This document shows positions 1-64,000 of a DNA stretch of 64,000 bases, in pieces. The notes under the pieces were generated by a model, which saw only the letters and a list, made by a program, of their open reading frames with translations, was not told where the DNA came from and made no database searches. The position numbers were made by a program, and so were the translations under genes. This stretch comes from a virus. Location of the stretch: IMG/VR virus record IMGVR_UViG_3300027973_000043, positions 18,489 to 82,488 of that record. One strand, 5' to 3'. Position 1 is the stretch's first letter. Every line of letters begins with the position of its first letter.

Positions 1-52
1 ACCCATAGATATTATTAACGGAGGAACACTATTACGCGATATTATAATCTAA
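1..52 (+). CDS. C-terminal end of a DUF1501-type protein (partial, cut by window edge)
   Basis: Reading from base 2 gives 16 codons and a TAA at 50-52. The peptide PIDIINGGTLLRDIII lines up with the end of the DUF1501 remnant at 1038-1202 (PVDIVRDGKILTDIIA), so I read it as the last residues of another DUF1501 paralogue that begins left of the window. Its stop overlaps the stop of the opposing HNH gene. Only the tail is visible, so the family call rests on this short match and on the neighbouring DUF1501 copies. Confidence 0.5.
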   Translation, partial: PIDIINGGTLLRDIII

Positions 53-1032
53 CGATCTTTTGTTTCATTCTTTCCAATATGACAATTAATGCATAGAAGT
101 TGACATTTCTTAACTTCCTCGTTTATTTCGTCTATAGTTCTATATGATAATTCTTTTATATTTAATTCAAATTTTTTATCATACAAATGGTCAAACGATA
201 GTGTTGCGGTGTATTTGGAATTCCAGCCACATTCAGAACAAACATTTCCTAATTGTTCTATAAGAATTTCTTTTATTTGCTGTCCTTTTCTTATTTTTCG
301 TTTATTTTTAGCGTTTTGGTGCTCAATCACATGACAATTGTGACATAATAGCACACATTTATCTAATTCATTTAATATTTCATTCATTGAATATTTTAAT
401 AAGTTACTTTGATCTAGAGTAAATTTTTTATCCCTGATATGATGAAAACAATATTTAGATAATTCATCAAAATACGTCTTACATATTTGACAACAACCAC
501 CTTTTAACTGTACAAGTTCTTTTTTTATATTTATTGCGCGTTCTTTATAAACATGTTTTTTCGGTCTTTTACATTCTCGACAACAAAATATTTGTTTACA
601 AGAACCTTTAAAATAATTATCACAACTCTGACATTTTTTAGTGTAAATTTGGGTGTTGTTTTTAGTTCTTACTTCAGAGAGTCTATTATTTCTATGACAT
701 TGTTTAGAACAGAATTTCGATCTTATATGCGACGATACGAAATCCTTTTGACAAGAATCACATTTCTTTGTAAAATTTTTACGTGTTGTACTACATTTAG
801 TGGAGCAAAATAATTTACTTTCATGTGGTTTAGTAAAAAATTCGATTGAACAAGTAGGACATTTTTTTGGTATGTTTCTAATTTTATATTCTCCATTACA
901 TTTATTACTACAGAATTTGTTTACACGATCTTTTCTATAATATAATTTTCCCTTAATAGTACTCGATTGATATAAATCCATTTCTTTGTTACAATTTAGA
1001 CAGTTTGTTTTATAACTATGTAGTTCATCCAT
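49..1032 (-). CDS. HNH homing-type endonuclease with multiple zinc knuckles
   Basis: This 327-residue protein probably cuts DNA and behaves as a free-standing homing endonuclease. The N-terminal half holds about four or five CxxC...C(S/C)xxC treble-clef or zinc-ribbon units (for example CLNC...FCSNKC, CPTC...FCSTKC, CDSC...FCSKQC). The C-terminal half holds two HNH-like modules: CQIC...HH...CVLLCHNCH and CSEC...FDHL...CQLLCINCH. I chose the ATG at 1032, which gives MDELHSYKTNC and puts the first zinc knuckle near the start; an upstream start exists in frame. The gene sits between two DUF1501 3' ends, which suggests insertion into a DUF1501 locus. Tandem double HNH modules are less usual. Confidence 0.85.
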   Translation of the reverse strand: MDELHSYKTNCLNCNKEMDLYQSSTIKGKLYYRKDRVNKFCSNKCNGEYKIRNIPKKCPTCSIEFFTKPHESKLFCSTKCSTTRKNFTKKCDSCQKDFVSSHIRSKFCSKQCHRNNRLSEVRTKNNTQIYTKKCQSCDNYFKGSCKQIFCCRECKRPKKHVYKERAINIKKELVQLKGGCCQICKTYFDELSKYCFHHIRDKKFTLDQSNLLKYSMNEILNELDKCVLLCHNCHVIEHQNAKNKRKIRKGQQIKEILIEQLGNVCSECGWNSKYTATLSFDHLYDKKFELNIKELSYRTIDEINEEVKKCQLLCINCHIGKNETKDR

Positions 1033-1037
1033 ATAGT

Positions 1038-1202
1038 TACTTATTTGGAAGAACTGCAAAAGTAAAAATATCTCCTGAAAATCTTGCAGCAACCATGTAT
1101 TCTCTTATGGGAATAAATTATGAGAAACGCTTAATGACAAGCGATTTACGTCCAGTTGATATTGTAAGAGATGGAAAAATTTTAACTGATATTATAGCTT
1201 AA
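1038..1202 (+). pseudogene. Remnant: C-terminal end of a DUF1501 paralogue
   Basis: An open frame without a credible start reads YLFGRTAKVKISPENLAAT, then MYSLMGIN, and ends PVDIVRDGKILTDIIA. The ENLAATMYSLMGI part is the typical end of DUF1501 proteins and parallels ELNATIGYLLGI in the intact gene at 6393-7685. The frame starts exactly where the HNH gene begins on the other strand, so the rest of the gene was lost or displaced by that insertion. Inference: 3' remnant, not expressed. Confidence 0.7.
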
Positions 1203-1385
1203 AAAGCGATTGGATCAGTTACTACAATTTCTCCTGTTGATGGACGCATCATAAAATTACCAGAATGTAGATCATATAAATGTGTTTTGTTATTTTTTTT
1301 CTAAAAATTTTCTAAGTCTATAAAAAGTTTTAAAAATTTCAAGATCTCTGTTAACGTTTTGTTCATAAAAATATTTAAAATTCAT
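1199..1385 (-). pseudogene. Degenerate paralogue of the kinase-like gene at 1417-2163
   Basis: Read on the minus strand from ATG 1385, the first frame gives MNFKYFYEQNVN... for 31 codons, with the same N-terminal motif as the neighbouring kinase-like gene. After a run of eight A the reading continues in another frame as THLYDLHSGNFMMRPSTGEI and VVTDPIAF, then TAA at 1199-1201. The intact gene has DLHSGNFMIRPSTGEI and VITDPVA. So the 5' end and the catalytic tail are kept, the middle is deleted, and a frameshift separates them. It converges with the DUF1501 remnant; their stops overlap. Confidence 0.75.
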
Positions 1386-1390
1386 AAAGT

Positions 1391-1398
1391 TATTTATA
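1391..1398 (-). promoter_or_regulatory. T4-type late promoter word TATAAATA before the kinase pseudogene
   Basis: The plus strand reads TATTTATA, that is TATAAATA on the minus strand, five bases before ATG 1385. The same arrangement is seen before intact genes with the same N-terminal motif, such as 12016-12423. Known: T4 late promoters are recognised by a phage sigma factor through this word. That it works here is inferred. Confidence 0.5.
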
Positions 1399-1416
1399 TT
1401 ATACAATATAATCCTG

Positions 1417-2163
1417 TTAAGCTACAGGATCAGTTATAACAATTTCTCCTGTTGATGGACGAATCATAAAATTTCCGCTGTGTAGATCAAAAGCACAGTA
1501 TTTGTGGTTCATTTCTAAATACTTAGAAAGTTCATATAGTGCTCTAGCAAGAGGTAGATTATCTTCTATGAAAAACTCTACTCTTCTTAATAAGCGATCA
1601 TGATGGGATATTTTTTGTCTAAAATCTTTTTCAGGCGTATCTTGATTCTTTACAACGTAATATTGTTTCATAGAATTTTCGTCTTTTTTAACTTTGTTCA
1701 TAAAACCATCAACCACTGTTTCCAAAGAGCGATTTCCAATAGTGGTAGAAGATAGATAACCTCCGAAAGATAAAGCTAAATTATTTCTCCAATTTGAAAA
1801 ATTTGCTTTCTTTAATTTTTCAATTGCTACTAAACCTACATTATCTCCCTTTGGAATAATATCTATTGATTTAACTTTAACAATGTGTGGGTTGTTTTGA
1901 TGTCTTTCTAAAAAGCGAAGAAAAGCTAAATAACACTGATCAGTGAACAGTTTCATAACATAGTCTTTTTCTGGATGTTCAAAAACTTTTGCAAAACTAC
2001 CTGATCCTATTTCTTTCCAACCATTTGCTTTTAATCGGTCGTAAACCATGTCAAAATCTTCATTATCGTTTATATCTTCAGATGACGAAGAACTAAAATT
2101 TGCTGTATTGTATTCGTCACTTTCTTTTAAATATCTGTTAATATAAAAATCTTTGAATTTCAT
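1417..2163 (-). CDS. Protein-kinase-fold phosphotransferase with putative capsid-targeting N-terminus
   Basis: 248 residues. A glycine-rich loop (GSGSFAKVFEHPEKDYVMKLF) is followed much later by DLHSGNFMIRPSTGEIVITD, which carries the catalytic Asp, the Asn of the catalytic loop and the metal-binding Asp of kinase or aminoglycoside-phosphotransferase folds. ATG 2163 gives MKFKDFYINRYLKESDE, matching the N-terminal motif of several other genes here. A serine/acid-rich linker separates this peptide from the kinase fold. AATAAATATAATT precedes the ATG, a late-promoter-like setting. Substrate unknown: a host protein or a small molecule are both possible. A broken paralogue lies just downstream. 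Confidence 0.75.
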   Translation of the reverse strand: MKFKDFYINRYLKESDEYNTANFSSSSSEDINDNEDFDMVYDRLKANGWKEIGSGSFAKVFEHPEKDYVMKLFTDQCYLAFLRFLERHQNNPHIVKVKSIDIIPKGDNVGLVAIEKLKKANFSNWRNNLALSFGGYLSSTTIGNRSLETVVDGFMNKVKKDENSMKQYYVVKNQDTPEKDFRQKISHHDRLLRRVEFFIEDNLPLARALYELSKYLEMNHKYCAFDLHSGNFMIRPSTGEIVITDPVA

Positions 2164-2215
2164 AATTATATTTATTAGAACTTGACATAATAGCAGTATA
2201 AGAGTAAAGTCACCC

Positions 2216-2839
2216 ATGACTATTAACCAAGTTTGGACTGAAAAGTATCGCCCACAAAACATTGAAGACGTTATTTTAAATGACAAAGAAAAAGAGTATT
2301 TCTCTTCTCTTAAAGAAGTTCCAAATAATCTTCTTCTTGTAGGAAGTCCAGGCATCGGGAAGAGTACAATTGCAAAGATTCTTGCTAAAAAGTTTTCACC
2401 AAATTCTTACATGTATATTAATGCATCTGAACAAGGTAACATTGATACAGTAAGAAACTTGATTAGTGAATTTATATCTGTAATGAGTATTGACGGCAAT
2501 CAAAAAATTGTTATTTTAGATGAATGTTTGGAAGAAAATACTCTAGTTTCAATTCTAAAAGATGGGTCTGAACAAAAAATTCCCATTAAAGATGTTGACC
2601 CTGATAATGATTTGGTGAAGACGTATAATTTCGATTTATCTCGAATTGAATATAGACCGTTTTTTAAGATTGATAAAGGGGTTCAAGAAGTTTATGAAGT
2701 AGAATTTGAAAACGGAGAGTTTATTGTTTGTACAGAAGATCATAAATGGTACGTAGAAGACTCTATGACAGGAGAAATCACAAGAAAAAAATTAAAAGAT
2801 ATTATTTCTAATAATATTTTGGAAATTCTTACAGTTTGA
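2216..2839 (+). CDS. 44: Sliding-clamp loader ATPase, N-terminal part fused to split-intein N half
   Basis: Residues 1-103 are the start of a T4 gp44-like AAA+ clamp loader: WTEKYRP near the N-terminus, Walker A GSPGIGKST at about 43-51, and the beginning of Walker B (KIVILDE). At residue 104 a Cys starts an intein N half (CLEENTLVSI... with block B-like CTEDHKWY) that runs to the stop at residue 207. The other half of both intein and enzyme is encoded at 3776-4492, after a separate endonuclease gene. This is the 'fractured gene' split-intein arrangement. Trans-splicing would rebuild VILDE-CDGMS, the complete Walker B region, and a protein of about 301 residues, close to T4 gp44. Confidence 0.9.
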   Translation: MTINQVWTEKYRPQNIEDVILNDKEKEYFSSLKEVPNNLLLVGSPGIGKSTIAKILAKKFSPNSYMYINASEQGNIDTVRNLISEFISVMSIDGNQKIVILDECLEENTLVSILKDGSEQKIPIKDVDPDNDLVKTYNFDLSRIEYRPFFKIDKGVQEVYEVEFENGEFIVCTEDHKWYVEDSMTGEITRKKLKDIISNNILEILTV

Positions 2840-2860
2840 CGGAATATATATACTTGCTCA

Positions 2861-2868
2861 TATAAATA
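2861..2868 (+). promoter_or_regulatory. Late-promoter word TATAAATA before the endonuclease gene
   Basis: An exact TATAAATA ends six bases before ATG 2875. It gives the free-standing endonuclease gene its own start signal, separate from the clamp loader halves. A TTGACG at 2836-2841 could also serve as a -35 box. Confidence 0.5.
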
Positions 2869-2874
2869 ATATAT

Positions 2875-3795
2875 ATGGGCGGAAATACATTACGAAGGCA
2901 AAATTATACTAAAGAAGAAATCGAAAATTTTTATAATTTATATAAAAACAAAAATATAGAATTTTATAACCCTATTACTGGAAAAATATTAAAAAATAAA
3001 ATAGCTTGGAAAGCTAGTCTTTCTGTAAAGATGTTTCCTGATTGTCTTCGTTATTTTTTATATCTAGACCATTCACCAGCATATAGTGAATATTCGGGGG
3101 AAAGATTGACATTTGAAGATTTTAATTTAAAGAGAGGCTTTTGTAGATTTTCTAAAGACGAGATAGATAAGAAAGTATGGACTAAAAACTATATTACTTC
3201 TGAAAAAACAAAATCTCTTTTATCTAAAAGAATTAAAGAGATTATGGATTCTGAACAGGGTATAGAAATAAGGAAAAAAATGACTGTTTCCCATAAAAAA
3301 TTCAATAATTCAGAAAGGGGAAAGCAGATACAAAAAGAAAAAGCTAAAAAACAATCAGATTATCTCAAAAAACAAATATTAGAAGGTAAATTTACACCAA
3401 ACGTTACAAATACATGGACACATTGGAATGCTCAAATTACTATAGATGATAATATTTATAAATTTAGAAGTTCATGGGAAGCGTGCTTTTGGTTCTGTAA
3501 TCAGCAGTTATTATACGAAAACATCAGAATCAGAAACGGAGACCGAGTTTATGTTAATGATTTTTATGATGAAAAAAATAGAATTTTATATGAGATAAAA
3601 CCAGTATCTCAATTTAACAAAGAGATCGAAAAAATAAACACTTTTATAAATTATTGTTTGAGTAATAATATGAAATTTATATGGATAAATGAGAATAATA
3701 TACATAATTTTTTAAATATTAATTTAATAAACAATAACGAATCTGCTAAAGAACAATACAAAAAGGTACAAAAATATGCAAAAATTAAGAATTAA
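2875..3795 (+). CDS. Free-standing homing endonuclease between split-intein halves
   Basis: 306 residues, in a different frame from both clamp loader genes, so it is a separate gene. The N-terminal half is lysine-rich and probably binds DNA; it contains a helix-rich stretch with SERGKQIQKEKAKKQ. The C-terminal half has WTHWNAQITI, FRSSWEACFWF, VYVNDFYDEKNRILYEIKP, a layout of acidic and Lys residues like PD-(D/E)XK or Vsr-like nucleases. Known: Vsr-like endonucleases occupy this position in phage fractured genes. The exact family is my inference. Its 3' end overlaps the start of the intein C half by 20 bases. Confidence 0.75.
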   Translation: MGGNTLRRQNYTKEEIENFYNLYKNKNIEFYNPITGKILKNKIAWKASLSVKMFPDCLRYFLYLDHSPAYSEYSGERLTFEDFNLKRGFCRFSKDEIDKKVWTKNYITSEKTKSLLSKRIKEIMDSEQGIEIRKKMTVSHKKFNNSERGKQIQKEKAKKQSDYLKKQILEGKFTPNVTNTWTHWNAQITIDDNIYKFRSSWEACFWFCNQQLLYENIRIRNGDRVYVNDFYDEKNRILYEIKPVSQFNKEIEKINTFINYCLSNNMKFIWINENNIHNFLNINLINNNESAKEQYKKVQKYAKIKN

Positions 3796-4492
3796 GAATA
3801 TCAAAAAACTCGAAACACTATCACATGTATATGATTTGAGTGTAGGCGGAACCCATAATTTTTTCGTCGGACAAACAGGAATTATGACAAGTAATTGTGA
3901 TGGCATGTCGATGACGGCACAGCAAGCTCTTCGTTCAGTTATGGAAGATTATCTTGACTCTGTTAAGTTTATTCTTACAGCAAATTATCGAAACAAACTT
4001 ATTGAAGCATTACGTTCTCGTTGTCAAGAGTTTACTTTTACTTGTTCAGAAAAGCAAGTATTGCAAAGAATCGTAAATATTCTCAAATCTGAGAAAGTTT
4101 TGGTTCAAAAAGAAAATCTTGAGAACATTAGAGGTCTTGTAAAAGATCTTTTCCCTGATATTCGTAAAACAATCAACGAGTTGCAACGATGCTGCATCTC
4201 AGGAACATTCATTTATAGCAAGCAGTTAGGAAATGATTTTGCCAGAGAGATTAAAGAAAATCTGAAAGAGGGTAAAGACGTTTTCCAGATTCGTCAAAAG
4301 ATTGTAGATGAAAGTGACAAGTTCGGAAATGATTATCATAGTCTTATGAAAGACTTGTTCCACTTGTATGTAAGAGAGTGTAATAGTATTGCAAGTATTC
4401 TTATCAGCGAGTATATGTATCGACATTCTTTTGTAATGGACCCAGAAGTTAATTTCTCTGCACTATTATTCAATTTAAAAAGTAAACTCTGA
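3776..4492 (+). CDS. 44: Split-intein C half fused to the C-terminal part of the clamp loader ATPase
   Basis: The first 40 residues (MQKLRIKNIKKLE... VYDLSVGGTHNFFVG... MTSN) are an intein C half with its block F and terminal Asn. The penultimate residue is Ser instead of the usual His. Residue 41 is Cys, the first C-extein residue: CDGMSMTAQQALRSVMEDY, completing Walker B, followed by ILTANYRNKLIEALRSRC, the sensor 1 and arginine-finger region of clamp loaders. Independent start ATG 3776 has a weak AAGG upstream. The C-extein is 198 residues. Together with 2216-2839 it should form the gp44-like subunit. Confidence 0.9.
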   Translation: MQKLRIKNIKKLETLSHVYDLSVGGTHNFFVGQTGIMTSNCDGMSMTAQQALRSVMEDYLDSVKFILTANYRNKLIEALRSRCQEFTFTCSEKQVLQRIVNILKSEKVLVQKENLENIRGLVKDLFPDIRKTINELQRCCISGTFIYSKQLGNDFAREIKENLKEGKDVFQIRQKIVDESDKFGNDYHSLMKDLFHLYVRECNSIASILISEYMYRHSFVMDPEVNFSALLFNLKSKL

Positions 4493-4497
4493 TTAAA

Positions 4498-6258
4498 ATG
4501 AAAGAAAAGAGTTATTTGGTAAGTATGTTATCAGGTATGCAAAAAATCTTAGTCATTTTAATGTTCTCTCTCTTTTCGGTATCTGCTTTTGCAACAAATG
4601 AATTAGACGGCGTTTTAAGAACTTATTACGTTAAAAATACAGTTAAAGGTAATGCAAAATTAACAGATGAATATACTTGGATTAAACGTGTTTATGTTGA
4701 TCTGGCAGGAAGAATTCCTACATATAATGAAATTGATACGTTTATAAAAGATAAAGATTCTCAGAAAAAAGAAAAGACTGTTGATAAAATATTGTTGTCT
4801 GAGGATTATGTTAATAATTATTATAATTTTTGGGCTGATATTTTTCGTATCAGACCTGAAAGACTTGCTGATGATGTAGCACTCTTAAAGTCATATCCTT
4901 ACATAGATTATGTAAAATCATTTGTAAGAAACGACAAATCCTACAAAGATTTTGTTTATTCTTTACTTTCTGCGGATGGTAAATTCTCTGACAATGGTGC
5001 TGCTGGATATATGCTTCGTGACAATGGTATGCCTCTTGACAATCTTGCTACAAGTTTACAGCTTTTTATAGGCAAAGACTTAGCTTGTGCGCAGTGTCAC
5101 GATGATCCATTTCAAGACTATACTCAAATGCAGTTTTATCAAATGGCATCTTTTTTTAACTCTTTAGATACAAGAGAAAGAAGAAAAGAATATAATGATA
5201 TTATTAAAAAAGTAGATAACGAGATTAAAGAGATTACAAAAAAAGACCGTATAGACAATAATGTTCGTCAATTATTATCAGCAAATCTTTTTAATTTAAA
5301 AGATGATGATAATAAAACATTAAAACTTCCTCATGATTATAGGTATAAAGATGCAAAACCTTTTGACGTTGTTGAACCAAATACACTTGACAGCAAATTT
5401 AAAAGTATAAAAGAAAATAAAAGAGATGTTGCTTCTAAATGGATTGTTGAACACGAAGACTTTACACACTCTATTTCAAATAGAGTGTGGGCGAATATTG
5501 TAGGAAAAGCACTTATAGTTCCTGAAACAAACTTTATTTTATCAGATTATCCAGAAGGTGAAGTGTTAACTTTTCTTGGAGATTATTTCAAACAACATAA
5601 CTACAGCATTAAAAGTCTTCTTCGTCTTATATCAACCAGTGACTTTTATAACAGAGAAGCATATACTGGAAAAGATGAAAGTTATGCTTATCAATCTATA
5701 CTTGTAAAAAGAATGAATGCATACCAGATTTGGGACAGCATTTTAACTCTTGTAGTTCCTGATGTAAATTATAGTCGTTTTTCTTTTTCTGAATATTCTA
5801 ATCTTGTAAAAATTGATTGGAAAGATATTAATGGAAAATATCTTCTTCAAAAAGTTGAAGACCTTCGAAACTATGATCGTCTAATTAATCAAAAATTTTT
5901 AAAATATAAAAATATAGATTTGGTGCGTGCATCATATCTTATGAATCGTAACTCTTTTGTAGGTCAATTTTTAAAAGAATATGGCAGTAGTGATCGTGTT
6001 CTTATTGACTCAAGTAATGACAAAGGTAGTATAACACAAGTTTTAACTATTATGAATTCACCAATCGTTGAACTTTTAATAGATAAAAAAAGTCAAATTT
6101 ATCAAAACTTCTCAAAAGATAAACAAAAGGACAGCTTGTTTTTAAGTATACTAAGTCGTCCTAGTAAAGTTGACGAAAGAGTAATTTTATCAAAAACTCA
6201 AACAGATGATCTTGTATGGGCTTTGATTAACTCAAGAGAATTTTTATTTAGAAAATAA
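4498..6258 (+). CDS. Exported DUF1549/DUF1553 family protein
   Basis: Up to 586 residues. A Sec-type signal peptide is visible (MQKILVILMFSLFSVSAFA, from a possible second start at 4537). The DUF1549 part has WIKRVYVDLAGRIPTYNEI and the family hallmark LACAQCHDDPF, a CxxCH. The DUF1553 part has SNRVWANIVGKALIVPE and ends DLVWALINSREFLF, as the family does. Known: in Planctomycetes and Verrucomicrobia such genes are paired with DUF1501 genes; the biochemical role is not established. Here it starts five bases after the clamp loader and lies before a DUF1501 gene, so the host-type pair is kept in the phage. Confidence 0.85.
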   Translation: MKEKSYLVSMLSGMQKILVILMFSLFSVSAFATNELDGVLRTYYVKNTVKGNAKLTDEYTWIKRVYVDLAGRIPTYNEIDTFIKDKDSQKKEKTVDKILLSEDYVNNYYNFWADIFRIRPERLADDVALLKSYPYIDYVKSFVRNDKSYKDFVYSLLSADGKFSDNGAAGYMLRDNGMPLDNLATSLQLFIGKDLACAQCHDDPFQDYTQMQFYQMASFFNSLDTRERRKEYNDIIKKVDNEIKEITKKDRIDNNVRQLLSANLFNLKDDDNKTLKLPHDYRYKDAKPFDVVEPNTLDSKFKSIKENKRDVASKWIVEHEDFTHSISNRVWANIVGKALIVPETNFILSDYPEGEVLTFLGDYFKQHNYSIKSLLRLISTSDFYNREAYTGKDESYAYQSILVKRMNAYQIWDSILTLVVPDVNYSRFSFSEYSNLVKIDWKDINGKYLLQKVEDLRNYDRLINQKFLKYKNIDLVRASYLMNRNSFVGQFLKEYGSSDRVLIDSSNDKGSITQVLTIMNSPIVELLIDKKSQIYQNFSKDKQKDSLFLSILSRPSKVDERVILSKTQTDDLVWALINSREFLFRK

Positions 6259-6259
6259 T

Positions 6260-6430
6260 ATGGAAGAAATATTAATACTTCAAGAAGAAGAAAACGCAAG
6301 AAAAGAAAAAAGATTTTACGATTCTATTGTAGCTGCATCAAGTTACATAGAAAATAATAAATCTAAAAATATTGAAGATATAGAACAAAATTATGGAAAA
6401 AAACCTCAACCTCAGTTGCTCTCTTGGTAG
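6260..6430 (+). CDS. Small hypothetical protein between the DUF1549 and DUF1501 genes
   Basis: 56 codons from an ATG two bases after the previous stop (MEEILILQEEENARKEKR...). It is charged, helix-prone and lacks a signal peptide. Its 3' end overlaps the DUF1501 gene by 38 bases in another frame. The tight spacing suggests it is translated as part of the operon, perhaps only as a coupling peptide. No family recognised. Confidence 0.5.
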   Translation: MEEILILQEEENARKEKRFYDSIVAASSYIENNKSKNIEDIEQNYGKKPQPQLLSW

Positions 6431-7685
6431 AAGAGATTTCATCGAAAAACTCGCATACACAACATTTGGTGTTAGTGTATTAAGTACTCCTTCTTTAGCA
6501 GAAAATGTTTCTTCTGCTTTTTTCGGCAAAGCTAAACACATTATTTACATTTATAACAATGGTGGTATGAGTCATTTAGATTCATTTGATCCTAAAGGTG
6601 AAAATGTAATGGGTGGCGTTAAAAGTGTTCAAACAAGTGGAGACTTTCAAGTTTCTGAATATTTCAAAGAATTAGCAAAGCACGGTGACAAGTTTTCTCT
6701 ATTAAGAGGAATGACATCTAAAACAGGCGCACACTCACAAGGTCAATATCTTATGAGAACTTCTTATAATAAAAACGGTTTAACAATTCACCCTGCAATG
6801 GGTGCAATAAGCTCATATCTATTAGGCAAAAGTCATGATAGCATTCCTGATAATATTCTTATCTCTGGTGATAATGATCATCCAAGAGAAGGTTATCTAG
6901 ATAAAAAATTTACTCCTCTTCCTATTATAAATCCAAACGAAGGACTTCGTTTTAGTAAATTGTCTGTTAGTGAAAGTGGTCTTAACAATAGACTCAGCGT
7001 GTTAAATGCTCTTGACAGAAATTTCCGAGAAGGCTATGGAGTAAAGGATGTTAATTCGTATAATGTTCTTTATGATGAAACTCTTAAACTTTTAAAAAGT
7101 GAAGACTTAGACTCTTTTGATCTTACCAAAGAAACCCCTGAAAATCGTGACCGTTATGGACGTAGCAACTTTGGTCAAGGTTGCCTTCTTGCTAAACGCT
7201 TAATCTCTCGCGGAGTGCGTTACATAGAGATTGGTGACGGTGGCTGGGACATGCACAATGACATTAGCACAGCAATGACTAACAAAGCAGAATACTATGA
7301 TAAAGCATTAGCTTCTCTTTTTAGTGATTTAAGTGAAAGTGGATTATTAAAAGAAACTCTTGTTGTAATTGCAACAGAGTTTGGTAGAACAATAGATTCT
7401 AAAAACGAGAATAATTTACTTGGTTTAAATAAAAATGAAGGTCGTGACCATCATCCAAGTGCTTTTTCATGCCTAATTGGTGGATGTGGTCTTGGTGGTA
7501 AGGTTGTTGGTAAAACCGACGAGAATGGAAGTAAGGTTGTAGAACGTCCAACTGAAATTGGAGAACTTAATGCAACGATTGGGTATCTTCTTGGGATTAA
7601 ACATGATCACGTATGGATGAGTCCAAGTAACCGACCATTCACAGTTGGTAATAAATCTGAACCTATAAAAGAATTAATAGGATAA
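6393..7685 (+). CDS. DUF1501 family protein with Tat signal peptide
   Basis: 430 residues. The N-terminus has a twin-arginine signal, LGRRDFIEKLAYTTFGVSVL, followed by a cleavage-like SLAE. The mature part carries family blocks HIIYIYNNGGMSHLDSFDPK, GQYLMRTSYN, EIGDGGWDMHND, VVIATEFGRT and GRDHHPSAFSCLIGGCGLGG. Known: DUF1501 proteins belong to the alkaline phosphatase/sulfatase-like superfamily and are exported folded. Partner is probably the DUF1549/DUF1553 protein upstream. At least two more DUF1501 3' ends lie near the left edge, so the phage holds several paralogues. Substrate unknown. Confidence 0.9.
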   Translation: MEKNLNLSCSLGRRDFIEKLAYTTFGVSVLSTPSLAENVSSAFFGKAKHIIYIYNNGGMSHLDSFDPKGENVMGGVKSVQTSGDFQVSEYFKELAKHGDKFSLLRGMTSKTGAHSQGQYLMRTSYNKNGLTIHPAMGAISSYLLGKSHDSIPDNILISGDNDHPREGYLDKKFTPLPIINPNEGLRFSKLSVSESGLNNRLSVLNALDRNFREGYGVKDVNSYNVLYDETLKLLKSEDLDSFDLTKETPENRDRYGRSNFGQGCLLAKRLISRGVRYIEIGDGGWDMHNDISTAMTNKAEYYDKALASLFSDLSESGLLKETLVVIATEFGRTIDSKNENNLLGLNKNEGRDHHPSAFSCLIGGCGLGGKVVGKTDENGSKVVERPTEIGELNATIGYLLGIKHDHVWMSPSNRPFTVGNKSEPIKELIG

Positions 7686-7690
7686 AAAAG

Positions 7691-7716
7691 AAAACCCACT
7701 CAATTGAGTGGGTTTT
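7691..7716. terminator. Bidirectional rho-independent terminator
   Basis: A perfect palindrome: A-runs, CCCACTCAATTGAGTGGG, T-run. It separates the convergent DUF1501 gene (plus) and 7720-8211 (minus) and can stop transcription from both sides. Confidence 0.9.
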
Positions 7717-7719
7717 TTA

Positions 7720-8211
7720 TTAAATTAATTTTTGTACATCATCATCCCAAACATCACCTTCAACAGATTTTAAGGTTTGGTATTTAGGTGAATAAACATC
7801 TACTGATACTGTTGATATATTATAATTATCTATTATTTTTGTGATTGCTCTTTTTTGTGCATATGTAGGTTTTCTTACATATGATAATACTAAGAGATCA
7901 GTATTAATCCTAGCCCATCTTATTGCTCCAGCTTCGCTCATAAAATGAATCATATATTTACTTGAACCTAAGTTGTTTTCTTCAATTTCTATTTCTTGTA
8001 AAGATGGGTATTCGTCACTATCTGGAAAGTATGCAAAGTTTATTTCTCGATGATCTTGTCCAGAACCTAAGTTTAAAAAACTACCATCTTGGTAAATATA
8101 TCCACGAATATTAGGTTCATCGTCCGAACCGAATATTTCTCTTGCATTATTTTCTGCTAGTCTTCCTTCAATACTTTCTTTTACTAAATCGTATAGTTCT
8201 TTAAAATTCAT
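7720..8211 (-). CDS. Hypothetical protein with putative capsid-targeting N-terminus
   Basis: 163 residues from ATG 8211, giving MNFKELYDLVKESIEGRL, one of the shared M-x-F-x-x-F/L-Y starts. The rest is acidic and predicted soluble (GYIYQDGSFLNLGSGQDHRE, FMSEAGAIRWARINTD, SYVRKPTYAQKRAI). The GYIYxDGxFLxLG pattern recalls small phage proteins of unknown role. It is the last gene of a minus-strand run of similarly tagged genes ending at the terminator at 7691-7716. ACAATAAAGTT precedes the ATG. No function assigned. Confidence 0.7.
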   Translation of the reverse strand: MNFKELYDLVKESIEGRLAENNAREIFGSDDEPNIRGYIYQDGSFLNLGSGQDHREINFAYFPDSDEYPSLQEIEIEENNLGSSKYMIHFMSEAGAIRWARINTDLLVLSYVRKPTYAQKRAITKIIDNYNISTVSVDVYSPKYQTLKSVEGDVWDDDVQKLI

Positions 8212-8215
8212 AACT

Positions 8216-9007
8216 TTATTGTACTTGTATTTTCCGAATAATTTCAGGGGTATATTTTTTAACCCATTCAAACCATTTTTCGTCTTCTACGTTTGGATTT
8301 TGTTTTATAGCATTTATCAATTGTTGAGCTACTTGATTTGATAATATTTGTCCAAACGAAAGCTTTTTACCACTAGCATCAGGTTTATCCACACCATGAT
8401 GGTGTGTTCTATCTCCTTGGATTATACCGTTACTATTTAACCAATCTTTAACTATACTCTCAATCTGAGGTTTTAATTGTGCATCGTAATAATAAACTTT
8501 AAGACTATCATTATGTGCTAAAAATACATCTAAAAGTCTATGGGTTTTATAACTTATAGGAACCCCACTATCATTTGATAATTTGGATAATGCAGCATCT
8601 AGTTGTCCAAGTTTACTCCAGAATTTAAGTATATTATTTTTATCTTTTGCGATGCTTATGTAATAATTATAAGTTCTGTCTCCGCTTTTTCTTGGTAAAT
8701 TTTTATTTAAATTTCTTTGACTCCAAACACCATCTGTATCAAAAACTTTTGATGAGAAATAATTTTTCCATTGGTCACTTTGCTCTTGAGTAAAACCTGT
8801 ATTTCTGTGTGCGCCAACAGAACCTCCAACATCTCCTACAATTAGTTTATAAAAAGGATTATCATATTCTGTTAATGTTTTATTGCTTTTTATTTTTTGA
8901 ATAAAGCTCATAATCATAGATTTATGTCTTTCAAAATCAAAATTTTGTGATTCTGATAATACACATAATTTATTTTCGATTATATCGTAAAACTCGTTGA
9001 ACTTCAT
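8216..9007 (-). CDS. Hypothetical protein with putative capsid-targeting N-terminus; weak HopA1-like pattern
   Basis: 263 residues from ATG 9007 (MKFNEFYDIIENKL...), placed by the shared N-terminal motif and the TTAAATAAC upstream. The middle reads RTYNYYISIAKDKNNILKFW, then ISYKTHRLLDVFLAHNDSLK and VYYYDAQLKPQIESIV. This order of a Y-rich strand, a Lys/Arg segment and a YY-strand resembles HopA1-type effector or lyase domains, which often pair with kinases. That resemblance is from memory and weak. Four bases separate it from the next gene. Otherwise unknown. Confidence 0.65.
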   Translation of the reverse strand: MKFNEFYDIIENKLCVLSESQNFDFERHKSMIMSFIQKIKSNKTLTEYDNPFYKLIVGDVGGSVGAHRNTGFTQEQSDQWKNYFSSKVFDTDGVWSQRNLNKNLPRKSGDRTYNYYISIAKDKNNILKFWSKLGQLDAALSKLSNDSGVPISYKTHRLLDVFLAHNDSLKVYYYDAQLKPQIESIVKDWLNSNGIIQGDRTHHHGVDKPDASGKKLSFGQILSNQVAQQLINAIKQNPNVEDEKWFEWVKKYTPEIIRKIQVQ

Positions 9008-9011
9008 ATAG

Positions 9012-11537
9012 TTATTTAATATAGAAAAGAACAAATTTAGATTCTCCTGTATCAATTTCTGCTAATTTTGTCAAGTTATTACCACTTAAACGACTAGCTT
9101 TTCTAGCAGAGTCAAATAAACGTATAGTATCACTTAATCCGTTGAATGTTATATATTTGTATCCTCTATTACTAATACGATTTAATAATGTGTTTAACAA
9201 CGGTTTTACATGTAAACGATAAGGTTTATCAACAACAAGATTAGAAACGTAAAATGTATTTTTTGGAGTACATATATTTTCTATTCCATTATTAATAACA
9301 GATTGTTCAAATTTATCATCGAAAAAGGTAATTTCACTAGTGTCCACGTATTCTAGCATATTATATTCACTATTCACATCCATACGATAACCATAACCAT
9401 AACCTACTAATTGGTTTGAGTCATCAAATATACCTTCTCCTATAAAACCGCTCATTGTTGAATCTCTAATTACTGAACTTGCATCTGCTGCATAGTCTGA
9501 TGAGAAATTTCTATCTTCAATACTGTTTATATTTGTTGAATTAGAACGAATTACATCTGTTGAGAGAGAATTTAGTGTTGCTTCTGTTAAACTTTGTTTG
9601 GCTTCTGTAAGACTTTTATTAGAATACTTTGGAGGTTCTGCAATACTTTGTAATATAATAGGTGGAATAACTTGACCGTTTAATGATACATATTTGGCAT
9701 AATCATAAGAATATTCTGGATTTTCTGCAATACTTTGTAATATAATAGGTGGAACATTTTGACCTTTTAATACATCTCTGGCATAAAGATAAGAATATTC
9801 TGGACCTTTTGCAATACTTTGTAATATAATAGGCGGAACATTTTGACCTTTTAATACATCTTTAGCATAATTATAAGAATAAGATGTATTTTCTGCAATA
9901 CTTTGTTCTATAATAGGCGGAACATTTTTTCCTTTTAATACATCTTTAGCATAATTATAAGAATAATATGTATTTTCTGCAATACCCTGTTCTATAATAT
10001 CTGGAACATTTTGTCCTTTTAATACATCTTTAGCATAATTATAAGAATATTCTGGACTTGTTGCAATACTTTGTAATATAATAGGCGGAACATTTTTTCC
10101 TTTTAATACATATTTGGCATAATTATAAGAATAATATATATTTTCTGCAATACTTTGTTCTATAATATCTGGAACATTTTGACCTTTTAATACCTCTTTA
10201 GCATAATAATAAGAATACGCTGGATCTTTTGCAATACCCTGTTCTATAATATCTGGAACATTTTGTCCTTTTTCTAATACATTTACAGCATAATCATAAG
10301 AATATTCTGGACCTTTTGCAATACTTTGTAATATAATAGGTGGAACATTTTGTCCGTTTAATACATCTCTGGCATAAAGATAAGAATACTCTGGATCTTT
10401 TGCTATATTTTCAAAATATCTTTCCTTTTGTTTTTCAGAGAAATATTTTTCAGTCAAATCATAAGGAATAATTTTTTGTAATTCAGAAGCTAATAAAAGT
10501 AATTTTTCAAAATCTTTATCATTTACATTTTTTTCAATTATATTCCAATTATCAGAGTCAAACTGATCTGTTTGAATATACATTTCATAATCTTCATATC
10601 CTGATAATTTAACAAAACCAATGTCACCTTCATCAATAGATTGAAATCTTTTTTCTTTTTCACCGTATGGTATAAATTGAAATACATTTTGATTAAACGG
10701 TTTTTGTAACATAGGAAATTTATTCTCTAATTCTTTTTCAGATATATTATATAAATCTTCAATCTGTTTTCCTGAAGGTTCTACAACAGTATATCCGAAT
10801 GTATTACTACTACCTTCTTCATTTCCCATTGCATCAATAACAATTAGTTCATTTTCTTTTCTATTTTTAGGTATAATGAAATATGTAGTCATTCCTAAAT
10901 TTTGCATTTTACCCATTCTATATTTCCAGTAATAATTACCAGACTTTGTAGAAATACAAAGATTAGTATTTCTTCCATAATAAATACATTTTTGTTTAGA
11001 ATCTGCTTTAAAAATAGTTATACTATTATCTTCATAAACTTTATCTTCTTCTTCGTTCATTATTTTTCCACTAAATTCTTCTTTTTTTTGATAGCGATGA
11101 ATAGTTTCTATTAATTTTATTGTTTTACTTTTAATTAATTCTAACTTTTCTGCCTTTTTATCAGGTTTGAATAATCCTTTGGATTTGATTTCGTTTTGTA
11201 AATTTATTACATAATCTGATAATAATTTTTTACCCACAGATGTTTCTGAGTTTAGATAAGCAGAATATTCTCTTTTGATGTTTTCTATAGATAAACCGAT
11301 ATTTTCTCCAACCATATACACATATGTTAGTGCAACAAGATCAGAATCTTTTTTAGCTTTTTCTCTACCTTCATCAACTCTTACATTATTATAAATATCT
11401 AAAATTTTATCAACATCCTCTGGTGGTAAACCATTGTTATTAACTATTTTTGTTATTTGATTAACTGATGATGTATAATCTTCTGCAATAATAGTTTGTG
11501 GAAGAAAAACATTGAAATAAAATTCCTTGAAAGTCAT
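9012..11537 (-). CDS. Large repeat protein with putative capsid-targeting N-terminus
   Basis: 841 residues from ATG 11537 (MTFKEFYFNVFLPQTIIAED). Residues about 10-370 form a soluble domain without a family I can name (CIYYGRNTNLCISTKSGNYY, MTTYFIIPKNRKENELIVID). Residues about 378-640 hold nine and a half near-identical repeats of 28-29 residues, consensus IAxxPEYSYxYAxxVLKGQN followed by VPPIILQS. The C-terminal part (VDKPYRLHVKPLLNTLLNRI, YKYITFNGLSDTIRLFDSAR) looks like an N-acetyltransferase-like fold, low certainty. TAATAAATAGAAAT before the ATG is late-promoter-like. Probably a late, virion-associated protein. Confidence 0.75.
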   Translation of the reverse strand: MTFKEFYFNVFLPQTIIAEDYTSSVNQITKIVNNNGLPPEDVDKILDIYNNVRVDEGREKAKKDSDLVALTYVYMVGENIGLSIENIKREYSAYLNSETSVGKKLLSDYVINLQNEIKSKGLFKPDKKAEKLELIKSKTIKLIETIHRYQKKEEFSGKIMNEEEDKVYEDNSITIFKADSKQKCIYYGRNTNLCISTKSGNYYWKYRMGKMQNLGMTTYFIIPKNRKENELIVIDAMGNEEGSSNTFGYTVVEPSGKQIEDLYNISEKELENKFPMLQKPFNQNVFQFIPYGEKEKRFQSIDEGDIGFVKLSGYEDYEMYIQTDQFDSDNWNIIEKNVNDKDFEKLLLLASELQKIIPYDLTEKYFSEKQKERYFENIAKDPEYSYLYARDVLNGQNVPPIILQSIAKGPEYSYDYAVNVLEKGQNVPDIIEQGIAKDPAYSYYYAKEVLKGQNVPDIIEQSIAENIYYSYNYAKYVLKGKNVPPIILQSIATSPEYSYNYAKDVLKGQNVPDIIEQGIAENTYYSYNYAKDVLKGKNVPPIIEQSIAENTSYSYNYAKDVLKGQNVPPIILQSIAKGPEYSYLYARDVLKGQNVPPIILQSIAENPEYSYDYAKYVSLNGQVIPPIILQSIAEPPKYSNKSLTEAKQSLTEATLNSLSTDVIRSNSTNINSIEDRNFSSDYAADASSVIRDSTMSGFIGEGIFDDSNQLVGYGYGYRMDVNSEYNMLEYVDTSEITFFDDKFEQSVINNGIENICTPKNTFYVSNLVVDKPYRLHVKPLLNTLLNRISNRGYKYITFNGLSDTIRLFDSARKASRLSGNNLTKLAEIDTGESKFVLFYIK
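9620..10407 (-). repeat. Tandem coding repeats, about 84 bp each
   Basis: Nine full copies and one degraded copy of an 84-87 bp unit lie inside the 841-residue gene. Units differ at a few codons, and two subtypes alternate (VPPIILQS and VPDIIEQG/S), which suggests growth by unequal recombination. Similar AxxVLKG repeats are common in phage and viral proteins of unknown role. Confidence 0.9.
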
Positions 11538-11553
11538 ATTTCTATTTATTATT

Positions 11554-11991
11554 TTATAGCAACTCCTCTGATCTTAGATATATATCTTTTACTTTTGGAC
11601 CATTGCTATAATGACTTATCATATCATCGTCAGGACGCATTCTTGGGTTTATTTGTCTTGCTGCTCTGGCTATTTTAAGTGCATCTTGTCTAGACAAGAA
11701 TCTTCCTTTGGAAGTGGTAAAACCATCTTCGAGAATATCGTTTATTATTGTATAACCATCTTTTTCGTCTTGAAGTTCTCTTATTCCATTTAAGAATTTA
11801 TCGGTTATACTTTTAGGAAACCATCCCTTTTCCCATGCAGAGGTTTGTGCATCATAGTGAAAGGCTCCCTCTATTATTTCTCCTGTTTTTTTATTTCTAA
11901 TAGCAGCACTTGAGATAGATTCTTCTGGCGTTATCTTTGCTCCAGTTATAGATAAATTTTCATATAATAAGAAGAACGTTTTAAATCTCAT
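11554..11991 (-). CDS. Hypothetical phage protein with putative capsid-targeting N-terminus
   Basis: 145 residues: MRFKTFFLLYENLSITGAKI at the N-terminus, then SSAAIRNKKTGEIIEGAFHY and GFTTSKGRFLSRQDALKIAR. The pair 'AAIR...G.I..G..H.DA' and 'GF.TS.GRF..R.EA..IA' recurs in many phage and bacterial hypothetical proteins; I know no function for it. GGATAAACAAAATT precedes the ATG. It lies 16 bases from the next tagged gene. Confidence 0.75.
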   Translation of the reverse strand: MRFKTFFLLYENLSITGAKITPEESISSAAIRNKKTGEIIEGAFHYDAQTSAWEKGWFPKSITDKFLNGIRELQDEKDGYTIINDILEDGFTTSKGRFLSRQDALKIARAARQINPRMRPDDDMISHYSNGPKVKDIYLRSEELL

Positions 11992-12015
11992 AATTTTGTT
12001 TATCCTGTAAAGTCT

Positions 12016-12423
12016 TTATTCATGAGTTTGAGAAAAAATAATTAATTCTCCCAACACTTCAATCAAACCTACAATTTTTTGAAATTCTGTTTGTTGCATT
12101 TTGATAGTGCCGTCCATAGCATCATTTAATTGGTTAGTAAGTTGTTTTAATTGCTTTTTTGCTTGAGCTATATCAAATTTACCATTTGCGGCTTTTTTAT
12201 AATATGGTAATTTTACTTTGAAGTGATGATATGTTAGCATAGCAGGACCACCTTTTTCATGTGCCGCATCAGCTATCTTTTCAGCACCAGAATTACGTTT
12301 TTCTGCAAATTTTTGAAATGCATCTTTTTGCGTTTCTTTTTTCTCGCTCTCAGAACATAAACTTTCGCCTAATTCTCTAGAATAGGTTTTTGAAAAATTT
12401 AAATAAAAATCATTGAAATTCAT
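12016..12423 (-). CDS. Hypothetical protein with putative capsid-targeting N-terminus
   Basis: 135 residues beginning MNFNDFYLNFSKTYSRELGE. The rest is lysine-rich and helical (QKFAEKRNSGAEKIADAAHE, AQAKKQLKQLTNQLNDAMDG). An exact TATAAATA ends five bases before the ATG. Similar basic helical proteins with this type of N-terminus are typical of internal head proteins, but that is inference. Confidence 0.7.
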   Translation of the reverse strand: MNFNDFYLNFSKTYSRELGESLCSESEKKETQKDAFQKFAEKRNSGAEKIADAAHEKGGPAMLTYHHFKVKLPYYKKAANGKFDIAQAKKQLKQLTNQLNDAMDGTIKMQQTEFQKIVGLIEVLGELIIFSQTHE

Positions 12424-12428
12424 ATTTC

Positions 12429-12436
12429 TATTTATA
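12429..12436 (-). promoter_or_regulatory. Late-promoter word TATAAATA, divergent region
   Basis: On the minus strand TATAAATAGAAAT leads directly into ATG 12423. On the plus strand AGATAAATAGAAAT leads into ATG 12452. The two genes thus share a compact divergent late-type promoter region of 28 bases. In T4 geometry the transcript would start at or next to the ATG. Confidence 0.6.
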
Positions 12437-12451
12437 AAGATAAATAGAAAT

Positions 12452-12754
12452 ATGGACGACCCTCTTGCAACAATCTATGAGAATAATATGCTTCGTGGTA
12501 TTGGAGCAGCACTAACGCTTGCTACCTCTCCACTTGCTGCAAAAGATTCTCCGCAAGATTATAAAACTGCTGCTTCTCAAATTGCAAATTATATTAAAAC
12601 TTTTGATTCACAAATAAATTTGACAAATGATGCTAATAAAAGAAATAATTTATTAAAACAAAAAGAAAATGAAATTTCCCGTTTAAAATTTATAATTAAT
12701 AAACTTCGTGAAATGGGAGTTTCTGATGATGAAATAAGAAAATTAAATAAGTAA
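12452..12754 (+). CDS. Small hypothetical late protein with alternative N-terminal tag (IYEN)
   Basis: 100 residues from ATG 12452, chosen because AGATAAATAGAAAT sits directly before it. The start MDDPLATIYENNML resembles MDNLSLIYENSL at 24377. A hydrophobic Ala/Thr segment (GIGAALTLATSPLAA) follows, then a coiled-coil-like half (LLKQKENEISRLKFIINKLR). Function unknown; probably expressed late with 12760-13528. Confidence 0.65.
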   Translation: MDDPLATIYENNMLRGIGAALTLATSPLAAKDSPQDYKTAASQIANYIKTFDSQINLTNDANKRNNLLKQKENEISRLKFIINKLREMGVSDDEIRKLNK

Positions 12755-12759
12755 AAGAT

Positions 12760-13143
12760 ATGTATCTTCAACCAAGCACAAGCATAAGTTATAATGACCG
12801 CAGAGAATTATTTGCATGGGAATTAATGACAGGCGGACACGGACAAGTTTATTTGAGTGGAGCAGGAACTTTTACTCCTAGTACATCTTCTTTTGTATTT
12901 TATAAAATAGACTTCTTAGCAAATTCTGTTGTTTCTAGTGCAGGATTTCGTTCTATAGCAGACGATAATAAAACCTTAATCTATCAAGTAAATGGATCAA
13001 GCTTTACAAATGTTGCTTTCACTTCTAGTCAAACATGGTTTGCACCATTAACAAGCATTACTCTCGCAAGTGGTAAGGCGATTGCTTATCAATATTCTAA
13101 GTTCCCACCAGAGGACTATATTTGCTCATCTTCTTGTAGATAA
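12760..13143 (+). CDS. Hypothetical protein, possible virion decoration protein
   Basis: 127 residues, rich in Ser, Thr, Phe and Gly with beta-strand character (GGHGQVYLSGAGTFTPSTSS, NVAFTSSQTWFAPLTSITLA). It ends with CSSSC. It follows the previous gene by five bases. The composition fits a small surface or decoration protein of phage heads; no motif proves it. Confidence 0.6.
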   Translation: MYLQPSTSISYNDRRELFAWELMTGGHGQVYLSGAGTFTPSTSSFVFYKIDFLANSVVSSAGFRSIADDNKTLIYQVNGSSFTNVAFTSSQTWFAPLTSITLASGKAIAYQYSKFPPEDYICSSSCR

Positions 13144-13145
13144 TT

Positions 13146-13283
13146 ATGGCTGGAAAAAAAGATGCATGTTATCATAAAGTAAAAGCACGTTATCGGGTAT
13201 TCCCTAGTGCTTATTCAAGCGGTGCTCTTGTGCAGTGTCGTAAGAAAGGTGCAAGCAATTGGGGAAAATCTAAAAAGAAATGA
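13146..13283 (+). CDS. Small basic phage protein (CYHKVKARY family)
   Basis: 45 residues: MAGKKDACYHKVKARY, VFPSAYSSGALVQCRKKGAS, ending NWGKSKKK. The pattern CYxKVKxRYxVxPSAYxSGALVxCRKxGAxNWG recurs in many phages, often next to a protein like the following one. Known only as a conserved small protein; two Cys and many Lys/Arg suggest nucleic acid or metal contact. Overlaps the next gene by four bases (ATGA). Confidence 0.75.
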   Translation: MAGKKDACYHKVKARYRVFPSAYSSGALVQCRKKGASNWGKSKKK

Positions 13284-13528
13284 ATCAATTTGACAGTTTT
13301 GTAAATTCTATCTTAGGAGAAGAAAGTCTTCATGACTGGTTTTCTCATAAAAGTGGCGGAAAGCCAGGATGGGTAGACTGTAAAACTAAAAAACCTTGTG
13401 GACGACAAAAAGGCGAGAAGCGTAAAAGCTATCCCGCCTGTCGTCCTACACTTTCTCAGTGTAATTCTTCTATGAAGAAAAAGAAAAGTTCTAAAAGAAT
13501 ATCTTGGAAATCTAAAAAGAAGAAGTAG
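13280..13528 (+). CDS. Small basic phage protein (LHDWF...GKPGWVDCKTKKPCGRQ family)
   Basis: 82 residues. After MNQFDSFVNSILGEE, an amphipathic start that again looks like a packaging tag, comes LHDWFSHKSGGKPGWVDCKT, KKPCGRQKGEKRKSYPACRP and a Lys-rich tail. This is a conserved phage protein type usually found with the CYHKVK family. Four Cys may bind metal. Translationally coupled to the previous gene. The 3' end overlaps the opposing gene at 13512-13757. Confidence 0.75.
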   Translation: MNQFDSFVNSILGEESLHDWFSHKSGGKPGWVDCKTKKPCGRQKGEKRKSYPACRPTLSQCNSSMKKKKSSKRISWKSKKKK

Positions 13529-13757
13529 TTTTCTTTCCTTCTTTTTCAATTATGTATTCGTTTTTACGAATATTAATTATAGTTTTTTCTACATAACCTT
13601 TTATAAGACTACTCTCTAGATATATAAAAGGAAATAAAGTTTGTTCATCACGAACAACATGAAAGTAAATATTTTTGAAATTTTCTATTTCGTCAGGTTC
13701 AACCTGTGCATATCCGTCACAGAGAGATGTTATGTTTATATGTTGTGATTCATTCAT
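13512..13757 (-). CDS. Small hypothetical protein
   Basis: 81 residues from ATG 13757 (MNESQHINITSLCDGYAQVE), overlapping the end of the DUF1360-like gene by eight bases. It contains EIENFKNIYFHVVRDEQTLF and a basic tail. No family recognised. Its 3' end overlaps the convergent basic protein gene by 17 bases. Confidence 0.6.
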   Translation of the reverse strand: MNESQHINITSLCDGYAQVEPDEIENFKNIYFHVVRDEQTLFPFIYLESSLIKGYVEKTIINIRKNEYIIEKEGKKTTSSF

Positions 13758-14052
13758 GTTTTGTAATTTGGTGAATTTTTTCGTCCAAAAAAATAGTAGT
13801 TCTTTCAAATAAAAAGGCAAATGCACTACCAGCAAATGTTAATAAGAACATTTTAGAAGGAAAAACAATAGTTGAGAAAAAAGCTGCAACCCAAAATCCT
13901 GTACAAAGAGAGCATTTAATTAAGTCTTTTAGAAAAGAATTTTTATTAAGTGTTTGGCGAATACGAAGCTTGTCCATAATTGTTGAATGAACAATTATAA
14001 ATGTAAGACCTGCTGTTGCGAATAAAAAAAGAAATAAATCTGTAATAGTCAT
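13750..14052 (-). CDS. DUF1360-like small membrane protein
   Basis: 100 residues with an N-terminal membrane segment (LFLFLFATAGLTFIIVHSTI) and two more around KCSLCTGFWVAAFFSTIVFP. The CSLCTGFWV block is the DUF1360 signature, a family of small membrane proteins with unknown role. It overlaps the subtilisin gene upstream by four bases (ATGA), so translation is probably coupled. Confidence 0.8.
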   Translation of the reverse strand: MTITDLFLFLFATAGLTFIIVHSTIMDKLRIRQTLNKNSFLKDLIKCSLCTGFWVAAFFSTIVFPSKMFLLTFAGSAFAFLFERTTIFLDEKIHQITKHE

Positions 14053-15044
14053 TTTAGTTTAAAAAATTTAAGAACTTTATCGAATAGTTTTTGAAGCTTT
14101 GAAAAGCTAGCAATTGATTGAATTGTTACAACTTCCCCAAAAATACTTTCAGGATTTACAATTCCCCAACCGCTGTGATTGTCCCAGCCTTTATTCTCTA
14201 CATCAATTGCAGTACTATATAACATTTTCTTAATTTCGTCAACAGTTAAATTTTTATTTTCTGCTTTATATTTTGAAATAATAAGAGCAACAACACCAGT
14301 AATAACAGGAGTTGCCATGCTTGTTCCGCTCAGAACCGCATAACCTTTGTTAAGATATGTTGAAAGAATTTTATCTCCTGGTGCCATAATATCTAATTCT
14401 TTTCCCCATGAAGAAAACTTTGAACGATCTTTTAAAATTGTATCAGAATAAGAACCAACTGTAATTACTTCTTCATATTTTGCAGGATAAAGAATGTTTT
14501 CTTCACCATTATTACCTGCTGCACAAACTACTACAGTTCCGTTCGAAACTAGTTTTTTAATAACCTCATGAACTTCTGGCATTGGATCTGGACCGCCAAG
14601 GCTAAGATTAATTACATCAGGACATATTTTTAAACAATACTGTAATCCTTTTAAAATGCTATCATTTTTACTACGACCATTTTTATCTAACACTTTTCCT
14701 GTAATAATTGTAACTTCAGGCGCAATACCAACAATGCCTTCTGTGTTGTTTATTGCACCAATCGTGCCGGTGCAGTGACATCCATGGCCAATATAAGAAT
14801 CAAATATATCTTCTCCGTCAATAAAAGACTGACATTTACTTAAGTCTATGTTTTTCATCAAATCAGGATGATCTATTGGACAACCAGTGTCTAGAACCAT
14901 TACTTTTACTCTTTTACCTTTACTTTTACTCCAAATTTTTGGTATATTTAAATCTCTCACATTTTGAGGATAAATCTGAGATAGTACATGAGCACTACCT
15001 ACATCGTGAATTTCGTATCGGGGAAGAAAACATTCGTTGGGCAT
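14049..15044 (-). CDS. Subtilisin-like serine protease (S8 family)
   Basis: 331 residues. The catalytic triad is visible: Asp in VMVLDTGCPIDHPDL, His in IGHGCHCTGTIGA, Ser in SGTSMATPVITGVVAL, with the oxyanion Asn region VVCAAGNNGEE. There is no signal peptide and at most a short prodomain (first about 45 residues), so it would act in the cytoplasm or in the virion unless exported otherwise. Known: subtilases cleave proteins non-specifically or process precursors. A role in head maturation or in destroying host proteins is possible but unsupported. The start codon lies in a 14-bp inverted repeat. Confidence 0.9.
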   Translation of the reverse strand: MPNECFLPRYEIHDVGSAHVLSQIYPQNVRDLNIPKIWSKSKGKRVKVMVLDTGCPIDHPDLMKNIDLSKCQSFIDGEDIFDSYIGHGCHCTGTIGAINNTEGIVGIAPEVTIITGKVLDKNGRSKNDSILKGLQYCLKICPDVINLSLGGPDPMPEVHEVIKKLVSNGTVVVCAAGNNGEENILYPAKYEEVITVGSYSDTILKDRSKFSSWGKELDIMAPGDKILSTYLNKGYAVLSGTSMATPVITGVVALIISKYKAENKNLTVDEIKKMLYSTAIDVENKGWDNHSGWGIVNPESIFGEVVTIQSIASFSKLQKLFDKVLKFFKLK

Positions 15045-15069
15045 GAAAATATTTATTCATGCCCAACGA
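15034..15069. repeat. Inverted repeat around the subtilisin start codon
   Basis: Arms of 14 bases (TCGTTGGGCATGAA and its complement) flank an eight-base A/T spacer that contains a TAAATATT late-promoter-like core. The ATG of the subtilisin gene (15042-15044 on the minus strand) is inside the left arm. Could be an operator, or an RNA hairpin that hides the start in read-through transcripts. Confidence 0.7.
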
Positions 15070-15089
15070 TTGTATAGATTTTTTATAGA

Positions 15090-15431
15090 TTAAAACTTTT
15101 TATTTCCGTGCTTATAACTTCTAGTCTTATTCATTTCGATTTTTGCTACTAATGCTTCTGCAATACGATATTTTCTTGCTGCTGTAAAATCCATTATACG
15201 AATTATAACGTCAGCTAACTCTGCTTCTGCTCCACTAAATTCAGGAATCTTATCATCAGGAGGATTATCGTTTCGCAATGCTTCAAGAGCTTCTGAAAGC
15301 TCAGAATGAATAAGAGCTATAAGTTCTCCGTCGTTTCGGTCATTTTCCCACCAGCCTTTTTCTTTAGCCGTTTCATGAACATTTTTGGATATAATGTTAA
15401 AGGTTTCTATAAATGTTGTATTTGTATTCAT
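15090..15431 (-). CDS. MazG-like nucleotide pyrophosphohydrolase
   Basis: 113 residues from ATG 15431 (MNTNTTFIETFNIISKNVHE). The MazG fold is shown by ELIALIHSELSEALEALRND and AEAELADVIIRIMDF, with the ExxE and ExxD metal-binding groups. The reaction would be hydrolysis of (d)NTP or ppGpp-like substrates to monophosphates. It neighbours other nucleotide genes (DUF4406/DUF6378, RNR), which fits dNTP pool control. Confidence 0.85.
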   Translation of the reverse strand: MNTNTTFIETFNIISKNVHETAKEKGWWENDRNDGELIALIHSELSEALEALRNDNPPDDKIPEFSGAEAELADVIIRIMDFTAARKYRIAEALVAKIEMNKTRSYKHGNKKF

Positions 15432-15463
15432 AAGTTTGTTTTTTTTTGTTTTTCTCGGCAATT

Positions 15464-16102
15464 TTATTTATGGTTTAATTCTGTTTTCTTTTGATGAATC
15501 ATATCAACGCATTTAAAAAAACCAGCTCCGTCAATTAAATTATCTCTTTTTGGTTGAAACTTTTCACGGGAAAGTTTCACACCAACCATCATAAGTCCAA
15601 CCGTTTCTGGTGAAATGTCTGGAAGACCAAGTTGCATTCCCCATACTCTGCCAATGTCAGTAAAATTATCATAAGGATGACCATATAATGACTGACGATC
15701 AAAGCTTACAAGATGATCTGCAATTTCGCAAATACTTTTTTCATGTTCATCTTTTTTAAGCTCTAAAACATCAAGATTTTCGTTCCAACATTTAAGACCC
15801 ATTAACTTTGCTGCATGAAACTCAAGATTAGCGCCTTTACTATTTTCCCAATCATTTAAGAAAACTACTGCATCTGCTTTTGAAATCATTTTAAGTGATT
15901 CACGAATGTAATAACTGTAATGATGACCCGTTTCACCATTTGCAATTTCAGCAGGATTAAAAATGAAAGAATAACCAATTTCACGCAAAAGGCTTTCTAT
16001 CTCATAGAACTTTGGGTAATTATACTCTGGAAGACCTGTCATAGGTCCAGCGATATAAATTTTATAATTTTGATTGCAATTTACAATATCTCTTAAATTC
16101 AC
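15464..16102 (-). CDS. DUF4406-DUF6378 fusion, nucleoside deoxyribosyltransferase-like
   Basis: 212 residues. I chose GTG 16102 because AGAAAGG lies seven bases upstream. Residues about 13-110 match DUF4406: KIYIAGPMTGLPEYNYPKFY, FNPAEIANGETG, ADAVVFLNDWENSKGANLEF; this family resembles nucleoside 2-deoxyribosyltransferases. Residues about 130-205 match DUF6378: LYGHPYDNFTDIGRVWG and VGLMMVGVKLSREKFQPKRD. The two domains are often separate phage proteins. Role in nucleotide salvage is inferred. Confidence 0.8.
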   Translation of the reverse strand: MNLRDIVNCNQNYKIYIAGPMTGLPEYNYPKFYEIESLLREIGYSFIFNPAEIANGETGHHYSYYIRESLKMISKADAVVFLNDWENSKGANLEFHAAKLMGLKCWNENLDVLELKKDEHEKSICEIADHLVSFDRQSLYGHPYDNFTDIGRVWGMQLGLPDISPETVGLMMVGVKLSREKFQPKRDNLIDGAGFFKCVDMIHQKKTELNHK

Positions 16103-16352
16103 TGTTTTTTCCTTTCTTATTAGTTTTTTTAATTTTTTTGATAACAATTTCTTCTTTTTTATTTTGCAATAAATAAGAAGAAAAATAGGTTTTTTGTAAA
16201 AAAAAGTAATATTTAATACATAAATCTAATAAAGAAAAATTTAACGGACGATATGAATGTATAAACGAATCAGGAGAAGGATTGAGAATATCCTGGTATT
16301 CTACATTCTCTACTTCGGAATCAGGATGTTGTTGTTGTTTAGTTTTTTTCAC
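16062..16352 (-). CDS. Doubtful small ORF upstream of the DUF4406 gene
   Basis: 96 residues from a GTG start (MKKTKQQQHPDSEVENVEYQ...), ending in a Lys-rich tail that overlaps the DUF4406 gene by 41 bases. The N-terminal half has ordinary composition, the C-terminal half reflects an A/T-rich leader. TTGAGG and TATTAC boxes lie upstream. It may be real or only a leader region. Confidence 0.3.
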   Translation of the reverse strand: MKKTKQQQHPDSEVENVEYQDILNPSPDSFIHSYRPLNFSLLDLCIKYYFFLQKTYFSSYLLQNKKEEIVIKKIKKTNKKGKNSEFKRYCKLQSKL

Positions 16353-16418
16353 AGTTTTGGAGTTTTAAAGGAAATCTGAGTAATATATTTTATTATACAC
16401 ACACCTCAACTTACTAGA

Positions 16419-17198
16419 TTAGAGGAAATTGTCAAGTTTATCTTTTAATTTTGTGTAACAATATAATACTGCAAAGTCCATAGGCTGTAAATCTATATAG
16501 TTTCTAATTTTTGTTGAATTGACATCTGCACCTATTTGCTTTTCTGATACATCACCGTCATTATCTATACTTAAACTTGCAAATTTATCAATTTTAAGAA
16601 TTTGTAAATAATATAAATCTGAACCTGTTTCTGTCTGAACAACATTATAAATTCCATTGTTCTTGTTTTCTAACAAAGTTAGTAAAGCTTTTTCTAAGTC
16701 TGGAAGATAAGTGTGACAATCCATCCAGTTTTTAGGAACATCACTATGTGTTATTTTTACAAGCCAGTTATCAGAATGATAATATTCGCTAAAAGGATTT
16801 TTTATTCGAAGTATAAGTCCGTTACTTTTTTCAATAAGAACTTCGGCTAATCGCTTAGTTAATAAATAAGTGCTTGAAGTATTTAATTCGGTTAAATCTT
16901 CTTTTGTATTGTTCCACTCGTAGTTACCTTTGTATAGTTCAGCAGTGGAAATATAAACAAATGGAATTTTCTTTTGTTTTGTATAATCTAAAATATGCGA
17001 AGGAATAGAGTAATTAACTGTTAGTAACTCAGCAAAATTTCCTTCTCTCATTTCTTCACAATAAATTACCGCAGAGTATTGATCTAAACGGTCAATTGAA
17101 TCATAAACCCATTGCCAAGATACAACTTCAAAGTCTGGATTATTTTTAAAGTATTCTGAAACTATATTGTTTCCTATTAAAAGATATTTTTTTTTCAT
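16419..17198 (-). CDS. NAD-dependent epimerase/dehydratase-like protein (extended SDR)
   Basis: 259 residues. The start MKKKYLLIGNNIVSEYF is a divergent Rossmann start without a clean GxxGxxG. VYISTAELYKGNYEWNN and TSSTYLLTKRLAEVLIE give the Ser/Tyr-x-x-x-Lys catalytic arrangement of dTDP-sugar reductases and epimerases. The C-terminal half (YLPDLEKALLTLLENKNNGI YNVV) also fits that fold. Likely modifies a nucleotide sugar, or is a degenerate relative; the altered nucleotide-binding loop makes the cofactor uncertain. Last gene of the nrd block. Confidence 0.65.
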   Translation of the reverse strand: MKKKYLLIGNNIVSEYFKNNPDFEVVSWQWVYDSIDRLDQYSAVIYCEEMREGNFAELLTVNYSIPSHILDYTKQKKIPFVYISTAELYKGNYEWNNTKEDLTELNTSSTYLLTKRLAEVLIEKSNGLILRIKNPFSEYYHSDNWLVKITHSDVPKNWMDCHTYLPDLEKALLTLLENKNNGIYNVVQTETGSDLYYLQILKIDKFASLSIDNDGDVSEKQIGADVNSTKIRNYIDLQPMDFAVLYCYTKLKDKLDNFL

Positions 17199-17201
17199 AT
17201 G

Positions 17202-17789
17202 TTAATCTTCACAAGTTGCACACCCAAACATAGTATTTACTGGATAGATGGTATCGTTGTAATAGTCGTCCAGCCAAACTAAGGATTTTCTCTCAAATTC
17301 AGAATTTTTATTATTTTCTGCAACTAATTTACATAAATAAATATAATATTCGTCTGAATATATTCTTTTAGATAAATTTATATCTTTATGTAGAAGTTGC
17401 ACGTTATCAATAGTATAACCTTTTTTAGAATCTATTCTATCAACAGAAGCCGTTGATAATTTAAATACGTTATGGAATTGGATATATGTACCTGTTAAAG
17501 CGCATTTTTTATTCTGTTTAATCCATAAGTCTAAAATATCTTCTTCGGTTATATCACATATCCTGTTTTTAGATTTCGCGTGAACTTTTATCTGATTAAT
17601 AATTCTCTTAGGAATAACTCCTGTTTTTGATAGCTCTATTTTTTTCTGAATATTTAAAGTAGTAGCTCTAGAATATATCGAAGATAGCGTTTTTTGTAAT
17701 TTTGTTGCACAAGCCTTAGCTCCTATTCTTTCATAATTTTCAATTATAAAAGAATCTTCTTCATTATTCCATCTTTGTTTAGATTTCAT
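17202..17789 (-). CDS. HNH endonuclease with Myb/SANT-like N-terminus
   Basis: 195 residues. Residues 1-50 (QRWNNEEDSFIIENYERIGA, ATKLQKTLSSIYSRATTLNI) look like a Myb/SANT-type DNA-binding unit used by phage endonucleases. Residues about 90-150 form the HNH part (KKCALTGTYIQF, STASVDRIDSKKGYTIDNVQ, LLHKDINLSKR). The tail SLVWLDDYYNDTIYPVNTMF GCATCED does not look like HNH and could derive from a host gene of the insertion. It sits two bases from nrdB, a common place for homing endonucleases. Confidence 0.8.
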   Translation of the reverse strand: MKSKQRWNNEEDSFIIENYERIGAKACATKLQKTLSSIYSRATTLNIQKKIELSKTGVIPKRIINQIKVHAKSKNRICDITEEDILDLWIKQNKKCALTGTYIQFHNVFKLSTASVDRIDSKKGYTIDNVQLLHKDINLSKRIYSDEYYIYLCKLVAENNKNSEFERKSLVWLDDYYNDTIYPVNTMFGCATCED

Positions 17790-17791
17790 TT

Positions 17792-18850
17792 TTAAAATTC
17801 GAAATTTAAATCCATTGAATCAAGATCGTTACTAATCTTTCCCTTTTCGTAGTCTAATATAGGTTTTTCTTGAGGAGCCACATCAATTTCATCCGAATTT
17901 ATATATTCCTTGATCCAACTTCCCATTGGGTTTTTCTTTGTTTCGAAAATTTGGTCGTACCCCATTGAACGAAGACGAATATTGGCCAACCATTCAGGAT
18001 AACTTTGAAGTTGCTGAAGAGAAAGACCTAATAACGGACCCCGACTACATAAATATGTAGCCCAATCCTTTTCATGCTGAACAGCCATTTTATAAAATTC
18101 ATAAATTAAATTTTCGTTTTGATTAATTATATCAGAAAAACCTTCAGATGGATCAGTTTTCCATCTACGAATGATATTTTGTGTAATGGCTACATGTAAA
18201 TCTTCATCTCTATTAATAAGCTTGATAATATCTGCATTTCCCTTCATAAGACCACGACTACCAAACCAGTAAGTACATGCAAAACTTACATAAAATAATA
18301 TACCCTCTGCTATTTGTAGTGAGAGAACCGTTTTAAATATCTCTTCTTTCGGAGAATTACCCACGGACGACAGTAATTTATCAAATTGCTCAGTGAGTTG
18401 AGAAGCACGTTTCATTACTTCTTCATTTTCATAAATGCTATCAAAAAATTCACTTGGTTTTTTTACAATGTTTCTAAGAATATGCGTATAGCTCTCGGAA
18501 TGCGTATTTTCCATAAGCGTCCACCAATTCATAGCAAACTCTAATTCAGAATTTGAAACATATTTTTTAAGACTTTCAATAGTTCTCGAAAGACAAGAAT
18601 CGCCTACTGTCTGAAAGGATAGATTATTTACAAAAACAAATCTTTCTGTTTCTGTTAAATTTTCAAACTGCGCTCGGTCGTTAGAAATAGGAATTTCATT
18701 AGGTTGCCAGTAATTTTTTCGTTGATTCTCGTAAGATTTTTGAAATTCTGGATATTTTACAATATCGTATCTCTGCAATCCTAAGTCTTCGCCAAAAAAC
18801 ATTGGCTGTTGTAAAATATCTACTGGTTTTTTATTTAGTACTGTGTTCAT
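17792..18850 (-). CDS. nrdB: Class Ia ribonucleotide reductase small subunit
   Basis: 352 residues from ATG 18850. Provides the tyrosyl radical for dNTP synthesis. Ligands are visible in LMENTHSESYTHILRN (ExxH plus the radical Tyr position) and in NRDEDLHVAITQNIIRRW (ExxH). The C-terminus is acidic and hydrophobic (DSMDLNFEF), as needed to bind NrdA. The gene follows nrdA by 11 bases. An HNH gene sits directly downstream. Confidence 0.93.
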   Translation of the reverse strand: MNTVLNKKPVDILQQPMFFGEDLGLQRYDIVKYPEFQKSYENQRKNYWQPNEIPISNDRAQFENLTETERFVFVNNLSFQTVGDSCLSRTIESLKKYVSNSELEFAMNWWTLMENTHSESYTHILRNIVKKPSEFFDSIYENEEVMKRASQLTEQFDKLLSSVGNSPKEEIFKTVLSLQIAEGILFYVSFACTYWFGSRGLMKGNADIIKLINRDEDLHVAITQNIIRRWKTDPSEGFSDIINQNENLIYEFYKMAVQHEKDWATYLCSRGPLLGLSLQQLQSYPEWLANIRLRSMGYDQIFETKKNPMGSWIKEYINSDEIDVAPQEKPILDYEKGKISNDLDSMDLNFEF

Positions 18851-18861
18851 ATAGTTTGATT

Positions 18862-21129
18862 TTAAAGCGTACAGGCTCCACCTGCACATTCGGATTGATT
18901 ATCTTCAAGTTCAGCATTTGCTAAACTATCTTTTTTCTTTTTGGTGTTGCAATAATAAAAAGTTTTTATCCCATAGTGTGTTGCCATCATATGTTCTTTT
19001 AATAAAACACTTAAAGGAATATTGCTATCTGGATAAACTTCGCTATCAAAATACATATTGAAACTACTAGACATATCTAACCATTTAGAAATAACCGCAT
19101 TAAGTTTTATTAATTTTTCGTTATTTTTAATGTCAGATTTTTTAGTATAAACATGTTTATATTTTAAATTTGGAACAATTTGAATTGCGGTCTTTTCTAA
19201 AGAACTCTTTTTTATAATGTACGATGTTATGGGTTCAACTCCGTTTGTAGAACCTTGAACTACACTGCTGCTTTCTACAGGCATTTGCGCAGTTAATGTC
19301 ATATTTCTCATACCATATTCTGATATGTCTTTCATCAATCCAGTCCAATCTAAATTGTTACTTTTAACTAATTTATCAACGTTCTTACAATACAAATCTA
19401 GAGGACTATATTCTCCTTTATGATATTTCGAACGATGAAAATGAGGAGCAGGTCCATCAATTTTAGCTAATTGTGTACTAGCATCCATCAAATAATATTG
19501 TTGCTTCTCAAAAAATTCATTTGTCAATTCGAGTGATTCTTGACTCTCATGATTAAAACCTTTAGATGCTAACCACCCAGCAAAATTAGTAACTCCTATT
19601 CCTAATGATCTTTTATTTTTTGCAAAATTTTCACATCCCTTTACTGTATATTCTTGAATGTCAATAAGATTATTTAAAGTTTTTACGATTAACTGACACA
19701 CTCTACGGTGATGTTCGTCATTTTTAATTTTTAGCATATTAACACACGCTAAAACACAAACCCCAATTTCTGCTTCTGGATCATTTGTAAATCTCTCTGC
19801 TTTTAGCGGTTGTAGTATTTCCTGACATAGGTTACTCATCTGAATAGTGTCTTTCCATGGAGAATACTCGTTGGAATGATCAACATTGAGTATGTAATAT
19901 CTAGCAGTTTCTAATCTTTCTGTCATTAGCATTGTAGCCAATCCATCAGATCCTATAGACTGAACTTCTATACGTGGTATTGTTTTATCGTTTTCGTACT
20001 TGATATACAAATTATCAAAATCTGGTGTTCCAAAAACCTCGTATAAATCAGGAACATCTTTACTAGAAAATAGTGATATTTTTTGTTTATTTTTAATGCG
20101 GTTCCAGAAAATATTAGATATTCCTATAGAATAATCTAAGTGATGAACTCTGTTTTCATGCGTTCCTTGGTTATTCTTCAATTGCAGAATAGTCATTATC
20201 TCTGGATGAAATATAGGAAATGTTACTGTTGCTGCTCCTCGTCTTGCACCACCTTGCTGACATGCCTTGATAGTTTCTTGATACATTTTTAGCCATGCTA
20301 CAACACCACTGTGTAGCGTCTCTCCGTTTTTAATGGTGGAGTTGATTGGACGAAGACGGGATAGGTTAAAACCTACACCAAATTTATCACATGTCACCAT
20401 TCCCATAGTAGTATTAGCGGCAAACAGGCTATGTTTTGTGTCCAAAATATCTATGAGACAGCAACTACTATAAGATTTTACTGGAGTTCTTGCACCAGCC
20501 AAAACAGGAGTTGGCCAATTAACTGAAAAATTCTTACTTGTTTCTATATAAAAATTCTTAATCCAATTTATTCTATCTTCCTTTTCATTGGCAAAAAGAG
20601 ACATAGCCATTCCTATAATCTGAAATTGCGGAGTTTCCAGAATTTGTTTAGTTTTTCTATTTTGAATAAGATATTTACTCATTAATTGAGTTAATCCGCC
20701 ATAAGGAAATAAGAAATCTCTGTCATGGTCAATCATCTCGTTTATTTTGTTGATTTCTTTTTCCGAATATTTCTCTAAGAGAGAAGAGTCATAATACTTC
20801 TGACTTATTAAGTTTTTTAAAAAATCTAATAATTTTGGAGGATTTTTACCACCCCATACAATTTTTCTTAGTTTATAATTTAAGAGATTAGCTGCAACTT
20901 TTTCATAATTTGGAGAATCAATAGTTATAAGGTCTTCTGCCGAAGCAATAAGCGCATCATGTATAGATTCTGATGTTATAGAATCTATAATTGAAAGTTT
21001 AGCTTTAACAATAATATCTGTTACATTAACATCTTTTATATTTTCGGTTGCCCATTCTAAGACTTTATTGATCTTGTTTGCGTCAAATGTCTCTCTTTTT
21101 CCATCTCGTTTTATAATTGTTATATCCAT
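18862..21129 (-). CDS. nrdA: Class Ia ribonucleotide reductase large subunit
   Basis: 755 residues. The N-terminal ATP-cone region (ITIIKRDGKRETFDANKINK) suggests allosteric control. Active-site blocks are SYSSCCLIDI, the Asn-Cys-Glu segment MSNLCQEILQP and GVCVLACVNM. TAQMPVESSSVVQGSTNGVEP is the conserved phosphate-binding region. The C-terminal SECAGGACTL carries the two Cys that accept electrons from a thio- or glutaredoxin. Reduces ribonucleoside diphosphates together with NrdB. Confidence 0.95.
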   Translation of the reverse strand: MDITIIKRDGKRETFDANKINKVLEWATENIKDVNVTDIIVKAKLSIIDSITSESIHDALIASAEDLITIDSPNYEKVAANLLNYKLRKIVWGGKNPPKLLDFLKNLISQKYYDSSLLEKYSEKEINKINEMIDHDRDFLFPYGGLTQLMSKYLIQNRKTKQILETPQFQIIGMAMSLFANEKEDRINWIKNFYIETSKNFSVNWPTPVLAGARTPVKSYSSCCLIDILDTKHSLFAANTTMGMVTCDKFGVGFNLSRLRPINSTIKNGETLHSGVVAWLKMYQETIKACQQGGARRGAATVTFPIFHPEIMTILQLKNNQGTHENRVHHLDYSIGISNIFWNRIKNKQKISLFSSKDVPDLYEVFGTPDFDNLYIKYENDKTIPRIEVQSIGSDGLATMLMTERLETARYYILNVDHSNEYSPWKDTIQMSNLCQEILQPLKAERFTNDPEAEIGVCVLACVNMLKIKNDEHHRRVCQLIVKTLNNLIDIQEYTVKGCENFAKNKRSLGIGVTNFAGWLASKGFNHESQESLELTNEFFEKQQYYLMDASTQLAKIDGPAPHFHRSKYHKGEYSPLDLYCKNVDKLVKSNNLDWTGLMKDISEYGMRNMTLTAQMPVESSSVVQGSTNGVEPITSYIIKKSSLEKTAIQIVPNLKYKHVYTKKSDIKNNEKLIKLNAVISKWLDMSSSFNMYFDSEVYPDSNIPLSVLLKEHMMATHYGIKTFYYCNTKKKKDSLANAELEDNQSECAGGACTL

Positions 21130-21277
21130 GATTAATTTATTAGTACTCGTAAATAAGTATAAGCTACTTACTTTCTATAATGTCTTTTACATTACCATAA
21201 AAATGAAAAAAAATACACTATTAAATAAGGTTTTTTTCTCATTTTTTATCCAAAAAAAGCTAAAAAAGTTAAAAAAA

Positions 21278-21309
21278 GAGGAGTCTTAGATATTTATCTA
21301 AGACTCCTC
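21278..21309 (-). terminator. Rho-independent terminator after rIIB
   Basis: A 15-base perfect stem (GAGGAGTCTTAGATA) with a two-base loop. The minus strand continues into seven T, so it stops the rIIA-rIIB transcript. The stretch 21130-21270 between here and nrdA holds only A/T-rich sequence, presumably the nrdA promoter. Confidence 0.9.
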
Positions 21310-21325
21310 CTTAAACTTTTTCTTT

Positions 21326-22321
21326 TTAATCGGTCAGGTATACATAATAACCATCTTCAAATTCTTGCCAATAATAACCAAGAACATCAAGAGCATCAAG
21401 CACTCGTTGACGAGAAGGATATTCAGGAGAGAAAGAATTTTGAATCTTACGAATAGAAACACTTTCCTCACCTTTTTCAAGCTGACGAGTCAAATATGCA
21501 TAAATACGATCAACAAATTCGTCACGATTTTCATCAGAAACACTTTTCATAGGAGTATTGTCTTCGGAAACTGCAAGTGCAGTAATTTCAGAAATATATT
21601 CACTTACAACAGTGTATGCACTTACACGACACTTCTGACAATTATAATCACTTGGAACGCTTACAACGTCTTTTGGATTTACTTTTACTACAACTATTTT
21701 ACCTTGGGAGAAACTAGAAGCATAATCATGGCTACCAACATGTAAACCGTTTGAACAGTGATTTGCACGATTATCATCAACATCACGACGAAGAACTTCA
21801 ATTTCTTCGCCAATTCCGTTAAAGATGTGTCCTTGTTCATCAACTTCACCTTTAAGAACTTTTGTATCTTTGTTGCCATTAATACTCCAGAAGTTATTTA
21901 AAAGACCTTTATAAGCAAGAAAACAACCATCTTCTGTAAGAGGAAGTTCCTTATATGCAAGGAAATCATACAATTCGTTTACGCTAGTTTGCGATGGATT
22001 GTCACGAAGATTTTTCCAAAACTTTTTAAACAAATTTATAGGAAGATCTTGAGCTACAAGATCTAAAACCTTTTTGGCAAGAATAGGTGGAAGCTTTTCA
22101 CCTTCAAGGTAAACATCTTGATCTTTAACTTCAAAGTCTTTTTCTGTTTGAAGACTATTATTGCTAGAAGAAATAATATCTTTTACAGCAGACTCTTGCT
22201 CATCTTCTGGAAGATCAAAACACTTAATGATCTTTGAGAAGCGAAAGTCTGTTTTTCCAACTTTTGTTGGTTTGTTGTCAAAGAATAATACGATGCTTTT
22301 GCTGTTGATGATGTATTGCAT
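21326..22321 (-). CDS. rIIB: rIIB-like protein
   Basis: 331 residues. The order of segments DFLAYKELPLTEDGCFLAYKG, HIFNGIGEEIEVLRRDVDDN and CSNGLHVGSHDYASSF is that of phage RIIB proteins. Known: RIIA and RIIB of T4 protect against exclusion by the RexAB system and associate with the membrane; the molecular mechanism is unsettled. It has its own promoter at 22329-22357 and lies 36 bases after rIIA. Confidence 0.88.
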   Translation of the reverse strand: MQYIINSKSIVLFFDNKPTKVGKTDFRFSKIIKCFDLPEDEQESAVKDIISSSNNSLQTEKDFEVKDQDVYLEGEKLPPILAKKVLDLVAQDLPINLFKKFWKNLRDNPSQTSVNELYDFLAYKELPLTEDGCFLAYKGLLNNFWSINGNKDTKVLKGEVDEQGHIFNGIGEEIEVLRRDVDDNRANHCSNGLHVGSHDYASSFSQGKIVVVKVNPKDVVSVPSDYNCQKCRVSAYTVVSEYISEITALAVSEDNTPMKSVSDENRDEFVDRIYAYLTRQLEKGEESVSIRKIQNSFSPEYPSRQRVLDALDVLGYYWQEFEDGYYVYLTD

Positions 22322-22328
22322 GGGATTT

Positions 22329-22357
22329 AATATACTATAGGTTTATGTGTCTGTCAA
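22329..22357 (-). promoter_or_regulatory. Promoter of rIIB, TTGACA-17-TATATT
   Basis: The -35 box TTGACA lies at 22352-22357 and the -10 box TATATT at 22329-22334, 17 bases apart. The ATG of rIIB follows seven bases after the -10 box, which leaves almost no leader and no Shine-Dalgarno site. Confidence 0.75.
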
Positions 22358-24274
22358 TTATTTTAGTGTGAGAATTTTACGAAGGTCTTTTCGAGAAATA
22401 TATTTGTTGAACCAATGACTTTTACTTTCACGTTGCATAGTTTCAAAAATAATTCCACGCAAACTCTTTTCATCAATAAGTTTTTTACAAATATTACTAG
22501 CTTTGATTAGAAACTTTTTATTCTTTAAAAATTTCTTTTTGAACTTATCCTGTTCACTAAAAGAAAAGAAATTAAAAGTAACTAATTCTGTCATTTTATT
22601 AAATTCTTTTTCTTGATTTGTCTTTTCTTCAATCTTTTTAATTACTGCTAAATATTCTGGTGAATGTGCTTTAAACCAACCAAGCTCAATTAAAAAATTA
22701 AACATGTTTCCACTTAATGTTTTTACTTTATTAGTAGTTGTAGAAGTATTTTCAATTGTAAAACGATTTAAATTATTAAAATTTACCCAATCAGTATTTT
22801 TTAATTGTTCTTTAGCTTCATTAATATCTTTTGCTTCTGAAAGATTCAGATCTTTTCTTACGTAGTTATGAATCTCAAGAGCAGTACCTATAAAATCTCT
22901 AGAACGCCAATCAGAACTAAAAACGACTTTTGCTTTAAAAGTGTTAATAGATATTTGATTTTTATTAGTTTTAGGCCAATTAAAAAATGAGCTTTTTACC
23001 TTTTTGAAAAGAAAAAGTTCTTCTAATTTTTTCTTATCGTCTTCACTGCATCGCTCATAATATGCATCAGTAACATACATATAACACTTACTCTTAGAAA
23101 TTACATGATTGCAAAACTTTTTAATCCAATAATCTTTACTGTCTTTATTTGGAATAAGAGCAACAATTTTCTTGTTATCTTTTTCTTCAATTTTAAGACT
23201 TACGGTAACTTGCTTTAAATCACGAAGAAGATGATAAAGGTTTGGATAGAGGTCTGCTTTTTTAAAATCAAAAAACTTACCGTAAAGATACATTTCGTTA
23301 ACGTTAGCTAACAGTTCTTCAACAGAAAGAAGAGATTGTTTTTTTGCATCCTCATTGTAGATATGGTTAATGTGATTTTTAATAGATTCGAGGTTTCTCT
23401 TGTTAGAAACAGTATCTTCAAAACTTTCACGGGAAATTGGAAGACTCATTTTTCCAATAGGAATTTCTACCACAAGAAAATGATTTTGTTTCATCAAAAC
23501 ATTTAGAGTAATTTGAACAATACTATCAGTTTTATAAATGACTTCTCCCATTTTATAATAAACATCAGCACAATAGGTAGATTTTGGATTTTTTTTATAA
23601 AGTTTAAACAAAAATCCATTATTTTCAACTGTTTCAACAGGAGAAAAAGGAACATTAAGTTCATCATTATAATAAAACTCAATATTTTTGCTGCAAGTAT
23701 CTACTACAGAAAGTGTACATTTGTAAAAATTACTAATACTAGAAGGTTCAACTTCTACAGAAATTTCAAGACCAGTTTCATTCGTTGGTTCTTCACTAAT
23801 CTTCATAATCTGACCAACAGGAACACCGTTTTTGCCTCCACCAAGAACACAAGTGTAAAGAGTGCAAACACCGTTGTGAAAGCTTTTAACATAAAAAGAA
23901 TCAGTGTAGCAGTGTGCTGCTTTAGAACCTAATCCAAAGCAACCTGATTGTTTATTATCTTCTCTTTTAGAACTCTTGAAATACATTCCAAACACATTAC
24001 GAACATCATTTTCGTTCAATCCCATAGCATAATCACGAACAGAAAATACATTGTTTACTAAACGAACTGTAACAGGTTTTTCGATATTGTATTTAACGTG
24101 CTCATCAAGAGCATTTGTAATATATTCACGAACAACAGCAAGTACTTTGTCGCTATAAATCTTGTCACGAAGAAAGTAACAAGCTTGGTCCATTCCAGAA
24201 GAATCCATTCCCATTACAGAACTTGGCATTTCTTCGGAGACGATAAGAGGATTTGTAGTTAGCTGCATTTTCAT
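22358..24274 (-). CDS. rIIA: rIIA-like GHKL ATPase
   Basis: 638 residues. The N-terminal GHKL (HATPase) fold shows the Asn box REYITNALDEH, G1 box VRDYAMGLNENDV and G2 box GCFGLGSKAAHCY, so it should bind ATP. This and the rIIB neighbour identify it as RIIA. The C-terminal half is Lys-rich and helical. Probably acts with RIIB at the membrane against host exclusion or defence systems. Confidence 0.9.
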   Translation of the reverse strand: MKMQLTTNPLIVSEEMPSSVMGMDSSGMDQACYFLRDKIYSDKVLAVVREYITNALDEHVKYNIEKPVTVRLVNNVFSVRDYAMGLNENDVRNVFGMYFKSSKREDNKQSGCFGLGSKAAHCYTDSFYVKSFHNGVCTLYTCVLGGGKNGVPVGQIMKISEEPTNETGLEISVEVEPSSISNFYKCTLSVVDTCSKNIEFYYNDELNVPFSPVETVENNGFLFKLYKKNPKSTYCADVYYKMGEVIYKTDSIVQITLNVLMKQNHFLVVEIPIGKMSLPISRESFEDTVSNKRNLESIKNHINHIYNEDAKKQSLLSVEELLANVNEMYLYGKFFDFKKADLYPNLYHLLRDLKQVTVSLKIEEKDNKKIVALIPNKDSKDYWIKKFCNHVISKSKCYMYVTDAYYERCSEDDKKKLEELFLFKKVKSSFFNWPKTNKNQISINTFKAKVVFSSDWRSRDFIGTALEIHNYVRKDLNLSEAKDINEAKEQLKNTDWVNFNNLNRFTIENTSTTTNKVKTLSGNMFNFLIELGWFKAHSPEYLAVIKKIEEKTNQEKEFNKMTELVTFNFFSFSEQDKFKKKFLKNKKFLIKASNICKKLIDEKSLRGIIFETMQRESKSHWFNKYISRKDLRKILTLK

Positions 24275-24282
24275 AGGCGCGA

Positions 24283-24312
24283 ATAATATAAAGAGGAAAG
24301 AAAGGTTGTCAA
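24283..24312 (-). promoter_or_regulatory. Promoter of rIIA, TTGACA-18-TATTAT
   Basis: TTGACA at 24307-24312 and TATTAT at 24283-24288. The rIIA ATG lies eight bases after the -10 box. Confidence 0.7.
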
Positions 24313-24353
24313 ATAAATAAAATCATGAACTTTAAAACATCAAAAAAAAAATA

Positions 24354-24414
24354 AATACTATAAATACATATATCATATGGATAATTTATCTCTAATATAC
24401 GAAAATAGTTTACA
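24354..24414 (+). repeat. 61-bp direct repeat, copy 1
   Basis: Matches 25171-25231 at 60 of 61 positions. It covers the late-promoter word TATAAATA (TATAAGTA in copy 2), the start codon and the first 12 codons of the gene at 24377. Confidence 0.95.
24359..24366 (+). promoter_or_regulatory. Late-promoter word TATAAATA
   Basis: Exact T4-type late word ending ten bases before ATG 24377; no Shine-Dalgarno site follows. Confidence 0.55.
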
Positions 24415-24532
24415 TAATAGAATTCGTCGCGATGTCGTTCAAGAATTTATATATCAAAAAACTAATAACAAACATCAAAAAGCAGAATATATGATTGAAC
24501 ATGTATTAAATGTTTCAGAGTTAGAATATTAA
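24377..24532 (+). CDS. Small late protein with IYEN-type N-terminal tag, probably the 5' part of a frameshifted gene
   Basis: 51 codons: MDNLSLIYENSLHNRIRRDV..., ending NVSELEY. The start resembles MDDPLATIYENNM at 12452. A shift back by one base at the TAT codon (24527-24529) would continue straight into LTEQGFLKKIGQGVKNIAKK and the next gene. One missing T in the run after GAATAT explains it. So this and 24616-25137 are likely one original gene of about 250 residues, broken or misread here. Confidence 0.6.
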   Translation: MDNLSLIYENSLHNRIRRDVVQEFIYQKTNNKHQKAEYMIEHVLNVSELEY

Positions 24533-24615
24533 CAGAACAAGGATTTTTAAAGAAAATAGGTCAAGGTGTTAAAAATATTGCTAAAAAAGCTGCACCTTAT
24601 GCAGCAGCAGGATTA

Positions 24616-25137
24616 ATGGCAGCAGGTGCAGCAAGAGGTGAAACTCATATGGAAAATCCGCAGGCAATGAGAACTAATCAATATCAAGAACAAGATTTTA
24701 GGGTTAAATCTTTTGAATCCCAGGTGGAATCTTTAAGAGAAGTGGAGCAGAAATGGTCCGGGGTTTTAAACGAAATACAAAGAATAAATCGAAACCTGAC
24801 ATTGTCCAAGAGAAATAATCCTGAACTCGAACTTCGTCAAAGAGAAAATATTTTAAAATTACAAGACGTACGCAATAACATAATTATTGGATTTACTGAC
24901 GATATTGAACAGGAAAATGAAATTCGTCGCGAGTACAATGAATTGCGTCCCGAGGACAGAAAACCAGAGTTAACCGTGTCTGTAAAAAGATTAAATCAAA
25001 TTATAGAAGGTATGAAGTTAAATACTTCTAATTTTGATAATTTGGGAGATTATGTTGATAAAATGTCTAAAGCAGTTAGTGCATTAGAACAAGAAGCGAT
25101 GAACATCCAAAAAATAATAGGTGGGAATGGATACTGA
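24616..25137 (+). CDS. Helical late protein, probable 3' part of the frameshifted gene
   Basis: The frame is open from 24529; ATG 24616 is the first internal start. The beginning is hydrophobic and Ala-rich (AAPYAAAGLMAAGAARGE), a possible membrane-active segment. The rest is a charged helical domain (ESLREVEQKWSGVLNEIQRI, YVDKMSKAVSALEQEAMNIQ), coiled-coil-like. No family recognised. Late expression follows from the TATAAATA at 24359. Confidence 0.65.
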   Translation: MAAGAARGETHMENPQAMRTNQYQEQDFRVKSFESQVESLREVEQKWSGVLNEIQRINRNLTLSKRNNPELELRQRENILKLQDVRNNIIIGFTDDIEQENEIRREYNELRPEDRKPELTVSVKRLNQIIEGMKLNTSNFDNLGDYVDKMSKAVSALEQEAMNIQKIIGGNGY

Positions 25138-25170
25138 AAGTAGCGCGTTGAACTGAGAAAGATAGTAGAA

Positions 25171-25231
25171 AATACTATAAGTACATATATCATATGGATA
25201 ATTTATCTCTAATATACGAAAATAGTTTACA
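25171..25231 (+). repeat. 61-bp direct repeat, copy 2
   Basis: Second copy of the repeat at 24354-24414. It ends where the sequence turns into the flank of the IS607-type element. Confidence 0.95.
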
Positions 25232-25253
25232 AATCACCGCAATTGTAATATAA
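25194..25253 (+). pseudogene. Truncated duplicate of the MDNLSLIYENSL gene start
   Basis: ATG 25194 reads MDNLSLIYENSLQITAIVI and stops. The first 12 residues equal those of 24377; the rest is unrelated. A gene start cut off by the neighbouring mobile element is the simplest reading. Confidence 0.7.
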
Positions 25254-25297
25254 ATATAAATATCATACCGTTCTTTTAAACTTACAAAAATCTAAAG

Positions 25298-26518
25298 TCA
25301 TATTTTTAAGATATACACTCTCGATTTTTTGTTAAATTCTTCGTTCAACGACGGGCTAACCAAACTTGCGTTTGATGAACTCCCATCTCCAGAAGCGTCA
25401 ATTCGGGAAGAACTTTCCCTATAAATTTGTTTTAGATTCAAACTCGCATTTAAATCTCTGTCTATTTTCATATCGCATACCTTACATTCAAATATTCTGT
25501 CTGTCAACTTCAAATCTGAATTTTTCCATCCACAACATGAACATAGTTTAGAACTAGGATAAAAAGTATCTGCAAAGATAACTTTTCTATTATTCCATTC
25601 TGCTTTGTAAATGATTTGACGGCGAAATTCGTGAAGTCCAACATCACTAATAGCTTGCGCCAAACAATGATTTTTCATCATATTGCTCACTTTCAAATCT
25701 TCCAAAACTATAACTTGGTTTTCGTCTATAATTTTAGAAGTGATTTTATGCAAGCAATCTTTACGAATGTTTGATATGTGAAAATGTAATTTCGCTAATT
25801 TTTGTTTTGCTTTTCCATAATTTTTACTTCCTTTTTTCTTTCTGCTTAATTGTCTTTGTTTTCTTTTAAGTTTCTTTAAATTATTTTTAAGTGCTTTGGG
25901 ATTTTCATAAGCTGTCCCGTCTGAGCAAGTAGCCAGAGTTTTAATCCCTAAATCTATCCCTATTACCTCGTTCTTAGCGTCAGAATGCTCTCTGTCGGGC
26001 GTTTCTACTTGAACTGATACAAACCACTTACCCGCTCGTTTGGAGACTGTAGCAGACAATATTTTACAATCAGTAGGAATATAATCTTTCTCCGCTAATT
26101 TAAGTTTTCCAATTCTAGGTAATTTAATACAACCAGATTCAACCGAAATTACTCCATCCAATCTAAATGATTGCTTTTCGTTCTTTTTGGATTTGAATTT
26201 GGGGAATCCTTTCTTACCTTTGACCTTTTTCTTGCAACGGATGAAGAAATTTTGAAATGCTTTGTCGCAATCTCTTAGTGCATTTTGCGGCGAAGTCTTG
26301 CTTGAATTATACATCCAAGGAACATCTGATTGTTTTAGCTTGTTTAACTCTCTATGTAATTCAATAGCATTAGGAATCTTTTCTTTTTTATCAAACGATT
26401 CTTTCTTATTAGATAATGCCCAATTATATGCCCATCTAGCACAACCAATATGCTGCAATAACAAGTTTTGTTGCTTGTTATTGACATCTAGTTGAACTTT
26501 ATAGGCGCGTAAAATCAT
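25298..26518 (-). CDS. tnpB: TnpB RNA-guided endonuclease of an IS607-type element
   Basis: 406 residues from ATG 26518, which overlaps the methyltransferase stop (ATGA). RuvC residues are visible: Asp in GIDLGIKTLATC, Glu in VIVLEDLKVSNM, Asp in IDRDLNASLNL. A zinc ribbon CSCCGWKN...CKVC lies before the last motif. N-terminal RAYKVQLDVNNKQQNLL and CARWAYNWAL are typical of TnpB. Known: TnpB cuts DNA at sites matching a guide RNA from the element end, which favours retention of the element. All catalytic residues are present, so it may be active. Confidence 0.93.
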   Translation of the reverse strand: MILRAYKVQLDVNNKQQNLLLQHIGCARWAYNWALSNKKESFDKKEKIPNAIELHRELNKLKQSDVPWMYNSSKTSPQNALRDCDKAFQNFFIRCKKKVKGKKGFPKFKSKKNEKQSFRLDGVISVESGCIKLPRIGKLKLAEKDYIPTDCKILSATVSKRAGKWFVSVQVETPDREHSDAKNEVIGIDLGIKTLATCSDGTAYENPKALKNNLKKLKRKQRQLSRKKKGSKNYGKAKQKLAKLHFHISNIRKDCLHKITSKIIDENQVIVLEDLKVSNMMKNHCLAQAISDVGLHEFRRQIIYKAEWNNRKVIFADTFYPSSKLCSCCGWKNSDLKLTDRIFECKVCDMKIDRDLNASLNLKQIYRESSSRIDASGDGSSSNASLVSPSLNEEFNKKSRVYILKI

Positions 26519-27240
26519 TTTAATCTTTCTAAACAAATATCGTAATACTCTTGTTCCTTTTCAATCCCAATGAATTGACGATTGAGATTTTTAGCGGCAA
26601 GTAAGGTTGAGCCTGAACCAGCACAATTATCAAGAATTAATTCCCCCTCATTACTATATGTTTTAATCAGATACTCTAAAAGTTCTACGGGTTTTTGAGT
26701 TGGGTGCAACTTTCCGTTACGATTTGGGACAACTTTAAAATCTAAAACAGAACTAGGTTGAACAAAATTTGGGTCATATTTCTTTTTGATTTTATCTAGT
26801 TTTACATGATTAGAATCGCCACAATAATGGTCATAATTATAACAAGCCTTGCCAACACCAACTCGCTCTTTCATAATAGGGTTATATGTAGGTTGTTCGC
26901 GATGGAAAACAAGAATGTCTTCGTGATATTTCATTGGTCTATACTTTGCCGCCGACATTCCAGTTGGAACGTTCTTATTCCAAACTAAAGGATACTTAAA
27001 ATTTTTTCTGTTGGATAGTATCAAATCCGTGGTAAATGGTTGACTGGCAAATAATACAACTGCCGCATTAGACTTGCATATTCTGTTGTATTGTTCCCAC
27101 AATTCATCAAACGGAATAATTACATCCCATGCACAAGAAATAGTGCCATATGGTAAATCACATAAAATCATATCTATGCTCCCGTCTGGAATATTTTTCA
27201 TCAACTCTAAACAATCTCCATACCAAATTTGTTGTTTCAT
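26515..27240 (-). CDS. DNA methyltransferase (beta-type N6-adenine or N4-cytosine) as transposon cargo
   Basis: 241 residues. Motif IV DLPYGT is near residue 30 and motif I DNCAGSGSTLLAA near residue 210, so the order is that of beta-class amino-methyltransferases. KLHPTQKPVELLEYLIKTYS precedes motif I as usual. GGAGG is placed six bases before the ATG, and both ends overlap tnpA and tnpB by four bases. No restriction gene is adjacent. It may protect element or phage DNA from host restriction or from TnpB cutting; that is inference. Confidence 0.9.
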   Translation of the reverse strand: MKQQIWYGDCLELMKNIPDGSIDMILCDLPYGTISCAWDVIIPFDELWEQYNRICKSNAAVVLFASQPFTTDLILSNRKNFKYPLVWNKNVPTGMSAAKYRPMKYHEDILVFHREQPTYNPIMKERVGVGKACYNYDHYCGDSNHVKLDKIKKKYDPNFVQPSSVLDFKVVPNRNGKLHPTQKPVELLEYLIKTYSNEGELILDNCAGSGSTLLAAKNLNRQFIGIEKEQEYYDICLERLK

Positions 27241-27869
27241 TCTGCCTCCTCCTTTTCTTTCTTTTTACGGTTCTGACTTGAACGCCTTCCGTAAATTTTC
27301 GCCGAAAATGATGCCATCAAAGATAGAATATCTTCCACCAGTTCGTTTTCAAAACTCTTACTCATTACCTCTTCAACCTTCTCAATCCTAACTCCATAAG
27401 AATTAAAATAAGACAAAAGATAATTAAAACAAAATCTCGACAATCTATCTTTATGTTCAATTAAAACCACATCAATTTCTTTCTGCTCAACCAATTCAAA
27501 GAGTTTCTGCAATTTCTTACGATTATCATTCATTCCCGAACCAACTTCGTCAAAAACAGCAATGATAGAATAACCGCGCTTTAATGCTTCCGTAGTCATT
27601 CTGCCAACTTGTCTTTCTAAATCACCTTTGGTCTTCTGCTCATGCGAGCTAACGCGACAATAAATGCCCACACGCTTACCATCTGACACTTTAACGGGTT
27701 CTACATAGATTCCTGCCAACTTCTCAATATCGGCTCTATAATAACGTCTATGACCACCTTCTGTATGAAATGGTGTTAATTTGCCTTCACGCTCCCAATT
27801 TCTAAGGGTTTCGTCAGAAACGCCCAAAATAGATGCAGCATCGCTGATTGATAGAATCTTTTTATCCAT
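27237..27869 (-). CDS. tnpA: IS607-type serine recombinase TnpA
   Basis: 210 residues. N-terminal MerR-like helix-turn-helix (LSISDAASILGVSDETLRNW, GHRRYYRADI). The serine resolvase part begins VGIYCRVSSHEQKTKGDLER with the nucleophilic Ser, followed by VIAVFDEVGSGMNDNRKKL and IEHKDRLSRF. The HTH-before-catalytic-domain order is the hallmark of IS607 TnpA. It moves the element without specific terminal repeats. Confidence 0.95.
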   Translation of the reverse strand: MDKKILSISDAASILGVSDETLRNWEREGKLTPFHTEGGHRRYYRADIEKLAGIYVEPVKVSDGKRVGIYCRVSSHEQKTKGDLERQVGRMTTEALKRGYSIIAVFDEVGSGMNDNRKKLQKLFELVEQKEIDVVLIEHKDRLSRFCFNYLLSYFNSYGVRIEKVEEVMSKSFENELVEDILSLMASFSAKIYGRRSSQNRKKKEKEEAE

Positions 27870-28038
27870 TTTTGTCTATCAATCCTTTCTGTTGAAATAT
27901 TCTAAACCATTCGTCATAGATTCGTTGAAATTCCTCTATTGTTGGGACTTCATCTAATTCAAACGGAATATCATGGATAACTCCATCATCTGTTTCAAAT
28001 TCTGTTGTTGTAACTCTTGTAATCATTTTTGGCTTCAT
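27862..28038 (-). CDS. Small ORF heading the IS607-type operon
   Basis: 58 codons: MKPKMITRVTTTEFETDDGV, IHDIPFELDEVPTIEEFQRI, then a short tail. It overlaps tnpA by eight bases. Acidic, no motif recognised. Its tight coupling to tnpA suggests it belongs to the element or is the 3' end of a gene the element entered. Confidence 0.55.
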   Translation of the reverse strand: MKPKMITRVTTTEFETDDGVIHDIPFELDEVPTIEEFQRIYDEWFRIFQQKGLIDKNG

Positions 28039-28131
28039 ATATATTTACACTAAAAGTTTAGATTTTGGAAGAAAAAAGTGAAAATATTTTAACTTTCTTT
28101 AGATATTTTAGATTATCGGGTAACTGTTGTC

Positions 28132-28171
28132 AACCCGCCACGCCTCTCCACGATGCGAAATTTGGCGGGTT
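28132..28171 (+). terminator. GC-rich hairpin with T-run
   Basis: AACCCGCCA and TGGCGGGTT form a nine-base stem around a 22-base loop, followed by T6 on the plus strand. It could be a rho-independent terminator or a structured left end of the mobile element. The GC content stands out from its surroundings. The rest of 28040-28258 holds no gene I can support. Confidence 0.55.
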
Positions 28172-28258
28172 TTTTATATCAAAAACATTAAGCAATAAAA
28201 AATCCTTTTACAGAAAACATTTAAATTATGAGTGATATATATTGGCTAAACAAGGACT

Positions 28259-28516
28259 CTAAAGCTTTTTTACTTTTTTCTTTCTGCTTTTTTTCATAAC
28301 TTCCTGATTGAGGCGAATTTGAATATTTTTAACTTTTGAATTTAAAATGTTGCATTGTGTAGAATATCCCGGTGCATAGTGTGGACGACCTCCGCTCACT
28401 GAAACATATTTCTTTCGGCATTCATTTAATTCGTCTTGAATTTCTTTGTATTGAACTAATAATTCTTTAATAGCAGGAGAAGAATTAAAATGAATAATGT
28501 TCAAAAGATTTTTCAT
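28259..28516 (-). CDS. Small basic hypothetical protein
   Basis: 85 residues. The middle has VSGGRPHYAPGYSTQCNILN and the tail is strongly basic (KKSRKKKVKKL). The start overlaps the stop of the macro-domain gene (TAATG). Possibly nucleic-acid binding by composition; no family recognised. Confidence 0.6.
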   Translation of the reverse strand: MKNLLNIIHFNSSPAIKELLVQYKEIQDELNECRKKYVSVSGGRPHYAPGYSTQCNILNSKVKNIQIRLNQEVMKKSRKKKVKKL

Positions 28517-29022
28517 TAAATTTTACAGATAAAAACATTTTTGTGAGAGTTCAGAAAAATCTTCTCGATAATTTCTTCTACAAGATTCCAATCAGCACCA
28601 CCAAGACCACATCCAATTTTATATGGAATATAAATGTCTGTTAATGTATTGGCTACATCTTCTAAACCAATACCACTAAAATAAATAGTTTCTTTATCAT
28701 CACCATAGAAATTTGTACTTGCGATTCTTTTGAAACCTGTAATGAGTGCAGAGTATTCTGTTTGTTGTTCTTTTGTTCCAATATTGTCTTGTCCAAACAA
28801 ATTAGCAACAATAACATTATGAGCTACATTCACTTGAAACACGCTTCCTAATAGCATAATTGGTAGTTTTTGACGTTTGATATGAGCACGATATTCATCA
28901 GCGTTTTTGGGCCATTTGTGTGCAATTGCACCTGCAAGTCCACCAACTGCTCCAATGCAATTAACAGAATGAACGATTACTCCTTTATCTACTGTAAGAA
29001 TGTCTTTATTGATTATATTCAT
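28516..29022 (-). CDS. Macro domain protein (ADP-ribose binding)
   Basis: 168 residues. INKDILTVDKGVIVHSVNCI and GAVGGLAGAIAHKWP form the first ligand loop; IPYKIGCGLGGADWNLVEEI is the second, Gly-rich loop. This is the phage Appr-1''-p-processing type of macro domain. It binds or hydrolyses ADP-ribose derivatives. In a phage it could remove ADP-ribosylation or bind NAD-derived signals of host defence; that is inference. Overlaps the next gene by four bases. Confidence 0.88.
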   Translation of the reverse strand: MNIINKDILTVDKGVIVHSVNCIGAVGGLAGAIAHKWPKNADEYRAHIKRQKLPIMLLGSVFQVNVAHNVIVANLFGQDNIGTKEQQTEYSALITGFKRIASTNFYGDDKETIYFSGIGLEDVANTLTDIYIPYKIGCGLGGADWNLVEEIIEKIFLNSHKNVFICKI

Positions 29023-29483
29023 AAATTTAAAAGTTTTTTATTTTCCATAATATTTCCAACCACTTCCATAGTTGGCAGCGGAGTAAATGGCCATGAACTA
29101 CTTTCCGTTCCATCAAAATGAAGAAGCACCCAACCATAATGCTCCCATGCTACTAAGTCAACAAAATCTGCTTTTGGATCATCAAAATAGTATTTAACAA
29201 TGTCACCTTCATAAATTTCAACTCCTTTGGGGTCTTTTAATCCAGTGTATTGCTGGATAACATATCTTGGTTCTTTGATTAGTTTTCCATCTTCCCAATA
29301 ATAATCATTAGCAGGTGAAGCAGAAAAATTCTCACCATTCTCGTCGCAAGTTTCAACATAATCAACAACATTACCTGTGAATGGGCAAATTGTCCAATTG
29401 CTGTTGCAATGAAAACTGCTGCTGTTTTCTAGCCACTTTTTATTCTGTTTATCCCAAATGCGGAACTTTATTTGTCTATTCAT
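29019..29483 (-). CDS. YopX-like protein, copy 1
   Basis: 154 residues from ATG 29483. The family frame is KFRIWDKQNKKWLEN at the start and VIQQYTGLKDPKGVEIYEGD plus VVGNIMEN in the second half. YopX proteins are common on phages with no known activity. It is the last of three tandem paralogues, each overlapping the previous by eight bases with the same junction. Confidence 0.85.
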   Translation of the reverse strand: MNRQIKFRIWDKQNKKWLENSSSFHCNSNWTICPFTGNVVDYVETCDENGENFSASPANDYYWEDGKLIKEPRYVIQQYTGLKDPKGVEIYEGDIVKYYFDDPKADFVDLVAWEHYGWVLLHFDGTESSSWPFTPLPTMEVVGNIMENKKLLNL

Positions 29484-29913
29484 TGTTTTTAAAATAGTCA
29501 GGATTTTCACAAACATTACCAACGACTTCTACATCAATCCATGATGGATCATAATCAGGTGAAAATATACAAGCGTCTTTAGGTAGAAACTCTATAAGAG
29601 GATTTGATGCTAAAGAAAACCCCCCAATAATAAAGTCAATAGGTCCAGTCACCATTCCAGCGTTACAAATATCACCTTCGTAGATTTCTTTTCCATTTTT
29701 ATCTTTTAATCCAGTGTATTGCTGTAGAATGAAACGATCACCATAATCTTGCAGAATAATATCTCCATCATAAGAGCCATCTTCTCTTTGAACTCTTTCC
29801 CAAAAGAAAATTTGACCATGCGAGGTATCAAAAAATGGATCACGGTTTGTCCATTCGGCAAATTGTTTTAATTGTTTATCCCAAGTGCGGAATTTTAGTT
29901 GTTTATTATTCAT
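29476..29913 (-). CDS. YopX-like protein, copy 2
   Basis: 145 residues from ATG 29913 (MNNKQLKFRTWDKQLKQFAE). QQYTGLKDKNGKEIYEGDIC and VEVVGNVCENPDYFKNNE carry the family signature. The last eight residues equal those of copy 3, so the copies arose by duplication. Function unknown. Confidence 0.85.
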   Translation of the reverse strand: MNNKQLKFRTWDKQLKQFAEWTNRDPFFDTSHGQIFFWERVQREDGSYDGDIILQDYGDRFILQQYTGLKDKNGKEIYEGDICNAGMVTGPIDFIIGGFSLASNPLIEFLPKDACIFSPDYDPSWIDVEVVGNVCENPDYFKNNE

Positions 29914-30286
29914 TGTTTTTAAAATAGTCAGGATTTTCAAAAATGTTGCCAATAATTTCTGCTTCTCCAATCCAGCCTCGCCACAATGCATGTTCTCCAT
30001 GTGTAAATGACGCATAATCTTCTGAGTACGAGATTGCTTCAGTGACTTCTTGATCAGCATATTTGCAGGTAAGAATATCACCTTCGTAAATGTCATTACC
30101 TTTGGAATCTTTTAATCCTGTGTATTGCTGGATAACATAATCATTTTCTAGCAAAACATCATCATAACCGCCATGATAAACTAGACCCACCAAAGAGATT
30201 GCTAAGCGTTTATGTGAAGCATCCCATTCATAAATCCACTCTTTATTCTGTTTATCCCAGATGCGGAATTTTAGTTGTCTATTCAT
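29906..30286 (-). CDS. YopX-like protein, copy 3
   Basis: 126 residues: MNRQLKFRIWDKQNKEWIYE, YVIQQYTGLKDSKGNDIYEG, AEIIGNIFENPDYFKNNE. It is closest to copy 1 at the start and to copy 2 at the end. Overlaps the upstream gene by eight bases. Confidence 0.85.
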   Translation of the reverse strand: MNRQLKFRIWDKQNKEWIYEWDASHKRLAISLVGLVYHGGYDDVLLENDYVIQQYTGLKDSKGNDIYEGDILTCKYADQEVTEAISYSEDYASFTHGEHALWRGWIGEAEIIGNIFENPDYFKNNE

Positions 30287-30572
30287 TTGTTTCCTCCTTT
30301 ATTGGCCATTCAAACATAGAGCGGTGAAAGAAATGGTCACCTTCAATTTCATCCAACCAAACAGCGCACCAGCTAGAGTAAACTTTACATTTACGAACTG
30401 TATAAATTTCTCCAGCCTTTAAGTTGTCTTTAGCAAATTGAATAACATTGGTGAAGTGTGGATAGAACATTCCTTCAGCATTTTTGAATTTTACTTTATC
30501 ACCAACGTTGGGCCATTTGCTTTCTTGCAAATGCTTAAACATTTCTAGGTTGTTATTCATTTGTTCAGTCAT
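30279..30572 (-). CDS. Hypothetical protein upstream of the YopX array
   Basis: 97 residues. VGDKVKFKNAEGMFYPHF and AGEIYTVRKCKVYSSWCAVW suggest a small SH3-like beta barrel, a pattern seen in several phage proteins. No function known. First gene of the overlapping YopX block. Confidence 0.6.
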   Translation of the reverse strand: MTEQMNNNLEMFKHLQESKWPNVGDKVKFKNAEGMFYPHFTNVIQFAKDNLKAGEIYTVRKCKVYSSWCAVWLDEIEGDHFFHRSMFEWPIKEETNE

Positions 30573-30584
30573 CGGTCAAAAGGA

Positions 30585-31022
30585 TTAAAGTTTCTTCAGC
30601 TTTTCATAATATTCTGCCATCATATTATACAGCAAATGATTTGGAACCGCTCGTTTATAACCATCAGCGTGCCATTCATATCCCAAATAATATACACAAA
30701 ATTGGGAAACTGCGGAACTGCGCGAGACGCCCGCCTTACAGTTGACCACCACATTTTTACCCTGGTGTGCCAATAAAAAATCCACAATTTCTTTCGCATC
30801 ATATTCAGTAGGAGGATAAAAATACTCACTTAATTCAATTCTTTGAACTGGTGCAGTTAGATCCCAGAATCGTATTTTTAAATTGGGTATTTGATCAAGA
30901 ATCGAATTTTGAATATGTGGTTTTTCCGGTTCTTGAATACTAATCCAAATATTTTTATCTGGATCAACCGGGGGTTTCCAATTGACAGCTTCTATTCTAG
31001 ATATGTTATTAATAATAGGCAT
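30585..31022 (-). CDS. Cys-dependent protein phosphatase-like protein (PTP/DSP fold)
   Basis: 145 residues. NVVVNCKAGVSRSSAVSQF carries the CX5R phosphate loop with Ser after Arg. An upstream Asp suitable as general acid lies in IRFWDLTAP. Substrate may be a phosphoprotein or phosphorylated RNA or nucleotide; not determinable. A second enzyme of this class is at 34224-34733. Confidence 0.8.
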   Translation of the reverse strand: MPIINNISRIEAVNWKPPVDPDKNIWISIQEPEKPHIQNSILDQIPNLKIRFWDLTAPVQRIELSEYFYPPTEYDAKEIVDFLLAHQGKNVVVNCKAGVSRSSAVSQFCVYYLGYEWHADGYKRAVPNHLLYNMMAEYYEKLKKL

Positions 31023-31023
31023 A

Positions 31024-31389
31024 TTATTTTACATAATTTTCGTTCATCATCAACCATTCTAGAATTAACCAACAGCTAATATTCTGACTGACTGATAAAA
31101 ATATTGCGTCCCTAGTATCTGAATATTTCTTATTCAACCAAAATGTCTGCATCGGATTGATACAAATATCACAATATTTATAAAGATCTTGACAAATGAT
31201 TTTACAATCATCAAAATAATCATCTAATGTTATTTCATTTTCTTTATATTCATCCAAGGTTATATTGTCTATAAAATTATCAATTAGAGGTCCGATAACC
31301 TCAAATTTAAAATCTTCGTCTACTAATGTTCTATCTCTTATTTCTTTCCAGTTCATGTTCTCAGTTCTATTTGTTGTGTCAATTTCCAT
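31024..31389 (-). CDS. Hypothetical protein
   Basis: 121 residues from ATG 31389, which is six bases after a -10 box. Acidic helical N-terminal part (DYFDDCKIICQDLYKYCDIC), and SVSQNISCWLILEWLMMNEN near the end. No family recognised. Two bases separate it from the phosphatase gene. Confidence 0.6.
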   Translation of the reverse strand: MEIDTTNRTENMNWKEIRDRTLVDEDFKFEVIGPLIDNFIDNITLDEYKENEITLDDYFDDCKIICQDLYKYCDICINPMQTFWLNKKYSDTRDAIFLSVSQNISCWLILEWLMMNENYVK

Positions 31390-31395
31390 TAAAGG

Positions 31396-31424
31396 ATTTT
31401 AACACAGTTAGAACTGTTTGTCAA
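31396..31424 (-). promoter_or_regulatory. Promoter TTGACA-17-TAAAAT
   Basis: TTGACA at 31419-31424, TAAAAT at 31396-31401, ATG 31389 six bases further. The transcript would begin at the start codon. Confidence 0.7.
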
Positions 31425-31428
31425 CAAG

Positions 31429-31484
31429 AATCTCCGTGACCTTTTGTATGATTAAACATGTATTCATTGCGGATATAACATGTT
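31429..31484. repeat. 56-bp exact repeat of part of the gene at 36474-37106
   Basis: Identical to 37022-37077, which encodes residues near the N-terminus of the 210-residue gene. Here it is an isolated fragment between a promoter and a GC-rich segment, so it is a recombination scar. Confidence 0.95.
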
Positions 31485-31703
31485 CGCCTCAGAATGACAC
31501 TCTCCCAAGAAAGCATCGAGCGTTGGCTGATTGTCTTCCGTGAACTCAAATTCCGCCGCTTCCCGCATGATGCGATAGTAGGCGATAATTCGGGGTCTGT
31601 GGAGCGATCCCTGCTTGACCAGATTTCGGCATATCCACCTCAAAAGAAGGCGAACAAGTCGGTCGAGGACAAAGGGCGGGGCGGGGCGTGTTGGAGTTTC
31701 CAT
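31464..31703 (-). CDS. ORF in a GC-rich island, possibly host-derived fragment
   Basis: 79 codons: METPTRPAPPFVLDRLVRLL, RPRIIAYYRIMREAAEFEFT, EDNQPTLDAFLGECHSEA. The segment 31485-31705 is visibly richer in G and C than anything nearby and its codons differ. The last seven codons come from the 56-bp repeat, so the protein is chimeric. It could be a truncated bacterial gene picked up by the phage. The plus-strand frame across it is also open, which lowers confidence. Confidence 0.45.
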   Translation of the reverse strand: METPTRPAPPFVLDRLVRLLLRWICRNLVKQGSLHRPRIIAYYRIMREAAEFEFTEDNQPTLDAFLGECHSEANMLYPQ

Positions 31704-31720
31704 GTGGTTATAGAAAAGTT

Positions 31721-32119
31721 TTAAATTAAATTCGTTGTATATTTTTCTAAGATACCGGATAAACCTTCTACGTCAGTCCTATAGTCAATAAGCAACTGAC
31801 TACCCTTTTTAATATCTTTTGACGTTTGAAACCTCATTATTTTTCTATTATTCCATTCAATCAAATTATAGAGTACATTTGCATCATCACTGTGATTAAA
31901 TATCTCACCATCACCCAAGACTAAGCAGTCTTGTTTTGTATTTTTGTCAAAAACAAAGGTATAACACTTTAAATCTGTTTCATTAACTCTTGCGGTATCA
32001 CTTGGAGACAAGACTAAAATTTCACAATCTGATACAATCTCGCCTTGCTTGATGTCTCTCTCGGCAATAATGCCTCGTTCCATGCCTTCAATTATTTGAA
32101 TAGAGTAAATATGCTGCAT
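31721..32119 (-). CDS. SET domain protein
   Basis: 132 residues from ATG 32119, preceded by TATTATACAT; an in-frame start at 32155 would overlap the previous gene. GMERGIIAERDIKQGEIVSD, LGDGEIFNHSDDANVLYN and SKDIKKGSQLLIDYRT match the SET fold, including the NHS motif and the final Tyr region. Known SET proteins methylate lysines. In a phage the target could be a host or virion protein. Confidence 0.82.
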   Translation of the reverse strand: MQHIYSIQIIEGMERGIIAERDIKQGEIVSDCEILVLSPSDTARVNETDLKCYTFVFDKNTKQDCLVLGDGEIFNHSDDANVLYNLIEWNNRKIMRFQTSKDIKKGSQLLIDYRTDVEGLSGILEKYTTNLI

Positions 32120-32147
32120 AATCTTTTTATGTATAATATTTGAAAAT

Positions 32148-32735
32148 CTACTCAATAGTAGAGTATCTTAATCTTTCTACTTCTTTTGGAGAAAGAGTTG
32201 CATACCAACCACCATTAATACATTTAATTCCTGGCTCTCCTGTGTTTTCACAAGTTTTACTACATAGATATTCTGCAAAACTGACCATGCCAGCAACTTC
32301 TTTGTTGCCACCAGAGTAATAGAATCTTAAATCAGATAGTTTTGATTTAATCTGATTAATTTTTACTTCTGGTGGGTAAACTTTGTTGTATTTGACACAT
32401 TTGTAATATTGTTGACGAAACTTCTCGACAAATGCAAAAAATGATTTGTTATACTCCCATTTATTATATTTTGGAAAGAATTTAATGAAATATTTATAAC
32501 CCCAATTAAGAAAATCTGAACAACCTTTCCAAAAGTAATATTTGTTATTGATTACTACTCTTTTTGTATGAAAAGAATTTTTTGTATATGATGTGATAGC
32601 ACCACATAAATTGTCAATAATAGTATGCCAGCCGTTAGGCGCAGATACACCACAAGGACAATCCAAACTTCCATCCTCTTTTTTATAAAAGAGGTCTGGA
32701 TATTTTTCCATTAAATATTCTTCAAAGTTTTCCAT
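32148..32735 (-). CDS. Conserved phage hypothetical protein with Cys pairs
   Basis: 195 residues. DCPCGVSAPNGWHTIIDNLC near residue 25-45 recurs in many phage hypothetical proteins. Aromatic, Lys-rich middle (KYFIKFFPKYNKWEYNKSFF) and CSKTCENTGEPGIKCINGGW near the end. CPC...C and CxxxC groups may bind zinc. Function not known. Confidence 0.75.
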   Translation of the reverse strand: MENFEEYLMEKYPDLFYKKEDGSLDCPCGVSAPNGWHTIIDNLCGAITSYTKNSFHTKRVVINNKYYFWKGCSDFLNWGYKYFIKFFPKYNKWEYNKSFFAFVEKFRQQYYKCVKYNKVYPPEVKINQIKSKLSDLRFYYSGGNKEVAGMVSFAEYLCSKTCENTGEPGIKCINGGWYATLSPKEVERLRYSTIE

Positions 32736-32740
32736 ATTTT

Positions 32741-32769
32741 ATATTACTCCAAAAAAAGGCTTTTGTCAA
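32741..32769 (-). promoter_or_regulatory. Promoter TTGACA-17-TAATAT
   Basis: TTGACA at 32764-32769, TAATAT at 32741-32746, ATG 32735 five bases downstream: another leaderless-type start. Confidence 0.75.
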
Positions 32770-32772
32770 AAG

Positions 32773-32797
32773 AAAAAAGGGGATTTCCCCCCTTTTT
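32773..32797 (-). terminator. Rho-independent terminator after the lipoprotein gene
   Basis: A6-GGGG, loop ATTT, CCCC and T7. The T-run on either strand allows use in both directions. It separates the lipoprotein gene from the promoter of the next gene. Confidence 0.85.
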
Positions 32798-33064
32798 TTA
32801 CTTTGTTGATACAGTTGATGATTGTGTTTGAACTGTTCGACGGGGTGTGTATCGAACACCAGTAGAAAAAGAACCGTATGGTTCTATACCAAACACGTTT
32901 GTAGATGCACGACCAGAAACTTGGTAGCCATTTTCAACACGCTCAGTGTTGAAGCCTACAGAAGCACTAGAACGTGCTTTCTCAAGCACTGCATTTGCAG
33001 TATCTTTTACTGATGAGCAAGATACAAACATTAGGGTTGTTACGAATAATAGTAATTTTTTCAT
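32798..33064 (-). CDS. Small lipoprotein
   Basis: 88 residues. Signal peptide with lipobox: MKKLLLFVTTLMFVSCSS, cleavage before Cys16. The mature part (ASVGFNTERVENGYQVSGRA, RYTPRRTVQTQSST) is short and without known domain. It would be anchored in the cell envelope, possibly for superinfection exclusion. A TTGAAA/TAAGTT promoter can be seen upstream. Confidence 0.8.
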   Translation of the reverse strand: MKKLLLFVTTLMFVSCSSVKDTANAVLEKARSSASVGFNTERVENGYQVSGRASTNVFGIEPYGSFSTGVRYTPRRTVQTQSSTVSTK

Positions 33065-33147
33065 AGACTTTAACTTATCACTTTTTGAGTTATTTTCAAG
33101 TTATTTTTTTATAATTTTTATACAAAGAAACAGATGTTGTATTATCA

Positions 33148-33423
33148 TTACACATCTTCTAGAATTTCTTCATCATTTTTTAATAAATTTTGCTTAAACA
33201 TTGGTTCAAGTTCATTATTAGAATCACGAACTCCTACTACATTAACCATTTTTGATCGCATTAAAGAAAGAAGCGATTCTTTCACTATTGCTTTACCAAA
33301 CCAATCTTTTAAAAAGATTTCTTCACTTCCTCTAATCTCAAATTTATGAACACATTCCATAAGGTGTTCATATAGTTCTGGGTCTGCTTGTTTTAGTCCG
33401 TTATCAATGTCGATGTCTTTCAT
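33148..33423 (-). CDS. Hypothetical protein
   Basis: 91 residues. Helical and acidic (KQADPELYEHLMECVHKFEI), with MRSKMVNVVGVRDSNNELEP. No family recognised. Own promoter at 33432-33459. Confidence 0.6.
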   Translation of the reverse strand: MKDIDIDNGLKQADPELYEHLMECVHKFEIRGSEEIFLKDWFGKAIVKESLLSLMRSKMVNVVGVRDSNNELEPMFKQNLLKNDEEILEDV

Positions 33424-33431
33424 AGAGTTGT

Positions 33432-33459
33432 ATTATATAGAGGAATCAGGGCTTGTCAA
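33432..33459 (-). promoter_or_regulatory. Promoter TTGACA-16-TATAAT
   Basis: TTGACA at 33454-33459 and TATAAT at 33432-33437; ATG 33423 is eight bases away. The boxes overlap the 3' end of the phosphoesterase gene. Confidence 0.78.
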
Positions 33460-34167
33460 CACAAAATATTGATAATGTTCATGAATACCTAAGCATTTGA
33501 AAGTCGTATTTTCGTACTGAGTGGTTAAAGATTTGTGAAAATGTCCATAACAAAACCACTTAGGTTTAGTCCATTCCCAAAGTTTATCCATAGATTGACT
33601 TTCAATAATCAAATCATTGATTAAATCAGGGTCTTGATCGCACCAATACTTAATATTATCAAATCCCTTGAATGCACCACAAACGGATGGGCGTGTATGT
33701 GTAACAACCAAGTCATACTCTCGATCTTTGTAAGGAAATTGATCTTCTAGCTTGAGGTTGAAGTTTTCGTCACTCCACCATGTTTTACCTTCTATTCGAA
33801 AGCGACGATCAATGCTCACTGCACCACCAACAAGCAGAATACTTTTATCAAGTAGATCAAGTTCTGAATAGTCTTCTAATAATGTAATATTACTAAAATC
33901 AAATGGATTATTTGTTTGGTTGAAATAAGATGGATTACAATGATTACCTCTAATCATATATAAATGAAGATTATTTTTAAATAAAGTTTCTTGTAAAGGT
34001 TTTATTAATCTTTTTTCTTCATTTGGATGATGAAATCCAAATCCGGTATCACCACATTGAATTATATATGCGTCAGTATAACCGTATCTTTTAATATCGT
34101 AGTTCAAACGTGGGAATTCCCCGTGTATGTCTCCGACAAGAATAATTTGATCTTTAGTGTCTTTCAT
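33433..34167 (-). CDS. Calcineurin-like metallophosphoesterase
   Basis: 244 residues. All metal-binding blocks are present: LVGDIHGEF, QCGDTGFGF, IRGNHCNPS, VTHTRPSVCG and CYGHFHKS. Such enzymes hydrolyse phosphodiesters or phosphomonoesters of nucleotides, RNA ends or proteins. It lies beside a Cys-phosphatase and a nucleotidyltransferase, so RNA or nucleotide signalling is a reasonable guess. Confidence 0.9.
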   Translation of the reverse strand: MKDTKDQIILVGDIHGEFPRLNYDIKRYGYTDAYIIQCGDTGFGFHHPNEEKRLIKPLQETLFKNNLHLYMIRGNHCNPSYFNQTNNPFDFSNITLLEDYSELDLLDKSILLVGGAVSIDRRFRIEGKTWWSDENFNLKLEDQFPYKDREYDLVVTHTRPSVCGAFKGFDNIKYWCDQDPDLINDLIIESQSMDKLWEWTKPKWFCYGHFHKSLTTQYENTTFKCLGIHEHYQYFVLTSPDSSI

Positions 34168-34223
34168 GACAAATATTTAAATGAGATATTATAATAGAGC
34201 AAGAGATATTATCAAAGCTCATA

Positions 34224-34733
34224 TTATTTGATCATTAAGTAGTTATGCAGCATAATATCATTAGGCTTTGGAACTAATTTATCTGGAATTCTCGCATCAT
34301 AGATTTCTTTTTTTGCTCCGTGCATAGTTTTTCCGTCACGTTCACATTTTGCAATGATAACTCCCGCAGGACTTCTACTGTATCCAGCAAAGCAATGAAC
34401 CAACAAGTGTTCATCAGGAGACAAACTACGAATAAACTCAAGCAATTTTTGTATATATGTTTCGTTCGGTGCATTTTTTGTACCATTTGGGTTGAATTTA
34501 ATTGAATCAAAAGTTTCATCATCAAAGTCTAACATTAAGTATTTCTTACCTTCACGAAACTTTTGAGACAAGTAATGACCAAGAGAAATGATTACATCAT
34601 AATCTTTTGCATATTTCTCTGCATTAGCAAAGTCTGTGTAGTGGTTAATTGTGTTTATGTTATTTAATTCTAATTTACTCTTTAGTTCCACTAAGTTTTG
34701 TAAAAATGTCAAGGACTTTCTTTTGAATTTCAT
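34224..34733 (-). CDS. Dual-specificity phosphatase-like protein
   Basis: 169 residues. HLLVHCFAGYSRSPAGVII carries the CX5R loop; DFDDETFDS upstream offers the general acid Asp. The start at 34733 overlaps the nucleotidyltransferase gene by 59 bases; a later start without ATG would also be possible, as the first about 30 residues look unlike the fold. Substrate unknown. Confidence 0.8.
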   Translation of the reverse strand: MKFKRKSLTFLQNLVELKSKLELNNINTINHYTDFANAEKYAKDYDVIISLGHYLSQKFREGKKYLMLDFDDETFDSIKFNPNGTKNAPNETYIQKLLEFIRSLSPDEHLLVHCFAGYSRSPAGVIIAKCERDGKTMHGAKKEIYDARIPDKLVPKPNDIMLHNYLMIK

Positions 34734-35742
34734 TCTGACTCAGTTCAAGAAGATTATACTTAGGAATATTTTTAATTTCCTTCATAATATTACCAACTAG
34801 CTTACCATCTTTTTCAGTTAAATTAAACCACTCCATTACAAGCTTGCCATTAACTTTTTCTTTAATTACTTTACTAACTTCATAAAGCAATCGAAAACCG
34901 TCAACGGTACGTTGTAGTTGTGGATACTTGCACTGCATAATCAAACTATATTCATGTTTGCTGCGGAATGGTTCACCAACTTTGTTAGAGTCTGATACAT
35001 ATTCAACGAAGCGCATATACATGCCCCTCTTTCTATTCCTCGTTCTATTTATATGATTTAAATTTTCTAATAAAAATAACTCTTTGTTGAAATATTTTGA
35101 ATCAATTACAAAATCAAAAGCATCTTCTTCTGTATCAAAGCCTCTCTTCCAAACATCATAATCAAAACCTCCAATTTTACAAATCTCTTTCATATCTCTT
35201 GTTAATACAACTTTCTCGTAGATATGATCACTGTCACTCCATTGAAGATTGTTATCAACCAAGCCTTGACGAATCCAGAATGAAAGACCAGAGTGACCAA
35301 AATGTAATCCCATTTTGTGAAAGACTCTGCCCATTAAATTAGATGTGTCGCCCCAAGAACAATAGTTATAAGAAGATTCAAATTCATCTTCGGGATAAAA
35401 CGTGACATCTACCTGAAAACTTTGGTATGGAAAAGAATAGACGTTACTATTCTTATAAGGCTTATATCCAAATTCTTTTTCTAAATATTCTGAAAAGTCT
35501 TTGTAATCTTTCCAAGAAATCAAAATTGACGGATCAGAATAACATTGAACCAGTATATCTAAATCACCATGAGTATCTTTATTTCTGAGAGATGGAGCAA
35601 CTGCTACACGATTAAAACATGGTCTGTTAACTTTCATATCTGAATGAAACTTGTTAATAAGTTTATGTTTCATTATTTCATATTCATCAGTAGGAATACG
35701 TTTTTCTGGAAGATTCCAAGTTTTAAGTAAATTGCCTCCCAT
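34675..35742 (-). CDS. Nucleotidyltransferase-fold protein
   Basis: 355 residues. KDTHGDLDILVQC is a polymerase-beta-type metal-binding motif (DxD) and SFQVDVTFYPEDEF a third acidic strand. Later parts (SGLSFWIRQGLVDNNLQWSD, GFDTEEDAFDFVIDS) occur in similar phage and bacterial proteins of unknown substrate. Could add nucleotides to RNA or proteins. TTGACA lies further upstream than usual. Confidence 0.72.
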   Translation of the reverse strand: MGGNLLKTWNLPEKRIPTDEYEIMKHKLINKFHSDMKVNRPCFNRVAVAPSLRNKDTHGDLDILVQCYSDPSILISWKDYKDFSEYLEKEFGYKPYKNSNVYSFPYQSFQVDVTFYPEDEFESSYNYCSWGDTSNLMGRVFHKMGLHFGHSGLSFWIRQGLVDNNLQWSDSDHIYEKVVLTRDMKEICKIGGFDYDVWKRGFDTEEDAFDFVIDSKYFNKELFLLENLNHINRTRNRKRGMYMRFVEYVSDSNKVGEPFRSKHEYSLIMQCKYPQLQRTVDGFRLLYEVSKVIKEKVNGKLVMEWFNLTEKDGKLVGNIMKEIKNIPKYNLLELSQNEIQKKVLDIFTKLSGTKE

Positions 35743-35794
35743 AATATTTAATTTGTTCTCTTAAACTTAAAGAGTTTTCGCTTCTTGTCAACAG

Positions 35795-36487
35795 TTAATA
35801 TCCAAAAGCTTCAATAGTGTATTTGAAAGGATTACCCTCAATGTTTTTAACAAGATCAAGCATTGTAGCTGCAATGTCACGAATTTCTTTTTGAGCATCT
35901 GGCTTGTTGCGAAGCTCCAAGAAGTGATAAAAACTTCTCCAATTGAACATTACATCAGCTTGAATCTGAGAATTGTATGTTTTGAAGAATCGAGCACTTT
36001 CTTTTGAGCGTTTGCGACCAAGAACAGGTTCAAGGTCTTTGAGACATTGGTGATATAGTTTGTTACCTAATTCAGTATAATCCGCAAGAATTTTACACCA
36101 AAGTTCTTTTTCTGGTAGTGGTTCAGCACACCATCCAATCATATCAATATTGTGAGCTTCACTAGAAATGATGTCTTTCCAATCTTCAGGAATGTAATAC
36201 TTATCTTCCTTCAACTCTTTATACCTAGCACTCTCACCATTGATTGAAACGCCAACTCGGTGCTTGAGTAAATGAATATGACTTGCAATGTCACAATCCA
36301 CAAGAAAATGAAGAGAAGATTTTTCAAAAGGTGTATGATGTCCATGATCTGCAAGCATTTTTAGTACGTTAGGAATGCGCCCACGTTTGTCATCTGTAAG
36401 GTCACGACTTGTAGAGGTCCAGGCAGAACATGCGTGAATTTCGTCGCTGCCATAATGTCCTAAAAGGATAATGTTATTGTTTGTCAT
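35795..36487 (-). CDS. thyX: Flavin-dependent thymidylate synthase
   Basis: 230 residues from ATG 36487 (12 bases upstream there is another in-frame ATG). Makes dTMP from dUMP with methylenetetrahydrofolate and FAD. The ThyX motif appears as KHRVGVSINGESARYKEL (first Arg replaced by Lys). DHGHHTPFEKSSLHFLV and NWRSFYHFLELRNKPDAQKE are further conserved blocks. It completes the dNTP supply with NrdA/NrdB. Confidence 0.93.
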   Translation of the reverse strand: MTNNNIILLGHYGSDEIHACSAWTSTSRDLTDDKRGRIPNVLKMLADHGHHTPFEKSSLHFLVDCDIASHIHLLKHRVGVSINGESARYKELKEDKYYIPEDWKDIISSEAHNIDMIGWCAEPLPEKELWCKILADYTELGNKLYHQCLKDLEPVLGRKRSKESARFFKTYNSQIQADVMFNWRSFYHFLELRNKPDAQKEIRDIAATMLDLVKNIEGNPFKYTIEAFGY

Positions 36488-37106
36488 ATTTTGTTTCATA
36501 AATGTAATGATCTGAAGTTTCAATCTTACGACTGTTTTCAACTGTATAAGTATTTGTATCAATTAGATACCCAGGATTTTTTTCAATTCTATTTTTTATC
36601 CATGCATCATCATACCAGAGCACTCTGTTGTTAGGATAAGCAAAATAATTACCTTCATCCATTTTAAATACATGAGCACATTTATGTTCTGCTGTTTCAG
36701 AAAAATTTACATCTGTAGCACCAGATTTATTTTCCCAAGACCAATCAAGAGTAAACATATAAACGCCTTGTAATTTATCATGTTTGTATGTTATCAATTC
36801 TGCACGAAGACCTGATAACCGTTGTCTCACTTGAACATCAATATATGGAGAAAAACAATCCCAATGCATATGCTCATTTAAAGGTCTTACTGGAGCATCT
36901 GTTTTCCAACAAAATGCATTAATAGGTCTGCGTGTCCAGTTGACTCCATTTTCAAGAAAAGCTTCAAATAGTGGTGTTCGTTTTTCAATAGATGCCACGC
37001 TATGTATATCACATAACGTGAAATCTCCGTGACCTTTTGTATGATTAAACATGTATTCATTGCGGATATAACATGTTATGACAGGAATATTATGATTAAG
37101 ATACAT
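36474..37106 (-). CDS. Conserved phage hypothetical protein
   Basis: 210 residues (MYLNHNIPVITCYIRNEYMF, HGDFTLCDIHSVASIEKRTP, RRPINAFCWKTDAPVRPLNE). This arrangement is familiar from other large phages, without known function. His, Cys and acidic residues are frequent. It overlaps thyX by 14 bases. Bases 37022-37077 are repeated exactly at 31429-31484. Confidence 0.7.
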   Translation of the reverse strand: MYLNHNIPVITCYIRNEYMFNHTKGHGDFTLCDIHSVASIEKRTPLFEAFLENGVNWTRRPINAFCWKTDAPVRPLNEHMHWDCFSPYIDVQVRQRLSGLRAELITYKHDKLQGVYMFTLDWSWENKSGATDVNFSETAEHKCAHVFKMDEGNYFAYPNNRVLWYDDAWIKNRIEKNPGYLIDTNTYTVENSRKIETSDHYIYETKYDKQ

Positions 37107-37139
37107 AAATATAATTCATTTCTATTAAACTAATATACT

Positions 37140-37247
37140 CTATTCGTTGCTAATAGCATTTTCACTTTTATTTAAAAGTGTTTTAATTTTTAAAATTAAA
37201 GGTGTAATTTTTTTACACCAATTACAAGAGCAATTTTTATTATTCAT
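37140..37247 (-). CDS. Very small Cys-rich ORF
   Basis: 35 codons: MNNKNCSCNWCKKITPLILK, ending KSENAISNE. Its ATG lies inside a 33-bp palindrome that also contains a -10 box, and TTGACA lies at 37272-37277 in this strand. Small, but promoter position matches the other leaderless-type genes. Confidence 0.4.
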   Translation of the reverse strand: MNNKNCSCNWCKKITPLILKIKTLLNKSENAISNE

Positions 37248-37271
37248 AGTATATTATATACTATGAATAAT
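37239..37271. promoter_or_regulatory. 33-bp perfect palindrome over a -10 box and start codon (putative operator)
   Basis: ATTATTCATAGTATAT is followed by T and then its exact complement. Minus-strand TATAAT-like sequence and the ATG at 37247 both lie inside it; because of the symmetry, the plus strand carries the same ATGAATAAT. A dimeric repressor or the phage's own regulator could bind here. Confidence 0.7.
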
Positions 37272-37281
37272 GTCTGTCAAC

Positions 37282-37641
37282 TTAATTTAAGGAAAGAAGA
37301 TATAATAATCGGTTAAATTCACCTTCAATTTCATCTTTAATATTTAATAAATCTTTATCTTCTTCTTTTAATACAGTTGTCAACTCTTTCATGAGTTGAT
37401 CACGAAAACCTTTAACTGTTTCTTTAATATCTCCAGCATATGTTTCTGCTTTAATAATATATTCAGGAGCATTTGTTGGACGACCGTATTTTCCGTAATA
37501 AACTTCTACAAAAGAATCAAACAATTCATCAAGATTTTCATATGCTTTTTGTAATGCTTTATGTTCAGCATAACTTGTAGTTTGCCAATGAAATATTTTT
37601 AATTGAGAAATTGTTGTAAGAAAAGGAGTAAGACGAACCAT
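37282..37641 (-). CDS. Dps/ferritin-like helical protein (DUF5856-like)
   Basis: 119 residues. QLKIFHWQTTSYAEHKALQK, NLDELFDSFVEVYYGKYGRP is the start of a family of phage proteins with a Dps-like four-helix fold. The HWQTxxYxEHKAL pattern contains possible metal ligands. Role in DNA protection or iron binding is inferred from the fold only. Confidence 0.75.
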   Translation of the reverse strand: MVRLTPFLTTISQLKIFHWQTTSYAEHKALQKAYENLDELFDSFVEVYYGKYGRPTNAPEYIIKAETYAGDIKETVKGFRDQLMKELTTVLKEEDKDLLNIKDEIEGEFNRLLYLLSLN

Positions 37642-37656
37642 ACTTTTATTTACTAA

Positions 37657-37938
37657 TTATTCTTCTTGTTTCTCTTCTTCATCTTCTTCTTCTGAACTTT
37701 CATCAGAAATCAAATCATAAACAAAGTCAGATACTTCTTCAATAAATTCCTTCCATTCATCTTCATCTGATGGCGAAATACTTTGAAATTCTTCTAAAAT
37801 TTCATCATAGAAAACAACAGATTCATCTTTTAATTCAATTGCCAAATTGACAAATTTATTAATTTGACGATTAGTGATTTCTATTCCTGAATCATCTGCA
37901 AGATTTTCTAAATGGGATTTTAATTCATCTTTATTCAT
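37657..37938 (-). CDS. Acidic hypothetical protein
   Basis: 93 residues, extremely acidic at the end (DESSEEEDEEEKQEE). Helical N-terminal half (KFVNLAIELKDESVVFYDEI). DNA mimicry is possible for such composition but not shown. Lies 15 bases before the Dps-like gene in the same transcript. Confidence 0.6.
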   Translation of the reverse strand: MNKDELKSHLENLADDSGIEITNRQINKFVNLAIELKDESVVFYDEILEEFQSISPSDEDEWKEFIEEVSDFVYDLISDESSEEEDEEEKQEE

Positions 37939-37969
37939 ACTGTTTGATTTTATTTACCTTTTAAATACA

Positions 37970-38009
37970 AAAAAGCGTCTCTAGATTTTAGTCAAGAGAC
38001 GCTTTTTTT
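37970..38009 (-). terminator. Rho-independent terminator
   Basis: AAAAGCGTCTCT pairs with AGAGACGCTTTT around a 12-base loop; A/T-runs on both sides. Follows the gene at 38016-38459. Confidence 0.85.
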
Positions 38010-38015
38010 ATTTTT

Positions 38016-38459
38016 TTAAGCAGAAAGTTCTGCTGATGTATAAACTAAAACAGAATTAGAATCTTCAAAAGGATCATCACTCTGATTTGATTGTTCATTT
38101 GAACTTGAAACTTCAATAGAAGTATTAGAAAGTGCTTCAATTAGCACTTCATCTTCTTGAACAGAAGTTTCAGCTTTAACTGTTTCACTATGATTCTTTT
38201 TCGCCTTTACAGTGCATTTGAGAGCCTTGGCAACATTAAGATGAATGCCATACTTCATAACAGCTTGTTCAGGAGATAGTTCTTCATCAGTAATAAGACG
38301 ACGACCTGCACGACTTACATAAGAAGAATCAAGTTCCTCATTTGTAATACCGTAGCGGGTTGCCAACACGGCGAACTGCTTAGGGTTTGTCTTGACGATT
38401 TCTCCTGTCACCTTGCAAGTGAAGGAATAGCGGTTTTCGGGGTTTGATGGTTTAGCCAT
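38016..38459 (-). CDS. Hypothetical protein
   Basis: 147 residues. Basic N-terminal half with RYSFTCKVTGEIVKTNPKQF and SYVSRAGRRLITDEELSPEQ, then a disordered Ser/acid-rich tail. The first half repeats a pattern seen in other phage small proteins. No function known. It has a leader of about 48 bases, unlike most neighbours. Confidence 0.6.
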   Translation of the reverse strand: MAKPSNPENRYSFTCKVTGEIVKTNPKQFAVLATRYGITNEELDSSYVSRAGRRLITDEELSPEQAVMKYGIHLNVAKALKCTVKAKKNHSETVKAETSVQEDEVLIEALSNTSIEVSSSNEQSNQSDDPFEDSNSVLVYTSAELSA

Positions 38460-38507
38460 ATGTTTGTTTTGTTTATTTGTTATAGTCTTCCGTAATGGAA
38501 TTAATAT

Positions 38508-38535
38508 ATTATAACATATAAAAAGGGGTTGTCAA
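38508..38535 (-). promoter_or_regulatory. Promoter TTGACA-16-TATAAT
   Basis: TTGACA at 38530-38535, TATAAT at 38508-38513. The ATG at 38459 is 48 bases away, so this transcript has a real leader. Confidence 0.75.
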
Positions 38536-38585
38536 AAGCTTTTTAATACTAAAATCAACATTTTATTGTTAAAACTTTAAAAAAT

Positions 38586-38615
38586 AAAAAGACGAGTATT
38601 TCTACTCGTCTTTTT
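38586..38615 (-). terminator. Rho-independent terminator
   Basis: AAAAAGACGAGTA, loop TTTC, TACTCGTCTTTTT. It closes the operon 40707-38671. Confidence 0.9.
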
Positions 38616-38670
38616 ATTAATTTAATATTTTATTACAAATACTTGTTAAGATTATTTCGAACCAGTTATT

Positions 38671-39051
38671 TTATTTGTCTGCTGTATCAAAAATTTTAAC
38701 CAACTCAAAATCTTTGATAAGATTCTCTGCTGGTTCTATATCAACATTGATCCATAAAAAGTAATCAGTATCTTGAGTATTCATTGTAGATGCTCCAATG
38801 TCATAATACATCTTGCCTGTAGCATAATCTCGCTCATCTCTCAAGATGCAGACATAATGAGAATTTTTTGCAGCTAGACATAATTGTAAAATTTCTTCAA
38901 CAGTTTTGTTGGTGGGTCGTCTGCACGAAGATTCACAACAATTCAATTCATCAACTCTAACATCAAAAGCAACACTCATAGCTTTGCGTAAGAAATCTTC
39001 TTTTGCATCAATGGCGTATAGTTTATAAGCTGCTTGTCTAATTTGATTCAT
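38671..39051 (-). CDS. Hypothetical protein
   Basis: 126 residues. ELNCCESSCRRPTNKTVEEI is a Cys-rich turn; HYVCILRDERDYATGKMYYD and YFLWINVDIEPAENLI follow. No family recognised. Last gene of an operon headed by the AAA+ ATPase. Confidence 0.6.
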   Translation of the reverse strand: MNQIRQAAYKLYAIDAKEDFLRKAMSVAFDVRVDELNCCESSCRRPTNKTVEEILQLCLAAKNSHYVCILRDERDYATGKMYYDIGASTMNTQDTDYFLWINVDIEPAENLIKDFELVKIFDTADK

Positions 39052-39061
39052 AGTTTAACGG

Positions 39062-39283
39062 TTAAAAAGAGATTTTAGCTTTGCTTCCAAGAATAACTCC
39101 AGATACACTGTTAGGAGCATTTAGCTTTACAGTGATTGTGTTATCATTCATATCAGCACCATCAATAGTGCAATCTCGAAGATTAGTTTCTGAACTTTCG
39201 TTATTATCTATACTTTCCCATTTAATATTGTGCAATACTTTACGCAGTTTTTCTTTAAACCAATCAAGTTCTTCTTTTGTCAT
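39062..39283 (-). CDS. Small hypothetical protein
   Basis: 73 residues. Helical start (TKEELDWFKEKLRKVLHNIK) and a beta-rich end (NTITVKLNAPNSVSGVILGS). No function known. Confidence 0.55.
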   Translation of the reverse strand: MTKEELDWFKEKLRKVLHNIKWESIDNNESSETNLRDCTIDGADMNDNTITVKLNAPNSVSGVILGSKAKISF

Positions 39284-39287
39284 ATGT

Positions 39288-39539
39288 TTATAAATTTAAT
39301 AATTTGTTTTTTAATTCTTCTTCAAAAGTCATTTCAAGCCACTGAAAAGGACGTTCAGGATCAAATAAATGACTCATATAATGTTTGTTGTTTTTAAAAA
39401 TACTACATGTATCAATTAATACATCTTCAAAAATATCCCTATAACAATAAATGGAACATTGTTTTTTCTCGAAAACTACTTCATAACCATTTTTACGAAG
39501 AAATTCTGCCATTTCTTCTCTTGTAAAATTTATATTCAT
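39288..39539 (-). CDS. Small hypothetical protein
   Basis: 83 residues (MNINFTREEMAEFLRKNGYE, CSIYCYRDIFEDVLIDTCSI). Winged-helix-like N-terminal helix is possible. It follows the AAA+ gene by one base, so coupled expression is likely. Confidence 0.55.
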   Translation of the reverse strand: MNINFTREEMAEFLRKNGYEVVFEKKQCSIYCYRDIFEDVLIDTCSIFKNNKHYMSHLFDPERPFQWLEMTFEEELKNKLLNL

Positions 39540-39540
39540 A

Positions 39541-40707
39541 TTAGAATCCTCGATTTTGACGAATAGGAGTGCCTGTTAAAACTGAACCGTTACGATGTTT
39601 AATTGTAAATCCTTTTCGATTTTGTTCAAAAAATACAATATCGTTACCATTCCACTGAAAAAATTTACCTTTTTCAGCACTTTTATCTTTTGAGTAAAGA
39701 AAGCAGTGTACACTTGGATATTGTGAAGTGTCTTTACAGTAATCATCAAATGGTTTACAATATAATGATATATAAACACTGTCAGTAAAAATACAAAGAT
39801 TATCAAATTCTTGTTTGTTTTCTAAAGACAACTCTTCATCATTCATTAAAGAATAACACAAGTCATTTGCACGTTCAATTTCATTTTTGTCTTTAAGACT
39901 TTTCTTTGGAATTGCTATTTTAGTAGTTAATTGAACAGTATATGTATCAGGGCGTTCTACACAAACATTAAAGAACTCTGAAAAGTCTTTTGGTAGTTCG
40001 TTGTAAAGATTACATTCATCAATTATACAAACAAGAGAATCAACAGATAATTGTGGTAAAATAGATAATTGGTTTTTAACAATTTCAGCATTGTTTTTAA
40101 GTTTTAATCGGTCATCAATAATCTCACAAATAAGTTCTTCTGAAAGAAAATCATAGTGTTTATGATAACGCACACGGCTAGGACGAGAATTAAAAAACTC
40201 TCCAATATCAGATGAATTAGATGTTAGTAAAAATAAATGTCTAGATTTTGCAACACCATCTAATACACTCAAGAAAAAGTTTCGAGACTCCTCACTGTCA
40301 TAAATCTTTTCAAACTCATCAATAAAAATAATTGACGGGGTTTTAATACTTTCAAAAAATTCCAAAAAATTACAATCGTTAAAAGCTTCTGTTAAAAGAA
40401 TAATAGGCATATTACTTTTAACACAAATAGATTTCGCTTCTACAGTTTTACCAGTGCCTTTTGGGCCAGAAAGTAAAACTCCCATACCTTTTTTAAAAGA
40501 CTGATATGTATTTAATACTCGATCTGGAAAATTAGAATTGCCGTAAATTTTCTTTGGTAAATCCATTTTTTCACGTTCAATCAAATGAAATCCTTTTAAT
40601 TGAGAGTAGGAAATTGCATAATTTCCAACTTCTAAAGAACCTTTAATACTTTCTGCATCAAGAATAGATGTTATTTTACCGTTTTTAATATAGTGAGTTT
40701 CAGACAT
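39541..40707 (-). CDS. AAA+ ATPase
   Basis: 388 residues. Walker A VLLSGPKGTGKTVEAKSI, Walker B SIIFIDEFEKIYD, sensor 1 HLFLLTSNSSDIG and an arginine-rich segment FFNSRPSRVRYH are visible. N-terminal about 70 residues and the C-terminal part (VLTGTPIRQNRGF) lack a clear match. Such phage ATPases act as remodelling or unfolding motors; its target is unknown. A TTGCAA/TACTAT promoter precedes it. Confidence 0.85.
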   Translation of the reverse strand: MSETHYIKNGKITSILDAESIKGSLEVGNYAISYSQLKGFHLIEREKMDLPKKIYGNSNFPDRVLNTYQSFKKGMGVLLSGPKGTGKTVEAKSICVKSNMPIILLTEAFNDCNFLEFFESIKTPSIIFIDEFEKIYDSEESRNFFLSVLDGVAKSRHLFLLTSNSSDIGEFFNSRPSRVRYHKHYDFLSEELICEIIDDRLKLKNNAEIVKNQLSILPQLSVDSLVCIIDECNLYNELPKDFSEFFNVCVERPDTYTVQLTTKIAIPKKSLKDKNEIERANDLCYSLMNDEELSLENKQEFDNLCIFTDSVYISLYCKPFDDYCKDTSQYPSVHCFLYSKDKSAEKGKFFQWNGNDIVFFEQNRKGFTIKHRNGSVLTGTPIRQNRGF

Positions 40708-40745
40708 ATTTTATAGTATCATATTTTATCATGTTTGCAAGAGAA

Positions 40746-40775
40746 AAAAACGTCTTTAAAATTTTAAAGACGTTT
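40746..40775 (-). terminator. Perfect 30-bp palindromic terminator
   Basis: AAAACGTCTTTAAAA is followed by its exact complement. It lies 14 bases past the RNA ligase stop. Confidence 0.8.
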
Positions 40776-40789
40776 TAACATTTAATACT

Positions 40790-42133
40790 TTATTCGGTTT
40801 GTGAACTTTCAACAGTTTCAATATCAACTTCACCAGAGTCAAGTTGCTTGCTTTCATTTTCTAAAAAGTTAAAGCTCTTTAATTTGTAAACTTCCCAGCT
40901 ATTAGGAATGTCTTTTCTTAACACAATACCTTCCGCCCATACGTCCTTCTGACAAAGTTTACACTTCTTTTCAAGATAATCTCGAATGAGGTTATTTAAG
41001 AAGTTTTCGTGCCAATGTTTTTCTGTAGAAAGTTCAGGATATAAATCCTTAGCTTTACCACTATAATGAAGAAGAGGAGTCTTTAAACCATAACGAGTAC
41101 AATATTCCGTCATTTGAGATGGTGAAAGCTCAAAAACATCACCATCGGTATTTGTATAAGTCATTCGATAAACAAAATAATCAAGAGAGCCTTGTGGACA
41201 AGAATAATCGTAATCGCGCTGAATCATACTTCCAGTTGGAGTATAACCAACAATTTCGCCGTAAGCTGAATAACCCTTTTTTAAATGTGGATAAAGCTTG
41301 TCTGCAACAATCTTCCAAACATCAGTATCATAAAAATTGTTATTTTCTTTACCATTATCCATGATTTTATTTTTGATAACGCTACGAGAACTATAGATTA
41401 ATCCGTATTCGGTTTCAACTACATTCAATCTAAGAAATTTACCAATTTTATCAAGAAGTGAAAGCTTCTTTTTAACAATAACATTAGAAACTACAAAAGA
41501 AGTACCATGATACTTTTCGGTAATATTGATAAAATCATCTGGATTAATTTTATCAATATTACGCTTCAACTGTTCAGTAGAAGGATGGAAATGGAATTGA
41601 TTTTCAACAAGACGAGAAATGTATTTCTTAACATTACCTCTTGTCTTTTTCTTACCAGCTTCACCAAAGTTTCGCATTCCTTTTGGAATGTATTTCTTGC
41701 AAAAATAGTGTTCAAAGAAAAGGTCAAAATCACTTCCGACATATTTTTCAGTGATTTCAATCTTTTGATTCAAAATATCTTTAGCAAAAGATTCAAGCAG
41801 AGAAACAGGAACTATATATCCTTCAGATTTTTCACCACGTAATTTTACTGCTTTTACTCTAGAATTTTCTTCAAACAGACCTTTTTGTTCTTTAATACGA
41901 TTAAGTTCTTTATCACGAAAAGAGTTTGTGTAAGAAAGAAACTCTTTTGAGATTGCACACTCAAGAGGAAAATAACAATAAATTCCATTTTCAGCATTAA
42001 TACCAGTAATAACATTATTACCGAAAAGAGATGTTACTTTGAGCTTATCAGCATTAGAATGCTGACGAAAATTTTCGATTTTAACAATAGATGCTAAATA
42101 ATTAGGACTGTGATTTTGTGATTTATTGAACAT
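40790..42133 (-). CDS. RNA ligase (DraRnl/Rnl5-like)
   Basis: 447 residues. The nucleotidyltransferase motif I is ITEKYHGTSFVVS with Lys as the AMP-accepting residue. Motif IV-like AEGIVLRKD and motif V-like VYKLKSFNFL follow. The first about 150 residues (LASIVKIENFRQHSNADKLK...) look like the N-terminal OB-type domain of the Deinococcus-type RNA ligase. It would seal RNA nicks, for example in tRNAs cut by host anticodon nucleases. A TTGACA/TATAGT promoter lies directly before the ATG. Confidence 0.85.
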   Translation of the reverse strand: MFNKSQNHSPNYLASIVKIENFRQHSNADKLKVTSLFGNNVITGINAENGIYCYFPLECAISKEFLSYTNSFRDKELNRIKEQKGLFEENSRVKAVKLRGEKSEGYIVPVSLLESFAKDILNQKIEITEKYVGSDFDLFFEHYFCKKYIPKGMRNFGEAGKKKTRGNVKKYISRLVENQFHFHPSTEQLKRNIDKINPDDFINITEKYHGTSFVVSNVIVKKKLSLLDKIGKFLRLNVVETEYGLIYSSRSVIKNKIMDNGKENNNFYDTDVWKIVADKLYPHLKKGYSAYGEIVGYTPTGSMIQRDYDYSCPQGSLDYFVYRMTYTNTDGDVFELSPSQMTEYCTRYGLKTPLLHYSGKAKDLYPELSTEKHWHENFLNNLIRDYLEKKCKLCQKDVWAEGIVLRKDIPNSWEVYKLKSFNFLENESKQLDSGEVDIETVESSQTE

Positions 42134-42174
42134 ACTACACTATAATAAAGGTTAAATTTTTGTCAATGTTTATT

Positions 42175-42684
42175 CTATAATTTATGAGAAACTTCTTCTA
42201 AAAGCATTTCTTTAGACTCAATTTTTATGTTTTTTGATAATTTGGTAAAAGGTGCATAAAAAGAATCAGTTGCAAATTTTTCTGAAACTTCGAGAATTTC
42301 TCTTTCATATTCTACAGTTGCATTTATTTTGTAGTATTTATAAAATACAATTTCTCTTGGATCAGAGATTTTTACACATTCATAATTCTCAAAAACGTAG
42401 CAACATGATTCATCACTAATAATGTTGATAATATCAATTACACGAACAAGACTATTTTTCTTTTTAGCAGCTTTGCCAAGCCGAATTAAAAGTTTTTTAA
42501 AACGACGTGAATCATTATTTTCAAATTTTAAAATACGTTCTAAATTATTTTCATTAGCACAATAAGCACCATATTGAAAAAAGAATTTTTTAATTTCATT
42601 TATTCTATCTAAAAATAGAATGTTTCTTCTCTGAAGATCTTTTTTTAGGTGTTTTAGTTTACGTTTAAATGGAATATCTTTCAT
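42175..42684 (-). CDS. Basic hypothetical protein
   Basis: 169 residues. Strongly basic N-terminal half (FKRKLKHLKKDLQRRNILFL, RRFKKLLIRLGKAAKKKNSL), acidic C-terminal part. DNA or RNA binding is plausible by composition. Stop and start of neighbours overlap by one base. Confidence 0.55.
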   Translation of the reverse strand: MKDIPFKRKLKHLKKDLQRRNILFLDRINEIKKFFFQYGAYCANENNLERILKFENNDSRRFKKLLIRLGKAAKKKNSLVRVIDIINIISDESCCYVFENYECVKISDPREIVFYKYYKINATVEYEREILEVSEKFATDSFYAPFTKLSKNIKIESKEMLLEEVSHKL

Positions 42685-42905
42685 TAGTTTAAAGTTCTAT
42701 TGTTCCAGACATTAATTGCTTCTGAGTGCCATTCTTTTGGTATAAGCATTGTTTCATTTTCTTTTGAAACAGCATAAATTTCTTCTCCAACAAAAAGCAA
42801 AACTATTTTCTTGGAGAAGAAATTAAAAATGAAATTACCTTTTTCCATTTTTGGATTTATCAATCTGACTTGGATGCCTTTTGGTAATTTTCCAAGTTCG
42901 CACAT
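42684..42905 (-). CDS. Small hypothetical protein
   Basis: 73 residues from ATG 42905 (MCELGKLPKGIQVRLINPKM). A longer version from a TTG at 42926 is possible. It overlaps the next gene by about 70 bases in another frame; both frames look protein-like. Confidence 0.5.
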   Translation of the reverse strand: MCELGKLPKGIQVRLINPKMEKGNFIFNFFSKKIVLLFVGEEIYAVSKENETMLIPKEWHSEAINVWNNRTLN

Positions 42906-43047
42906 TGTTTCGCTTTTTACGATCAATTGCTACTGCTGGTTCTTGAAAAGCATAAGCACCATGGTTAATTTTAGTAACGGTTGTGCCTGCTCCACCATTA
43001 CAGGAAGCTAGACCAAGTTTCTTTAGTTGTTTTTGTTGTTTATTCAT
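42835..43047 (-). CDS. Small basic hypothetical protein
   Basis: 70 residues: MNKQQKQLKKLGLASCNGGA, GAYAFQEPAVAIDRKKRNNV, basic tail. The GLASCNGGAGT and basic RxWK tail might bind nucleic acid. Overlaps the gene downstream. Confidence 0.5.
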   Translation of the reverse strand: MNKQQKQLKKLGLASCNGGAGTTVTKINHGAYAFQEPAVAIDRKKRNNVRTWKITKRHPSQIDKSKNGKR

Positions 43048-43065
43048 TTTATTAAAAATTAAAAT

Positions 43066-43458
43066 TTATTCTGTCCACAGTATACTCTTAAAATTAAGAC
43101 TGTCAAGAATCTTTTGACAATTACCACAAGGTTTCGCCATCATTGGTTCTCCACTTTTTGAAAGACGAACATTAAAAAGTACCAATCCTGAAAAATCACT
43201 GTTTCCGAAGCGATTAATATACTCACGAATTGCTACAATTTCAGAATGAAATCCAGCTACATATTTTTTAGAATTTTCTTTTAATGCGGTATAATGTCCA
43301 AACTTATGATAAGGATGTAATTTATCATAAGAATTAACACCTGTAATAAAAAGTTGATTTTTATTCAAAATGTAAGAGAAATGTAAGTTTCTACCAGTTC
43401 TCAAATTTTGAAGACTTTTAGAAATTTCAATTAACCTTTGACGGCGATAAGAATTCAT
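43066..43458 (-). CDS. Cytidine deaminase-like protein
   Basis: 130 residues. The zinc site is shown by GFHSEIVAIREYI (HxE) and AKPCGNCQKILDSL (PCxxC). The fold is that of cytidine/deoxycytidylate deaminases. N-terminal half (FITGVNSYDKLHPYHKFGHY) suggests a variant clade. Could feed dUMP to ThyX, or edit nucleic acids; not distinguishable. Confidence 0.82.
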   Translation of the reverse strand: MNSYRRQRLIEISKSLQNLRTGRNLHFSYILNKNQLFITGVNSYDKLHPYHKFGHYTALKENSKKYVAGFHSEIVAIREYINRFGNSDFSGLVLFNVRLSKSGEPMMAKPCGNCQKILDSLNFKSILWTE

Positions 43459-43604
43459 TATTTTACACTTTTATAAGCTTGCATATAGTAAATACAATCA
43501 GGAAACTCAGGTTCTTCTGAGTTTATTGCAGCATACATACCTTCTGTTTGCATTTTCTTAATGTATTCAGGGGATACTTCGATTTCGATTAATGTTTCGT
43601 TCAT
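43458..43604 (-). CDS. Small hypothetical protein
   Basis: 48 codons: MNETLIEIEVSPEYIKKMQT, EEPEFPDCIYYMQAYKSVK. Its stop overlaps the deaminase start (TAATG), so the two are coupled. No family recognised. Confidence 0.55.
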   Translation of the reverse strand: MNETLIEIEVSPEYIKKMQTEGMYAAINSEEPEFPDCIYYMQAYKSVK

Positions 43605-43630
43605 ATATTTTGTTTAAATGAGAAGTGAGG

Positions 43631-44008
43631 TTATTGCAAATTTTTAATGTTGTCAAGATTTTTCTTTGCTTTTTCGAAAAATGTTAAACTGCCTTTAATG
43701 CCAGAGCTATATCGAAAATAAAAATTTTTGTTATTTCTAATAACAAATCGAAGTAATCTTTTACCATATCCTTTTTTTCGGTAATTAGGTTTGATAAAAA
43801 TTCCAACATTTACATCAAAAAAATTATTTAATACTAAACAAGAACCAATTGGTTTTTCGTTTTCATATAAAATATAAATTGATTTTACTTCATAAAAATT
43901 TTCTTTCAACCATGTTGAAAAACTCCATGTTGGAACATATAGATAATTTTTATGAATTATTTTTTTAGCTTCATTTAATTTTTCATTAGAGTATTTTTTA
44001 ATTTTCAC
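43631..44008 (-). CDS. GNAT family N-acetyltransferase
   Basis: 125 residues. NVGIFIKPNYRKKGYGKRLL is the acetyl-CoA binding motif A; YILYENEKPIGSCLVL is the preceding strand pair. Substrate unknown. It is the last minus-strand gene before the genome switches strand; the divergent gap to 44155 contains GTTTTT repeats. Confidence 0.8.
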   Translation of the reverse strand: MKIKKYSNEKLNEAKKIIHKNYLYVPTWSFSTWLKENFYEVKSIYILYENEKPIGSCLVLNNFFDVNVGIFIKPNYRKKGYGKRLLRFVIRNNKNFYFRYSSGIKGSLTFFEKAKKNLDNIKNLQ

Positions 44009-44120
44009 TATAGAATTTGTTTTTGTTTTTGTTTTTGTTTTCGGAAGACACCGAAGGATAAGCTTTTTAAGCGTCTGTGCAAGTTATTTTTTTTAGTTTT
44101 TAGTTTTTGGTCAAAAACTG

Positions 44121-44148
44121 TTGACAAGTAAAGAAAATATTATATTAT
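44121..44148 (+). promoter_or_regulatory. Promoter TTGACA-16-TATTAT
   Basis: TTGACA at 44121-44126, TATTAT at 44143-44148, ATG 44155 six bases later. First of the plus-strand single-gene promoters of the right arm. Confidence 0.78.
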
Positions 44149-44154
44149 AGAAAT

Positions 44155-44376
44155 ATGAAAATTTGCACTTTTTCTGAAACAAATGCTTCATTTTTTGAAG
44201 CAGAATATTCAAATGGTATCAATGCTAGTAAAGAAGTATCTGTTCATGGTGTAGAAATAACCAATAATCAATTATTTTTTAGAGGATATGATGACAACGG
44301 CATTCTTCATAAAATGAATCCACTGCATTTATTTTCAAAGGAAACAGGTAAGCAAATGATTAACACATTCGTATAA
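44155..44376 (+). CDS. Small hypothetical protein
   Basis: 73 residues, beta-rich (SFFEAEYSNGINASKEVSVH, GVEITNNQLFFRGYDDNGIL). No family recognised. Leaderless-type promoter directly upstream. Confidence 0.6.
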   Translation: MKICTFSETNASFFEAEYSNGINASKEVSVHGVEITNNQLFFRGYDDNGILHKMNPLHLFSKETGKQMINTFV

Positions 44377-44380
44377 ATTT

Positions 44381-44542
44381 ATGTCAACCACATTACAATT
44401 AAAAGAACAGTTCCGTTACTCAATTTTTGATTGCCAATCAAAAAAAGAGTGGTATCAAGTATCCAAGCCCCGCAAGACTTCCAAATTTTGGAAAGATAGT
44501 TATGTTGTGTGGGATAATTTAAACAACAAGAAAGTAAACTAA
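44381..44542 (+). CDS. Small hypothetical protein
   Basis: 53 codons: MSTTLQLKEQFRYSIFDCQS, basic middle (VSKPRKTSKFWKDS), NNKKVN end. Follows the previous gene by four bases, so probably co-transcribed. The 44543-44620 stretch holds only a 17-codon frame. Confidence 0.5.
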   Translation: MSTTLQLKEQFRYSIFDCQSKKEWYQVSKPRKTSKFWKDSYVVWDNLNNKKVN

Positions 44543-44622
44543 TGAAAAAGAATTCTAGTGGTTTTATTCATTCTTTGGAAACCAATGAAGTCTAAATGGT
44601 ATTCAAAAATTTGGTAAACTGG

Positions 44623-44651
44623 TTAACATTCCCTATAATTTACGGTATAAT
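44623..44651 (+). promoter_or_regulatory. Promoter TTAACA-17-TATAAT
   Basis: TTAACA at 44623-44628, TATAAT at 44646-44651, ATG 44658 six bases later. The spacer TTCCCTATAATTT also occurs in the promoter at 45581-45609, so the two share an origin. Confidence 0.75.
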
Positions 44652-44657
44652 TTGAAT

Positions 44658-45584
44658 ATGAAAATCGAAACAAAAATAAATGATTTGAAGAACTTCCTTA
44701 TCTTGAAAGAAACAAAGATTAAGTTGGAACGCCATACTAACAAAGCCAAAGATCAATTTGAATTCGCTCTTTCCCAAGATAAGAAAGACGATAAGCTTGT
44801 TGAGACTATTAATCTAGTCAGGTCTTTCAAATCAGACTTTTATAAACAAGAGACTGCATTTAAGAAAATTCCTAAAGAACGTCGTGATTTAGTCTACCTA
44901 ACTCATAAATGGGCACTTGATGTTGCTAAACAGGTGTGTTATATGGGAAGATGTTATTCGGGTGATACGTCTTTTTATTACTCTATTATTGATGGTCCTT
45001 CTGATGCACATACAACGACTGATAGTGGAGATCAATATTCCCGTAAATGCACGTTTCGTAAAACTGATGCATCACATAATGTAAAAATTGATGCGAATGA
45101 TATTCCTTTTATGTGGGAAAATCAAAATGTGATGAAACTTTCGGATAGTGATGGATTACCGTTGATTTCTTTTAAACCTAATGGACAAGCTGTTTGGGTG
45201 CAAACAAAGGTTAAGTCTATCGTGGCAGTAAATGGTTGGATTTGTTGGAATGAGACAATGTGTTATCATTCTACTAAATCCTATGCTGATGCAGAAAAAG
45301 GATTATCTAAGAAGATCAAACTTGCACAGGAAGAACGTAAACGCCAGATCAATGCTAAGAAAGAAGATCGTAGAGCAAGGCTTATTGCACGTCTATGTAA
45401 GAATGTTAATGCGACGTTTGAAGATGCTCGTTCTTTGGGATATTGTGAACCAGGAATCCGTAGTTTTCAACAAACATATAATATCAGTAATCAAGCAACA
45501 TTGCAAGAATTGATGGCGACTAAAAATCCACTGGCTGTTAAACTGGCAATTACTGTTGCACGTAAAATTAAACGTAGTGTTTGA
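44658..45584 (+). CDS. Hypothetical protein
   Basis: 308 residues from ATG 44658, fixed by the promoter. Helical N-terminal region (LERHTNKAKDQFEFALSQDK), a central part with FMWENQNVMKLSDSDGLPLI and VNGWICWNETMCYHSTKSYA, and a basic C-terminal helix set (RRARLIARLCKNVNATFEDA). No family recognised. Its stop TGA lies inside the next TTGACA box. Confidence 0.65.
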   Translation: MKIETKINDLKNFLILKETKIKLERHTNKAKDQFEFALSQDKKDDKLVETINLVRSFKSDFYKQETAFKKIPKERRDLVYLTHKWALDVAKQVCYMGRCYSGDTSFYYSIIDGPSDAHTTTDSGDQYSRKCTFRKTDASHNVKIDANDIPFMWENQNVMKLSDSDGLPLISFKPNGQAVWVQTKVKSIVAVNGWICWNETMCYHSTKSYADAEKGLSKKIKLAQEERKRQINAKKEDRRARLIARLCKNVNATFEDARSLGYCEPGIRSFQQTYNISNQATLQELMATKNPLAVKLAITVARKIKRSV

Positions 45585-45609
45585 CATTCCCTATAATTTG
45601 TGATAATAT
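45581..45609 (+). promoter_or_regulatory. Promoter TTGACA-17-TAATAT
   Basis: TTGACA at 45581-45586 contains the TGA stop of the previous gene; TAATAT at 45604-45609. No ATG follows closely; the first full gene is at 45690, after a repeat-gene remnant. A gene has probably been deleted here. Confidence 0.65.
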
Positions 45610-45650
45610 CTTCCAACATAAAAGAACTTCAATTAGATGAATCAAAAGGT

Positions 45651-45676
45651 GTAGAAAACATTCGTATTAAAGATTA
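45651..45676 (+). pseudogene. 3' remnant of a 21-residue-repeat protein gene
   Basis: VENIRIKD and stop, identical to the end of copies at 48733, 49195, 49657 and 50119, followed by the same spacer AAAAAATAAAATT before the next ATG. Left by recombination between copies. Confidence 0.85.
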
Positions 45677-45689
45677 AAAAAATAAAATT

Positions 45690-46088
45690 ATGAAAGAAAC
45701 AATTGCACAACTATTAAAAGTAAAAGATTTTCCATTCCTTATTAAAAATAAGAATAATAAAGAAATCTATTTTGAAGATTCAAATGGATTTTGGTATAAG
45801 TGTGAGTATAACTTGAATGGTAAACAAATCTATTCTGAAGATTCAGATGGATATTGGAATAAGCATGAATATGACCAGAATGGTAAAGAAATCTATTTCG
45901 AAGATTCAGATGGATATTGGATTAAGTGTGAGTATAACTTGAATGGTAAAGAAATCTATTTCGAAGATTCAGATGGATATTGGTTTAAGCGTGAGTATAA
46001 CTTGAATGGTAAAGAAATCTATTTCGAAGATTCAGATGGAACTATCATGGATAACCGAACAGAAATTATTGAAAATACTTTATGTTGA
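45690..46088 (+). CDS. 21-residue (YD-like) repeat protein, copy 1, C-terminus lost
   Basis: 132 residues. N-terminal cap MKETIAQLLKVKDFPFLIKN, then five units of 21 residues with consensus EYDxNGKEIYFEDSDGYWxKR. The other copies end ...TLEEIADKLGLxVENIRIKD, but here the sequence ends IIENTLC at a TGA inside a new TTGACA box. The repeats recall RHS/YD-type beta repeats, yet no signal peptide is present. Function unknown; maybe a binding protein with variable repeat number. Confidence 0.75.
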   Translation: MKETIAQLLKVKDFPFLIKNKNNKEIYFEDSNGFWYKCEYNLNGKQIYSEDSDGYWNKHEYDQNGKEIYFEDSDGYWIKCEYNLNGKEIYFEDSDGYWFKREYNLNGKEIYFEDSDGTIMDNRTEIIENTLC

Positions 46089-46241
46089 CATTTATAGTTA
46101 AGTTATTTTACTTTTTATACTCTTGGTGCATCATGAAACTTTTTAAGTTTCTGTGGTATTATAAATTTATATCAACTCTTTGTAAGAATAGTGCAACAAG
46201 AAATTGTAAAAGAGCCGAAGAAGCTTTTAATGAATTTTAAT

Positions 46242-46454
46242 ATGAAAATTAACGCAAAACAATCAGTCTATAATGGTGTAAAGGTCATCCCTTGCATTGT
46301 GACTACAGAATTTAGAAATGAAGTATCTAAACGTCTCAAATCAAAAGGAATGGATGTGATTACTATTGAACACGGCGGAATTTTCTTTGCTGGTGATTCG
46401 CCTGATGAAATTGATATGGGAGATTTAGAACAATACATTTATCATTTGACTTAA
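46242..46454 (+). CDS. Small hypothetical protein
   Basis: 70 residues from ATG 46242 (MKINAKQSVYNGVKVIPCIV). SKRLKSKGMDVITIEHGGIF and an acidic end (SPDEIDMGDLEQYIYHL). No family recognised. Confidence 0.55.
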   Translation: MKINAKQSVYNGVKVIPCIVTTEFRNEVSKRLKSKGMDVITIEHGGIFFAGDSPDEIDMGDLEQYIYHLT

Positions 46455-46480
46455 TTTTAAACTGGTTAAGATTAATAATA

Positions 46481-46708
46481 ATGGAAATAACTGAAATTAA
46501 AGAAACTACAAAGTACAAAGCTATTTCTTTTGAAAAAGAAGAAAAAGTTTATTTAGAATGTGCTTCTTCCAAACTATCTGGAAATTATTCACTATTTTAT
46601 TATAGTGACGGTTACTTGACAGCATATAACGAAGATGATAAAGTGGAGAACTACTTTACAGTAGAATATTTTAAAACTAAATTCCTTAAACAACATGAAA
46701 TTCAATAA
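46481..46708 (+). CDS. Small hypothetical protein
   Basis: 75 residues, acidic, beta-rich (YKAISFEKEEKVYLECASSK, YSLFYYSDGYLTAYNEDDKV). Overlaps UvdE by 14 bases, so it may be coupled to it. Confidence 0.55.
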   Translation: MEITEIKETTKYKAISFEKEEKVYLECASSKLSGNYSLFYYSDGYLTAYNEDDKVENYFTVEYFKTKFLKQHEIQ

Positions 46709-47633
46709 TTGGAACCTGTGCTGTATCAGTAAAACACTGTCTGATAACGGCAATAACTTTAAAACCATGACTCTTACACAGTTCAACAAACAGTCTCCCA
46801 AAGATGCTTTATCTGAACTATGTTCGCGTATTTTACACAACTTTAAAAACACCGAAAAAACAATTCGGTTTTGCCAGCTTAATAATATCTCTGGCTATCG
46901 TCTTTCATCTTCACTCTGTCCTATCATTACTCATGACAGTGTAAACATGCAGGTTTGTGATTTGCCTAACTTTTCTGATATTCAAGAAGTATGCTCTCGT
47001 ATCAAAAATTTACTGGCAATTCAGCCAATAAAAATTTCTGCTCATCCAAGTGAATACATTTCACTTTCTACTAGTGACGAAAATATTCTCAAAAACACTT
47101 TTCGTGACCTAAATCAGCATGGCGAGATTTTTGATTTGCTGGGTTTGCCTCTTGATTACTCTGCACCAATGAACATTCATGTGCGTAAAGACGGTAATAC
47201 GTCTGACATTGTATCTTCTGTTATGCGTAACTACGACCGTTTATCTGATAATGTTCGTAAGCGTTTAGTTTTTGAAAATAATGACAATAAAAACGGCACA
47301 TGGAGTGTGCGTAATTTGGTTAGACATTTTCATGAAAAATATAGTATTCCTATTACTTTTGACACTTTACACCATTATATTCTCCCTGATGGCTTAAGCG
47401 AACGTGATGCATTTGAACTTGCATATTCAACATGGGGCAGCTATACTCCTGTGTTCCATTACAGCGAGGGTATTATAGAAAATGGTGTTATTACTCGTAA
47501 GCATCGTGACATGCCAACTAATGTTCCTCATAATTATAATCCTAATGTTTTTTGGGACATAGAACTTAAATTTAAAGATTTAGCAATTTTTGAGCTTCGC
47601 CGCTTAAAAGAATTAAATTCGCCCATTTATTAA
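46695..47633 (+). CDS. uvdE: UV damage endonuclease UvdE
   Basis: 312 residues. Cuts DNA 5' to UV photoproducts and other lesions using a TIM barrel with divalent metals. Family blocks: WNLCCISKTL at the start, RFCQLNNISGYRLSSSLCP, ISAHPSEYISLS, LVFENNDNKNGTWSV and ITFDTLHHYILPDG, with the His, Glu and Asp metal ligands in place. Gives the phage its own excision repair. Codon use resembles neighbours. Confidence 0.92.
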   Translation: MKFNNWNLCCISKTLSDNGNNFKTMTLTQFNKQSPKDALSELCSRILHNFKNTEKTIRFCQLNNISGYRLSSSLCPIITHDSVNMQVCDLPNFSDIQEVCSRIKNLLAIQPIKISAHPSEYISLSTSDENILKNTFRDLNQHGEIFDLLGLPLDYSAPMNIHVRKDGNTSDIVSSVMRNYDRLSDNVRKRLVFENNDNKNGTWSVRNLVRHFHEKYSIPITFDTLHHYILPDGLSERDAFELAYSTWGSYTPVFHYSEGIIENGVITRKHRDMPTNVPHNYNPNVFWDIELKFKDLAIFELRRLKELNSPIY

Positions 47634-47661
47634 AATCACATTAAATAATAATTAAATAATT

Positions 47662-47811
47662 ATGTTAAATAATATTCAAAATATAAATTCTGGTTGTCTT
47701 CAACTTATTTTAACTATTTTAGTTCTTTCTGCACTATTTTTCGGATTGCCTACCCCTTGGGGAATCTTTGAAATTGATTTGTTGCCTCCAGGAATTTATC
47801 TCAATCGTTAA
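47662..47811 (+). CDS. Small membrane protein
   Basis: 49 codons with one membrane segment (LQLILTILVLSALFFGLP), then a short tail PGIYLNR. Might be a holin-like or envelope-active peptide, but nothing proves it. Confidence 0.5.
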   Translation: MLNNIQNINSGCLQLILTILVLSALFFGLPTPWGIFEIDLLPPGIYLNR

Positions 47812-47821
47812 AAAGGGTGTG

Positions 47822-47947
47822 ATGTATGAAGCTTTGAAAGATATTGTTGAAGAATCTTGCGAAGAAAACGTTGGTAAGATTGCAGGTGATGCATTAAAAG
47901 TAGTTGATAAATTGTGGGATAAACTCTATAGTAAAGAACAAGTATGA
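47822..47947 (+). CDS. Small helical protein
   Basis: 41 codons: MYEALKDIVEESCEENVGKI, then AGDALKVVDKLWDKLYSKEQ. The last 19 codons lie in the 66-bp repeat that recurs at 48458-48523. Its stop overlaps ATG of a MTIED... frame (ATGA), which in the second copy is the start of the gene at 48510. Confidence 0.5.
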   Translation: MYEALKDIVEESCEENVGKIAGDALKVVDKLWDKLYSKEQV

Positions 47948-47957
47948 CTATTGAAGA
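47892..47957 (+). repeat. 66-bp direct repeat, left copy
   Basis: Exactly repeated at 48458-48523. The two copies flank the ADP-ribosyltransferase-like gene. The left copy ends the 41-residue gene, the right copy leads into the gene at 48510. Confidence 0.95.
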
Positions 47958-47968
47958 TAAATAATATT

Positions 47969-48439
47969 ATGACCTTTAATCAATTATACAACAAAATAAT
48001 CAACGAAAACACTGCACCAAAAAGATTTTATCATGGTAGTATGACTGAACTTCCAGTGGGAACTATACTAAAACCCAATGATAATTATGAAGAAAATTGG
48101 TCAAATACTTATTTTTATTCTGTTTTGGAATATTATAGACCAAAAGATATGCTATCACATAAGAATAGTGTTTTTATGTGTGGAAATGACGAAGATGTTG
48201 AGTTAGCGGGCGGTGGAACAGAATATCTATTTGTAGTAGAACCTTTAGGTAAAGTCGAGCGACATGATGTTAATTGGAGTTCTGAAATATCCGTGTTAAT
48301 GTCGGATGGGTTAGAAATAGATGATCCTGAAGTAATTGAGGCTGCTGCGAATTACTGGAACGGAACACCGCATTATAATGAGCAAGTTTGGGAATACCTA
48401 ACACCTTTTGCTAAGATTATTTCTGTCGAAGAATACTAA
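47969..48439 (+). CDS. ADP-ribosyltransferase-like protein with putative capsid-targeting N-terminus
   Basis: 156 residues from ATG 47969, directly after AGATAAATAAT. The N-terminus MTFNQLYNKIINENTA has the shared tag motif. RFYHGSMTELPVGTILKPND, then SVFMCGNDEDVELAGGGTEY and LFVVEPLGKVERHDVNW recall NAD-binding folds of phage/bacterial ADP-ribosyltransferases (H-G in strand 1, aromatic and Ser-Val-Phe strand). T4 Alt is a packaged, injected ADP-ribosyltransferase, so the combination is suggestive. Catalytic residues cannot be confirmed by eye. Flanked by perfect 66-bp repeats. Confidence 0.65.
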   Translation: MTFNQLYNKIINENTAPKRFYHGSMTELPVGTILKPNDNYEENWSNTYFYSVLEYYRPKDMLSHKNSVFMCGNDEDVELAGGGTEYLFVVEPLGKVERHDVNWSSEISVLMSDGLEIDDPEVIEAAANYWNGTPHYNEQVWEYLTPFAKIISVEEY

Positions 48440-48457
48440 CTATGTTAAGAGCATATA

Positions 48458-48523
48458 CATTAAAAGTAGTTGATAAATTGTGGGATAAACTCTATAGTAA
48501 AGAACAAGTATGACTATTGAAGA
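48458..48523 (+). repeat. 66-bp direct repeat, right copy
   Basis: Second copy of 47892-47957. Confidence 0.95.
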
Positions 48524-48671
48524 GAAAACAATTAAACTAGCAGAAGCAGCGGGATTTACCGACATTATGCTACCTATGGGCGTTGACAAATCTCTAGAAA
48601 ACGTTAAAATAAAAAGTCCTATCGAATTCAACCCTATTGGTAAAGTGTCCGTAGTAAATATGGTGTGGTGA
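48510..48671 (+). CDS. Small hypothetical protein
   Basis: 53 codons: MTIEEKTIKLAEAAGFTDIM, LPMGVDKSLENVKIKSPIEF. The left repeat copy holds only its first five codons before diverging. The 3' part runs into the inverted repeat at 48617-48713. Confidence 0.5.
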   Translation: MTIEEKTIKLAEAAGFTDIMLPMGVDKSLENVKIKSPIEFNPIGKVSVVNMVW

Positions 48672-48713
48672 AATGTTCAGAATTGAACGCCATTAGGGTT
48701 GAATTCGATAGGA
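48617..48713. repeat. Long inverted repeat, 20-bp perfect arms
   Basis: TCCTATCGAATTCAACCCTA (48617-48636) and its exact complement (48694-48713) enclose 57 bases; with one mismatch the arms extend to 24 bases. The left arm is coding. It may be an attenuator hairpin, a processing site or a footprint of a mobile element. Confidence 0.8.
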
Positions 48714-48732
48714 AATTAAAAGCAATTTTATT

Positions 48733-49182
48733 ATGAAAGAAACAATCGCGCAATTTTTAAAAATAACAGATTTTCCTTTTCTTATCAAAGAAAAGAATAA
48801 CAAAGAAATCTATTCTGAAAAATCAAATGGATATTGGTTTAAAAAAGAGTATGATTTGAATGGAAAAGAAATCTATTATGAAAACTCAGATGCATACTGG
48901 ATTAAGCGTGAATATGACCAGAATGGTAAAGAAATCTATTTTGAAGATTCAAAAGGATATTGGAATAAGAATGAATATGACCAGAATGGAAAATTAATCT
49001 ATCGTGAAAACTCAGATGGATATTGGTCTAAACGTGAACATGACCAGAATAGTAACGTAATTTATTATGAAAACTCAGAAGGAACTATCATTGATAACCG
49101 ACCAAAGGTTATTGAGTTGACTTTAGAAGAGATTGCAGATAAACTTGATATGAATGTAGAAAACATTCGTATTAAAGATTAA
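48733..49182 (+). CDS. 21-residue repeat protein, copy 2
   Basis: 149 residues: cap MKETIAQFLKITDFPFLIKE, five 21-residue units (EYDLNGKEIYYENSDAYWIKR type), then TIIDNRPKVIELTLEEIADK and LDMNVENIRIKD. The C-terminal EIADKL...VENIRIKD looks like a small helix-turn-helix. It is the first of five head-to-tail copies separated by 12-13 bases. Confidence 0.8.
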   Translation: MKETIAQFLKITDFPFLIKEKNNKEIYSEKSNGYWFKKEYDLNGKEIYYENSDAYWIKREYDQNGKEIYFEDSKGYWNKNEYDQNGKLIYRENSDGYWSKREHDQNSNVIYYENSEGTIIDNRPKVIELTLEEIADKLDMNVENIRIKD

Positions 49183-49194
49183 AAAAATAAAATT

Positions 49195-49644
49195 ATGAAA
49201 GAAACAATAGCACAATTTTTAAAGGTAACAGATTTTCCATTCTTTATTAAAAATAAGAATAATAAAGAAATCTATTCTGAAGATTCAGATGGATATTGGT
49301 TCAAGCATGAATATGATCAGAATGGTAATCAAATCTATTTCGAAGATTCAGATGGATCTTGGATTAAGTGTGAGTATAACTTGAATGGTAAAGAAATCTA
49401 TTTTGAAGATTCAAATGGATTTTGGTATAAGCGTGAATATAACTTGAATGGAAAAGTAATCTATCATGAAGATTCAAAAGGATATTGGTTTAAGCGTGAG
49501 TATGATCAGAATGGTAAACAAATCTATCATGAAGATTCAAAAGGAATTATCATGGATAACCGACCAAAAATTATTGAATTGACTTTAGAAGAGATTGCAG
49601 ATAAATTAGGATTGAGTGTAGAAAACATTCGTATTAAAGATTAA
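49195..49644 (+). CDS. 21-residue repeat protein, copy 3
   Basis: 149 residues, five units, full C-terminal cap (TLEEIADKLGLSVENIRIKD). The leader AAAAAATAAAATT before the ATG is the same as before copies 1, 4 and 5. No Shine-Dalgarno site and no promoter of its own, so the array is one transcript. Confidence 0.8.
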   Translation: MKETIAQFLKVTDFPFFIKNKNNKEIYSEDSDGYWFKHEYDQNGNQIYFEDSDGSWIKCEYNLNGKEIYFEDSNGFWYKREYNLNGKVIYHEDSKGYWFKREYDQNGKQIYHEDSKGIIMDNRPKIIELTLEEIADKLGLSVENIRIKD

Positions 49645-49656
49645 AAAAATAAAATT

Positions 49657-50106
49657 ATGAAAGAAACAATTGCACAACTATTAAAAGTAAAAGATTTTCC
49701 ATTCCTTATTAAAAATAAGAATAATAAAGAAATCTATCATGAAGATTCAAATGGATTTTGGTATAAGTGTGAGTATGATCAGAATGGTAATCAAATCTAT
49801 CGTGAAGATTCAAATGGACGTTGGTTCAAGCATGAATATGACAAGAATAGTAATTTAATCTATTCTGAAACCTCAAATGGATTTTGGAATAAGTGTGAGT
49901 ATGATCAGAATGGTAATCAAATCTATTATGAAGATTCAAATGGATATTGGTCTAAGCGTGAATATAACTTGAATGGAAAAGAAATCTATTTTGAAGATTC
50001 AAATGGAACTATCATGGATAACCGACCAAAGGTAATTGAATTGACATTACAGGAAGTCGCAGATAAACTAGGATTGAATGTAGAAAATATTCGTATTAAA
50101 GATTAA
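49657..50106 (+). CDS. 21-residue repeat protein, copy 4
   Basis: 149 residues, five units; cap MKETIAQLLKVKDFPFLIKN, which equals copy 1 and the partial copy at the right edge. Cap and end are nearly invariant while the middle units differ, as expected from gene conversion. Confidence 0.8.
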   Translation: MKETIAQLLKVKDFPFLIKNKNNKEIYHEDSNGFWYKCEYDQNGNQIYREDSNGRWFKHEYDKNSNLIYSETSNGFWNKCEYDQNGNQIYYEDSNGYWSKREYNLNGKEIYFEDSNGTIMDNRPKVIELTLQEVADKLGLNVENIRIKD

Positions 50107-50118
50107 AAAAATAAAATT

Positions 50119-50820
50119 ATGAAAGAAACAATAGCACAATTTTTAAAGGTAACAGATTTTCCATTCTTTATTAAAAATAAAGATGAAGAAGAAATCTATC
50201 GTGAAGATTCAGATGGATTTTGGTATAAGTGTGAGTATAACTTGAATGGTAATGTAATCTATTATGAAAACTCAAATGGATTTTGGTATAAGTGTGAATA
50301 TGACTTGAATGGTAATGAAATCTATTATGAAAACTCAGTTGGACGTTGGTCTAAGCGTGAATATGACCAGAATAGTAATGTAATCTATTCTGAAACCTCA
50401 GATGGATATTGGTCTAAACGTGAACATGATCAGAATGGCAATAAAATCTATTCTGAAAACTCAAAAGGATATTGGATTAAGCGTGAGTATAACTTGAATG
50501 GTAATCAAATCTATTATGAGAACTCAGATAGATTTTGGTATAAGTGTGAATATGACTTGAATGGAAAAGAAATCTATTATGAAGATTCAAATGGACGTTG
50601 GTCTAAGCGTGAATATAACTTGAATGGAAAAGAAATCTATTTTGAAGATTCAAATGGATATTGGATTAAGCGGGAGTATGACCAGAATGGCAATAAAATC
50701 TATTATGAAAACTCAAAAGGAACTATCATTGATAACCGACCAAAAATTATTGAATTGACTTTAGAACAGATTGCAGATAAACTAGGATTAGATGTAGAAA
50801 ACATTCGTATTAAAGATTAA
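50119..50820 (+). CDS. 21-residue repeat protein, copy 5, expanded
   Basis: 233 residues with nine units, exactly 84 residues (four units) longer than copies 2-4. Cap and C-terminus are as in the others (TLEQIADKLGLDVENIRIKD). The extra units come from internal duplication. Unit subtypes (WYKCEYNLNGN, WSKREYDQNSN) alternate. Confidence 0.82.
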   Translation: MKETIAQFLKVTDFPFFIKNKDEEEIYREDSDGFWYKCEYNLNGNVIYYENSNGFWYKCEYDLNGNEIYYENSVGRWSKREYDQNSNVIYSETSDGYWSKREHDQNGNKIYSENSKGYWIKREYNLNGNQIYYENSDRFWYKCEYDLNGKEIYYEDSNGRWSKREYNLNGKEIYFEDSNGYWIKREYDQNGNKIYYENSKGTIIDNRPKIIELTLEQIADKLGLDVENIRIKD

Positions 50821-50833
50821 AAGAAATCTTTTT

Positions 50834-51295
50834 ATGAAAGAAACAATAGCACAATTTTTAAAGGTAACAGATTTTCCATTCTTTATTAAAAATGCAGATA
50901 ATAAAGAAATCTATTCTGAAAAATCAAATGGATATTGGTTTAAAAAAGAGTATGACAAGAACGGTAACGAAATCCATTTTGAGAACTCAAATGGATATTG
51001 GTTTAAAAAAGAGTATGATTTGAATGGTAACGAAATTCATTTTGAAAATTCAAGTGGATTTTGGTCAAAGAGTGAGTATGATAATAAAGGTAATTTAATA
51101 TATTATGAACACTCAGATGAATATTGGGTTAAGAATGAGTATGATAGTAACGGTAAATTAGTTTATTTTGAAAACTCATATAAAAACTCAAAAGGAACTA
51201 TCATTAATAAACGTCCAAAAATTATTGAGTTGACTTTACAAGAAATTGCAGATAAACTTGGAATGGATGTAAATATTCTTCATATCAAAGTTTAA
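50834..51295 (+). CDS. 21-residue repeat protein, copy 6, divergent
   Basis: 153 residues. The most diverged copy: units such as EYDKNGNEIHFENSNGYWFKK, a five-residue insert (SYKNS) before GTIINKRPK, and an altered end NILHIKV. Different spacer (AAGAAATCTTTTT). Last copy of the tandem array. Confidence 0.8.
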   Translation: MKETIAQFLKVTDFPFFIKNADNKEIYSEKSNGYWFKKEYDKNGNEIHFENSNGYWFKKEYDLNGNEIHFENSSGFWSKSEYDNKGNLIYYEHSDEYWVKNEYDSNGKLVYFENSYKNSKGTIINKRPKIIELTLQEIADKLGMDVNILHIKV

Positions 51296-51330
51296 AAAAA
51301 CTTTTAAAGTTTTTTCTGATAAGTTAAAAC

Positions 51331-51918
51331 ATGACTCGAAATGAATTTATCGGAAAAGTAGCTGTTGAGTGCATCGAAAATGATGTTTCTTTAAAAATTA
51401 TTCAAAAAGAAAAAGTTGGTAATTATGGCGGATGGTTCGATTCTAATAAAAAAGAACTTGTTTGTGCATATAAAAGTATAAATGGATTTGAAATATTAAT
51501 ACATGAATACCATCATTTTCTTCAATGGAAAAATAATCCTAAGTTTTGGAAAAAGTGTGAAGCAGATAAATGTCCATTTCTTAATTGGGTAGAAGGAGAA
51601 GAAACATCTAAAAATAAACTAACTAGAGCATTTAATAAAGCAATTGAATTAGAAAGAGATTGCGAAATTAATTCTATAAATTTTATTAAAAAACATAATT
51701 TAGATGTTAATTTAAAACAATATATTTTAGAAGCAAATGCTTATATTTATTCATATCATTATGTGAAAAAATATAGAAATTGGCCTCTAAAAACAATTTA
51801 TACAGAAAACGTAATTGAAAAAATGCCTAAAAAAATTCTTTCTTTTGAACACTATAAAAAAGGAGTTGATGAGAAAGGTAACAGTATTATATCATTTTAC
51901 GAACAACTCTCTAGTTAA
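51331..51918 (+). CDS. Putative zinc metalloprotease (zincin)
   Basis: 195 residues. EILIHEYHHFLQWKNNP contains HEYHH, a zincin-type HExxH, and ELERDCEINSINF gives a plausible third ligand Glu downstream. GNYGGWFDSNKKELVCAYKS forms the strands before the active helix, as in minimal metallopeptidases. No signal peptide. Target unknown; could process phage or host proteins. Confidence 0.72.
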   Translation: MTRNEFIGKVAVECIENDVSLKIIQKEKVGNYGGWFDSNKKELVCAYKSINGFEILIHEYHHFLQWKNNPKFWKKCEADKCPFLNWVEGEETSKNKLTRAFNKAIELERDCEINSINFIKKHNLDVNLKQYILEANAYIYSYHYVKKYRNWPLKTIYTENVIEKMPKKILSFEHYKKGVDEKGNSIISFYEQLSS

Positions 51919-51981
51919 AATTATTCTCGTTTTATTCTTTATATTTGGTATATTAATGTATGTTTTAAAATAAGTAATTTT

Positions 51982-52704
51982 ATGTTACTATTTTTTTCTA
52001 GAATTAAAAAACTTATAAATAAAGTTATGAGTGATTCTATTACTAAAAAGAAAGATAAAATACAAAGCATTTTAAATGTTTTTGAAACTGGAAAACCTGA
52101 TGGTGATTACAGTAACGTGACAATTTTTTCCGATGGGCCAAAAGGAATACAACAAATAACATACGGCAAAAGTCAAACAACTGAATGGGGAAATCTTAAT
52201 AAATTAATTAAATCTTATTCTAACAAAAATGGCAAACATAGTGAGTTTTTTAAACCTTATGTAGATAAGATTGGCAAAATCTCACTAGTTAATGACGAAA
52301 AGCTTATAAACGAGCTTCGTGAAGCAGGTAGTGACCCTGTAATGAGAGAAGCACAAGATGATTTTTTTGATGAACATTACTGGAATCCTGCACTTGAATT
52401 TTTCAAAGAAAATGGTTTTACACAACCTCTTTCAATGCTTATAATTTATGATTCTTTTATTCATTCTGGAGGAATCTTAAACTTTTTAAGAACTCGTTTT
52501 CCTGCAAAAACTCCGTCTAAAGGCGGAAATGAAAAAGAATGGACTATACAATATTTGAATATTCGTCACTCTTGGTTAGCAAATCATTCTAATCAGATTT
52601 TAAGAAAAACTAAATACCGAACAAAAGATATGCTTTTTGCAATTTCTCAGAATGATTGGAACCTTGATCGTTCTTTTACTGCAAATGGCGTTATTGTTTC
52701 TTAA
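51982..52704 (+). CDS. Chitosanase-like (GH46) lysin
   Basis: 240 residues from 51982, or 225 from ATG 52027 (MSDSITKKKDKI), which gives the better family start. SILNVFETGKPDGDYSNVTI contains the catalytic Glu and FSDGPKGIQQITYGKSQTTE the second acidic residue of GH46/lysozyme-fold enzymes. Probably cleaves the glycan of the host cell wall, as endolysin. The longer form would start with a short hydrophobic-basic stretch (MLLFFSRIKKL). Confidence 0.82.
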   Translation: MLLFFSRIKKLINKVMSDSITKKKDKIQSILNVFETGKPDGDYSNVTIFSDGPKGIQQITYGKSQTTEWGNLNKLIKSYSNKNGKHSEFFKPYVDKIGKISLVNDEKLINELREAGSDPVMREAQDDFFDEHYWNPALEFFKENGFTQPLSMLIIYDSFIHSGGILNFLRTRFPAKTPSKGGNEKEWTIQYLNIRHSWLANHSNQILRKTKYRTKDMLFAISQNDWNLDRSFTANGVIVS

Positions 52705-52748
52705 AAAATATTCATTTTATAACTTTATATAATAGTATATTTTTGTTA

Positions 52749-52776
52749 TTGACAAATCACAATTTAAAGATATATT
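52749..52776 (+). promoter_or_regulatory. Promoter TTGACA-16-TATATT
   Basis: TTGACA at 52749-52754, TATATT at 52771-52776, ATG 52783 six bases later. Confidence 0.78.
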
Positions 52777-52782
52777 CATAGT

Positions 52783-52947
52783 ATGAAAAAAGGAAGAGCC
52801 GTCGAATCAATTCATTCTCTTATTACTTTTGATATGACAGATGAAGAGAAAAGCCTTTTTGAGAAACAATTAATTCAAAAAAATGAAAGAAACTTTGGAA
52901 GAAAAATTATTACGTTTGAAAAAAGAAAAAGAAAATCTTATTCTTGA
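52783..52947 (+). CDS. Small basic hypothetical protein
   Basis: 54 codons: MKKGRAVESIHSLITFDMTD, EEKSLFEKQLIQKNERNFGR, basic end. Start fixed by the promoter. Overlaps the next ORF by 65 bases. Confidence 0.55.
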   Translation: MKKGRAVESIHSLITFDMTDEEKSLFEKQLIQKNERNFGRKIITFEKRKRKSYS

Positions 52948-53056
52948 AAGATATTATTCATTAAAAGAATTTGACAGAAAGCTAGACGAATATGATTCTC
53001 AAATTTATCATATTTCACAAGAATTTAATCGCATTCAAATCGCATTATCAAATTAA
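52883..53056 (+). CDS. Small coiled-coil protein
   Basis: 57 codons: MKETLEEKLLRLKKEKENLI followed by LERYYSLKEFDRKLDEYDSQ; heptad-like Leu spacing. It starts inside the previous ORF in another frame. Could be a coupled gene; moderate certainty. Confidence 0.45.
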   Translation: MKETLEEKLLRLKKEKENLILERYYSLKEFDRKLDEYDSQIYHISQEFNRIQIALSN

Positions 53057-53060
53057 ATAG

Positions 53061-53091
53061 TTGACACAAACAATAAACTCGCTAATATAAT
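53061..53091 (+). promoter_or_regulatory. Promoter TTGACA with TATAAT
   Basis: TTGACA at 53061-53066, TATAAT at 53086-53091 (spacing 19) or TAATAT at 53083-53088 (spacing 16); ATG 53098 follows six bases after TATAAT. Confidence 0.7.
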
Positions 53092-53097
53092 ATTCTT

Positions 53098-53454
53098 ATG
53101 AAAACTAATACCGAACGTTCAATCACAGAGCTAGAAGCTGCACAAAACTATCTTTTTAGAGAAATTCCTGTAATAGGCAAGTCGCCAAAGTTTCAATGTG
53201 TAATTGATAAGTTGGAAATGCCGTTGCTGCCGCTTCTAAAAAGTAATGTAGAAGAAAGAGCAAAATTGAGAAAAAGCGGAATTGTTCGTTTTGTAATAAA
53301 AGGTACTTGTAAAAAAGTTAATGTTTTTGTAAAAACTTTTGCAGATGCTATTGAGCAAGAAAAACAAAAACCTTTTTATTCTTTTCTATACACATTAGAA
53401 ACTACGGAAGACGAAAAGTTTACCATCGAAGATAAATTTATTACTCATAAATAA
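53098..53454 (+). CDS. Hypothetical protein
   Basis: 118 residues (SITELEAAQNYLFREIPVIG, GIVRFVIKGTCKKVNVFVKT, LYTLETTEDEKFTIEDK). No family recognised. Confidence 0.6.
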   Translation: MKTNTERSITELEAAQNYLFREIPVIGKSPKFQCVIDKLEMPLLPLLKSNVEERAKLRKSGIVRFVIKGTCKKVNVFVKTFADAIEQEKQKPFYSFLYTLETTEDEKFTIEDKFITHK

Positions 53455-53481
53455 AACCAATTGATTTGTTATCATACGAAG

Positions 53482-53634
53482 ATGAAAAAGAAAGTACATA
53501 AAGTTGGAACTATTCGTGATCGCGATTTAAAAAAGAAAATTCGTAAAGAACTTCCTTTACCTCCTCAAAAGCATAAAAGTGTTAAAGATTACAATCGAAA
53601 TCCTAAACATAAAGAAATAGAAGAAAAAGAATGA
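53482..53634 (+). CDS. Small very basic protein
   Basis: 50 codons: MKKKVHKVGTIRDRDLKKKI, RKELPLPPQKHKSVKDYNRN. Nucleic-acid binding is plausible. ATGA overlap with the next gene. Confidence 0.55.
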   Translation: MKKKVHKVGTIRDRDLKKKIRKELPLPPQKHKSVKDYNRNPKHKEIEEKE

Positions 53635-53858
53635 ATCCTCTTAATAACAATGGAAAAACCGACGTTTTCTGGCGAGACATTCAAGAAGATGATTCAATTT
53701 TTCTTGAATGTAACAAAACAAGAACAATTCTTATTATAACAAATGTAATGAATTCTTTTTTATATCCTCGCGTAACAGAGGCGAAATATGTTGACATTTC
53801 AAATAATCGTGATTATACTTTTGATGAAATTGTGTTATTTTACGCTTTTATAACATAA
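53631..53858 (+). CDS. Small hypothetical protein
   Basis: 75 residues (MNPLNNNGKTDVFWRDIQED, SIFLECNKTRTILIITNVMN). Coupled to the previous gene by four-base overlap. No family recognised. Confidence 0.55.
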   Translation: MNPLNNNGKTDVFWRDIQEDDSIFLECNKTRTILIITNVMNSFLYPRVTEAKYVDISNNRDYTFDEIVLFYAFIT

Positions 53859-53983
53859 TAAAAGCAATAAAAATAAATAAAATTCTTCAACAAAAACTAA
53901 AAGTAATTTTTTTAAAATTTTATTTTTTTACATTACTTTTTTATATTTTTTATTGTAATAAAAAATATAAAAAATAATTCAGT

Positions 53984-54131
53984 GAATACAAGGGCAGAGC
54001 GAAAAATGTCATTCATTAAAGAATGAATAATTACGAAATGCTCCAGATAGTCTAATTATGGCAGTTAGACAAGCTTTAGATAAAACAAATGAAAATTTTT
54101 AATAATTTGTTGGATAAGCAAAAAGAAGATT
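53984..54131 (+). pseudogene. Degenerate gene fragments, including a copy of the TilS 5' end
   Basis: The 281-base gap 53859-54139 begins with A/T-rich sequence. At 53984 a GTG frame reads VNTRAERKMSFIKE and stops; at 62174 a similar GTG frame reads VNTGAERRIKK. At 54058-54105 MAVRQALDKTNENF overlaps, in the same way as the leader ORF before tilS, a frame MKIFNNLLDKQKED that copies the first 13 residues of TilS. These are recombination leftovers. Confidence 0.55.
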
Positions 54132-54139
54132 GACGAAGT

Positions 54140-54349
54140 ATGAAAACATTTGATGTCACACTTGAAGGATTTGATCCTAATACGGATGAAACCGACCATC
54201 TAGTTAAATGGATTAATGCTCCATCTATTGAAACTGTAAAAGATTTTTGTAGTCAAATGAATTGGAAATATGAATCAATTACCGAAATGGAATATTACTG
54301 GCCATTAACAATTGATGATGGCGTTGATTATATTCTTGACGAAGTATAA
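54140..54349 (+). CDS. Small acidic hypothetical protein
   Basis: 69 residues (MKTFDVTLEGFDPNTDETDH, APSIETVKDFCSQMNWKYES, IDDGVDYILDEV). No family recognised. Its 3' end contains the TTGACG -35 box of the next gene. Confidence 0.6.
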   Translation: MKTFDVTLEGFDPNTDETDHLVKWINAPSIETVKDFCSQMNWKYESITEMEYYWPLTIDDGVDYILDEV

Positions 54350-54368
54350 AATTGAAGTATATTGTATT

Positions 54369-54767
54369 ATGAAGCTACCTCGCCCTATTTTGGATGAATT
54401 TCGCCGCCACAATATCAAACTTGAGTATGGTTGTGGAAAAACTACCCATTTTCATATTCGCATTTTTGAAAAAGTTATTGATCCTAAATTTATTGAACCG
54501 GGAGAGAAAAAATGGGCTGTTCAATTTGCATATAAACCTACTTTTGATCGGTGGGCAAATTCTACCAATTTTGAAACCGAAATTTCTTATTATCCAGAAA
54601 AGAATCAAAGATATTCTGTAGGAGAATTGCGCGGTAAACGTAGGAAACAATATATTATTCCTAAACTGGACAAAGAATTGGCATGGTGTTTGAAATGTGC
54701 AAAATCAGGAATTTTTGATTTTAATACTTATTTTGGAGTGATTGAAACTCCGCATTTTATCTATTGA
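54369..54767 (+). CDS. Hypothetical protein
   Basis: 132 residues from ATG 54369; TTGACG and TATATT (spacing 17) end five bases before it. KLEYGCGKTTHFHIRIFEKV, KKWAVQFAYKPTFDRWANST, RGKRRKQYIIPKLDKELAWC. Beta-rich basic protein, no family recognised. Confidence 0.6.
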   Translation: MKLPRPILDEFRRHNIKLEYGCGKTTHFHIRIFEKVIDPKFIEPGEKKWAVQFAYKPTFDRWANSTNFETEISYYPEKNQRYSVGELRGKRRKQYIIPKLDKELAWCLKCAKSGIFDFNTYFGVIETPHFIY

Positions 54768-54796
54768 CAGATTATAAAATCGAAGTATATTGAGCC

Positions 54797-54883
54797 ATGA
54801 CCTTTATCTACCTTGCGGACAGCGAGTTAACTGAATTTGAGCAACATTTGCTTGACAACAAGAATAGAAATGAAAATTTTTAA
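54797..54883 (+). CDS. Leader ORF before tilS
   Basis: 28 codons: MTFIYLADSELTEFEQHLLD, then NKNRNENF. It overlaps the tilS start by 14 bases. A degenerate copy of the same overlap exists at 54058-54105. May couple translation; may not be a real protein. Confidence 0.35.
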   Translation: MTFIYLADSELTEFEQHLLDNKNRNENF

Positions 54884-55508
54884 TAATTTATTAGATAAGC
54901 AAAAAGAATATACTTTCCTTGTTAGTGGAGGAGTTGATTCTATTTCTTCATGTCACTGGTTAAGCCAAAGAACTAGATTAAAAATCAAGGTTCTTCATTT
55001 TAACCATAATTGGCAACCTGCTAATAAACAAATGGAAGAATCAGTTAGAGACTTTTGTTCGGCGCATAGTTTACCATTCCAATTTATTACAAGGTCGGTA
55101 GAGCAATCTATAGGTGAGCAGACCGAAAACGATTTCAGACAATGGAGATTGGCCTATATGGCTGAACAAACAGGGCATACTAATTATGTGACTGCTCATA
55201 ATTTGGGAGATTGTGTAGAACAATTTTTTATGAATTTCCTCAAGGGTTGTCCAGAATATAAACCAATTCAGGAAAAAACTATTTTTCCCAATTTTACGAT
55301 TTATCATCCTTTTTTGTTGACAACCAAAGAACAGATGGTAGAATGGGCAGAGAAAAACGATTTAATGAAATGGGTGGTATTTGATCCAACAAACAATGAT
55401 TTAAAATATCAAAGAAATTGGGTTAGACACCAGATGTTGCCCATGATTGCTGAAAAAACTAATTTAGAAACTGTAGTTAGACACAAATTTTACCAAAAGA
55501 AAATATAA
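54870..55508 (+). CDS. tilS: tRNA(Ile)-lysidine synthetase, catalytic domain
   Basis: 212 residues from ATG 54870. PP-loop FLVSGGVDSISSCHW binds ATP. TAHNLGDCVEQFFMNFLKGC and HPFLLTTKEQMVEWAEKNDL, DPTNNDLKYQRNWVRHQMLP are diagnostic for TilS. Only the N-terminal catalytic domain is present; the C-terminal tRNA-binding domains of E. coli TilS are missing, as in short TilS forms. The enzyme converts C34 of tRNA-Ile(CAU) to lysidine so that it reads AUA. A CAU tRNA gene lies at 56696-57003. Confidence 0.88.
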   Translation: MKIFNNLLDKQKEYTFLVSGGVDSISSCHWLSQRTRLKIKVLHFNHNWQPANKQMEESVRDFCSAHSLPFQFITRSVEQSIGEQTENDFRQWRLAYMAEQTGHTNYVTAHNLGDCVEQFFMNFLKGCPEYKPIQEKTIFPNFTIYHPFLLTTKEQMVEWAEKNDLMKWVVFDPTNNDLKYQRNWVRHQMLPMIAEKTNLETVVRHKFYQKKI

Positions 55509-55536
55509 TGAATTTTTTATGGATTATCCAAAACAT

Positions 55537-55565
55537 TTGACAAACCAACAGAAATAGAGTAATAT
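55537..55565 (+). promoter_or_regulatory. Promoter TTGACA-17-TAATAT
   Basis: TTGACA at 55537-55542, TAATAT at 55560-55565, ATG 55571 five bases later. Confidence 0.75.
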
Positions 55566-55570
55566 AAAAT

Positions 55571-55795
55571 ATGAATAAACAATTTAATGTTCTTGATACG
55601 GTGTTAATGCCTGAGCCTAACGAAAGTGATGCTTGGACCTATGGCGGATTCTGTGCAGTAGTTGCTGATATTCGCGAAAATGGTAATCTAATTGTCGAAG
55701 ATCAAGACTCGGATTTTTGGGAAATTGAAGCTGAACGAGTCACTAAAGTTGAAGAAGAGTTTGACAAAGAGCTAAAAGATGATAAGTTAAGATAG
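55571..55795 (+). CDS. Small SH3-like hypothetical protein
   Basis: 74 residues. VLDTVLMPEPNESDAWTYGG, FCAVVADIRENGNLIVEDQD and SDFWEIEAERV fit a small beta-barrel found in many phages. Function unknown. A weak GGGAA/TTCCC hairpin at 55801-55814 follows. Confidence 0.6.
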   Translation: MNKQFNVLDTVLMPEPNESDAWTYGGFCAVVADIRENGNLIVEDQDSDFWEIEAERVTKVEEEFDKELKDDKLR

Positions 55796-55861
55796 TTAAA
55801 GGGAAGATTTTCCCAAGTTTGATTTAAACTGTTCTTTGACAAAATTTTTGTTAGTGTTAAT

Positions 55862-56323
55862 CCCCTTGTGGCGGAATTGGCAGACGCATTATAACGGTGC
55901 ATTTATAGAGAAATCTATATCTAAATGGTGTAAATTCAATGAACGGTTAATTTTAGATGTATGCAAGAGCGCATAAATGACGGTAAAAGTCCGTAAAACT
56001 CTAAAACTCCCAACGTTGAGCGAAATCTTAAATGACGTTAAATCTAGTATGGTGTAATTAATAAAGCCTTATGTTATCAGTTACTATCCAGACTAGGAGA
56101 TAAGGTTAATATAAGGAGACGTGCAGAGACTATAATCACCCATCTAATTTAGAAATAAACTAAAAGATGAAAGCATAGTCCAGCACACAAACAAAACGGT
56201 AAAACTTGAAATGTAAGTAATTACAAATTAAACGTTTATGGCGGTGAAAACCGTAGTTGTGATGCAGACTTAAAATCTGATATTCGTAAGAATGTGCAGG
56301 ATCGTGGCCTGTCAAGGGGACCA
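55862..56323 (+). tRNA. tRNA-Leu (UAA), interrupted by a group I intron
   Basis: Exon 1 is 55862-55889, exon 2 is 56265-56323. Spliced, it gives acceptor CCCCTTG/CAAGGGG, discriminator A and encoded CCA, D-arm GCG...CGC, anticodon stem TCAGA/TCTGA with loop CTTAAAA (anticodon TAA), a long variable arm (ATTC GTAA GAAT), and a T-arm GCAGG/CCTGT whose loop (ATCGTGG) is unusual. The exon boundary falls between the first and second base of the anticodon stem (about position 27/28), not in the loop. Confidence 0.88.
55890..56264 (+). other. Group I intron in tRNA-Leu
   Basis: 375 bases. Exon 1 ends GCAU, which pairs with GUGC at 55897-55900 to give P1 with the required U-G pair at the splice site. 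The intron ends in G (56264). The conserved P7 strands are visible: GTGCAGAGACTATA (R element) and GAAAGCATAGTCC (S element). No ORF inside. Self-splicing is expected from these features. Confidence 0.85.
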
Positions 56324-56386
56324 ATTAAATAAAAACTTTATTGAGAAATATTAGGTTAATTTGTTGGATAGAGTAATATAAAATGG

Positions 56387-56500
56387 AGATAAGCGGTAGG
56401 TAACGGGCCGTTAAAATATGATAGGATTTGAATAATCGCCAATCATTAAACCAAAAGACTATATTCTGAATTAAGATGGTAGTTCGATCTTCTCCTAAAT
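56387..56500 (+). other. Unresolved RNA-like segment, perhaps a degenerate tRNA
   Basis: GGAGATA at the left and TCTTCTCC at the right could form a partial acceptor stem, and TAGTTCGATC resembles a T-loop, but I cannot fold a complete tRNA and CCA is absent. AGACTATA inside recalls a group I core strand. May be a damaged tRNA or a further intron-bearing gene that needs a covariance search. Confidence 0.3.
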
Positions 56501-56507
56501 TTTAAAT

Positions 56508-56592
56508 GTGTTAGCGGCTAAGTTAGAGAGTAGCGGCAGACTGTAAATCTGTTCCTTCGGGTGAATAGGTGCGAATCCTATCTAGCACACCA
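56508..56592 (+). tRNA. tRNA-Tyr (GUA)
   Basis: 85 bases. Acceptor GTGTTAG/CTAGCAC with discriminator A and encoded CCA; anticodon stem GCAGA/TCTGT with loop CTGTAAA (GTA); long variable arm TCCTTCGGGTGAA region; T-arm ATAGG TGCGAAT CCTAT. All parts of a type II bacterial tRNA-Tyr are present. Confidence 0.92.
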
Positions 56593-56695
56593 AATTTCAA
56601 AAAGTTAGTTGACAAAGTTTGTTTAGATGTTAAGTTAAAGAGTTAGCGGAATTGATTTCCAAGTTATTAAACTCGTTCTTTGTTAGTAGAAAAAT

Positions 56696-57003
56696 CTTTC
56701 GCTACCTTAAAGGTGAAAGGGGCGGTTTCATTATAAAATAGTGACTTTTAACAGTAATGTTAATCGAAAATCGGAAGAATTGCTGGAAACCTGAACATGT
56801 AATGATGAAGGCAATCAGCAGCCGAGCTTGTGAATTCTAAAAAGTAACAAGAAGGTTCAACGACTAGGGAATGAGTAAGAAAACAATAAGTCTCAATAGC
56901 CTCCGAAATCCTAGTAATAGGATTATGATATAGTCTAGGGAGTTTAGAAATAAACACAAACCAGAAACCGTTTATCTGTGTTCGAGTCACAGGCGAAAGA
57001 CCA
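56696..57003 (+). tRNA. tRNA with CAU anticodon (Ile2 or Met), interrupted by a group I intron
   Basis: Exon 1 56696-56731, exon 2 56965-57003. Spliced: acceptor CTTTCGC/GCGAAAG, discriminator A, encoded CCA; D-stem CCTT/AAGG with loop AAAGGTGA; anticodon stem GCGGT/ACCGT with loop TTCATAA; T-arm CTGTG TTCGAGT CACAG. C1 pairs with G72, unlike bacterial initiator tRNA. With TilS encoded 1.2 kb upstream, tRNA-Ile(CAU) read as lysidine-34 is the likelier identity; elongator Met is the alternative. Confidence 0.9.
56732..56964 (+). other. Group I intron in the CAU tRNA, directly after the anticodon
   Basis: 233 bases. Exon end UCAU pairs with GUGA at 56741-56744 with the U-G pair at the splice site; the intron ends in G. 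Core strands: AATTGCTGGAAACC (P), AATCAGCAGCCGAGC (Q), GGTTCAACGACTAG (R), GATATAGTCTAGG (S). These are canonical group I elements. Insertion is between anticodon base 36 and base 37, like the tRNA introns of Azoarcus and Agrobacterium. No ORF inside. Confidence 0.9.
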
Positions 57004-57130
57004 GTCCTAAGAAATTCATCTACTTTCACGTAGTTTAGGATGTTAAGACGAATAAAATCGTTGAACCAAAAGATGAATATAATAAAATAATTAGTTGTCA
57101 AAAACCCCAATTTCTAACCTATATTACAAC

Positions 57131-57364
57131 ATGAGCCAATATTTCTTTAACATAACTAAAAATAAACCTACCAAAAAAGAAGCAAATCGCTGGAACCGTA
57201 TTTCCAGAAAATATGGTGGCGCATATGTGGAGATTAATAGGAAACAAAATTCTTGTATTTCTATTAATAACGGAAACTATCAGGGATGGTTCGCTATTCC
57301 TAATAGAGGAAGTCCATTTGACCAGAATACTCAAAATGACATTCTGAACGAAATTAATAGTTAG
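57131..57364 (+). CDS. Small basic hypothetical protein
   Basis: 77 residues from ATG 57131, just after TTGTCA and TATTAC boxes. MSQYFFNITKNKPTKKEANR, YGGAYVEINRKQNSCISINN, GWFAIPNRGSPFDQNT. The last pattern suggests a compact fold; no family recognised. Its TAG stop is directly followed by the next TTGACA. Confidence 0.6.
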   Translation: MSQYFFNITKNKPTKKEANRWNRISRKYGGAYVEINRKQNSCISINNGNYQGWFAIPNRGSPFDQNTQNDILNEINS

Positions 57365-57392
57365 TTGACAAACCCCATTTCTAACCTACATT
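57365..57392 (+). promoter_or_regulatory. Promoter TTGACA-16-TACATT
   Basis: TTGACA at 57365-57370 right after the previous stop, TACATT at 57387-57392, ATG 57398 five bases later. The sequence closely copies the promoter before 57131 (AACCCCA...TTTCTAACCTA). Confidence 0.75.
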
Positions 57393-57397
57393 CTAAT

Positions 57398-57730
57398 ATG
57401 TTCATCTATCTTCAAAATCTTTATTACACTCTAACTAAAAACGAACAAGCCTTGCTAGTTCTTAAATATAAGAAAATCGCAAAACTAAGTCAAAAACTTT
57501 ATCAAGCAAGATGCAAGAATCTTAGTTGGAATAAAAGTCTTCACATAGAAGAAAAAATCAAAAAGCTAATAATTCAAATTGATGAACTTATCACTCCAGA
57601 TGATATTCAATCCGAAAAAATGAATTTAACAGATGCGCAATTAAATGATATAGATTTTTATATTGATACAATTAGCTTCTGGAATAAGCAGTCTAAAGCA
57701 TTGGCAGACTTGCAAAAGCTGTTTATCTAA
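57398..57730 (+). CDS. Helical hypothetical protein
   Basis: 110 residues from ATG 57398. Long Lys-rich helices (YKKIAKLSQKLYQARCKNLS, EEKIKKLIIQIDELITPDDI) and FWNKQSKALADLQKLFI at the end. No family recognised. Confidence 0.6.
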   Translation: MFIYLQNLYYTLTKNEQALLVLKYKKIAKLSQKLYQARCKNLSWNKSLHIEEKIKKLIIQIDELITPDDIQSEKMNLTDAQLNDIDFYIDTISFWNKQSKALADLQKLFI

Positions 57731-57781
57731 ATAATCAAATTGTTTGAATCTGATAAACATAGAAATAGATTATATTTAGTT

Positions 57782-57943
57782 ATGAAAGTTGATAGACCTA
57801 CTTTATTTTTTGGTGCTGGATTATCCTTTGCTTTTGGAATTATCGGAAAGTTTGTAGATCATGCACCGATTGAACAGTGGAATGGTAAGTTTGAAACCGG
57901 TTTTATCCTGTTATATCTTGCCCTAGCACTCAAAAACGACTAG
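57782..57943 (+). CDS. Small membrane protein
   Basis: 53 residues with two hydrophobic segments (PTLFFGAGLSFAFGIIGKF and GFILLYLALAL). Possibly holin-like or exclusion-related; nothing decisive. Confidence 0.55.
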   Translation: MKVDRPTLFFGAGLSFAFGIIGKFVDHAPIEQWNGKFETGFILLYLALALKND

Positions 57944-57966
57944 ACGAGTAACAAATTTCTATTAAT

Positions 57967-58044
57967 GCACCGGTGGCTCGAATGAATTAGGCGTCTTCCT
58001 TCTAAGAAGATTTTATGGGGGTTTGAATCCCTCCCGGTGTGCCA
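57967..58044 (+). tRNA. tRNA-Arg (UCU)
   Basis: 78 bases. Acceptor GCACCGG/CCGGTGT with a G-U end pair, discriminator G, encoded CCA. D-arm GCTC...; anticodon stem TCTTC/GAAGA with loop CTTCTAA (TCT, reads AGA); T-arm GGGGG TTTGAAT CCCTC. AGA is frequent in this AT-rich genome, which explains the gene. Confidence 0.92.
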
Positions 58045-58097
58045 ATTTTGATGATTCGCGAGTGGAGATTATTGGTTGTGATAATCCAGAAGAATAG

Positions 58098-58126
58098 TTG
58101 ACAAACTGACAATTTAAGAATATACT
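58098..58126 (+). promoter_or_regulatory. Promoter TTGACA-17-TATACT
   Basis: TTGACA at 58098-58103, TATACT at 58121-58126, ATG 58133 six bases later. Confidence 0.78.
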
Positions 58127-58132
58127 AAACAT

Positions 58133-58843
58133 ATGAACATCGAAATAACAAAAGAATTGGTCGCCAAAATTGACGAAACACTGTCACATGGTCTATCACA
58201 TGGGCTAGGAAACCCGATTCCTGGCCAGATGTGCGTTGAAGCCGCAATATGCTATTCACTCGGATTGGATCATTCAGATGATCCAAAATGTGTAGATAGT
58301 GCTATCCGAGCGTTGAAGATTCGTCTAAATGATTCAAGTTGGAGTTCCGATTTTGCACGGTCGAGAGGAATGCGAAATCTGGCAATTCTCCAATTGGGAA
58401 CAGATGATAACTTTGATCGAAAAGAATTTTTAGAAAAACTGGCGATGTTTACCTGCACGGATTTTCTTCCATATTTTCTATCAAAACAAAATTATTTTTG
58501 GTTTACTCCAAAATTAAAAAATGATTTAGTTGGTGCAAAAACATTAGCAAATGCAAAAAATGCTTATGCTGCTAATGCTGTTTCTGCTTCTTATGCTGCT
58601 AATGCTTCTTATACTGCTTATGCTGCTTATACTGCTAATGTTGCTTATGCTGCTGATAATGCTGCTAATGCTGCTTATGCTGCTTCTTATGCTGCTAATG
58701 CTGCTAATGCTGCTTATGCTGCTTCTTATGCTGCTAGTGCTGCTAATGCTACTAATGATGCTGATTTTTATCTGAATTATTTTGCAAAAGGGGTGGAAAA
58801 AATCCTGATCAATATGAATGTTCCTGCAAAAGATTTTATTTAA
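58133..58843 (+). CDS. Conserved phage protein with Ala/Asn/Tyr low-complexity tail
   Basis: 236 residues. The first half (LGNPIPGQMCVEAAICYSLG, IRALKIRLNDSSWSSDFARS, RGMRNLAILQLG) is a type known from many phages, function unknown. Residues about 140-210 are a low-complexity tract of Ala, Tyr, Asn and Ser (AANAAYAAS units), coded by GCT-rich triplet repeats that look slippage-prone. Confidence 0.75.
   Translation: MNIEITKELVAKIDETLSHGLSHGLGNPIPGQMCVEAAICYSLGLDHSDDPKCVDSAIRALKIRLNDSSWSSDFARSRGMRNLAILQLGTDDNFDRKEFLEKLAMFTCTDFLPYFLSKQNYFWFTPKLKNDLVGAKTLANAKNAYAANAVSASYAANASYTAYAAYTANVAYAADNAANAAYAASYAANAANAAYAASYAASAANATNDADFYLNYFAKGVEKILINMNVPAKDFI
58545..58765 (+). repeat. Triplet-rich low-complexity tract
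   Basis: GCTGCTAATGCT, GCTTATGCT and GCTTCTTATGCT units recur throughout, giving the Ala/Asn/Tyr/Ser tail of the gene at 58133. Length variation between phage isolates is likely. Confidence 0.85.
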
Positions 58844-58894
58844 ATAAAAATAATAAAGTTGCACTTATTTAAAAAGCCTGTATTATGGTGTTGT

Positions 58895-58960
58895 ATGCAA
58901 AACGAACTAGAATCAAACCTAGTGGAACCAAATGACTATCAAAAAATATTCGACCTGTAA
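58895..58960 (+). CDS. Very small ORF with its own promoter
   Basis: 21 codons (MQNELESNLVEPNDYQKIFD). TTGCAC and TATTAT with a 17-base spacer lie before the ATG in leaderless geometry. Too short to judge. Confidence 0.3.
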   Translation: MQNELESNLVEPNDYQKIFDL

Positions 58961-58997
58961 CAAGACCTTAAAAAATAAAAAAACCACTAAATAAATC

Positions 58998-59381
58998 ATG
59001 ATCACCTTCAAACAATTCTTTGAATCCTACAGAATGGAAGACCAAACCTTCTCCGATAACAACGGCACCTACTCCGTACCACGAATAGTCAACTACGCAG
59101 AAAAAAATAAGAAAATAAAAGAAATACCAATCTCTAAACTTCTTCATAACCTAGAACCATCTCCACACGAAGAAGGATCAGAACTACCCGGTCATCCAGA
59201 ATTTATCGAAAGAGCCAACCAAACTGACCTCAAATACCCAATCATCATCGTCAAATACCCAGACGGCCTCTTTATAGCTGACGGTGTACATAGACTAGCA
59301 AAAGCTCACTCACTAAACCACGAAACCATCAAAGCCTATACCATTAACCAAAAAGAACTAGAAGATCTAAAAACAAAATAA
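58998..59381 (+). CDS. ParB-like nuclease-domain protein with putative capsid-targeting N-terminus
   Basis: 127 residues. MITFKQFFESYRMEDQTF carries the shared N-terminal tag. PIIIVKYPDGLFIADGVHRL and AKAHSLNHETIKAYTI are the ParB/sulfiredoxin-like fold with its GxHR motif. Such phage domains may bind nucleotides or cut DNA. Third codon positions use C far more often than in neighbouring genes, which suggests recent transfer. AAATAAATC precedes the ATG. Confidence 0.72.
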   Translation: MITFKQFFESYRMEDQTFSDNNGTYSVPRIVNYAEKNKKIKEIPISKLLHNLEPSPHEEGSELPGHPEFIERANQTDLKYPIIIVKYPDGLFIADGVHRLAKAHSLNHETIKAYTINQKELEDLKTK

Positions 59382-59414
59382 AATTATTTTTTTATACTAA
59401 CCCAACATCAAATG

Positions 59415-59442
59415 TTGACTTTGTGATCTAAAATGGTATTAT
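59415..59442 (+). promoter_or_regulatory. Promoter TTGACT-16-TATTAT
   Basis: TTGACT at 59415-59420, TATTAT at 59437-59442. Two in-frame ATGs follow at 59443 and 59449; the second has the usual six-base distance. Confidence 0.7.
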
Positions 59443-59448
59443 ATGAAT

Positions 59449-59682
59449 ATGAAATATCAAAAAGATAATCCCCGCGCAAAATATAAACATGGAGAAATTG
59501 TTTATTATTACGATGAAAATTATAAAACACACCAGAATGGCTGCAAATTTGTGGTTGATGAAAGTATGACAGAAGATTTAGGTAGAAATAGGACATATTA
59601 TAGAGGTGTATTAAATCTTGACGGGAAGACCATTAATATATGTGCAATGGACGAATGCTTTTTAACACCAACGAAGAAATAA
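59449..59682 (+). CDS. Small hypothetical protein
   Basis: 77 residues from ATG 59449 (MKYQKDNPRAKYKHGEIVYY). A beta-rich SH3-like pattern (GEIVYYYDENYKTHQNGCKF, YYRGVLNLDGKTINICAMDE). No family recognised. Confidence 0.6.
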   Translation: MKYQKDNPRAKYKHGEIVYYYDENYKTHQNGCKFVVDESMTEDLGRNRTYYRGVLNLDGKTINICAMDECFLTPTKK

Positions 59683-59686
59683 TTAT

Positions 59687-59890
59687 ATGAATTGGAATGA
59701 CGCAATACAGCAATTAGCTAAGACTAATTTTTCTACCGAAGATGACCCATTTGCCAAATATTTTAAAGAAGTAGAAAAGAATCCTGCTTATTGGAAAGCC
59801 TTGGCAGACCTTAACGAGGAAGAAGAATTGGTTGCCAAGGCAAATAAACATAGGTGCAAACGGATTGGAATTGTTGGTGACAGAAAATAA
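59687..59890 (+). CDS. Small acidic hypothetical protein
   Basis: 67 residues (MNWNDAIQQLAKTNFSTEDD, PFAKYFKEVEKNPAYWKALA). Helical; no family recognised. Four bases after the previous gene. Confidence 0.55.
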   Translation: MNWNDAIQQLAKTNFSTEDDPFAKYFKEVEKNPAYWKALADLNEEEELVAKANKHRCKRIGIVGDRK

Positions 59891-59900
59891 AAAATGTAAT

Positions 59901-60689
59901 ATGAAACTGAAAAACGATCTTCCAAAACTTCCTGACGGTGAAATTGACTTATCTAAAGTCGATATATCGAACGACTTTATCCATTTTCCTCCGCTATATC
60001 AGACACCCGAAGATATTGCGAAGTTTATTCAGGATAATAACTGTGATTTTCCTATCATTATGGAACTTCTAAATCGTCGTAAGAATAATAAACTCGATAT
60101 TACACCAGCAGAAGACAAATTCTATTTTGATAATTTATTCAGCTATGTTTATGATGTTTTTAGAATTCCTGTTCCCGAAACAACCGAACAAATGATTAGT
60201 TGGCTAGAATATATTTCTGATAGTTTGTTGAAAACTGGTTTCAATCAGACTAAAAAGGATTCTTTTGAAAGTGCTGGACGTTCATTTGATATGATGAAAC
60301 GACAAGATGAATTTTTCAAAAACTATGATGGAAAATTGAGTAAGAAGGCCCGCAAATCCGTTTTAGTCGATATTAATTGCTATGCTGAAATCCTGACAGA
60401 TGATCCTGAATATTATAATAGAAATTCTGAAAGGGTGGTTGAACAGTTTTGGATTAAATCGGATCGTTATGCAGGACAACCAGTAATTGTTGGTGACGAA
60501 GCATATATGCGTGTTTGGGTATATGATGACCATGTATATATTTTTGGGTGTGATGATATGAGTTGGTCTTTTAATTCTTCCAAGCCAGAAGAACTTGCCG
60601 ATTTTGTAAAATATTTGAAACAAGCGGCTCCAGTCTGGAACTTCTGTTTTCCAAAACTTATCAACAAAAAACTTGAATTTACAAATTAG
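59901..60689 (+). CDS. Hypothetical protein
   Basis: 262 residues from ATG 59901 (MKLKNDLPKLPDGEIDLSKV). Blocks: DFPIIMELLNRRKNNKLDIT, ISDSLLKTGFNQTKKDSFES, YMRVWVYDDHVYIFGCDDMS. Soluble, mixed alpha/beta; no family recognised. In the next 150 bases I see only an 18-codon frame at 60768. Confidence 0.6.
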   Translation: MKLKNDLPKLPDGEIDLSKVDISNDFIHFPPLYQTPEDIAKFIQDNNCDFPIIMELLNRRKNNKLDITPAEDKFYFDNLFSYVYDVFRIPVPETTEQMISWLEYISDSLLKTGFNQTKKDSFESAGRSFDMMKRQDEFFKNYDGKLSKKARKSVLVDINCYAEILTDDPEYYNRNSERVVEQFWIKSDRYAGQPVIVGDEAYMRVWVYDDHVYIFGCDDMSWSFNSSKPEELADFVKYLKQAAPVWNFCFPKLINKKLEFTN

Positions 60690-60810
60690 GTTAAAAATCG
60701 AATTGACTAAAGCACTGGATACTGCCACAATTACACTCCTATTTCTTTGGAACAAGTTAGGGAAATTATGAGTCAAAAGAAATTTAAACTGGTGGATAAA
60801 CATAAAGTCA

Positions 60811-60838
60811 TTGACAACGATTAACCTTGATGTATAAT
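60811..60838 (+). promoter_or_regulatory. Promoter TTGACA-16-TATAAT
   Basis: TTGACA at 60811-60816, TATAAT at 60833-60838, ATG 60844 five bases later: the closest match to consensus in the right arm. Confidence 0.82.
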
Positions 60839-60843
60839 AAAGC

Positions 60844-61056
60844 ATGAAAATCTTAATTCGTATTCTGGCTTTTTGTTTGTTTATTCCTTCCCTTCTTTTG
60901 TGCGGAATTCCGTTTCTATTGGTGAATGATCCTAACGATGGCCGAACACGGGAAGAATGGAAGAACCATATGTATTCTAAATGGTATCTTAAACCATATT
61001 TTTGGTGCTTCTTACATTCTATTTGTGCTGGAGACTGGAATAAAATGAAAAGGTAG
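60844..61056 (+). CDS. Small membrane protein
   Basis: 70 residues. MKILIRILAFCLFIPSLLLC is an N-terminal membrane anchor or signal; then a basic, aromatic tail (KWYLKPYFWCFLHSICAGDW). Role unknown. Confidence 0.6.
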   Translation: MKILIRILAFCLFIPSLLLCGIPFLLVNDPNDGRTREEWKNHMYSKWYLKPYFWCFLHSICAGDWNKMKR

Positions 61057-61121
61057 TTGACAGAAAATATTTAAATAAAAATAATAAAATTATCAAACTA
61101 ATCACATTTTTAGAATAACTT

Positions 61122-61373
61122 ATGAATAAACATGTTATCGGAACCGCGATTGATGATTTTGAAAAAGAAATCAAGAAAGATGTAGCGATTTCTGCGGTAA
61201 ACGTAATGAAGCGCGTTTTTATACTTTTTCGTGTTAATGAATCTTTGGAAGAACCTGTCGAATTTGAAAAGCTACTTCAATACATGGCAGAAGATTTTAA
61301 AGAATGGGCAGAAAATAATAAAGTAACAATTGACCTACCTGAAAAAGGTGTTAGTTTGGTTAAAAATAATTAA
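61122..61373 (+). CDS. Small hypothetical protein
   Basis: 83 residues, helical (AIDDFEKEIKKDVAISAVNV, EFEKLLQYMAEDFKEWAENN). No family recognised. Confidence 0.55.
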   Translation: MNKHVIGTAIDDFEKEIKKDVAISAVNVMKRVFILFRVNESLEEPVEFEKLLQYMAEDFKEWAENNKVTIDLPEKGVSLVKNN

Positions 61374-61379
61374 TATTTT

Positions 61380-61793
61380 ATGAATGATTTTATTTGGGTA
61401 ATCGTTGGATTTAGCTCTAATTATATTCGGGGACAGATTGAAAACCTTGAACTAGAAGAGCAGTATCGACATATGGTAGATAAATCTAGGTTTGTCTTGC
61501 CTCCCGAAGTGCAGGAAAAACGATTGCGAAACATGCTTAACAAGCCGTCCAATCGGGGTTATTTTTTGTCTAAAGAACTGGCGGTTGAAACAATCGAAAA
61601 TAATTGTGAATATATTCAAGAACTTGGATATTATACCTATCTTTTGATTGAAAAACATGGGGCAAATATTATTGAAGGGCATTATTGGCATGAATCAGAT
61701 GGGGAAACATGGTTTAAATTGTCAGACGATTTTACACGTTATGAACCGTGTGAAAAACCTGATTGTTTAGTCGGAGTCGTAAGTTTCGCTTGA
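61380..61793 (+). CDS. Hypothetical protein
   Basis: 137 residues. IWVIVGFSSNYIRGQIENLE, YYTYLLIEKHGANIIEGHYW and ETWFKLSDDFTRYEPCEKPD. The ending DxxxxYEPCEKP resembles phage proteins of unknown function. Six bases from the previous gene. Confidence 0.6.
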   Translation: MNDFIWVIVGFSSNYIRGQIENLELEEQYRHMVDKSRFVLPPEVQEKRLRNMLNKPSNRGYFLSKELAVETIENNCEYIQELGYYTYLLIEKHGANIIEGHYWHESDGETWFKLSDDFTRYEPCEKPDCLVGVVSFA

Positions 61794-61820
61794 TTAGAGT
61801 CTAATTCATGATACAATAAG

Positions 61821-62006
61821 ATGAATAAAGAAGAACCTCCAAAATTAAGATTCATAGACCTCCGAACTACCGAAGAAGGTTATGAACCAATTATAGAAAG
61901 ATATGATGATGGAAGTCCGAAATCAGTGATTTATTGTCCGTATATGCCCGTAAATTTAGAAGAGGTTCAAGAATGGCACAGACAGAATAAAGCAAGTATT
62001 ACGTAA
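61821..62006 (+). CDS. Small hypothetical protein
   Basis: 61 residues (PKLRFIDLRTTEEGYEPIIE, KSVIYCPYMPVNLEEVQEWH). A TTGATT/TACAAT pair lies just before the ATG. The gap 62007-62287 holds a 19-codon frame at 62014 and the GTGAATACAGGGGCAGAG segment at 62174 that recurs at 53984; no gene I can support. Confidence 0.5.
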   Translation: MNKEEPPKLRFIDLRTTEEGYEPIIERYDDGSPKSVIYCPYMPVNLEEVQEWHRQNKASIT

Positions 62007-62287
62007 TCTTTATATGAATAAAGAACAATTTGTATTAAATTTTTGTCGGGCGTGCGAAATAACTCAAATATGAGTAAAAGAACGGTTATTAACATGATAT
62101 GAAAGAAGCCTCATATTTTCTCAAATTTGATATATTGTTAATGTAACAAAATATATAATTTCAAAACTGGTGAATACAGGGGCAGAGAGACGGATAAAAA
62201 AATAAAATAAGTGTTTGACGAATAACTGTTATTGATGTAAATTAGAACATGGAAAAGAAACAAAAGATTTATAAGTAGGTGTTGCGT

Positions 62288-62410
62288 ATGCCCAACTCTG
62301 ATTTTTATATGGTATCATATCAATATGGAGAAACCGGAATATTGATTAATGATACAAATAATGGATTCGGTTATACGGAAGAAGAAGCGTTTAAAACAAT
62401 AAAACAATAA
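62288..62410 (+). CDS. Small hypothetical protein
   Basis: 40 codons: MPNSDFYMVSYQYGETGILI, NDTNNGFGYTEEEAFKTIKQ. Protein-like composition, weak start context. Confidence 0.4.
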   Translation: MPNSDFYMVSYQYGETGILINDTNNGFGYTEEEAFKTIKQ

Positions 62411-62416
62411 AATAAT

Positions 62417-62686
62417 ATGAAAACATGGTATCATGCAGTTTGTGAAAAATGTGGAGAGTGCAAGGTTGTGTTAGTGAATGATCCTAAGACTACGGCAGCA
62501 TATGTTACGGATGAAGAAAATCAAAGTATTTTTTCCTTTATGCTTAGTCATTATGGTTGCCCACCACTAAAAATTGTTTGGAGGGACGAAGAACTAGATG
62601 AATTGCGCGAACAGGGATATTTTGATTCTTTTGCAAATCCTTGGGACACGATTAAAAGGCAAGATAAAATGTTGACAGAAGAATAA
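62417..62686 (+). CDS. Small Cys-containing hypothetical protein
   Basis: 89 residues. MKTWYHAVCEKCGECKVVLV has CxxCxxC, possibly a metal site; LDELREQGYFDSFANPWDTI near the end. No family recognised. Confidence 0.55.
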   Translation: MKTWYHAVCEKCGECKVVLVNDPKTTAAYVTDEENQSIFSFMLSHYGCPPLKIVWRDEELDELREQGYFDSFANPWDTIKRQDKMLTEE

Positions 62687-62704
62687 AACGGAGTAAGGTG
62701 TATT

Positions 62705-62878
62705 ATGAAAGAACTACGTGCAATACGAATCTCTGTGACTAGCGAAGATGGAGAACTTCTGGATACTATCATGATTGAAATTCCTGATGATTCTTCTATG
62801 CGATATATTGCAATTCGGCCCGTTAATTATTCTATCGGACAACGTGAAGGCGAAGAAATTTTAGATATTGGAGCGTAA
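62705..62878 (+). CDS. Small hypothetical protein
   Basis: 57 codons: MKELRAIRISVTSEDGELLD, MRYIAIRPVNYSIGQREGEE. Beta-rich. TTGACA lies at 62672-62677 in the end of the previous gene. Confidence 0.5.
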   Translation: MKELRAIRISVTSEDGELLDTIMIEIPDDSSMRYIAIRPVNYSIGQREGEEILDIGA

Positions 62879-62890
62879 TGAAGTAATTGA

Positions 62891-62918
62891 TTGACAAATA
62901 GCTGAATTCTAGTAATAT
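62891..62918 (+). promoter_or_regulatory. Promoter TTGACA-16-TAATAT
   Basis: TTGACA at 62891-62896, TAATAT at 62913-62918, ATG 62924 five bases later. Confidence 0.78.
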
Positions 62919-62923
62919 AAGTC

Positions 62924-63649
62924 ATGAACAATCCGAACGAAAAAATCCTTGTTAAGTTGGAAAAATTGATTGCCCTTAGCGGTTCATCGAACGAACATGA
63001 AGCTAGTGCTGCCATGGAAAAGGCTATTGAACTGGCTACTCTACACAATATCGAATTGTCTAGGGTTTCTTCCAATTATTCTTCTGATCAAATTGAAAAG
63101 GAAGAAATGGAAACGAACAAAGCAAGGTTGCCAATTACTCAACGATTTGTTTCTAATATTATTAAGAAATATTTTGAAGTTGAAATTATTACTGGCGGTA
63201 ATCGTTCGATTGGACGCAAAATTTATTTTGTTGGAAAAAAAGACAAAATCGAATTTGCCAAGTTTTTGAATGAATATCTTACAAATACTTTTTTCAATCT
63301 TTGGTATAAATTTTATGAAAACAATCCACAAGTTACGGTTAAAACTGCTAGGGAAAGCTATTTTTGTGGACTGTGGCAAGGTCTATCTAAGAAGCTAAAG
63401 GATATGCAGGAAGCAACGGAAAGCACTATAGCAAGCGACTTGCAGGCTAATTATAGCCTAATGCTGGTGAATTCGTCTGAAATGCTTAAACAAGCTATTA
63501 ACAAGTTTTTTCCAGATGTTGTTTATAAAACCGGAAAATCAGTTAATAATTATAATGCATTGGTTGCAGACAAAGGTTATAGTGATGGACAGCAAATTAA
63601 TATTCATTCAGGTTTGACTGATTCAAATAAAAATTATTTGTCTGCTTGA
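62924..63649 (+). CDS. DUF2786 family protein
   Basis: 241 residues. ILVKLEKLIALSGSSNEHEA and AMEKAIELATLHNIELSRV are the DUF2786 signature; FVGKKDKIEFAKFLNEYLTN and RESYFCGLWQGLSKKLKD follow as in longer members. Found in phages and bacteria, function unknown. Start fixed by the promoter. The TGA stop lies inside the next TTGACT. Confidence 0.82.
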   Translation: MNNPNEKILVKLEKLIALSGSSNEHEASAAMEKAIELATLHNIELSRVSSNYSSDQIEKEEMETNKARLPITQRFVSNIIKKYFEVEIITGGNRSIGRKIYFVGKKDKIEFAKFLNEYLTNTFFNLWYKFYENNPQVTVKTARESYFCGLWQGLSKKLKDMQEATESTIASDLQANYSLMLVNSSEMLKQAINKFFPDVVYKTGKSVNNYNALVADKGYSDGQQINIHSGLTDSNKNYLSA

Positions 63650-63674
63650 CTAATAGACTAATCAGAGCTACAAT
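63646..63674 (+). promoter_or_regulatory. Promoter TTGACT-17-TACAAT
   Basis: TTGACT at 63646-63651 includes the previous stop codon; TACAAT at 63669-63674; ATG 63680 five bases later. Confidence 0.72.
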
Positions 63675-63679
63675 TAGCC

Positions 63680-63874
63680 ATGGACGAATTTAGAAAACTT
63701 CAAAAGCAGGAATGTCTGAACGGGGGCACGAAAGAACTGAAATATGGCTGTTCTTGCTGCCGAAAAATTAAGAATATCCAGGAATTTAGAAAGTGGGCTA
63801 GAAAGCTCGCTAAATCCCGATTGAAGAATCAAGATAGAAAAGACTTGACAGAAACCAAGATTGAGTTAATATAA
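63680..63874 (+). CDS. Small basic protein with Cys cluster
   Basis: 64 residues. GCSCCRKIKNIQEFRKWARK contains CxCC and many Lys/Arg; a small nucleic-acid- or metal-binding protein is plausible. No family recognised. Confidence 0.55.
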   Translation: MDEFRKLQKQECLNGGTKELKYGCSCCRKIKNIQEFRKWARKLAKSRLKNQDRKDLTETKIELI

Positions 63875-63903
63875 AGACGATCAAAGATTAAAAAAATAAA
63901 ATT

Positions 63904-64000
63904 ATGAAAGAAACAATTGCACAACTATTAAAAGTAAAAGATTTTCCATTCCTTATTAAAAATAAGAATAATAAAGAAATCTATCATGAAGATTCAAATA
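63904..64000 (+). CDS. 21-residue repeat protein, copy 7 (partial, cut by window edge)
   Basis: Cap MKETIAQLLKVKDFPFLIKN and the start of the first unit (KEIYHEDSN). The DNA from the shared leader AAAGATTAAAAAAATAAAATT on is nearly identical to copy 4 at 49657. So a second cluster of this family probably begins here, 12.6 kb from the first. Confidence 0.85.
   Translation, partial: MKETIAQLLKVKDFPFLIKNKNNKEIYHEDSN

What the first reader, a model, noticed from the sequence alone, without database searches (positions are those of the whole stretch)
2216..4492. Clamp loader gene fractured by a naturally split intein with a separate endonuclease gene between the halves
Seen: the N-extein ends at VILDE, an intein N half starts with Cys and stops after 104 residues; a 306-residue endonuclease gene in another frame follows, with its own TATAAATA; then a 40-residue intein C half ending TSN and a C-extein that starts CDGMS. 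The insertion cuts the Walker B motif, so the ATPase is inactive until trans-splicing. Known: fractured genes with split inteins and Vsr-like endonucleases exist for other replication genes; I do not recall a gp44 clamp loader case. The penultimate intein residue is Ser, not His, which is unusual and may affect kinetics.
Basis: partly seen in the sequence, partly recalled or inferred. Interest (0 to 1): 0.85.

Follow-up and report, generated by a model that had tools for sequence, protein, structure and literature searches.

The report
Phage clamp loader broken by split intein
In this phage the gene for the protein that loads the DNA-copying clamp is cut in two by a self-splicing protein element with a DNA-cutting gene in the gap, so the two halves must be stitched together after translation; more than 40 related viral loci show the same break, and others show it closed up again.

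Summary
ORF 2216-2839 is the N-terminal 103 residues of a T4 gp44-type clamp loader plus a 104-residue intein N half; 2875-3795 is a 306-aa nuclease gene; 3776-4492 is a 40-residue intein C half plus the remaining 198 residues. Curated profiles, a structure model of a contiguous relative, an 82%-identical intein-free allele (L024) and 51 related allele clusters support a naturally split intein at DE|C in Walker B. Of these clusters 38 are split with a nuclease gene, 6 are one contiguous ORF, 6 are split with a decayed or missing nuclease. Between close pairs, silent divergence is much lower in intein and nuclease than in exteins, so the element moves horizontally; both intein halves are under purifying selection. 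No intact clamp loader was found in this record or in seven 154-242 kb contigs. Corrections: the nuclease looks TnsA-like PD-(D/E)XK rather than Vsr-like; TATAAATA occurs at chance frequency; penultimate Ser is not odd (11 of 50 clusters, and Npu DnaE). Fractured genes are a known kind (Dassa et al. 2009, not readable here); I found no report of a clamp loader case. Trans-splicing itself is inferred.

The parts
2216..2524 (+). clamp loader N-extein (103 aa: Walker A GSPGIGKST, first half of Walker B ...VILDE)
   Evidence: phrog_168 positions 8-109, E 3.1e-30; aligns with T4 gp44 and AfuRfcS
2525..2836 (+). intein N half (104 aa, Cys1, block B C-T-E-D-H-K), TGA stop at 2837-2839
   Evidence: TIGR01445 over cut-off; conserved in A1
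2861..2868 (+). TATAAATA in the 35-nt gap before the nuclease gene; possible late promoter, unproven
   Evidence: 13 in window vs 12.7 expected by chance
2875..3795 (+). free-standing putative homing endonuclease, 306 aa, C-terminal PD-(D/E)XK-like domain (E202, D229, E240-x-K242) and a variable N-terminal part
   Evidence: 12 invariant residues in 30 homologues; PF08722 TnsA-like hit in 24 of 30, below cut-off in the window copy; model pLDDT 90.8, Foldseek TnsA prob 0.97 but E 0.13
3776..3795 (+). 20-nt overlap of nuclease 3' end and IntC gene start (likely translational coupling)
   Evidence: overlap of 1-65 nt in 41 of 42 fractured loci listed, exactly 20 nt in 13 (IntC start taken as nearest start codon)
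3776..3895 (+). intein C half (40 aa, block F VYDLSV..THNFF, block G ...MTSN)
   Evidence: TIGR01443 over cut-off; A2
3896..4489 (+). clamp loader C-extein (198 aa: Cys+1, rest of Walker B, sensor 1, SRC arginine finger, lid, collar); stop 4490-4492
   Evidence: phrog_168 positions 104-308, E 1.5e-36; PF21328 Gp44_lid over cut-off

Best explanation
The phage's T4 gp44-type clamp loader ATPase gene carries a class 1 mini-intein inserted exactly between the Walker B glutamate and the next residue (DE|C). A mobile nuclease gene sits inside the intein coding sequence and breaks gene and intein into separate genes. The two proteins (N-extein-IntN and IntC-C-extein) are made separately; the intein halves associate, fold as one Hint domain and trans-splice to give the 301-residue clamp loader (...VILDE-CDGMS...). 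The middle gene is most likely a homing endonuclease that cuts intein-free alleles, so that intein plus nuclease are copied in together. Shown by sequence: the three ORFs, their homologies, exact insertion, purifying selection and horizontal transfer among relatives, and absence of another clamp loader in the record. Inferred: trans-splicing, nuclease activity and target, coupled translation of IntC, and inactivity of the unspliced halves.
For: Profile hits of all four pieces. Intein-free syntenic allele L024, 82-84% identical, reads straight through the insertion point, as do L019-L021 and L025. 51 clusters of alleles at the same position, Asn|Cys kept in all 50 with a C half (the search patterns contained DECL[DE]E and CTEDHK, so those motifs are partly conserved by selection of the sample). 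Six clusters are one ORF (L009, L034, L065, L070, L088, L091), i.e. ordinary cis-inteins. AlphaFold2 model of the L009 intein: pLDDT 95.4; the listed PDB matches are nearly all inteins, Npu DnaB E 6.6e-8, also NrdJ-1, gp41-1, Npu DnaE. dN/dS of IntN 0.02-0.12 in 10 of 11 pairs, of the nuclease 0.11-0.41. dS far lower in intein than in exteins: L060/L070 0.19 and 0.05 vs 1.2-1.4; L058/L048 0.07 and 0.04 vs 1.1 or saturated; L044/L051 0.23/0.10/0.14 (IntN/HEN/IntC) vs 0.71/0.54; L016/L017 0.14/0.04/0.05 vs 0.26/0.22. Only clamp loader in G000 and in seven contigs of 154-242 kb.
Against: No experiment shows splicing or cutting. The record is an 82-kb fragment, so another clamp loader copy elsewhere is not excluded for this phage. 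The nuclease has no significant match in the PDB (Foldseek best E 0.09), so its activity rests on conserved residues and on the pattern of transfer. The structure model is of the contiguous relative L009, not of the two window chains together. IntN dN/dS was 0.42 in one very close pair (L058/L048; few changes).
Confidence: 0.92

Rival explanations
1. Gene in pieces without splicing: the halves assemble non-covalently into a working ATPase, as split NrdA of phage Aeh1 does, and the intein halves are relics.
For: Precedents exist in T4-like phages where a homing endonuclease split a gene and the pieces assemble (PMC2988022).
Against: Intein halves are under strong purifying selection with Cys1, block B His, terminal Asn and +1 Cys kept; the cut lies inside Walker B, and each half would carry an intein piece at the active site.
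Confidence: 0.04
2. The locus is a decayed, non-functional clamp loader and the phage uses another copy or a host loader.
For: The record is incomplete; phages can lose genes.
Against: No other clamp loader in G000 or in seven large contigs with fractured alleles; both extein halves conserved and under purifying selection; same arrangement in many divergent lineages.
Confidence: 0.02
3. The interruption is a group I or II intron with its endonuclease gene, removed at RNA level.
For: Such introns with nuclease genes are common in T4-like phages.
Against: No Rfam intron match in 1900-4800; intein halves are conserved as protein on both sides; the boundaries are intein Cys1 and Asn|Cys; contiguous alleles read through as a cis-intein.
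Confidence: 0.01
4. The clamp loader is trans-spliced, but the middle ORF is not a homing nuclease, only a passenger gene with a restriction-like fold.
For: Weak fold similarity, no Pfam family over cut-off in the window copy, no target known.
Against: Found at this insertion in 38 of 51 clusters; silent divergence lowest in nuclease and intein in close pairs; related nucleases sit in other split inteins (L097, L098, L100) and free-standing in T4-like phages.
Confidence: 0.08

Closest known systems
Fractured genes with split inteins and free-standing endonucleases (Dassa et al. 2009, NAR 37:2560; known to me from memory of its abstract, text not held)
   Same: A replication gene broken by a naturally split intein with a nuclease gene between the halves, mainly in phage metagenomes; gp41-1, NrdJ-1 and IMPDH-1 inteins come from there
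   Different: Host gene is the clamp loader at Walker B; I could not check whether a clamp loader is among their eight enzyme types. The nuclease here is TnsA-like PD-(D/E)XK, whereas half of their loci had Vsr-related ones. Contiguous and nuclease-less alleles of the same intein are found here
Npu/Ssp DnaE split inteins of cyanobacteria
   Same: Naturally split class 1 intein in a DNA replication gene; Npu DnaE matches in sequence and fold and also ends in Ser-Asn
   Different: DnaE halves lie far apart in the chromosome and have no endonuclease gene between them (general knowledge)
Archaeal replication factor C inteins (sites a, b, c; PMC2814812)
   Same: Inteins in the homologous archaeal clamp loader; site a (Lys|Thr of Walker A) is also used by second inteins in L018, L065, L099 and L110-L113
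   Different: The Walker B site corresponds to Glu110|Ala111 of A. fulgidus RfcS, not K51|T52, A76|S77 or S138|C139; the halves here are separate genes
Homing endonucleases of the EDxHD/Vsr family such as I-Bth0305I, and TnsA
   Same: Restriction-like fold; nuclease genes of T4-like phages
   Different: Fold search ranks TnsA (prob 0.97) above I-Bth0305I (0.41), none significant by E-value; conserved residues are E, D, E-x-K without an invariant His

Membership tests
T4 gp44-type clamp loader | AAA+ clamp loader large subunit homology over both halves, contiguous at the junction | tested here: met
   phrog_168, PF21328 on the C half over cut-off, PDB gp44 E 1.2e-31
T4 gp44-type clamp loader | Clamp loading activity | not testable with these tools
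   sequence only
Class 1 intein (Hint) | Cys1, block B T..H, block F motif, C-terminal Asn, nucleophile at +1 | tested here: met
Class 1 intein (Hint) | Hint fold | tested here: met
   model of contiguous relative L009, pLDDT 95.4, PDB inteins from E 6.6e-8; window halves align to it
Naturally split intein | Halves encoded by separate ORFs, no reading frame joining them | tested here: met
Naturally split intein | Trans-splicing | not testable with these tools
   needs expression
Fractured gene (Dassa 2009 type) | Free-standing endonuclease gene between the split intein halves | tested here: met
   nuclease assignment by conserved residues and fold only
EDxHD/Vsr-like homing endonuclease | Match to a Vsr-type profile or fold, EDxHD residues | tested here: not met
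   no Vsr Pfam hit among 30 members, PF08722 in 24; no invariant His; I-Bth0305I only prob 0.41
PD-(D/E)XK (TnsA-like) nuclease | Conserved E, D, E-x-K and restriction-like fold | tested here: inconclusive
   residues invariant; PF08722 below cut-off in the window copy; Foldseek TnsA E 0.13
Homing endonuclease | Cuts the intein-free allele and drives its own inheritance | not testable with these tools
   indirect only: the element moves between diverged phages

The most novel reading that the evidence does not exclude
One intein family at one site switches repeatedly between contiguous and fractured states: gain or loss of the nuclease gene breaks or re-joins the intein, and nuclease loss can leave a clean stand-alone split intein (L048, L033). 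The tree of 45 inteins needs at least five changes between contiguous and split on strongly supported branches, with near-identical pairs in different states: L060 split with nuclease and L070 contiguous (intein DNA 97-98%, exteins 73-76%), L058 with nuclease and L048 without. The direction of the contiguous/split changes is not resolved.
Probability: 0.65. Interest if true: 0.72.

Novelty: new member of a known kind. Interest (0 to 1): 0.6.

Why it matters
It adds what appears to be an unreported host gene and insertion site to the fractured genes: a core replication ATPase cut in its catalytic motif, so that replication in these phages would depend on protein trans-splicing. More important, the allele series (empty, contiguous, fractured with nuclease, fractured with decayed or deleted nuclease) makes the proposed origin of split inteins by nuclease invasion directly testable, and supplies about 40 natural split inteins, one of them in this window, for protein engineering.

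Tried and rejected
Late promoter before the nuclease gene: TATAAATA is at chance frequency in the window and lies in the gap of only 7 of 42 fractured loci. Co-conversion tract around the window insertion against L024: nucleotide identity shows no clear local dip. Vsr-like assignment of the nuclease: not supported. Group I intron: no Rfam match. Second clamp loader: the AAA protein at 39541-40707 hits phrog_168 at 2.4e-7, but that profile also rings in all 14 control genomes and the ORF is only a generic AAA domain. Cultured phages: no clamp loader intein among 50,697 records with two intein queries. Dassa 2009 could not be read; literature searches for intein with clamp loader or gp44 gave no phage case.

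Full report
Observation. The N ORF (207 aa) is clamp loader residues 1-103, ending VILDE, followed by a 104-aa intein N half that ends at TGA. The middle ORF (306 aa) is in another frame. The C ORF (238 aa) starts inside the last 20 nt of the middle ORF and is a 40-aa intein C half ending T-S-N, then CDGMS and the rest of the clamp loader. phrog_168 is matched contiguously by the two extein parts, TIGR01445 and TIGR01443 are passed by the intein halves, and the joined halves pass PF14890. PDB matches for the joined exteins are T4 gp44 and RFC small subunits.

Empty and occupied alleles. L024, with the same DUF1549-type gene downstream, is 82-84% identical to the window exteins and has no insert; L019-L021 and L025 are also uninterrupted. 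In the extein tree the window sits among these empty alleles (100/95 with L024), so recent gain in the window lineage is the simplest reading, although loss in several lineages is not excluded.

A family of fractured clamp loaders. Alignment searches gave 80 loci (the best 80 of 89) in IMG/VR from the N half, 43 from the nuclease, and one in a Nitrosarchaeum MAG (L138), where a gp62-like gene follows and the contig is probably viral. In clamp loader context I count 57 distinct IntN sequences, 51 clusters at 90%: 38 split with a nuclease gene (some of these nucleases are damaged, e.g. L066), 6 contiguous (one with a weakly matching IntC), 3 split with a nuclease remnant, 3 split without one by this profile, 1 cut off by the contig end. 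The search patterns contained DECL[DE]E and CTEDHK, so the sample is biased towards alleles with these motifs. Asn|Cys is kept in all 50 clusters with a C half; the penultimate residue is His in 37, Ser in 11, Gly in 2. Npu DnaE also has Ser there (alignment).

Mechanism. The AlphaFold2 model of the contiguous L009 intein has pLDDT 95.4, and its best PDB matches are inteins. The window halves align to it. The cut lies between Glu of Walker B and the next residue, so the N protein has Walker A and the DE pair, while the C protein has sensor 1, the SRC arginine finger and the lid; neither half holds a complete ATPase site. That the unspliced halves are inactive is inference. The 1-65 nt overlap of nuclease end and IntC start in 41 of 42 loci listed suggests translational coupling, which is also inference.

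Mobility. In close pairs the silent divergence is lowest in nuclease and intein and higher in the exteins: L016/L017 0.26, 0.14, 0.04, 0.05, 0.22 and L044/L051 0.71, 0.23, 0.10, 0.14, 0.54 (N-extein, IntN, nuclease, IntC, C-extein). L060/L070 share intein DNA at 97-98% with exteins at 73-76% and dS above 1.2; L058/L048 are alike. This is what homing between diverged phages would leave; recombination by other means is possible. IntN dN/dS is 0.02-0.12 in 10 of 11 pairs.

Contiguous and split states. The intein tree forces at least five changes between contiguous and split. L060 (split, nuclease) and L070 (contiguous) have nearly identical inteins; L058 (nuclease) and L048 (43-nt gap, no nuclease) differ by what looks like a deletion. 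The contiguous and nuclease-less alleles are each on one to three contigs, so assembly error cannot be excluded for the single ones (L009, L070, L065, L033). The changes cannot be polarised on an unrooted tree.

The nuclease. Thirty homologues share R198, W201, E202, E215, D229, F230, E240, K242 and P243, a PD-(D/E)XK-like set; 24 match TnsA-like PF08722, none Vsr. The N-terminal part varies and in some members has zinc-finger-like cysteines. Foldseek finds TnsA (prob 0.97, E 0.13) and other restriction-like nucleases, I-Bth0305I lower (0.41); none is significant by E-value.

Insertion site. Archaeal RFC inteins use K51|T52, A76|S77 and S138|C139 of AfuRfcS (PMC2814812). The window site aligns to E110|A111. 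Several phages have a second intein at Walker A (L018, L065, L099, L110-L113), the archaeal site a. Related split inteins with related nucleases occur at DE|C of a MoxR-like AAA protein (L097, L098) and of a UvsW-like helicase (L100; gene names by motif and memory, not by profile).

Novelty. Fractured genes are known; I know Dassa et al. 2009 only from memory of its abstract and could not open it. I found no paper with an intein in a phage clamp loader, and none of 50,697 phage records has one by my queries. I therefore call it a new member of a known kind, with the allele series as the more novel part.

Noticed in passing
L018 5226-6555; L065 3349-6236; L099 4261-5561; L110 3750-4880; L113 2222-4880: A second intein in the Walker A motif (GK|T) of the same clamp loader gene, in places itself split or frameshifted, at the site used by archaeal RFC inteins (site a).
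   Followed up: partly
L097 13-3161, L098 1000-3856, L100 4608-7301: Related split inteins with related nucleases at the Walker B DE|C position of a MoxR-like AAA ATPase next to an intact clamp loader (L097, L098) and of a UvsW-like helicase (L100): the same motif is hit in three P-loop ATPases.
   Followed up: partly
window 25298-27869 (-): An IS607-type element (MerR-resolvase TnpA and TnpB) with an N6/N4 DNA methylase gene sandwiched between them, overlapping both neighbours by a few bases.
   Followed up: partly
window 4498-7685: DUF1549/DUF1553 and DUF1501 genes, families I associate with planctomycete-type bacteria, in a phage; the clamp loader neighbourhood of L024 has the first one too.
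   Followed up: no
window 1-1202: A DUF1501-like gene ends at window 52, followed by a zinc-finger-rich putative nuclease on the other strand (49-1092) and then a remnant of the 3' end of a second DUF1501-like gene (1005-1202).
   Followed up: partly
window 45690-51295: A tandem set of paralogous ORFs (MKETIAQ...) built of repeats like 'YxENSxGYWxKxEYDxNGxxI'.
   Followed up: no
window 9012-11537 (-): An 841-aa ORF with a run of about 24-residue repeats like 'YSYNYAKDVLKGQNVPPIILQSIA'.
   Followed up: no
L138: Fractured clamp loader on a contig binned as Nitrosarchaeum; a gp62-like gene downstream suggests a misbinned phage contig.
   Followed up: partly
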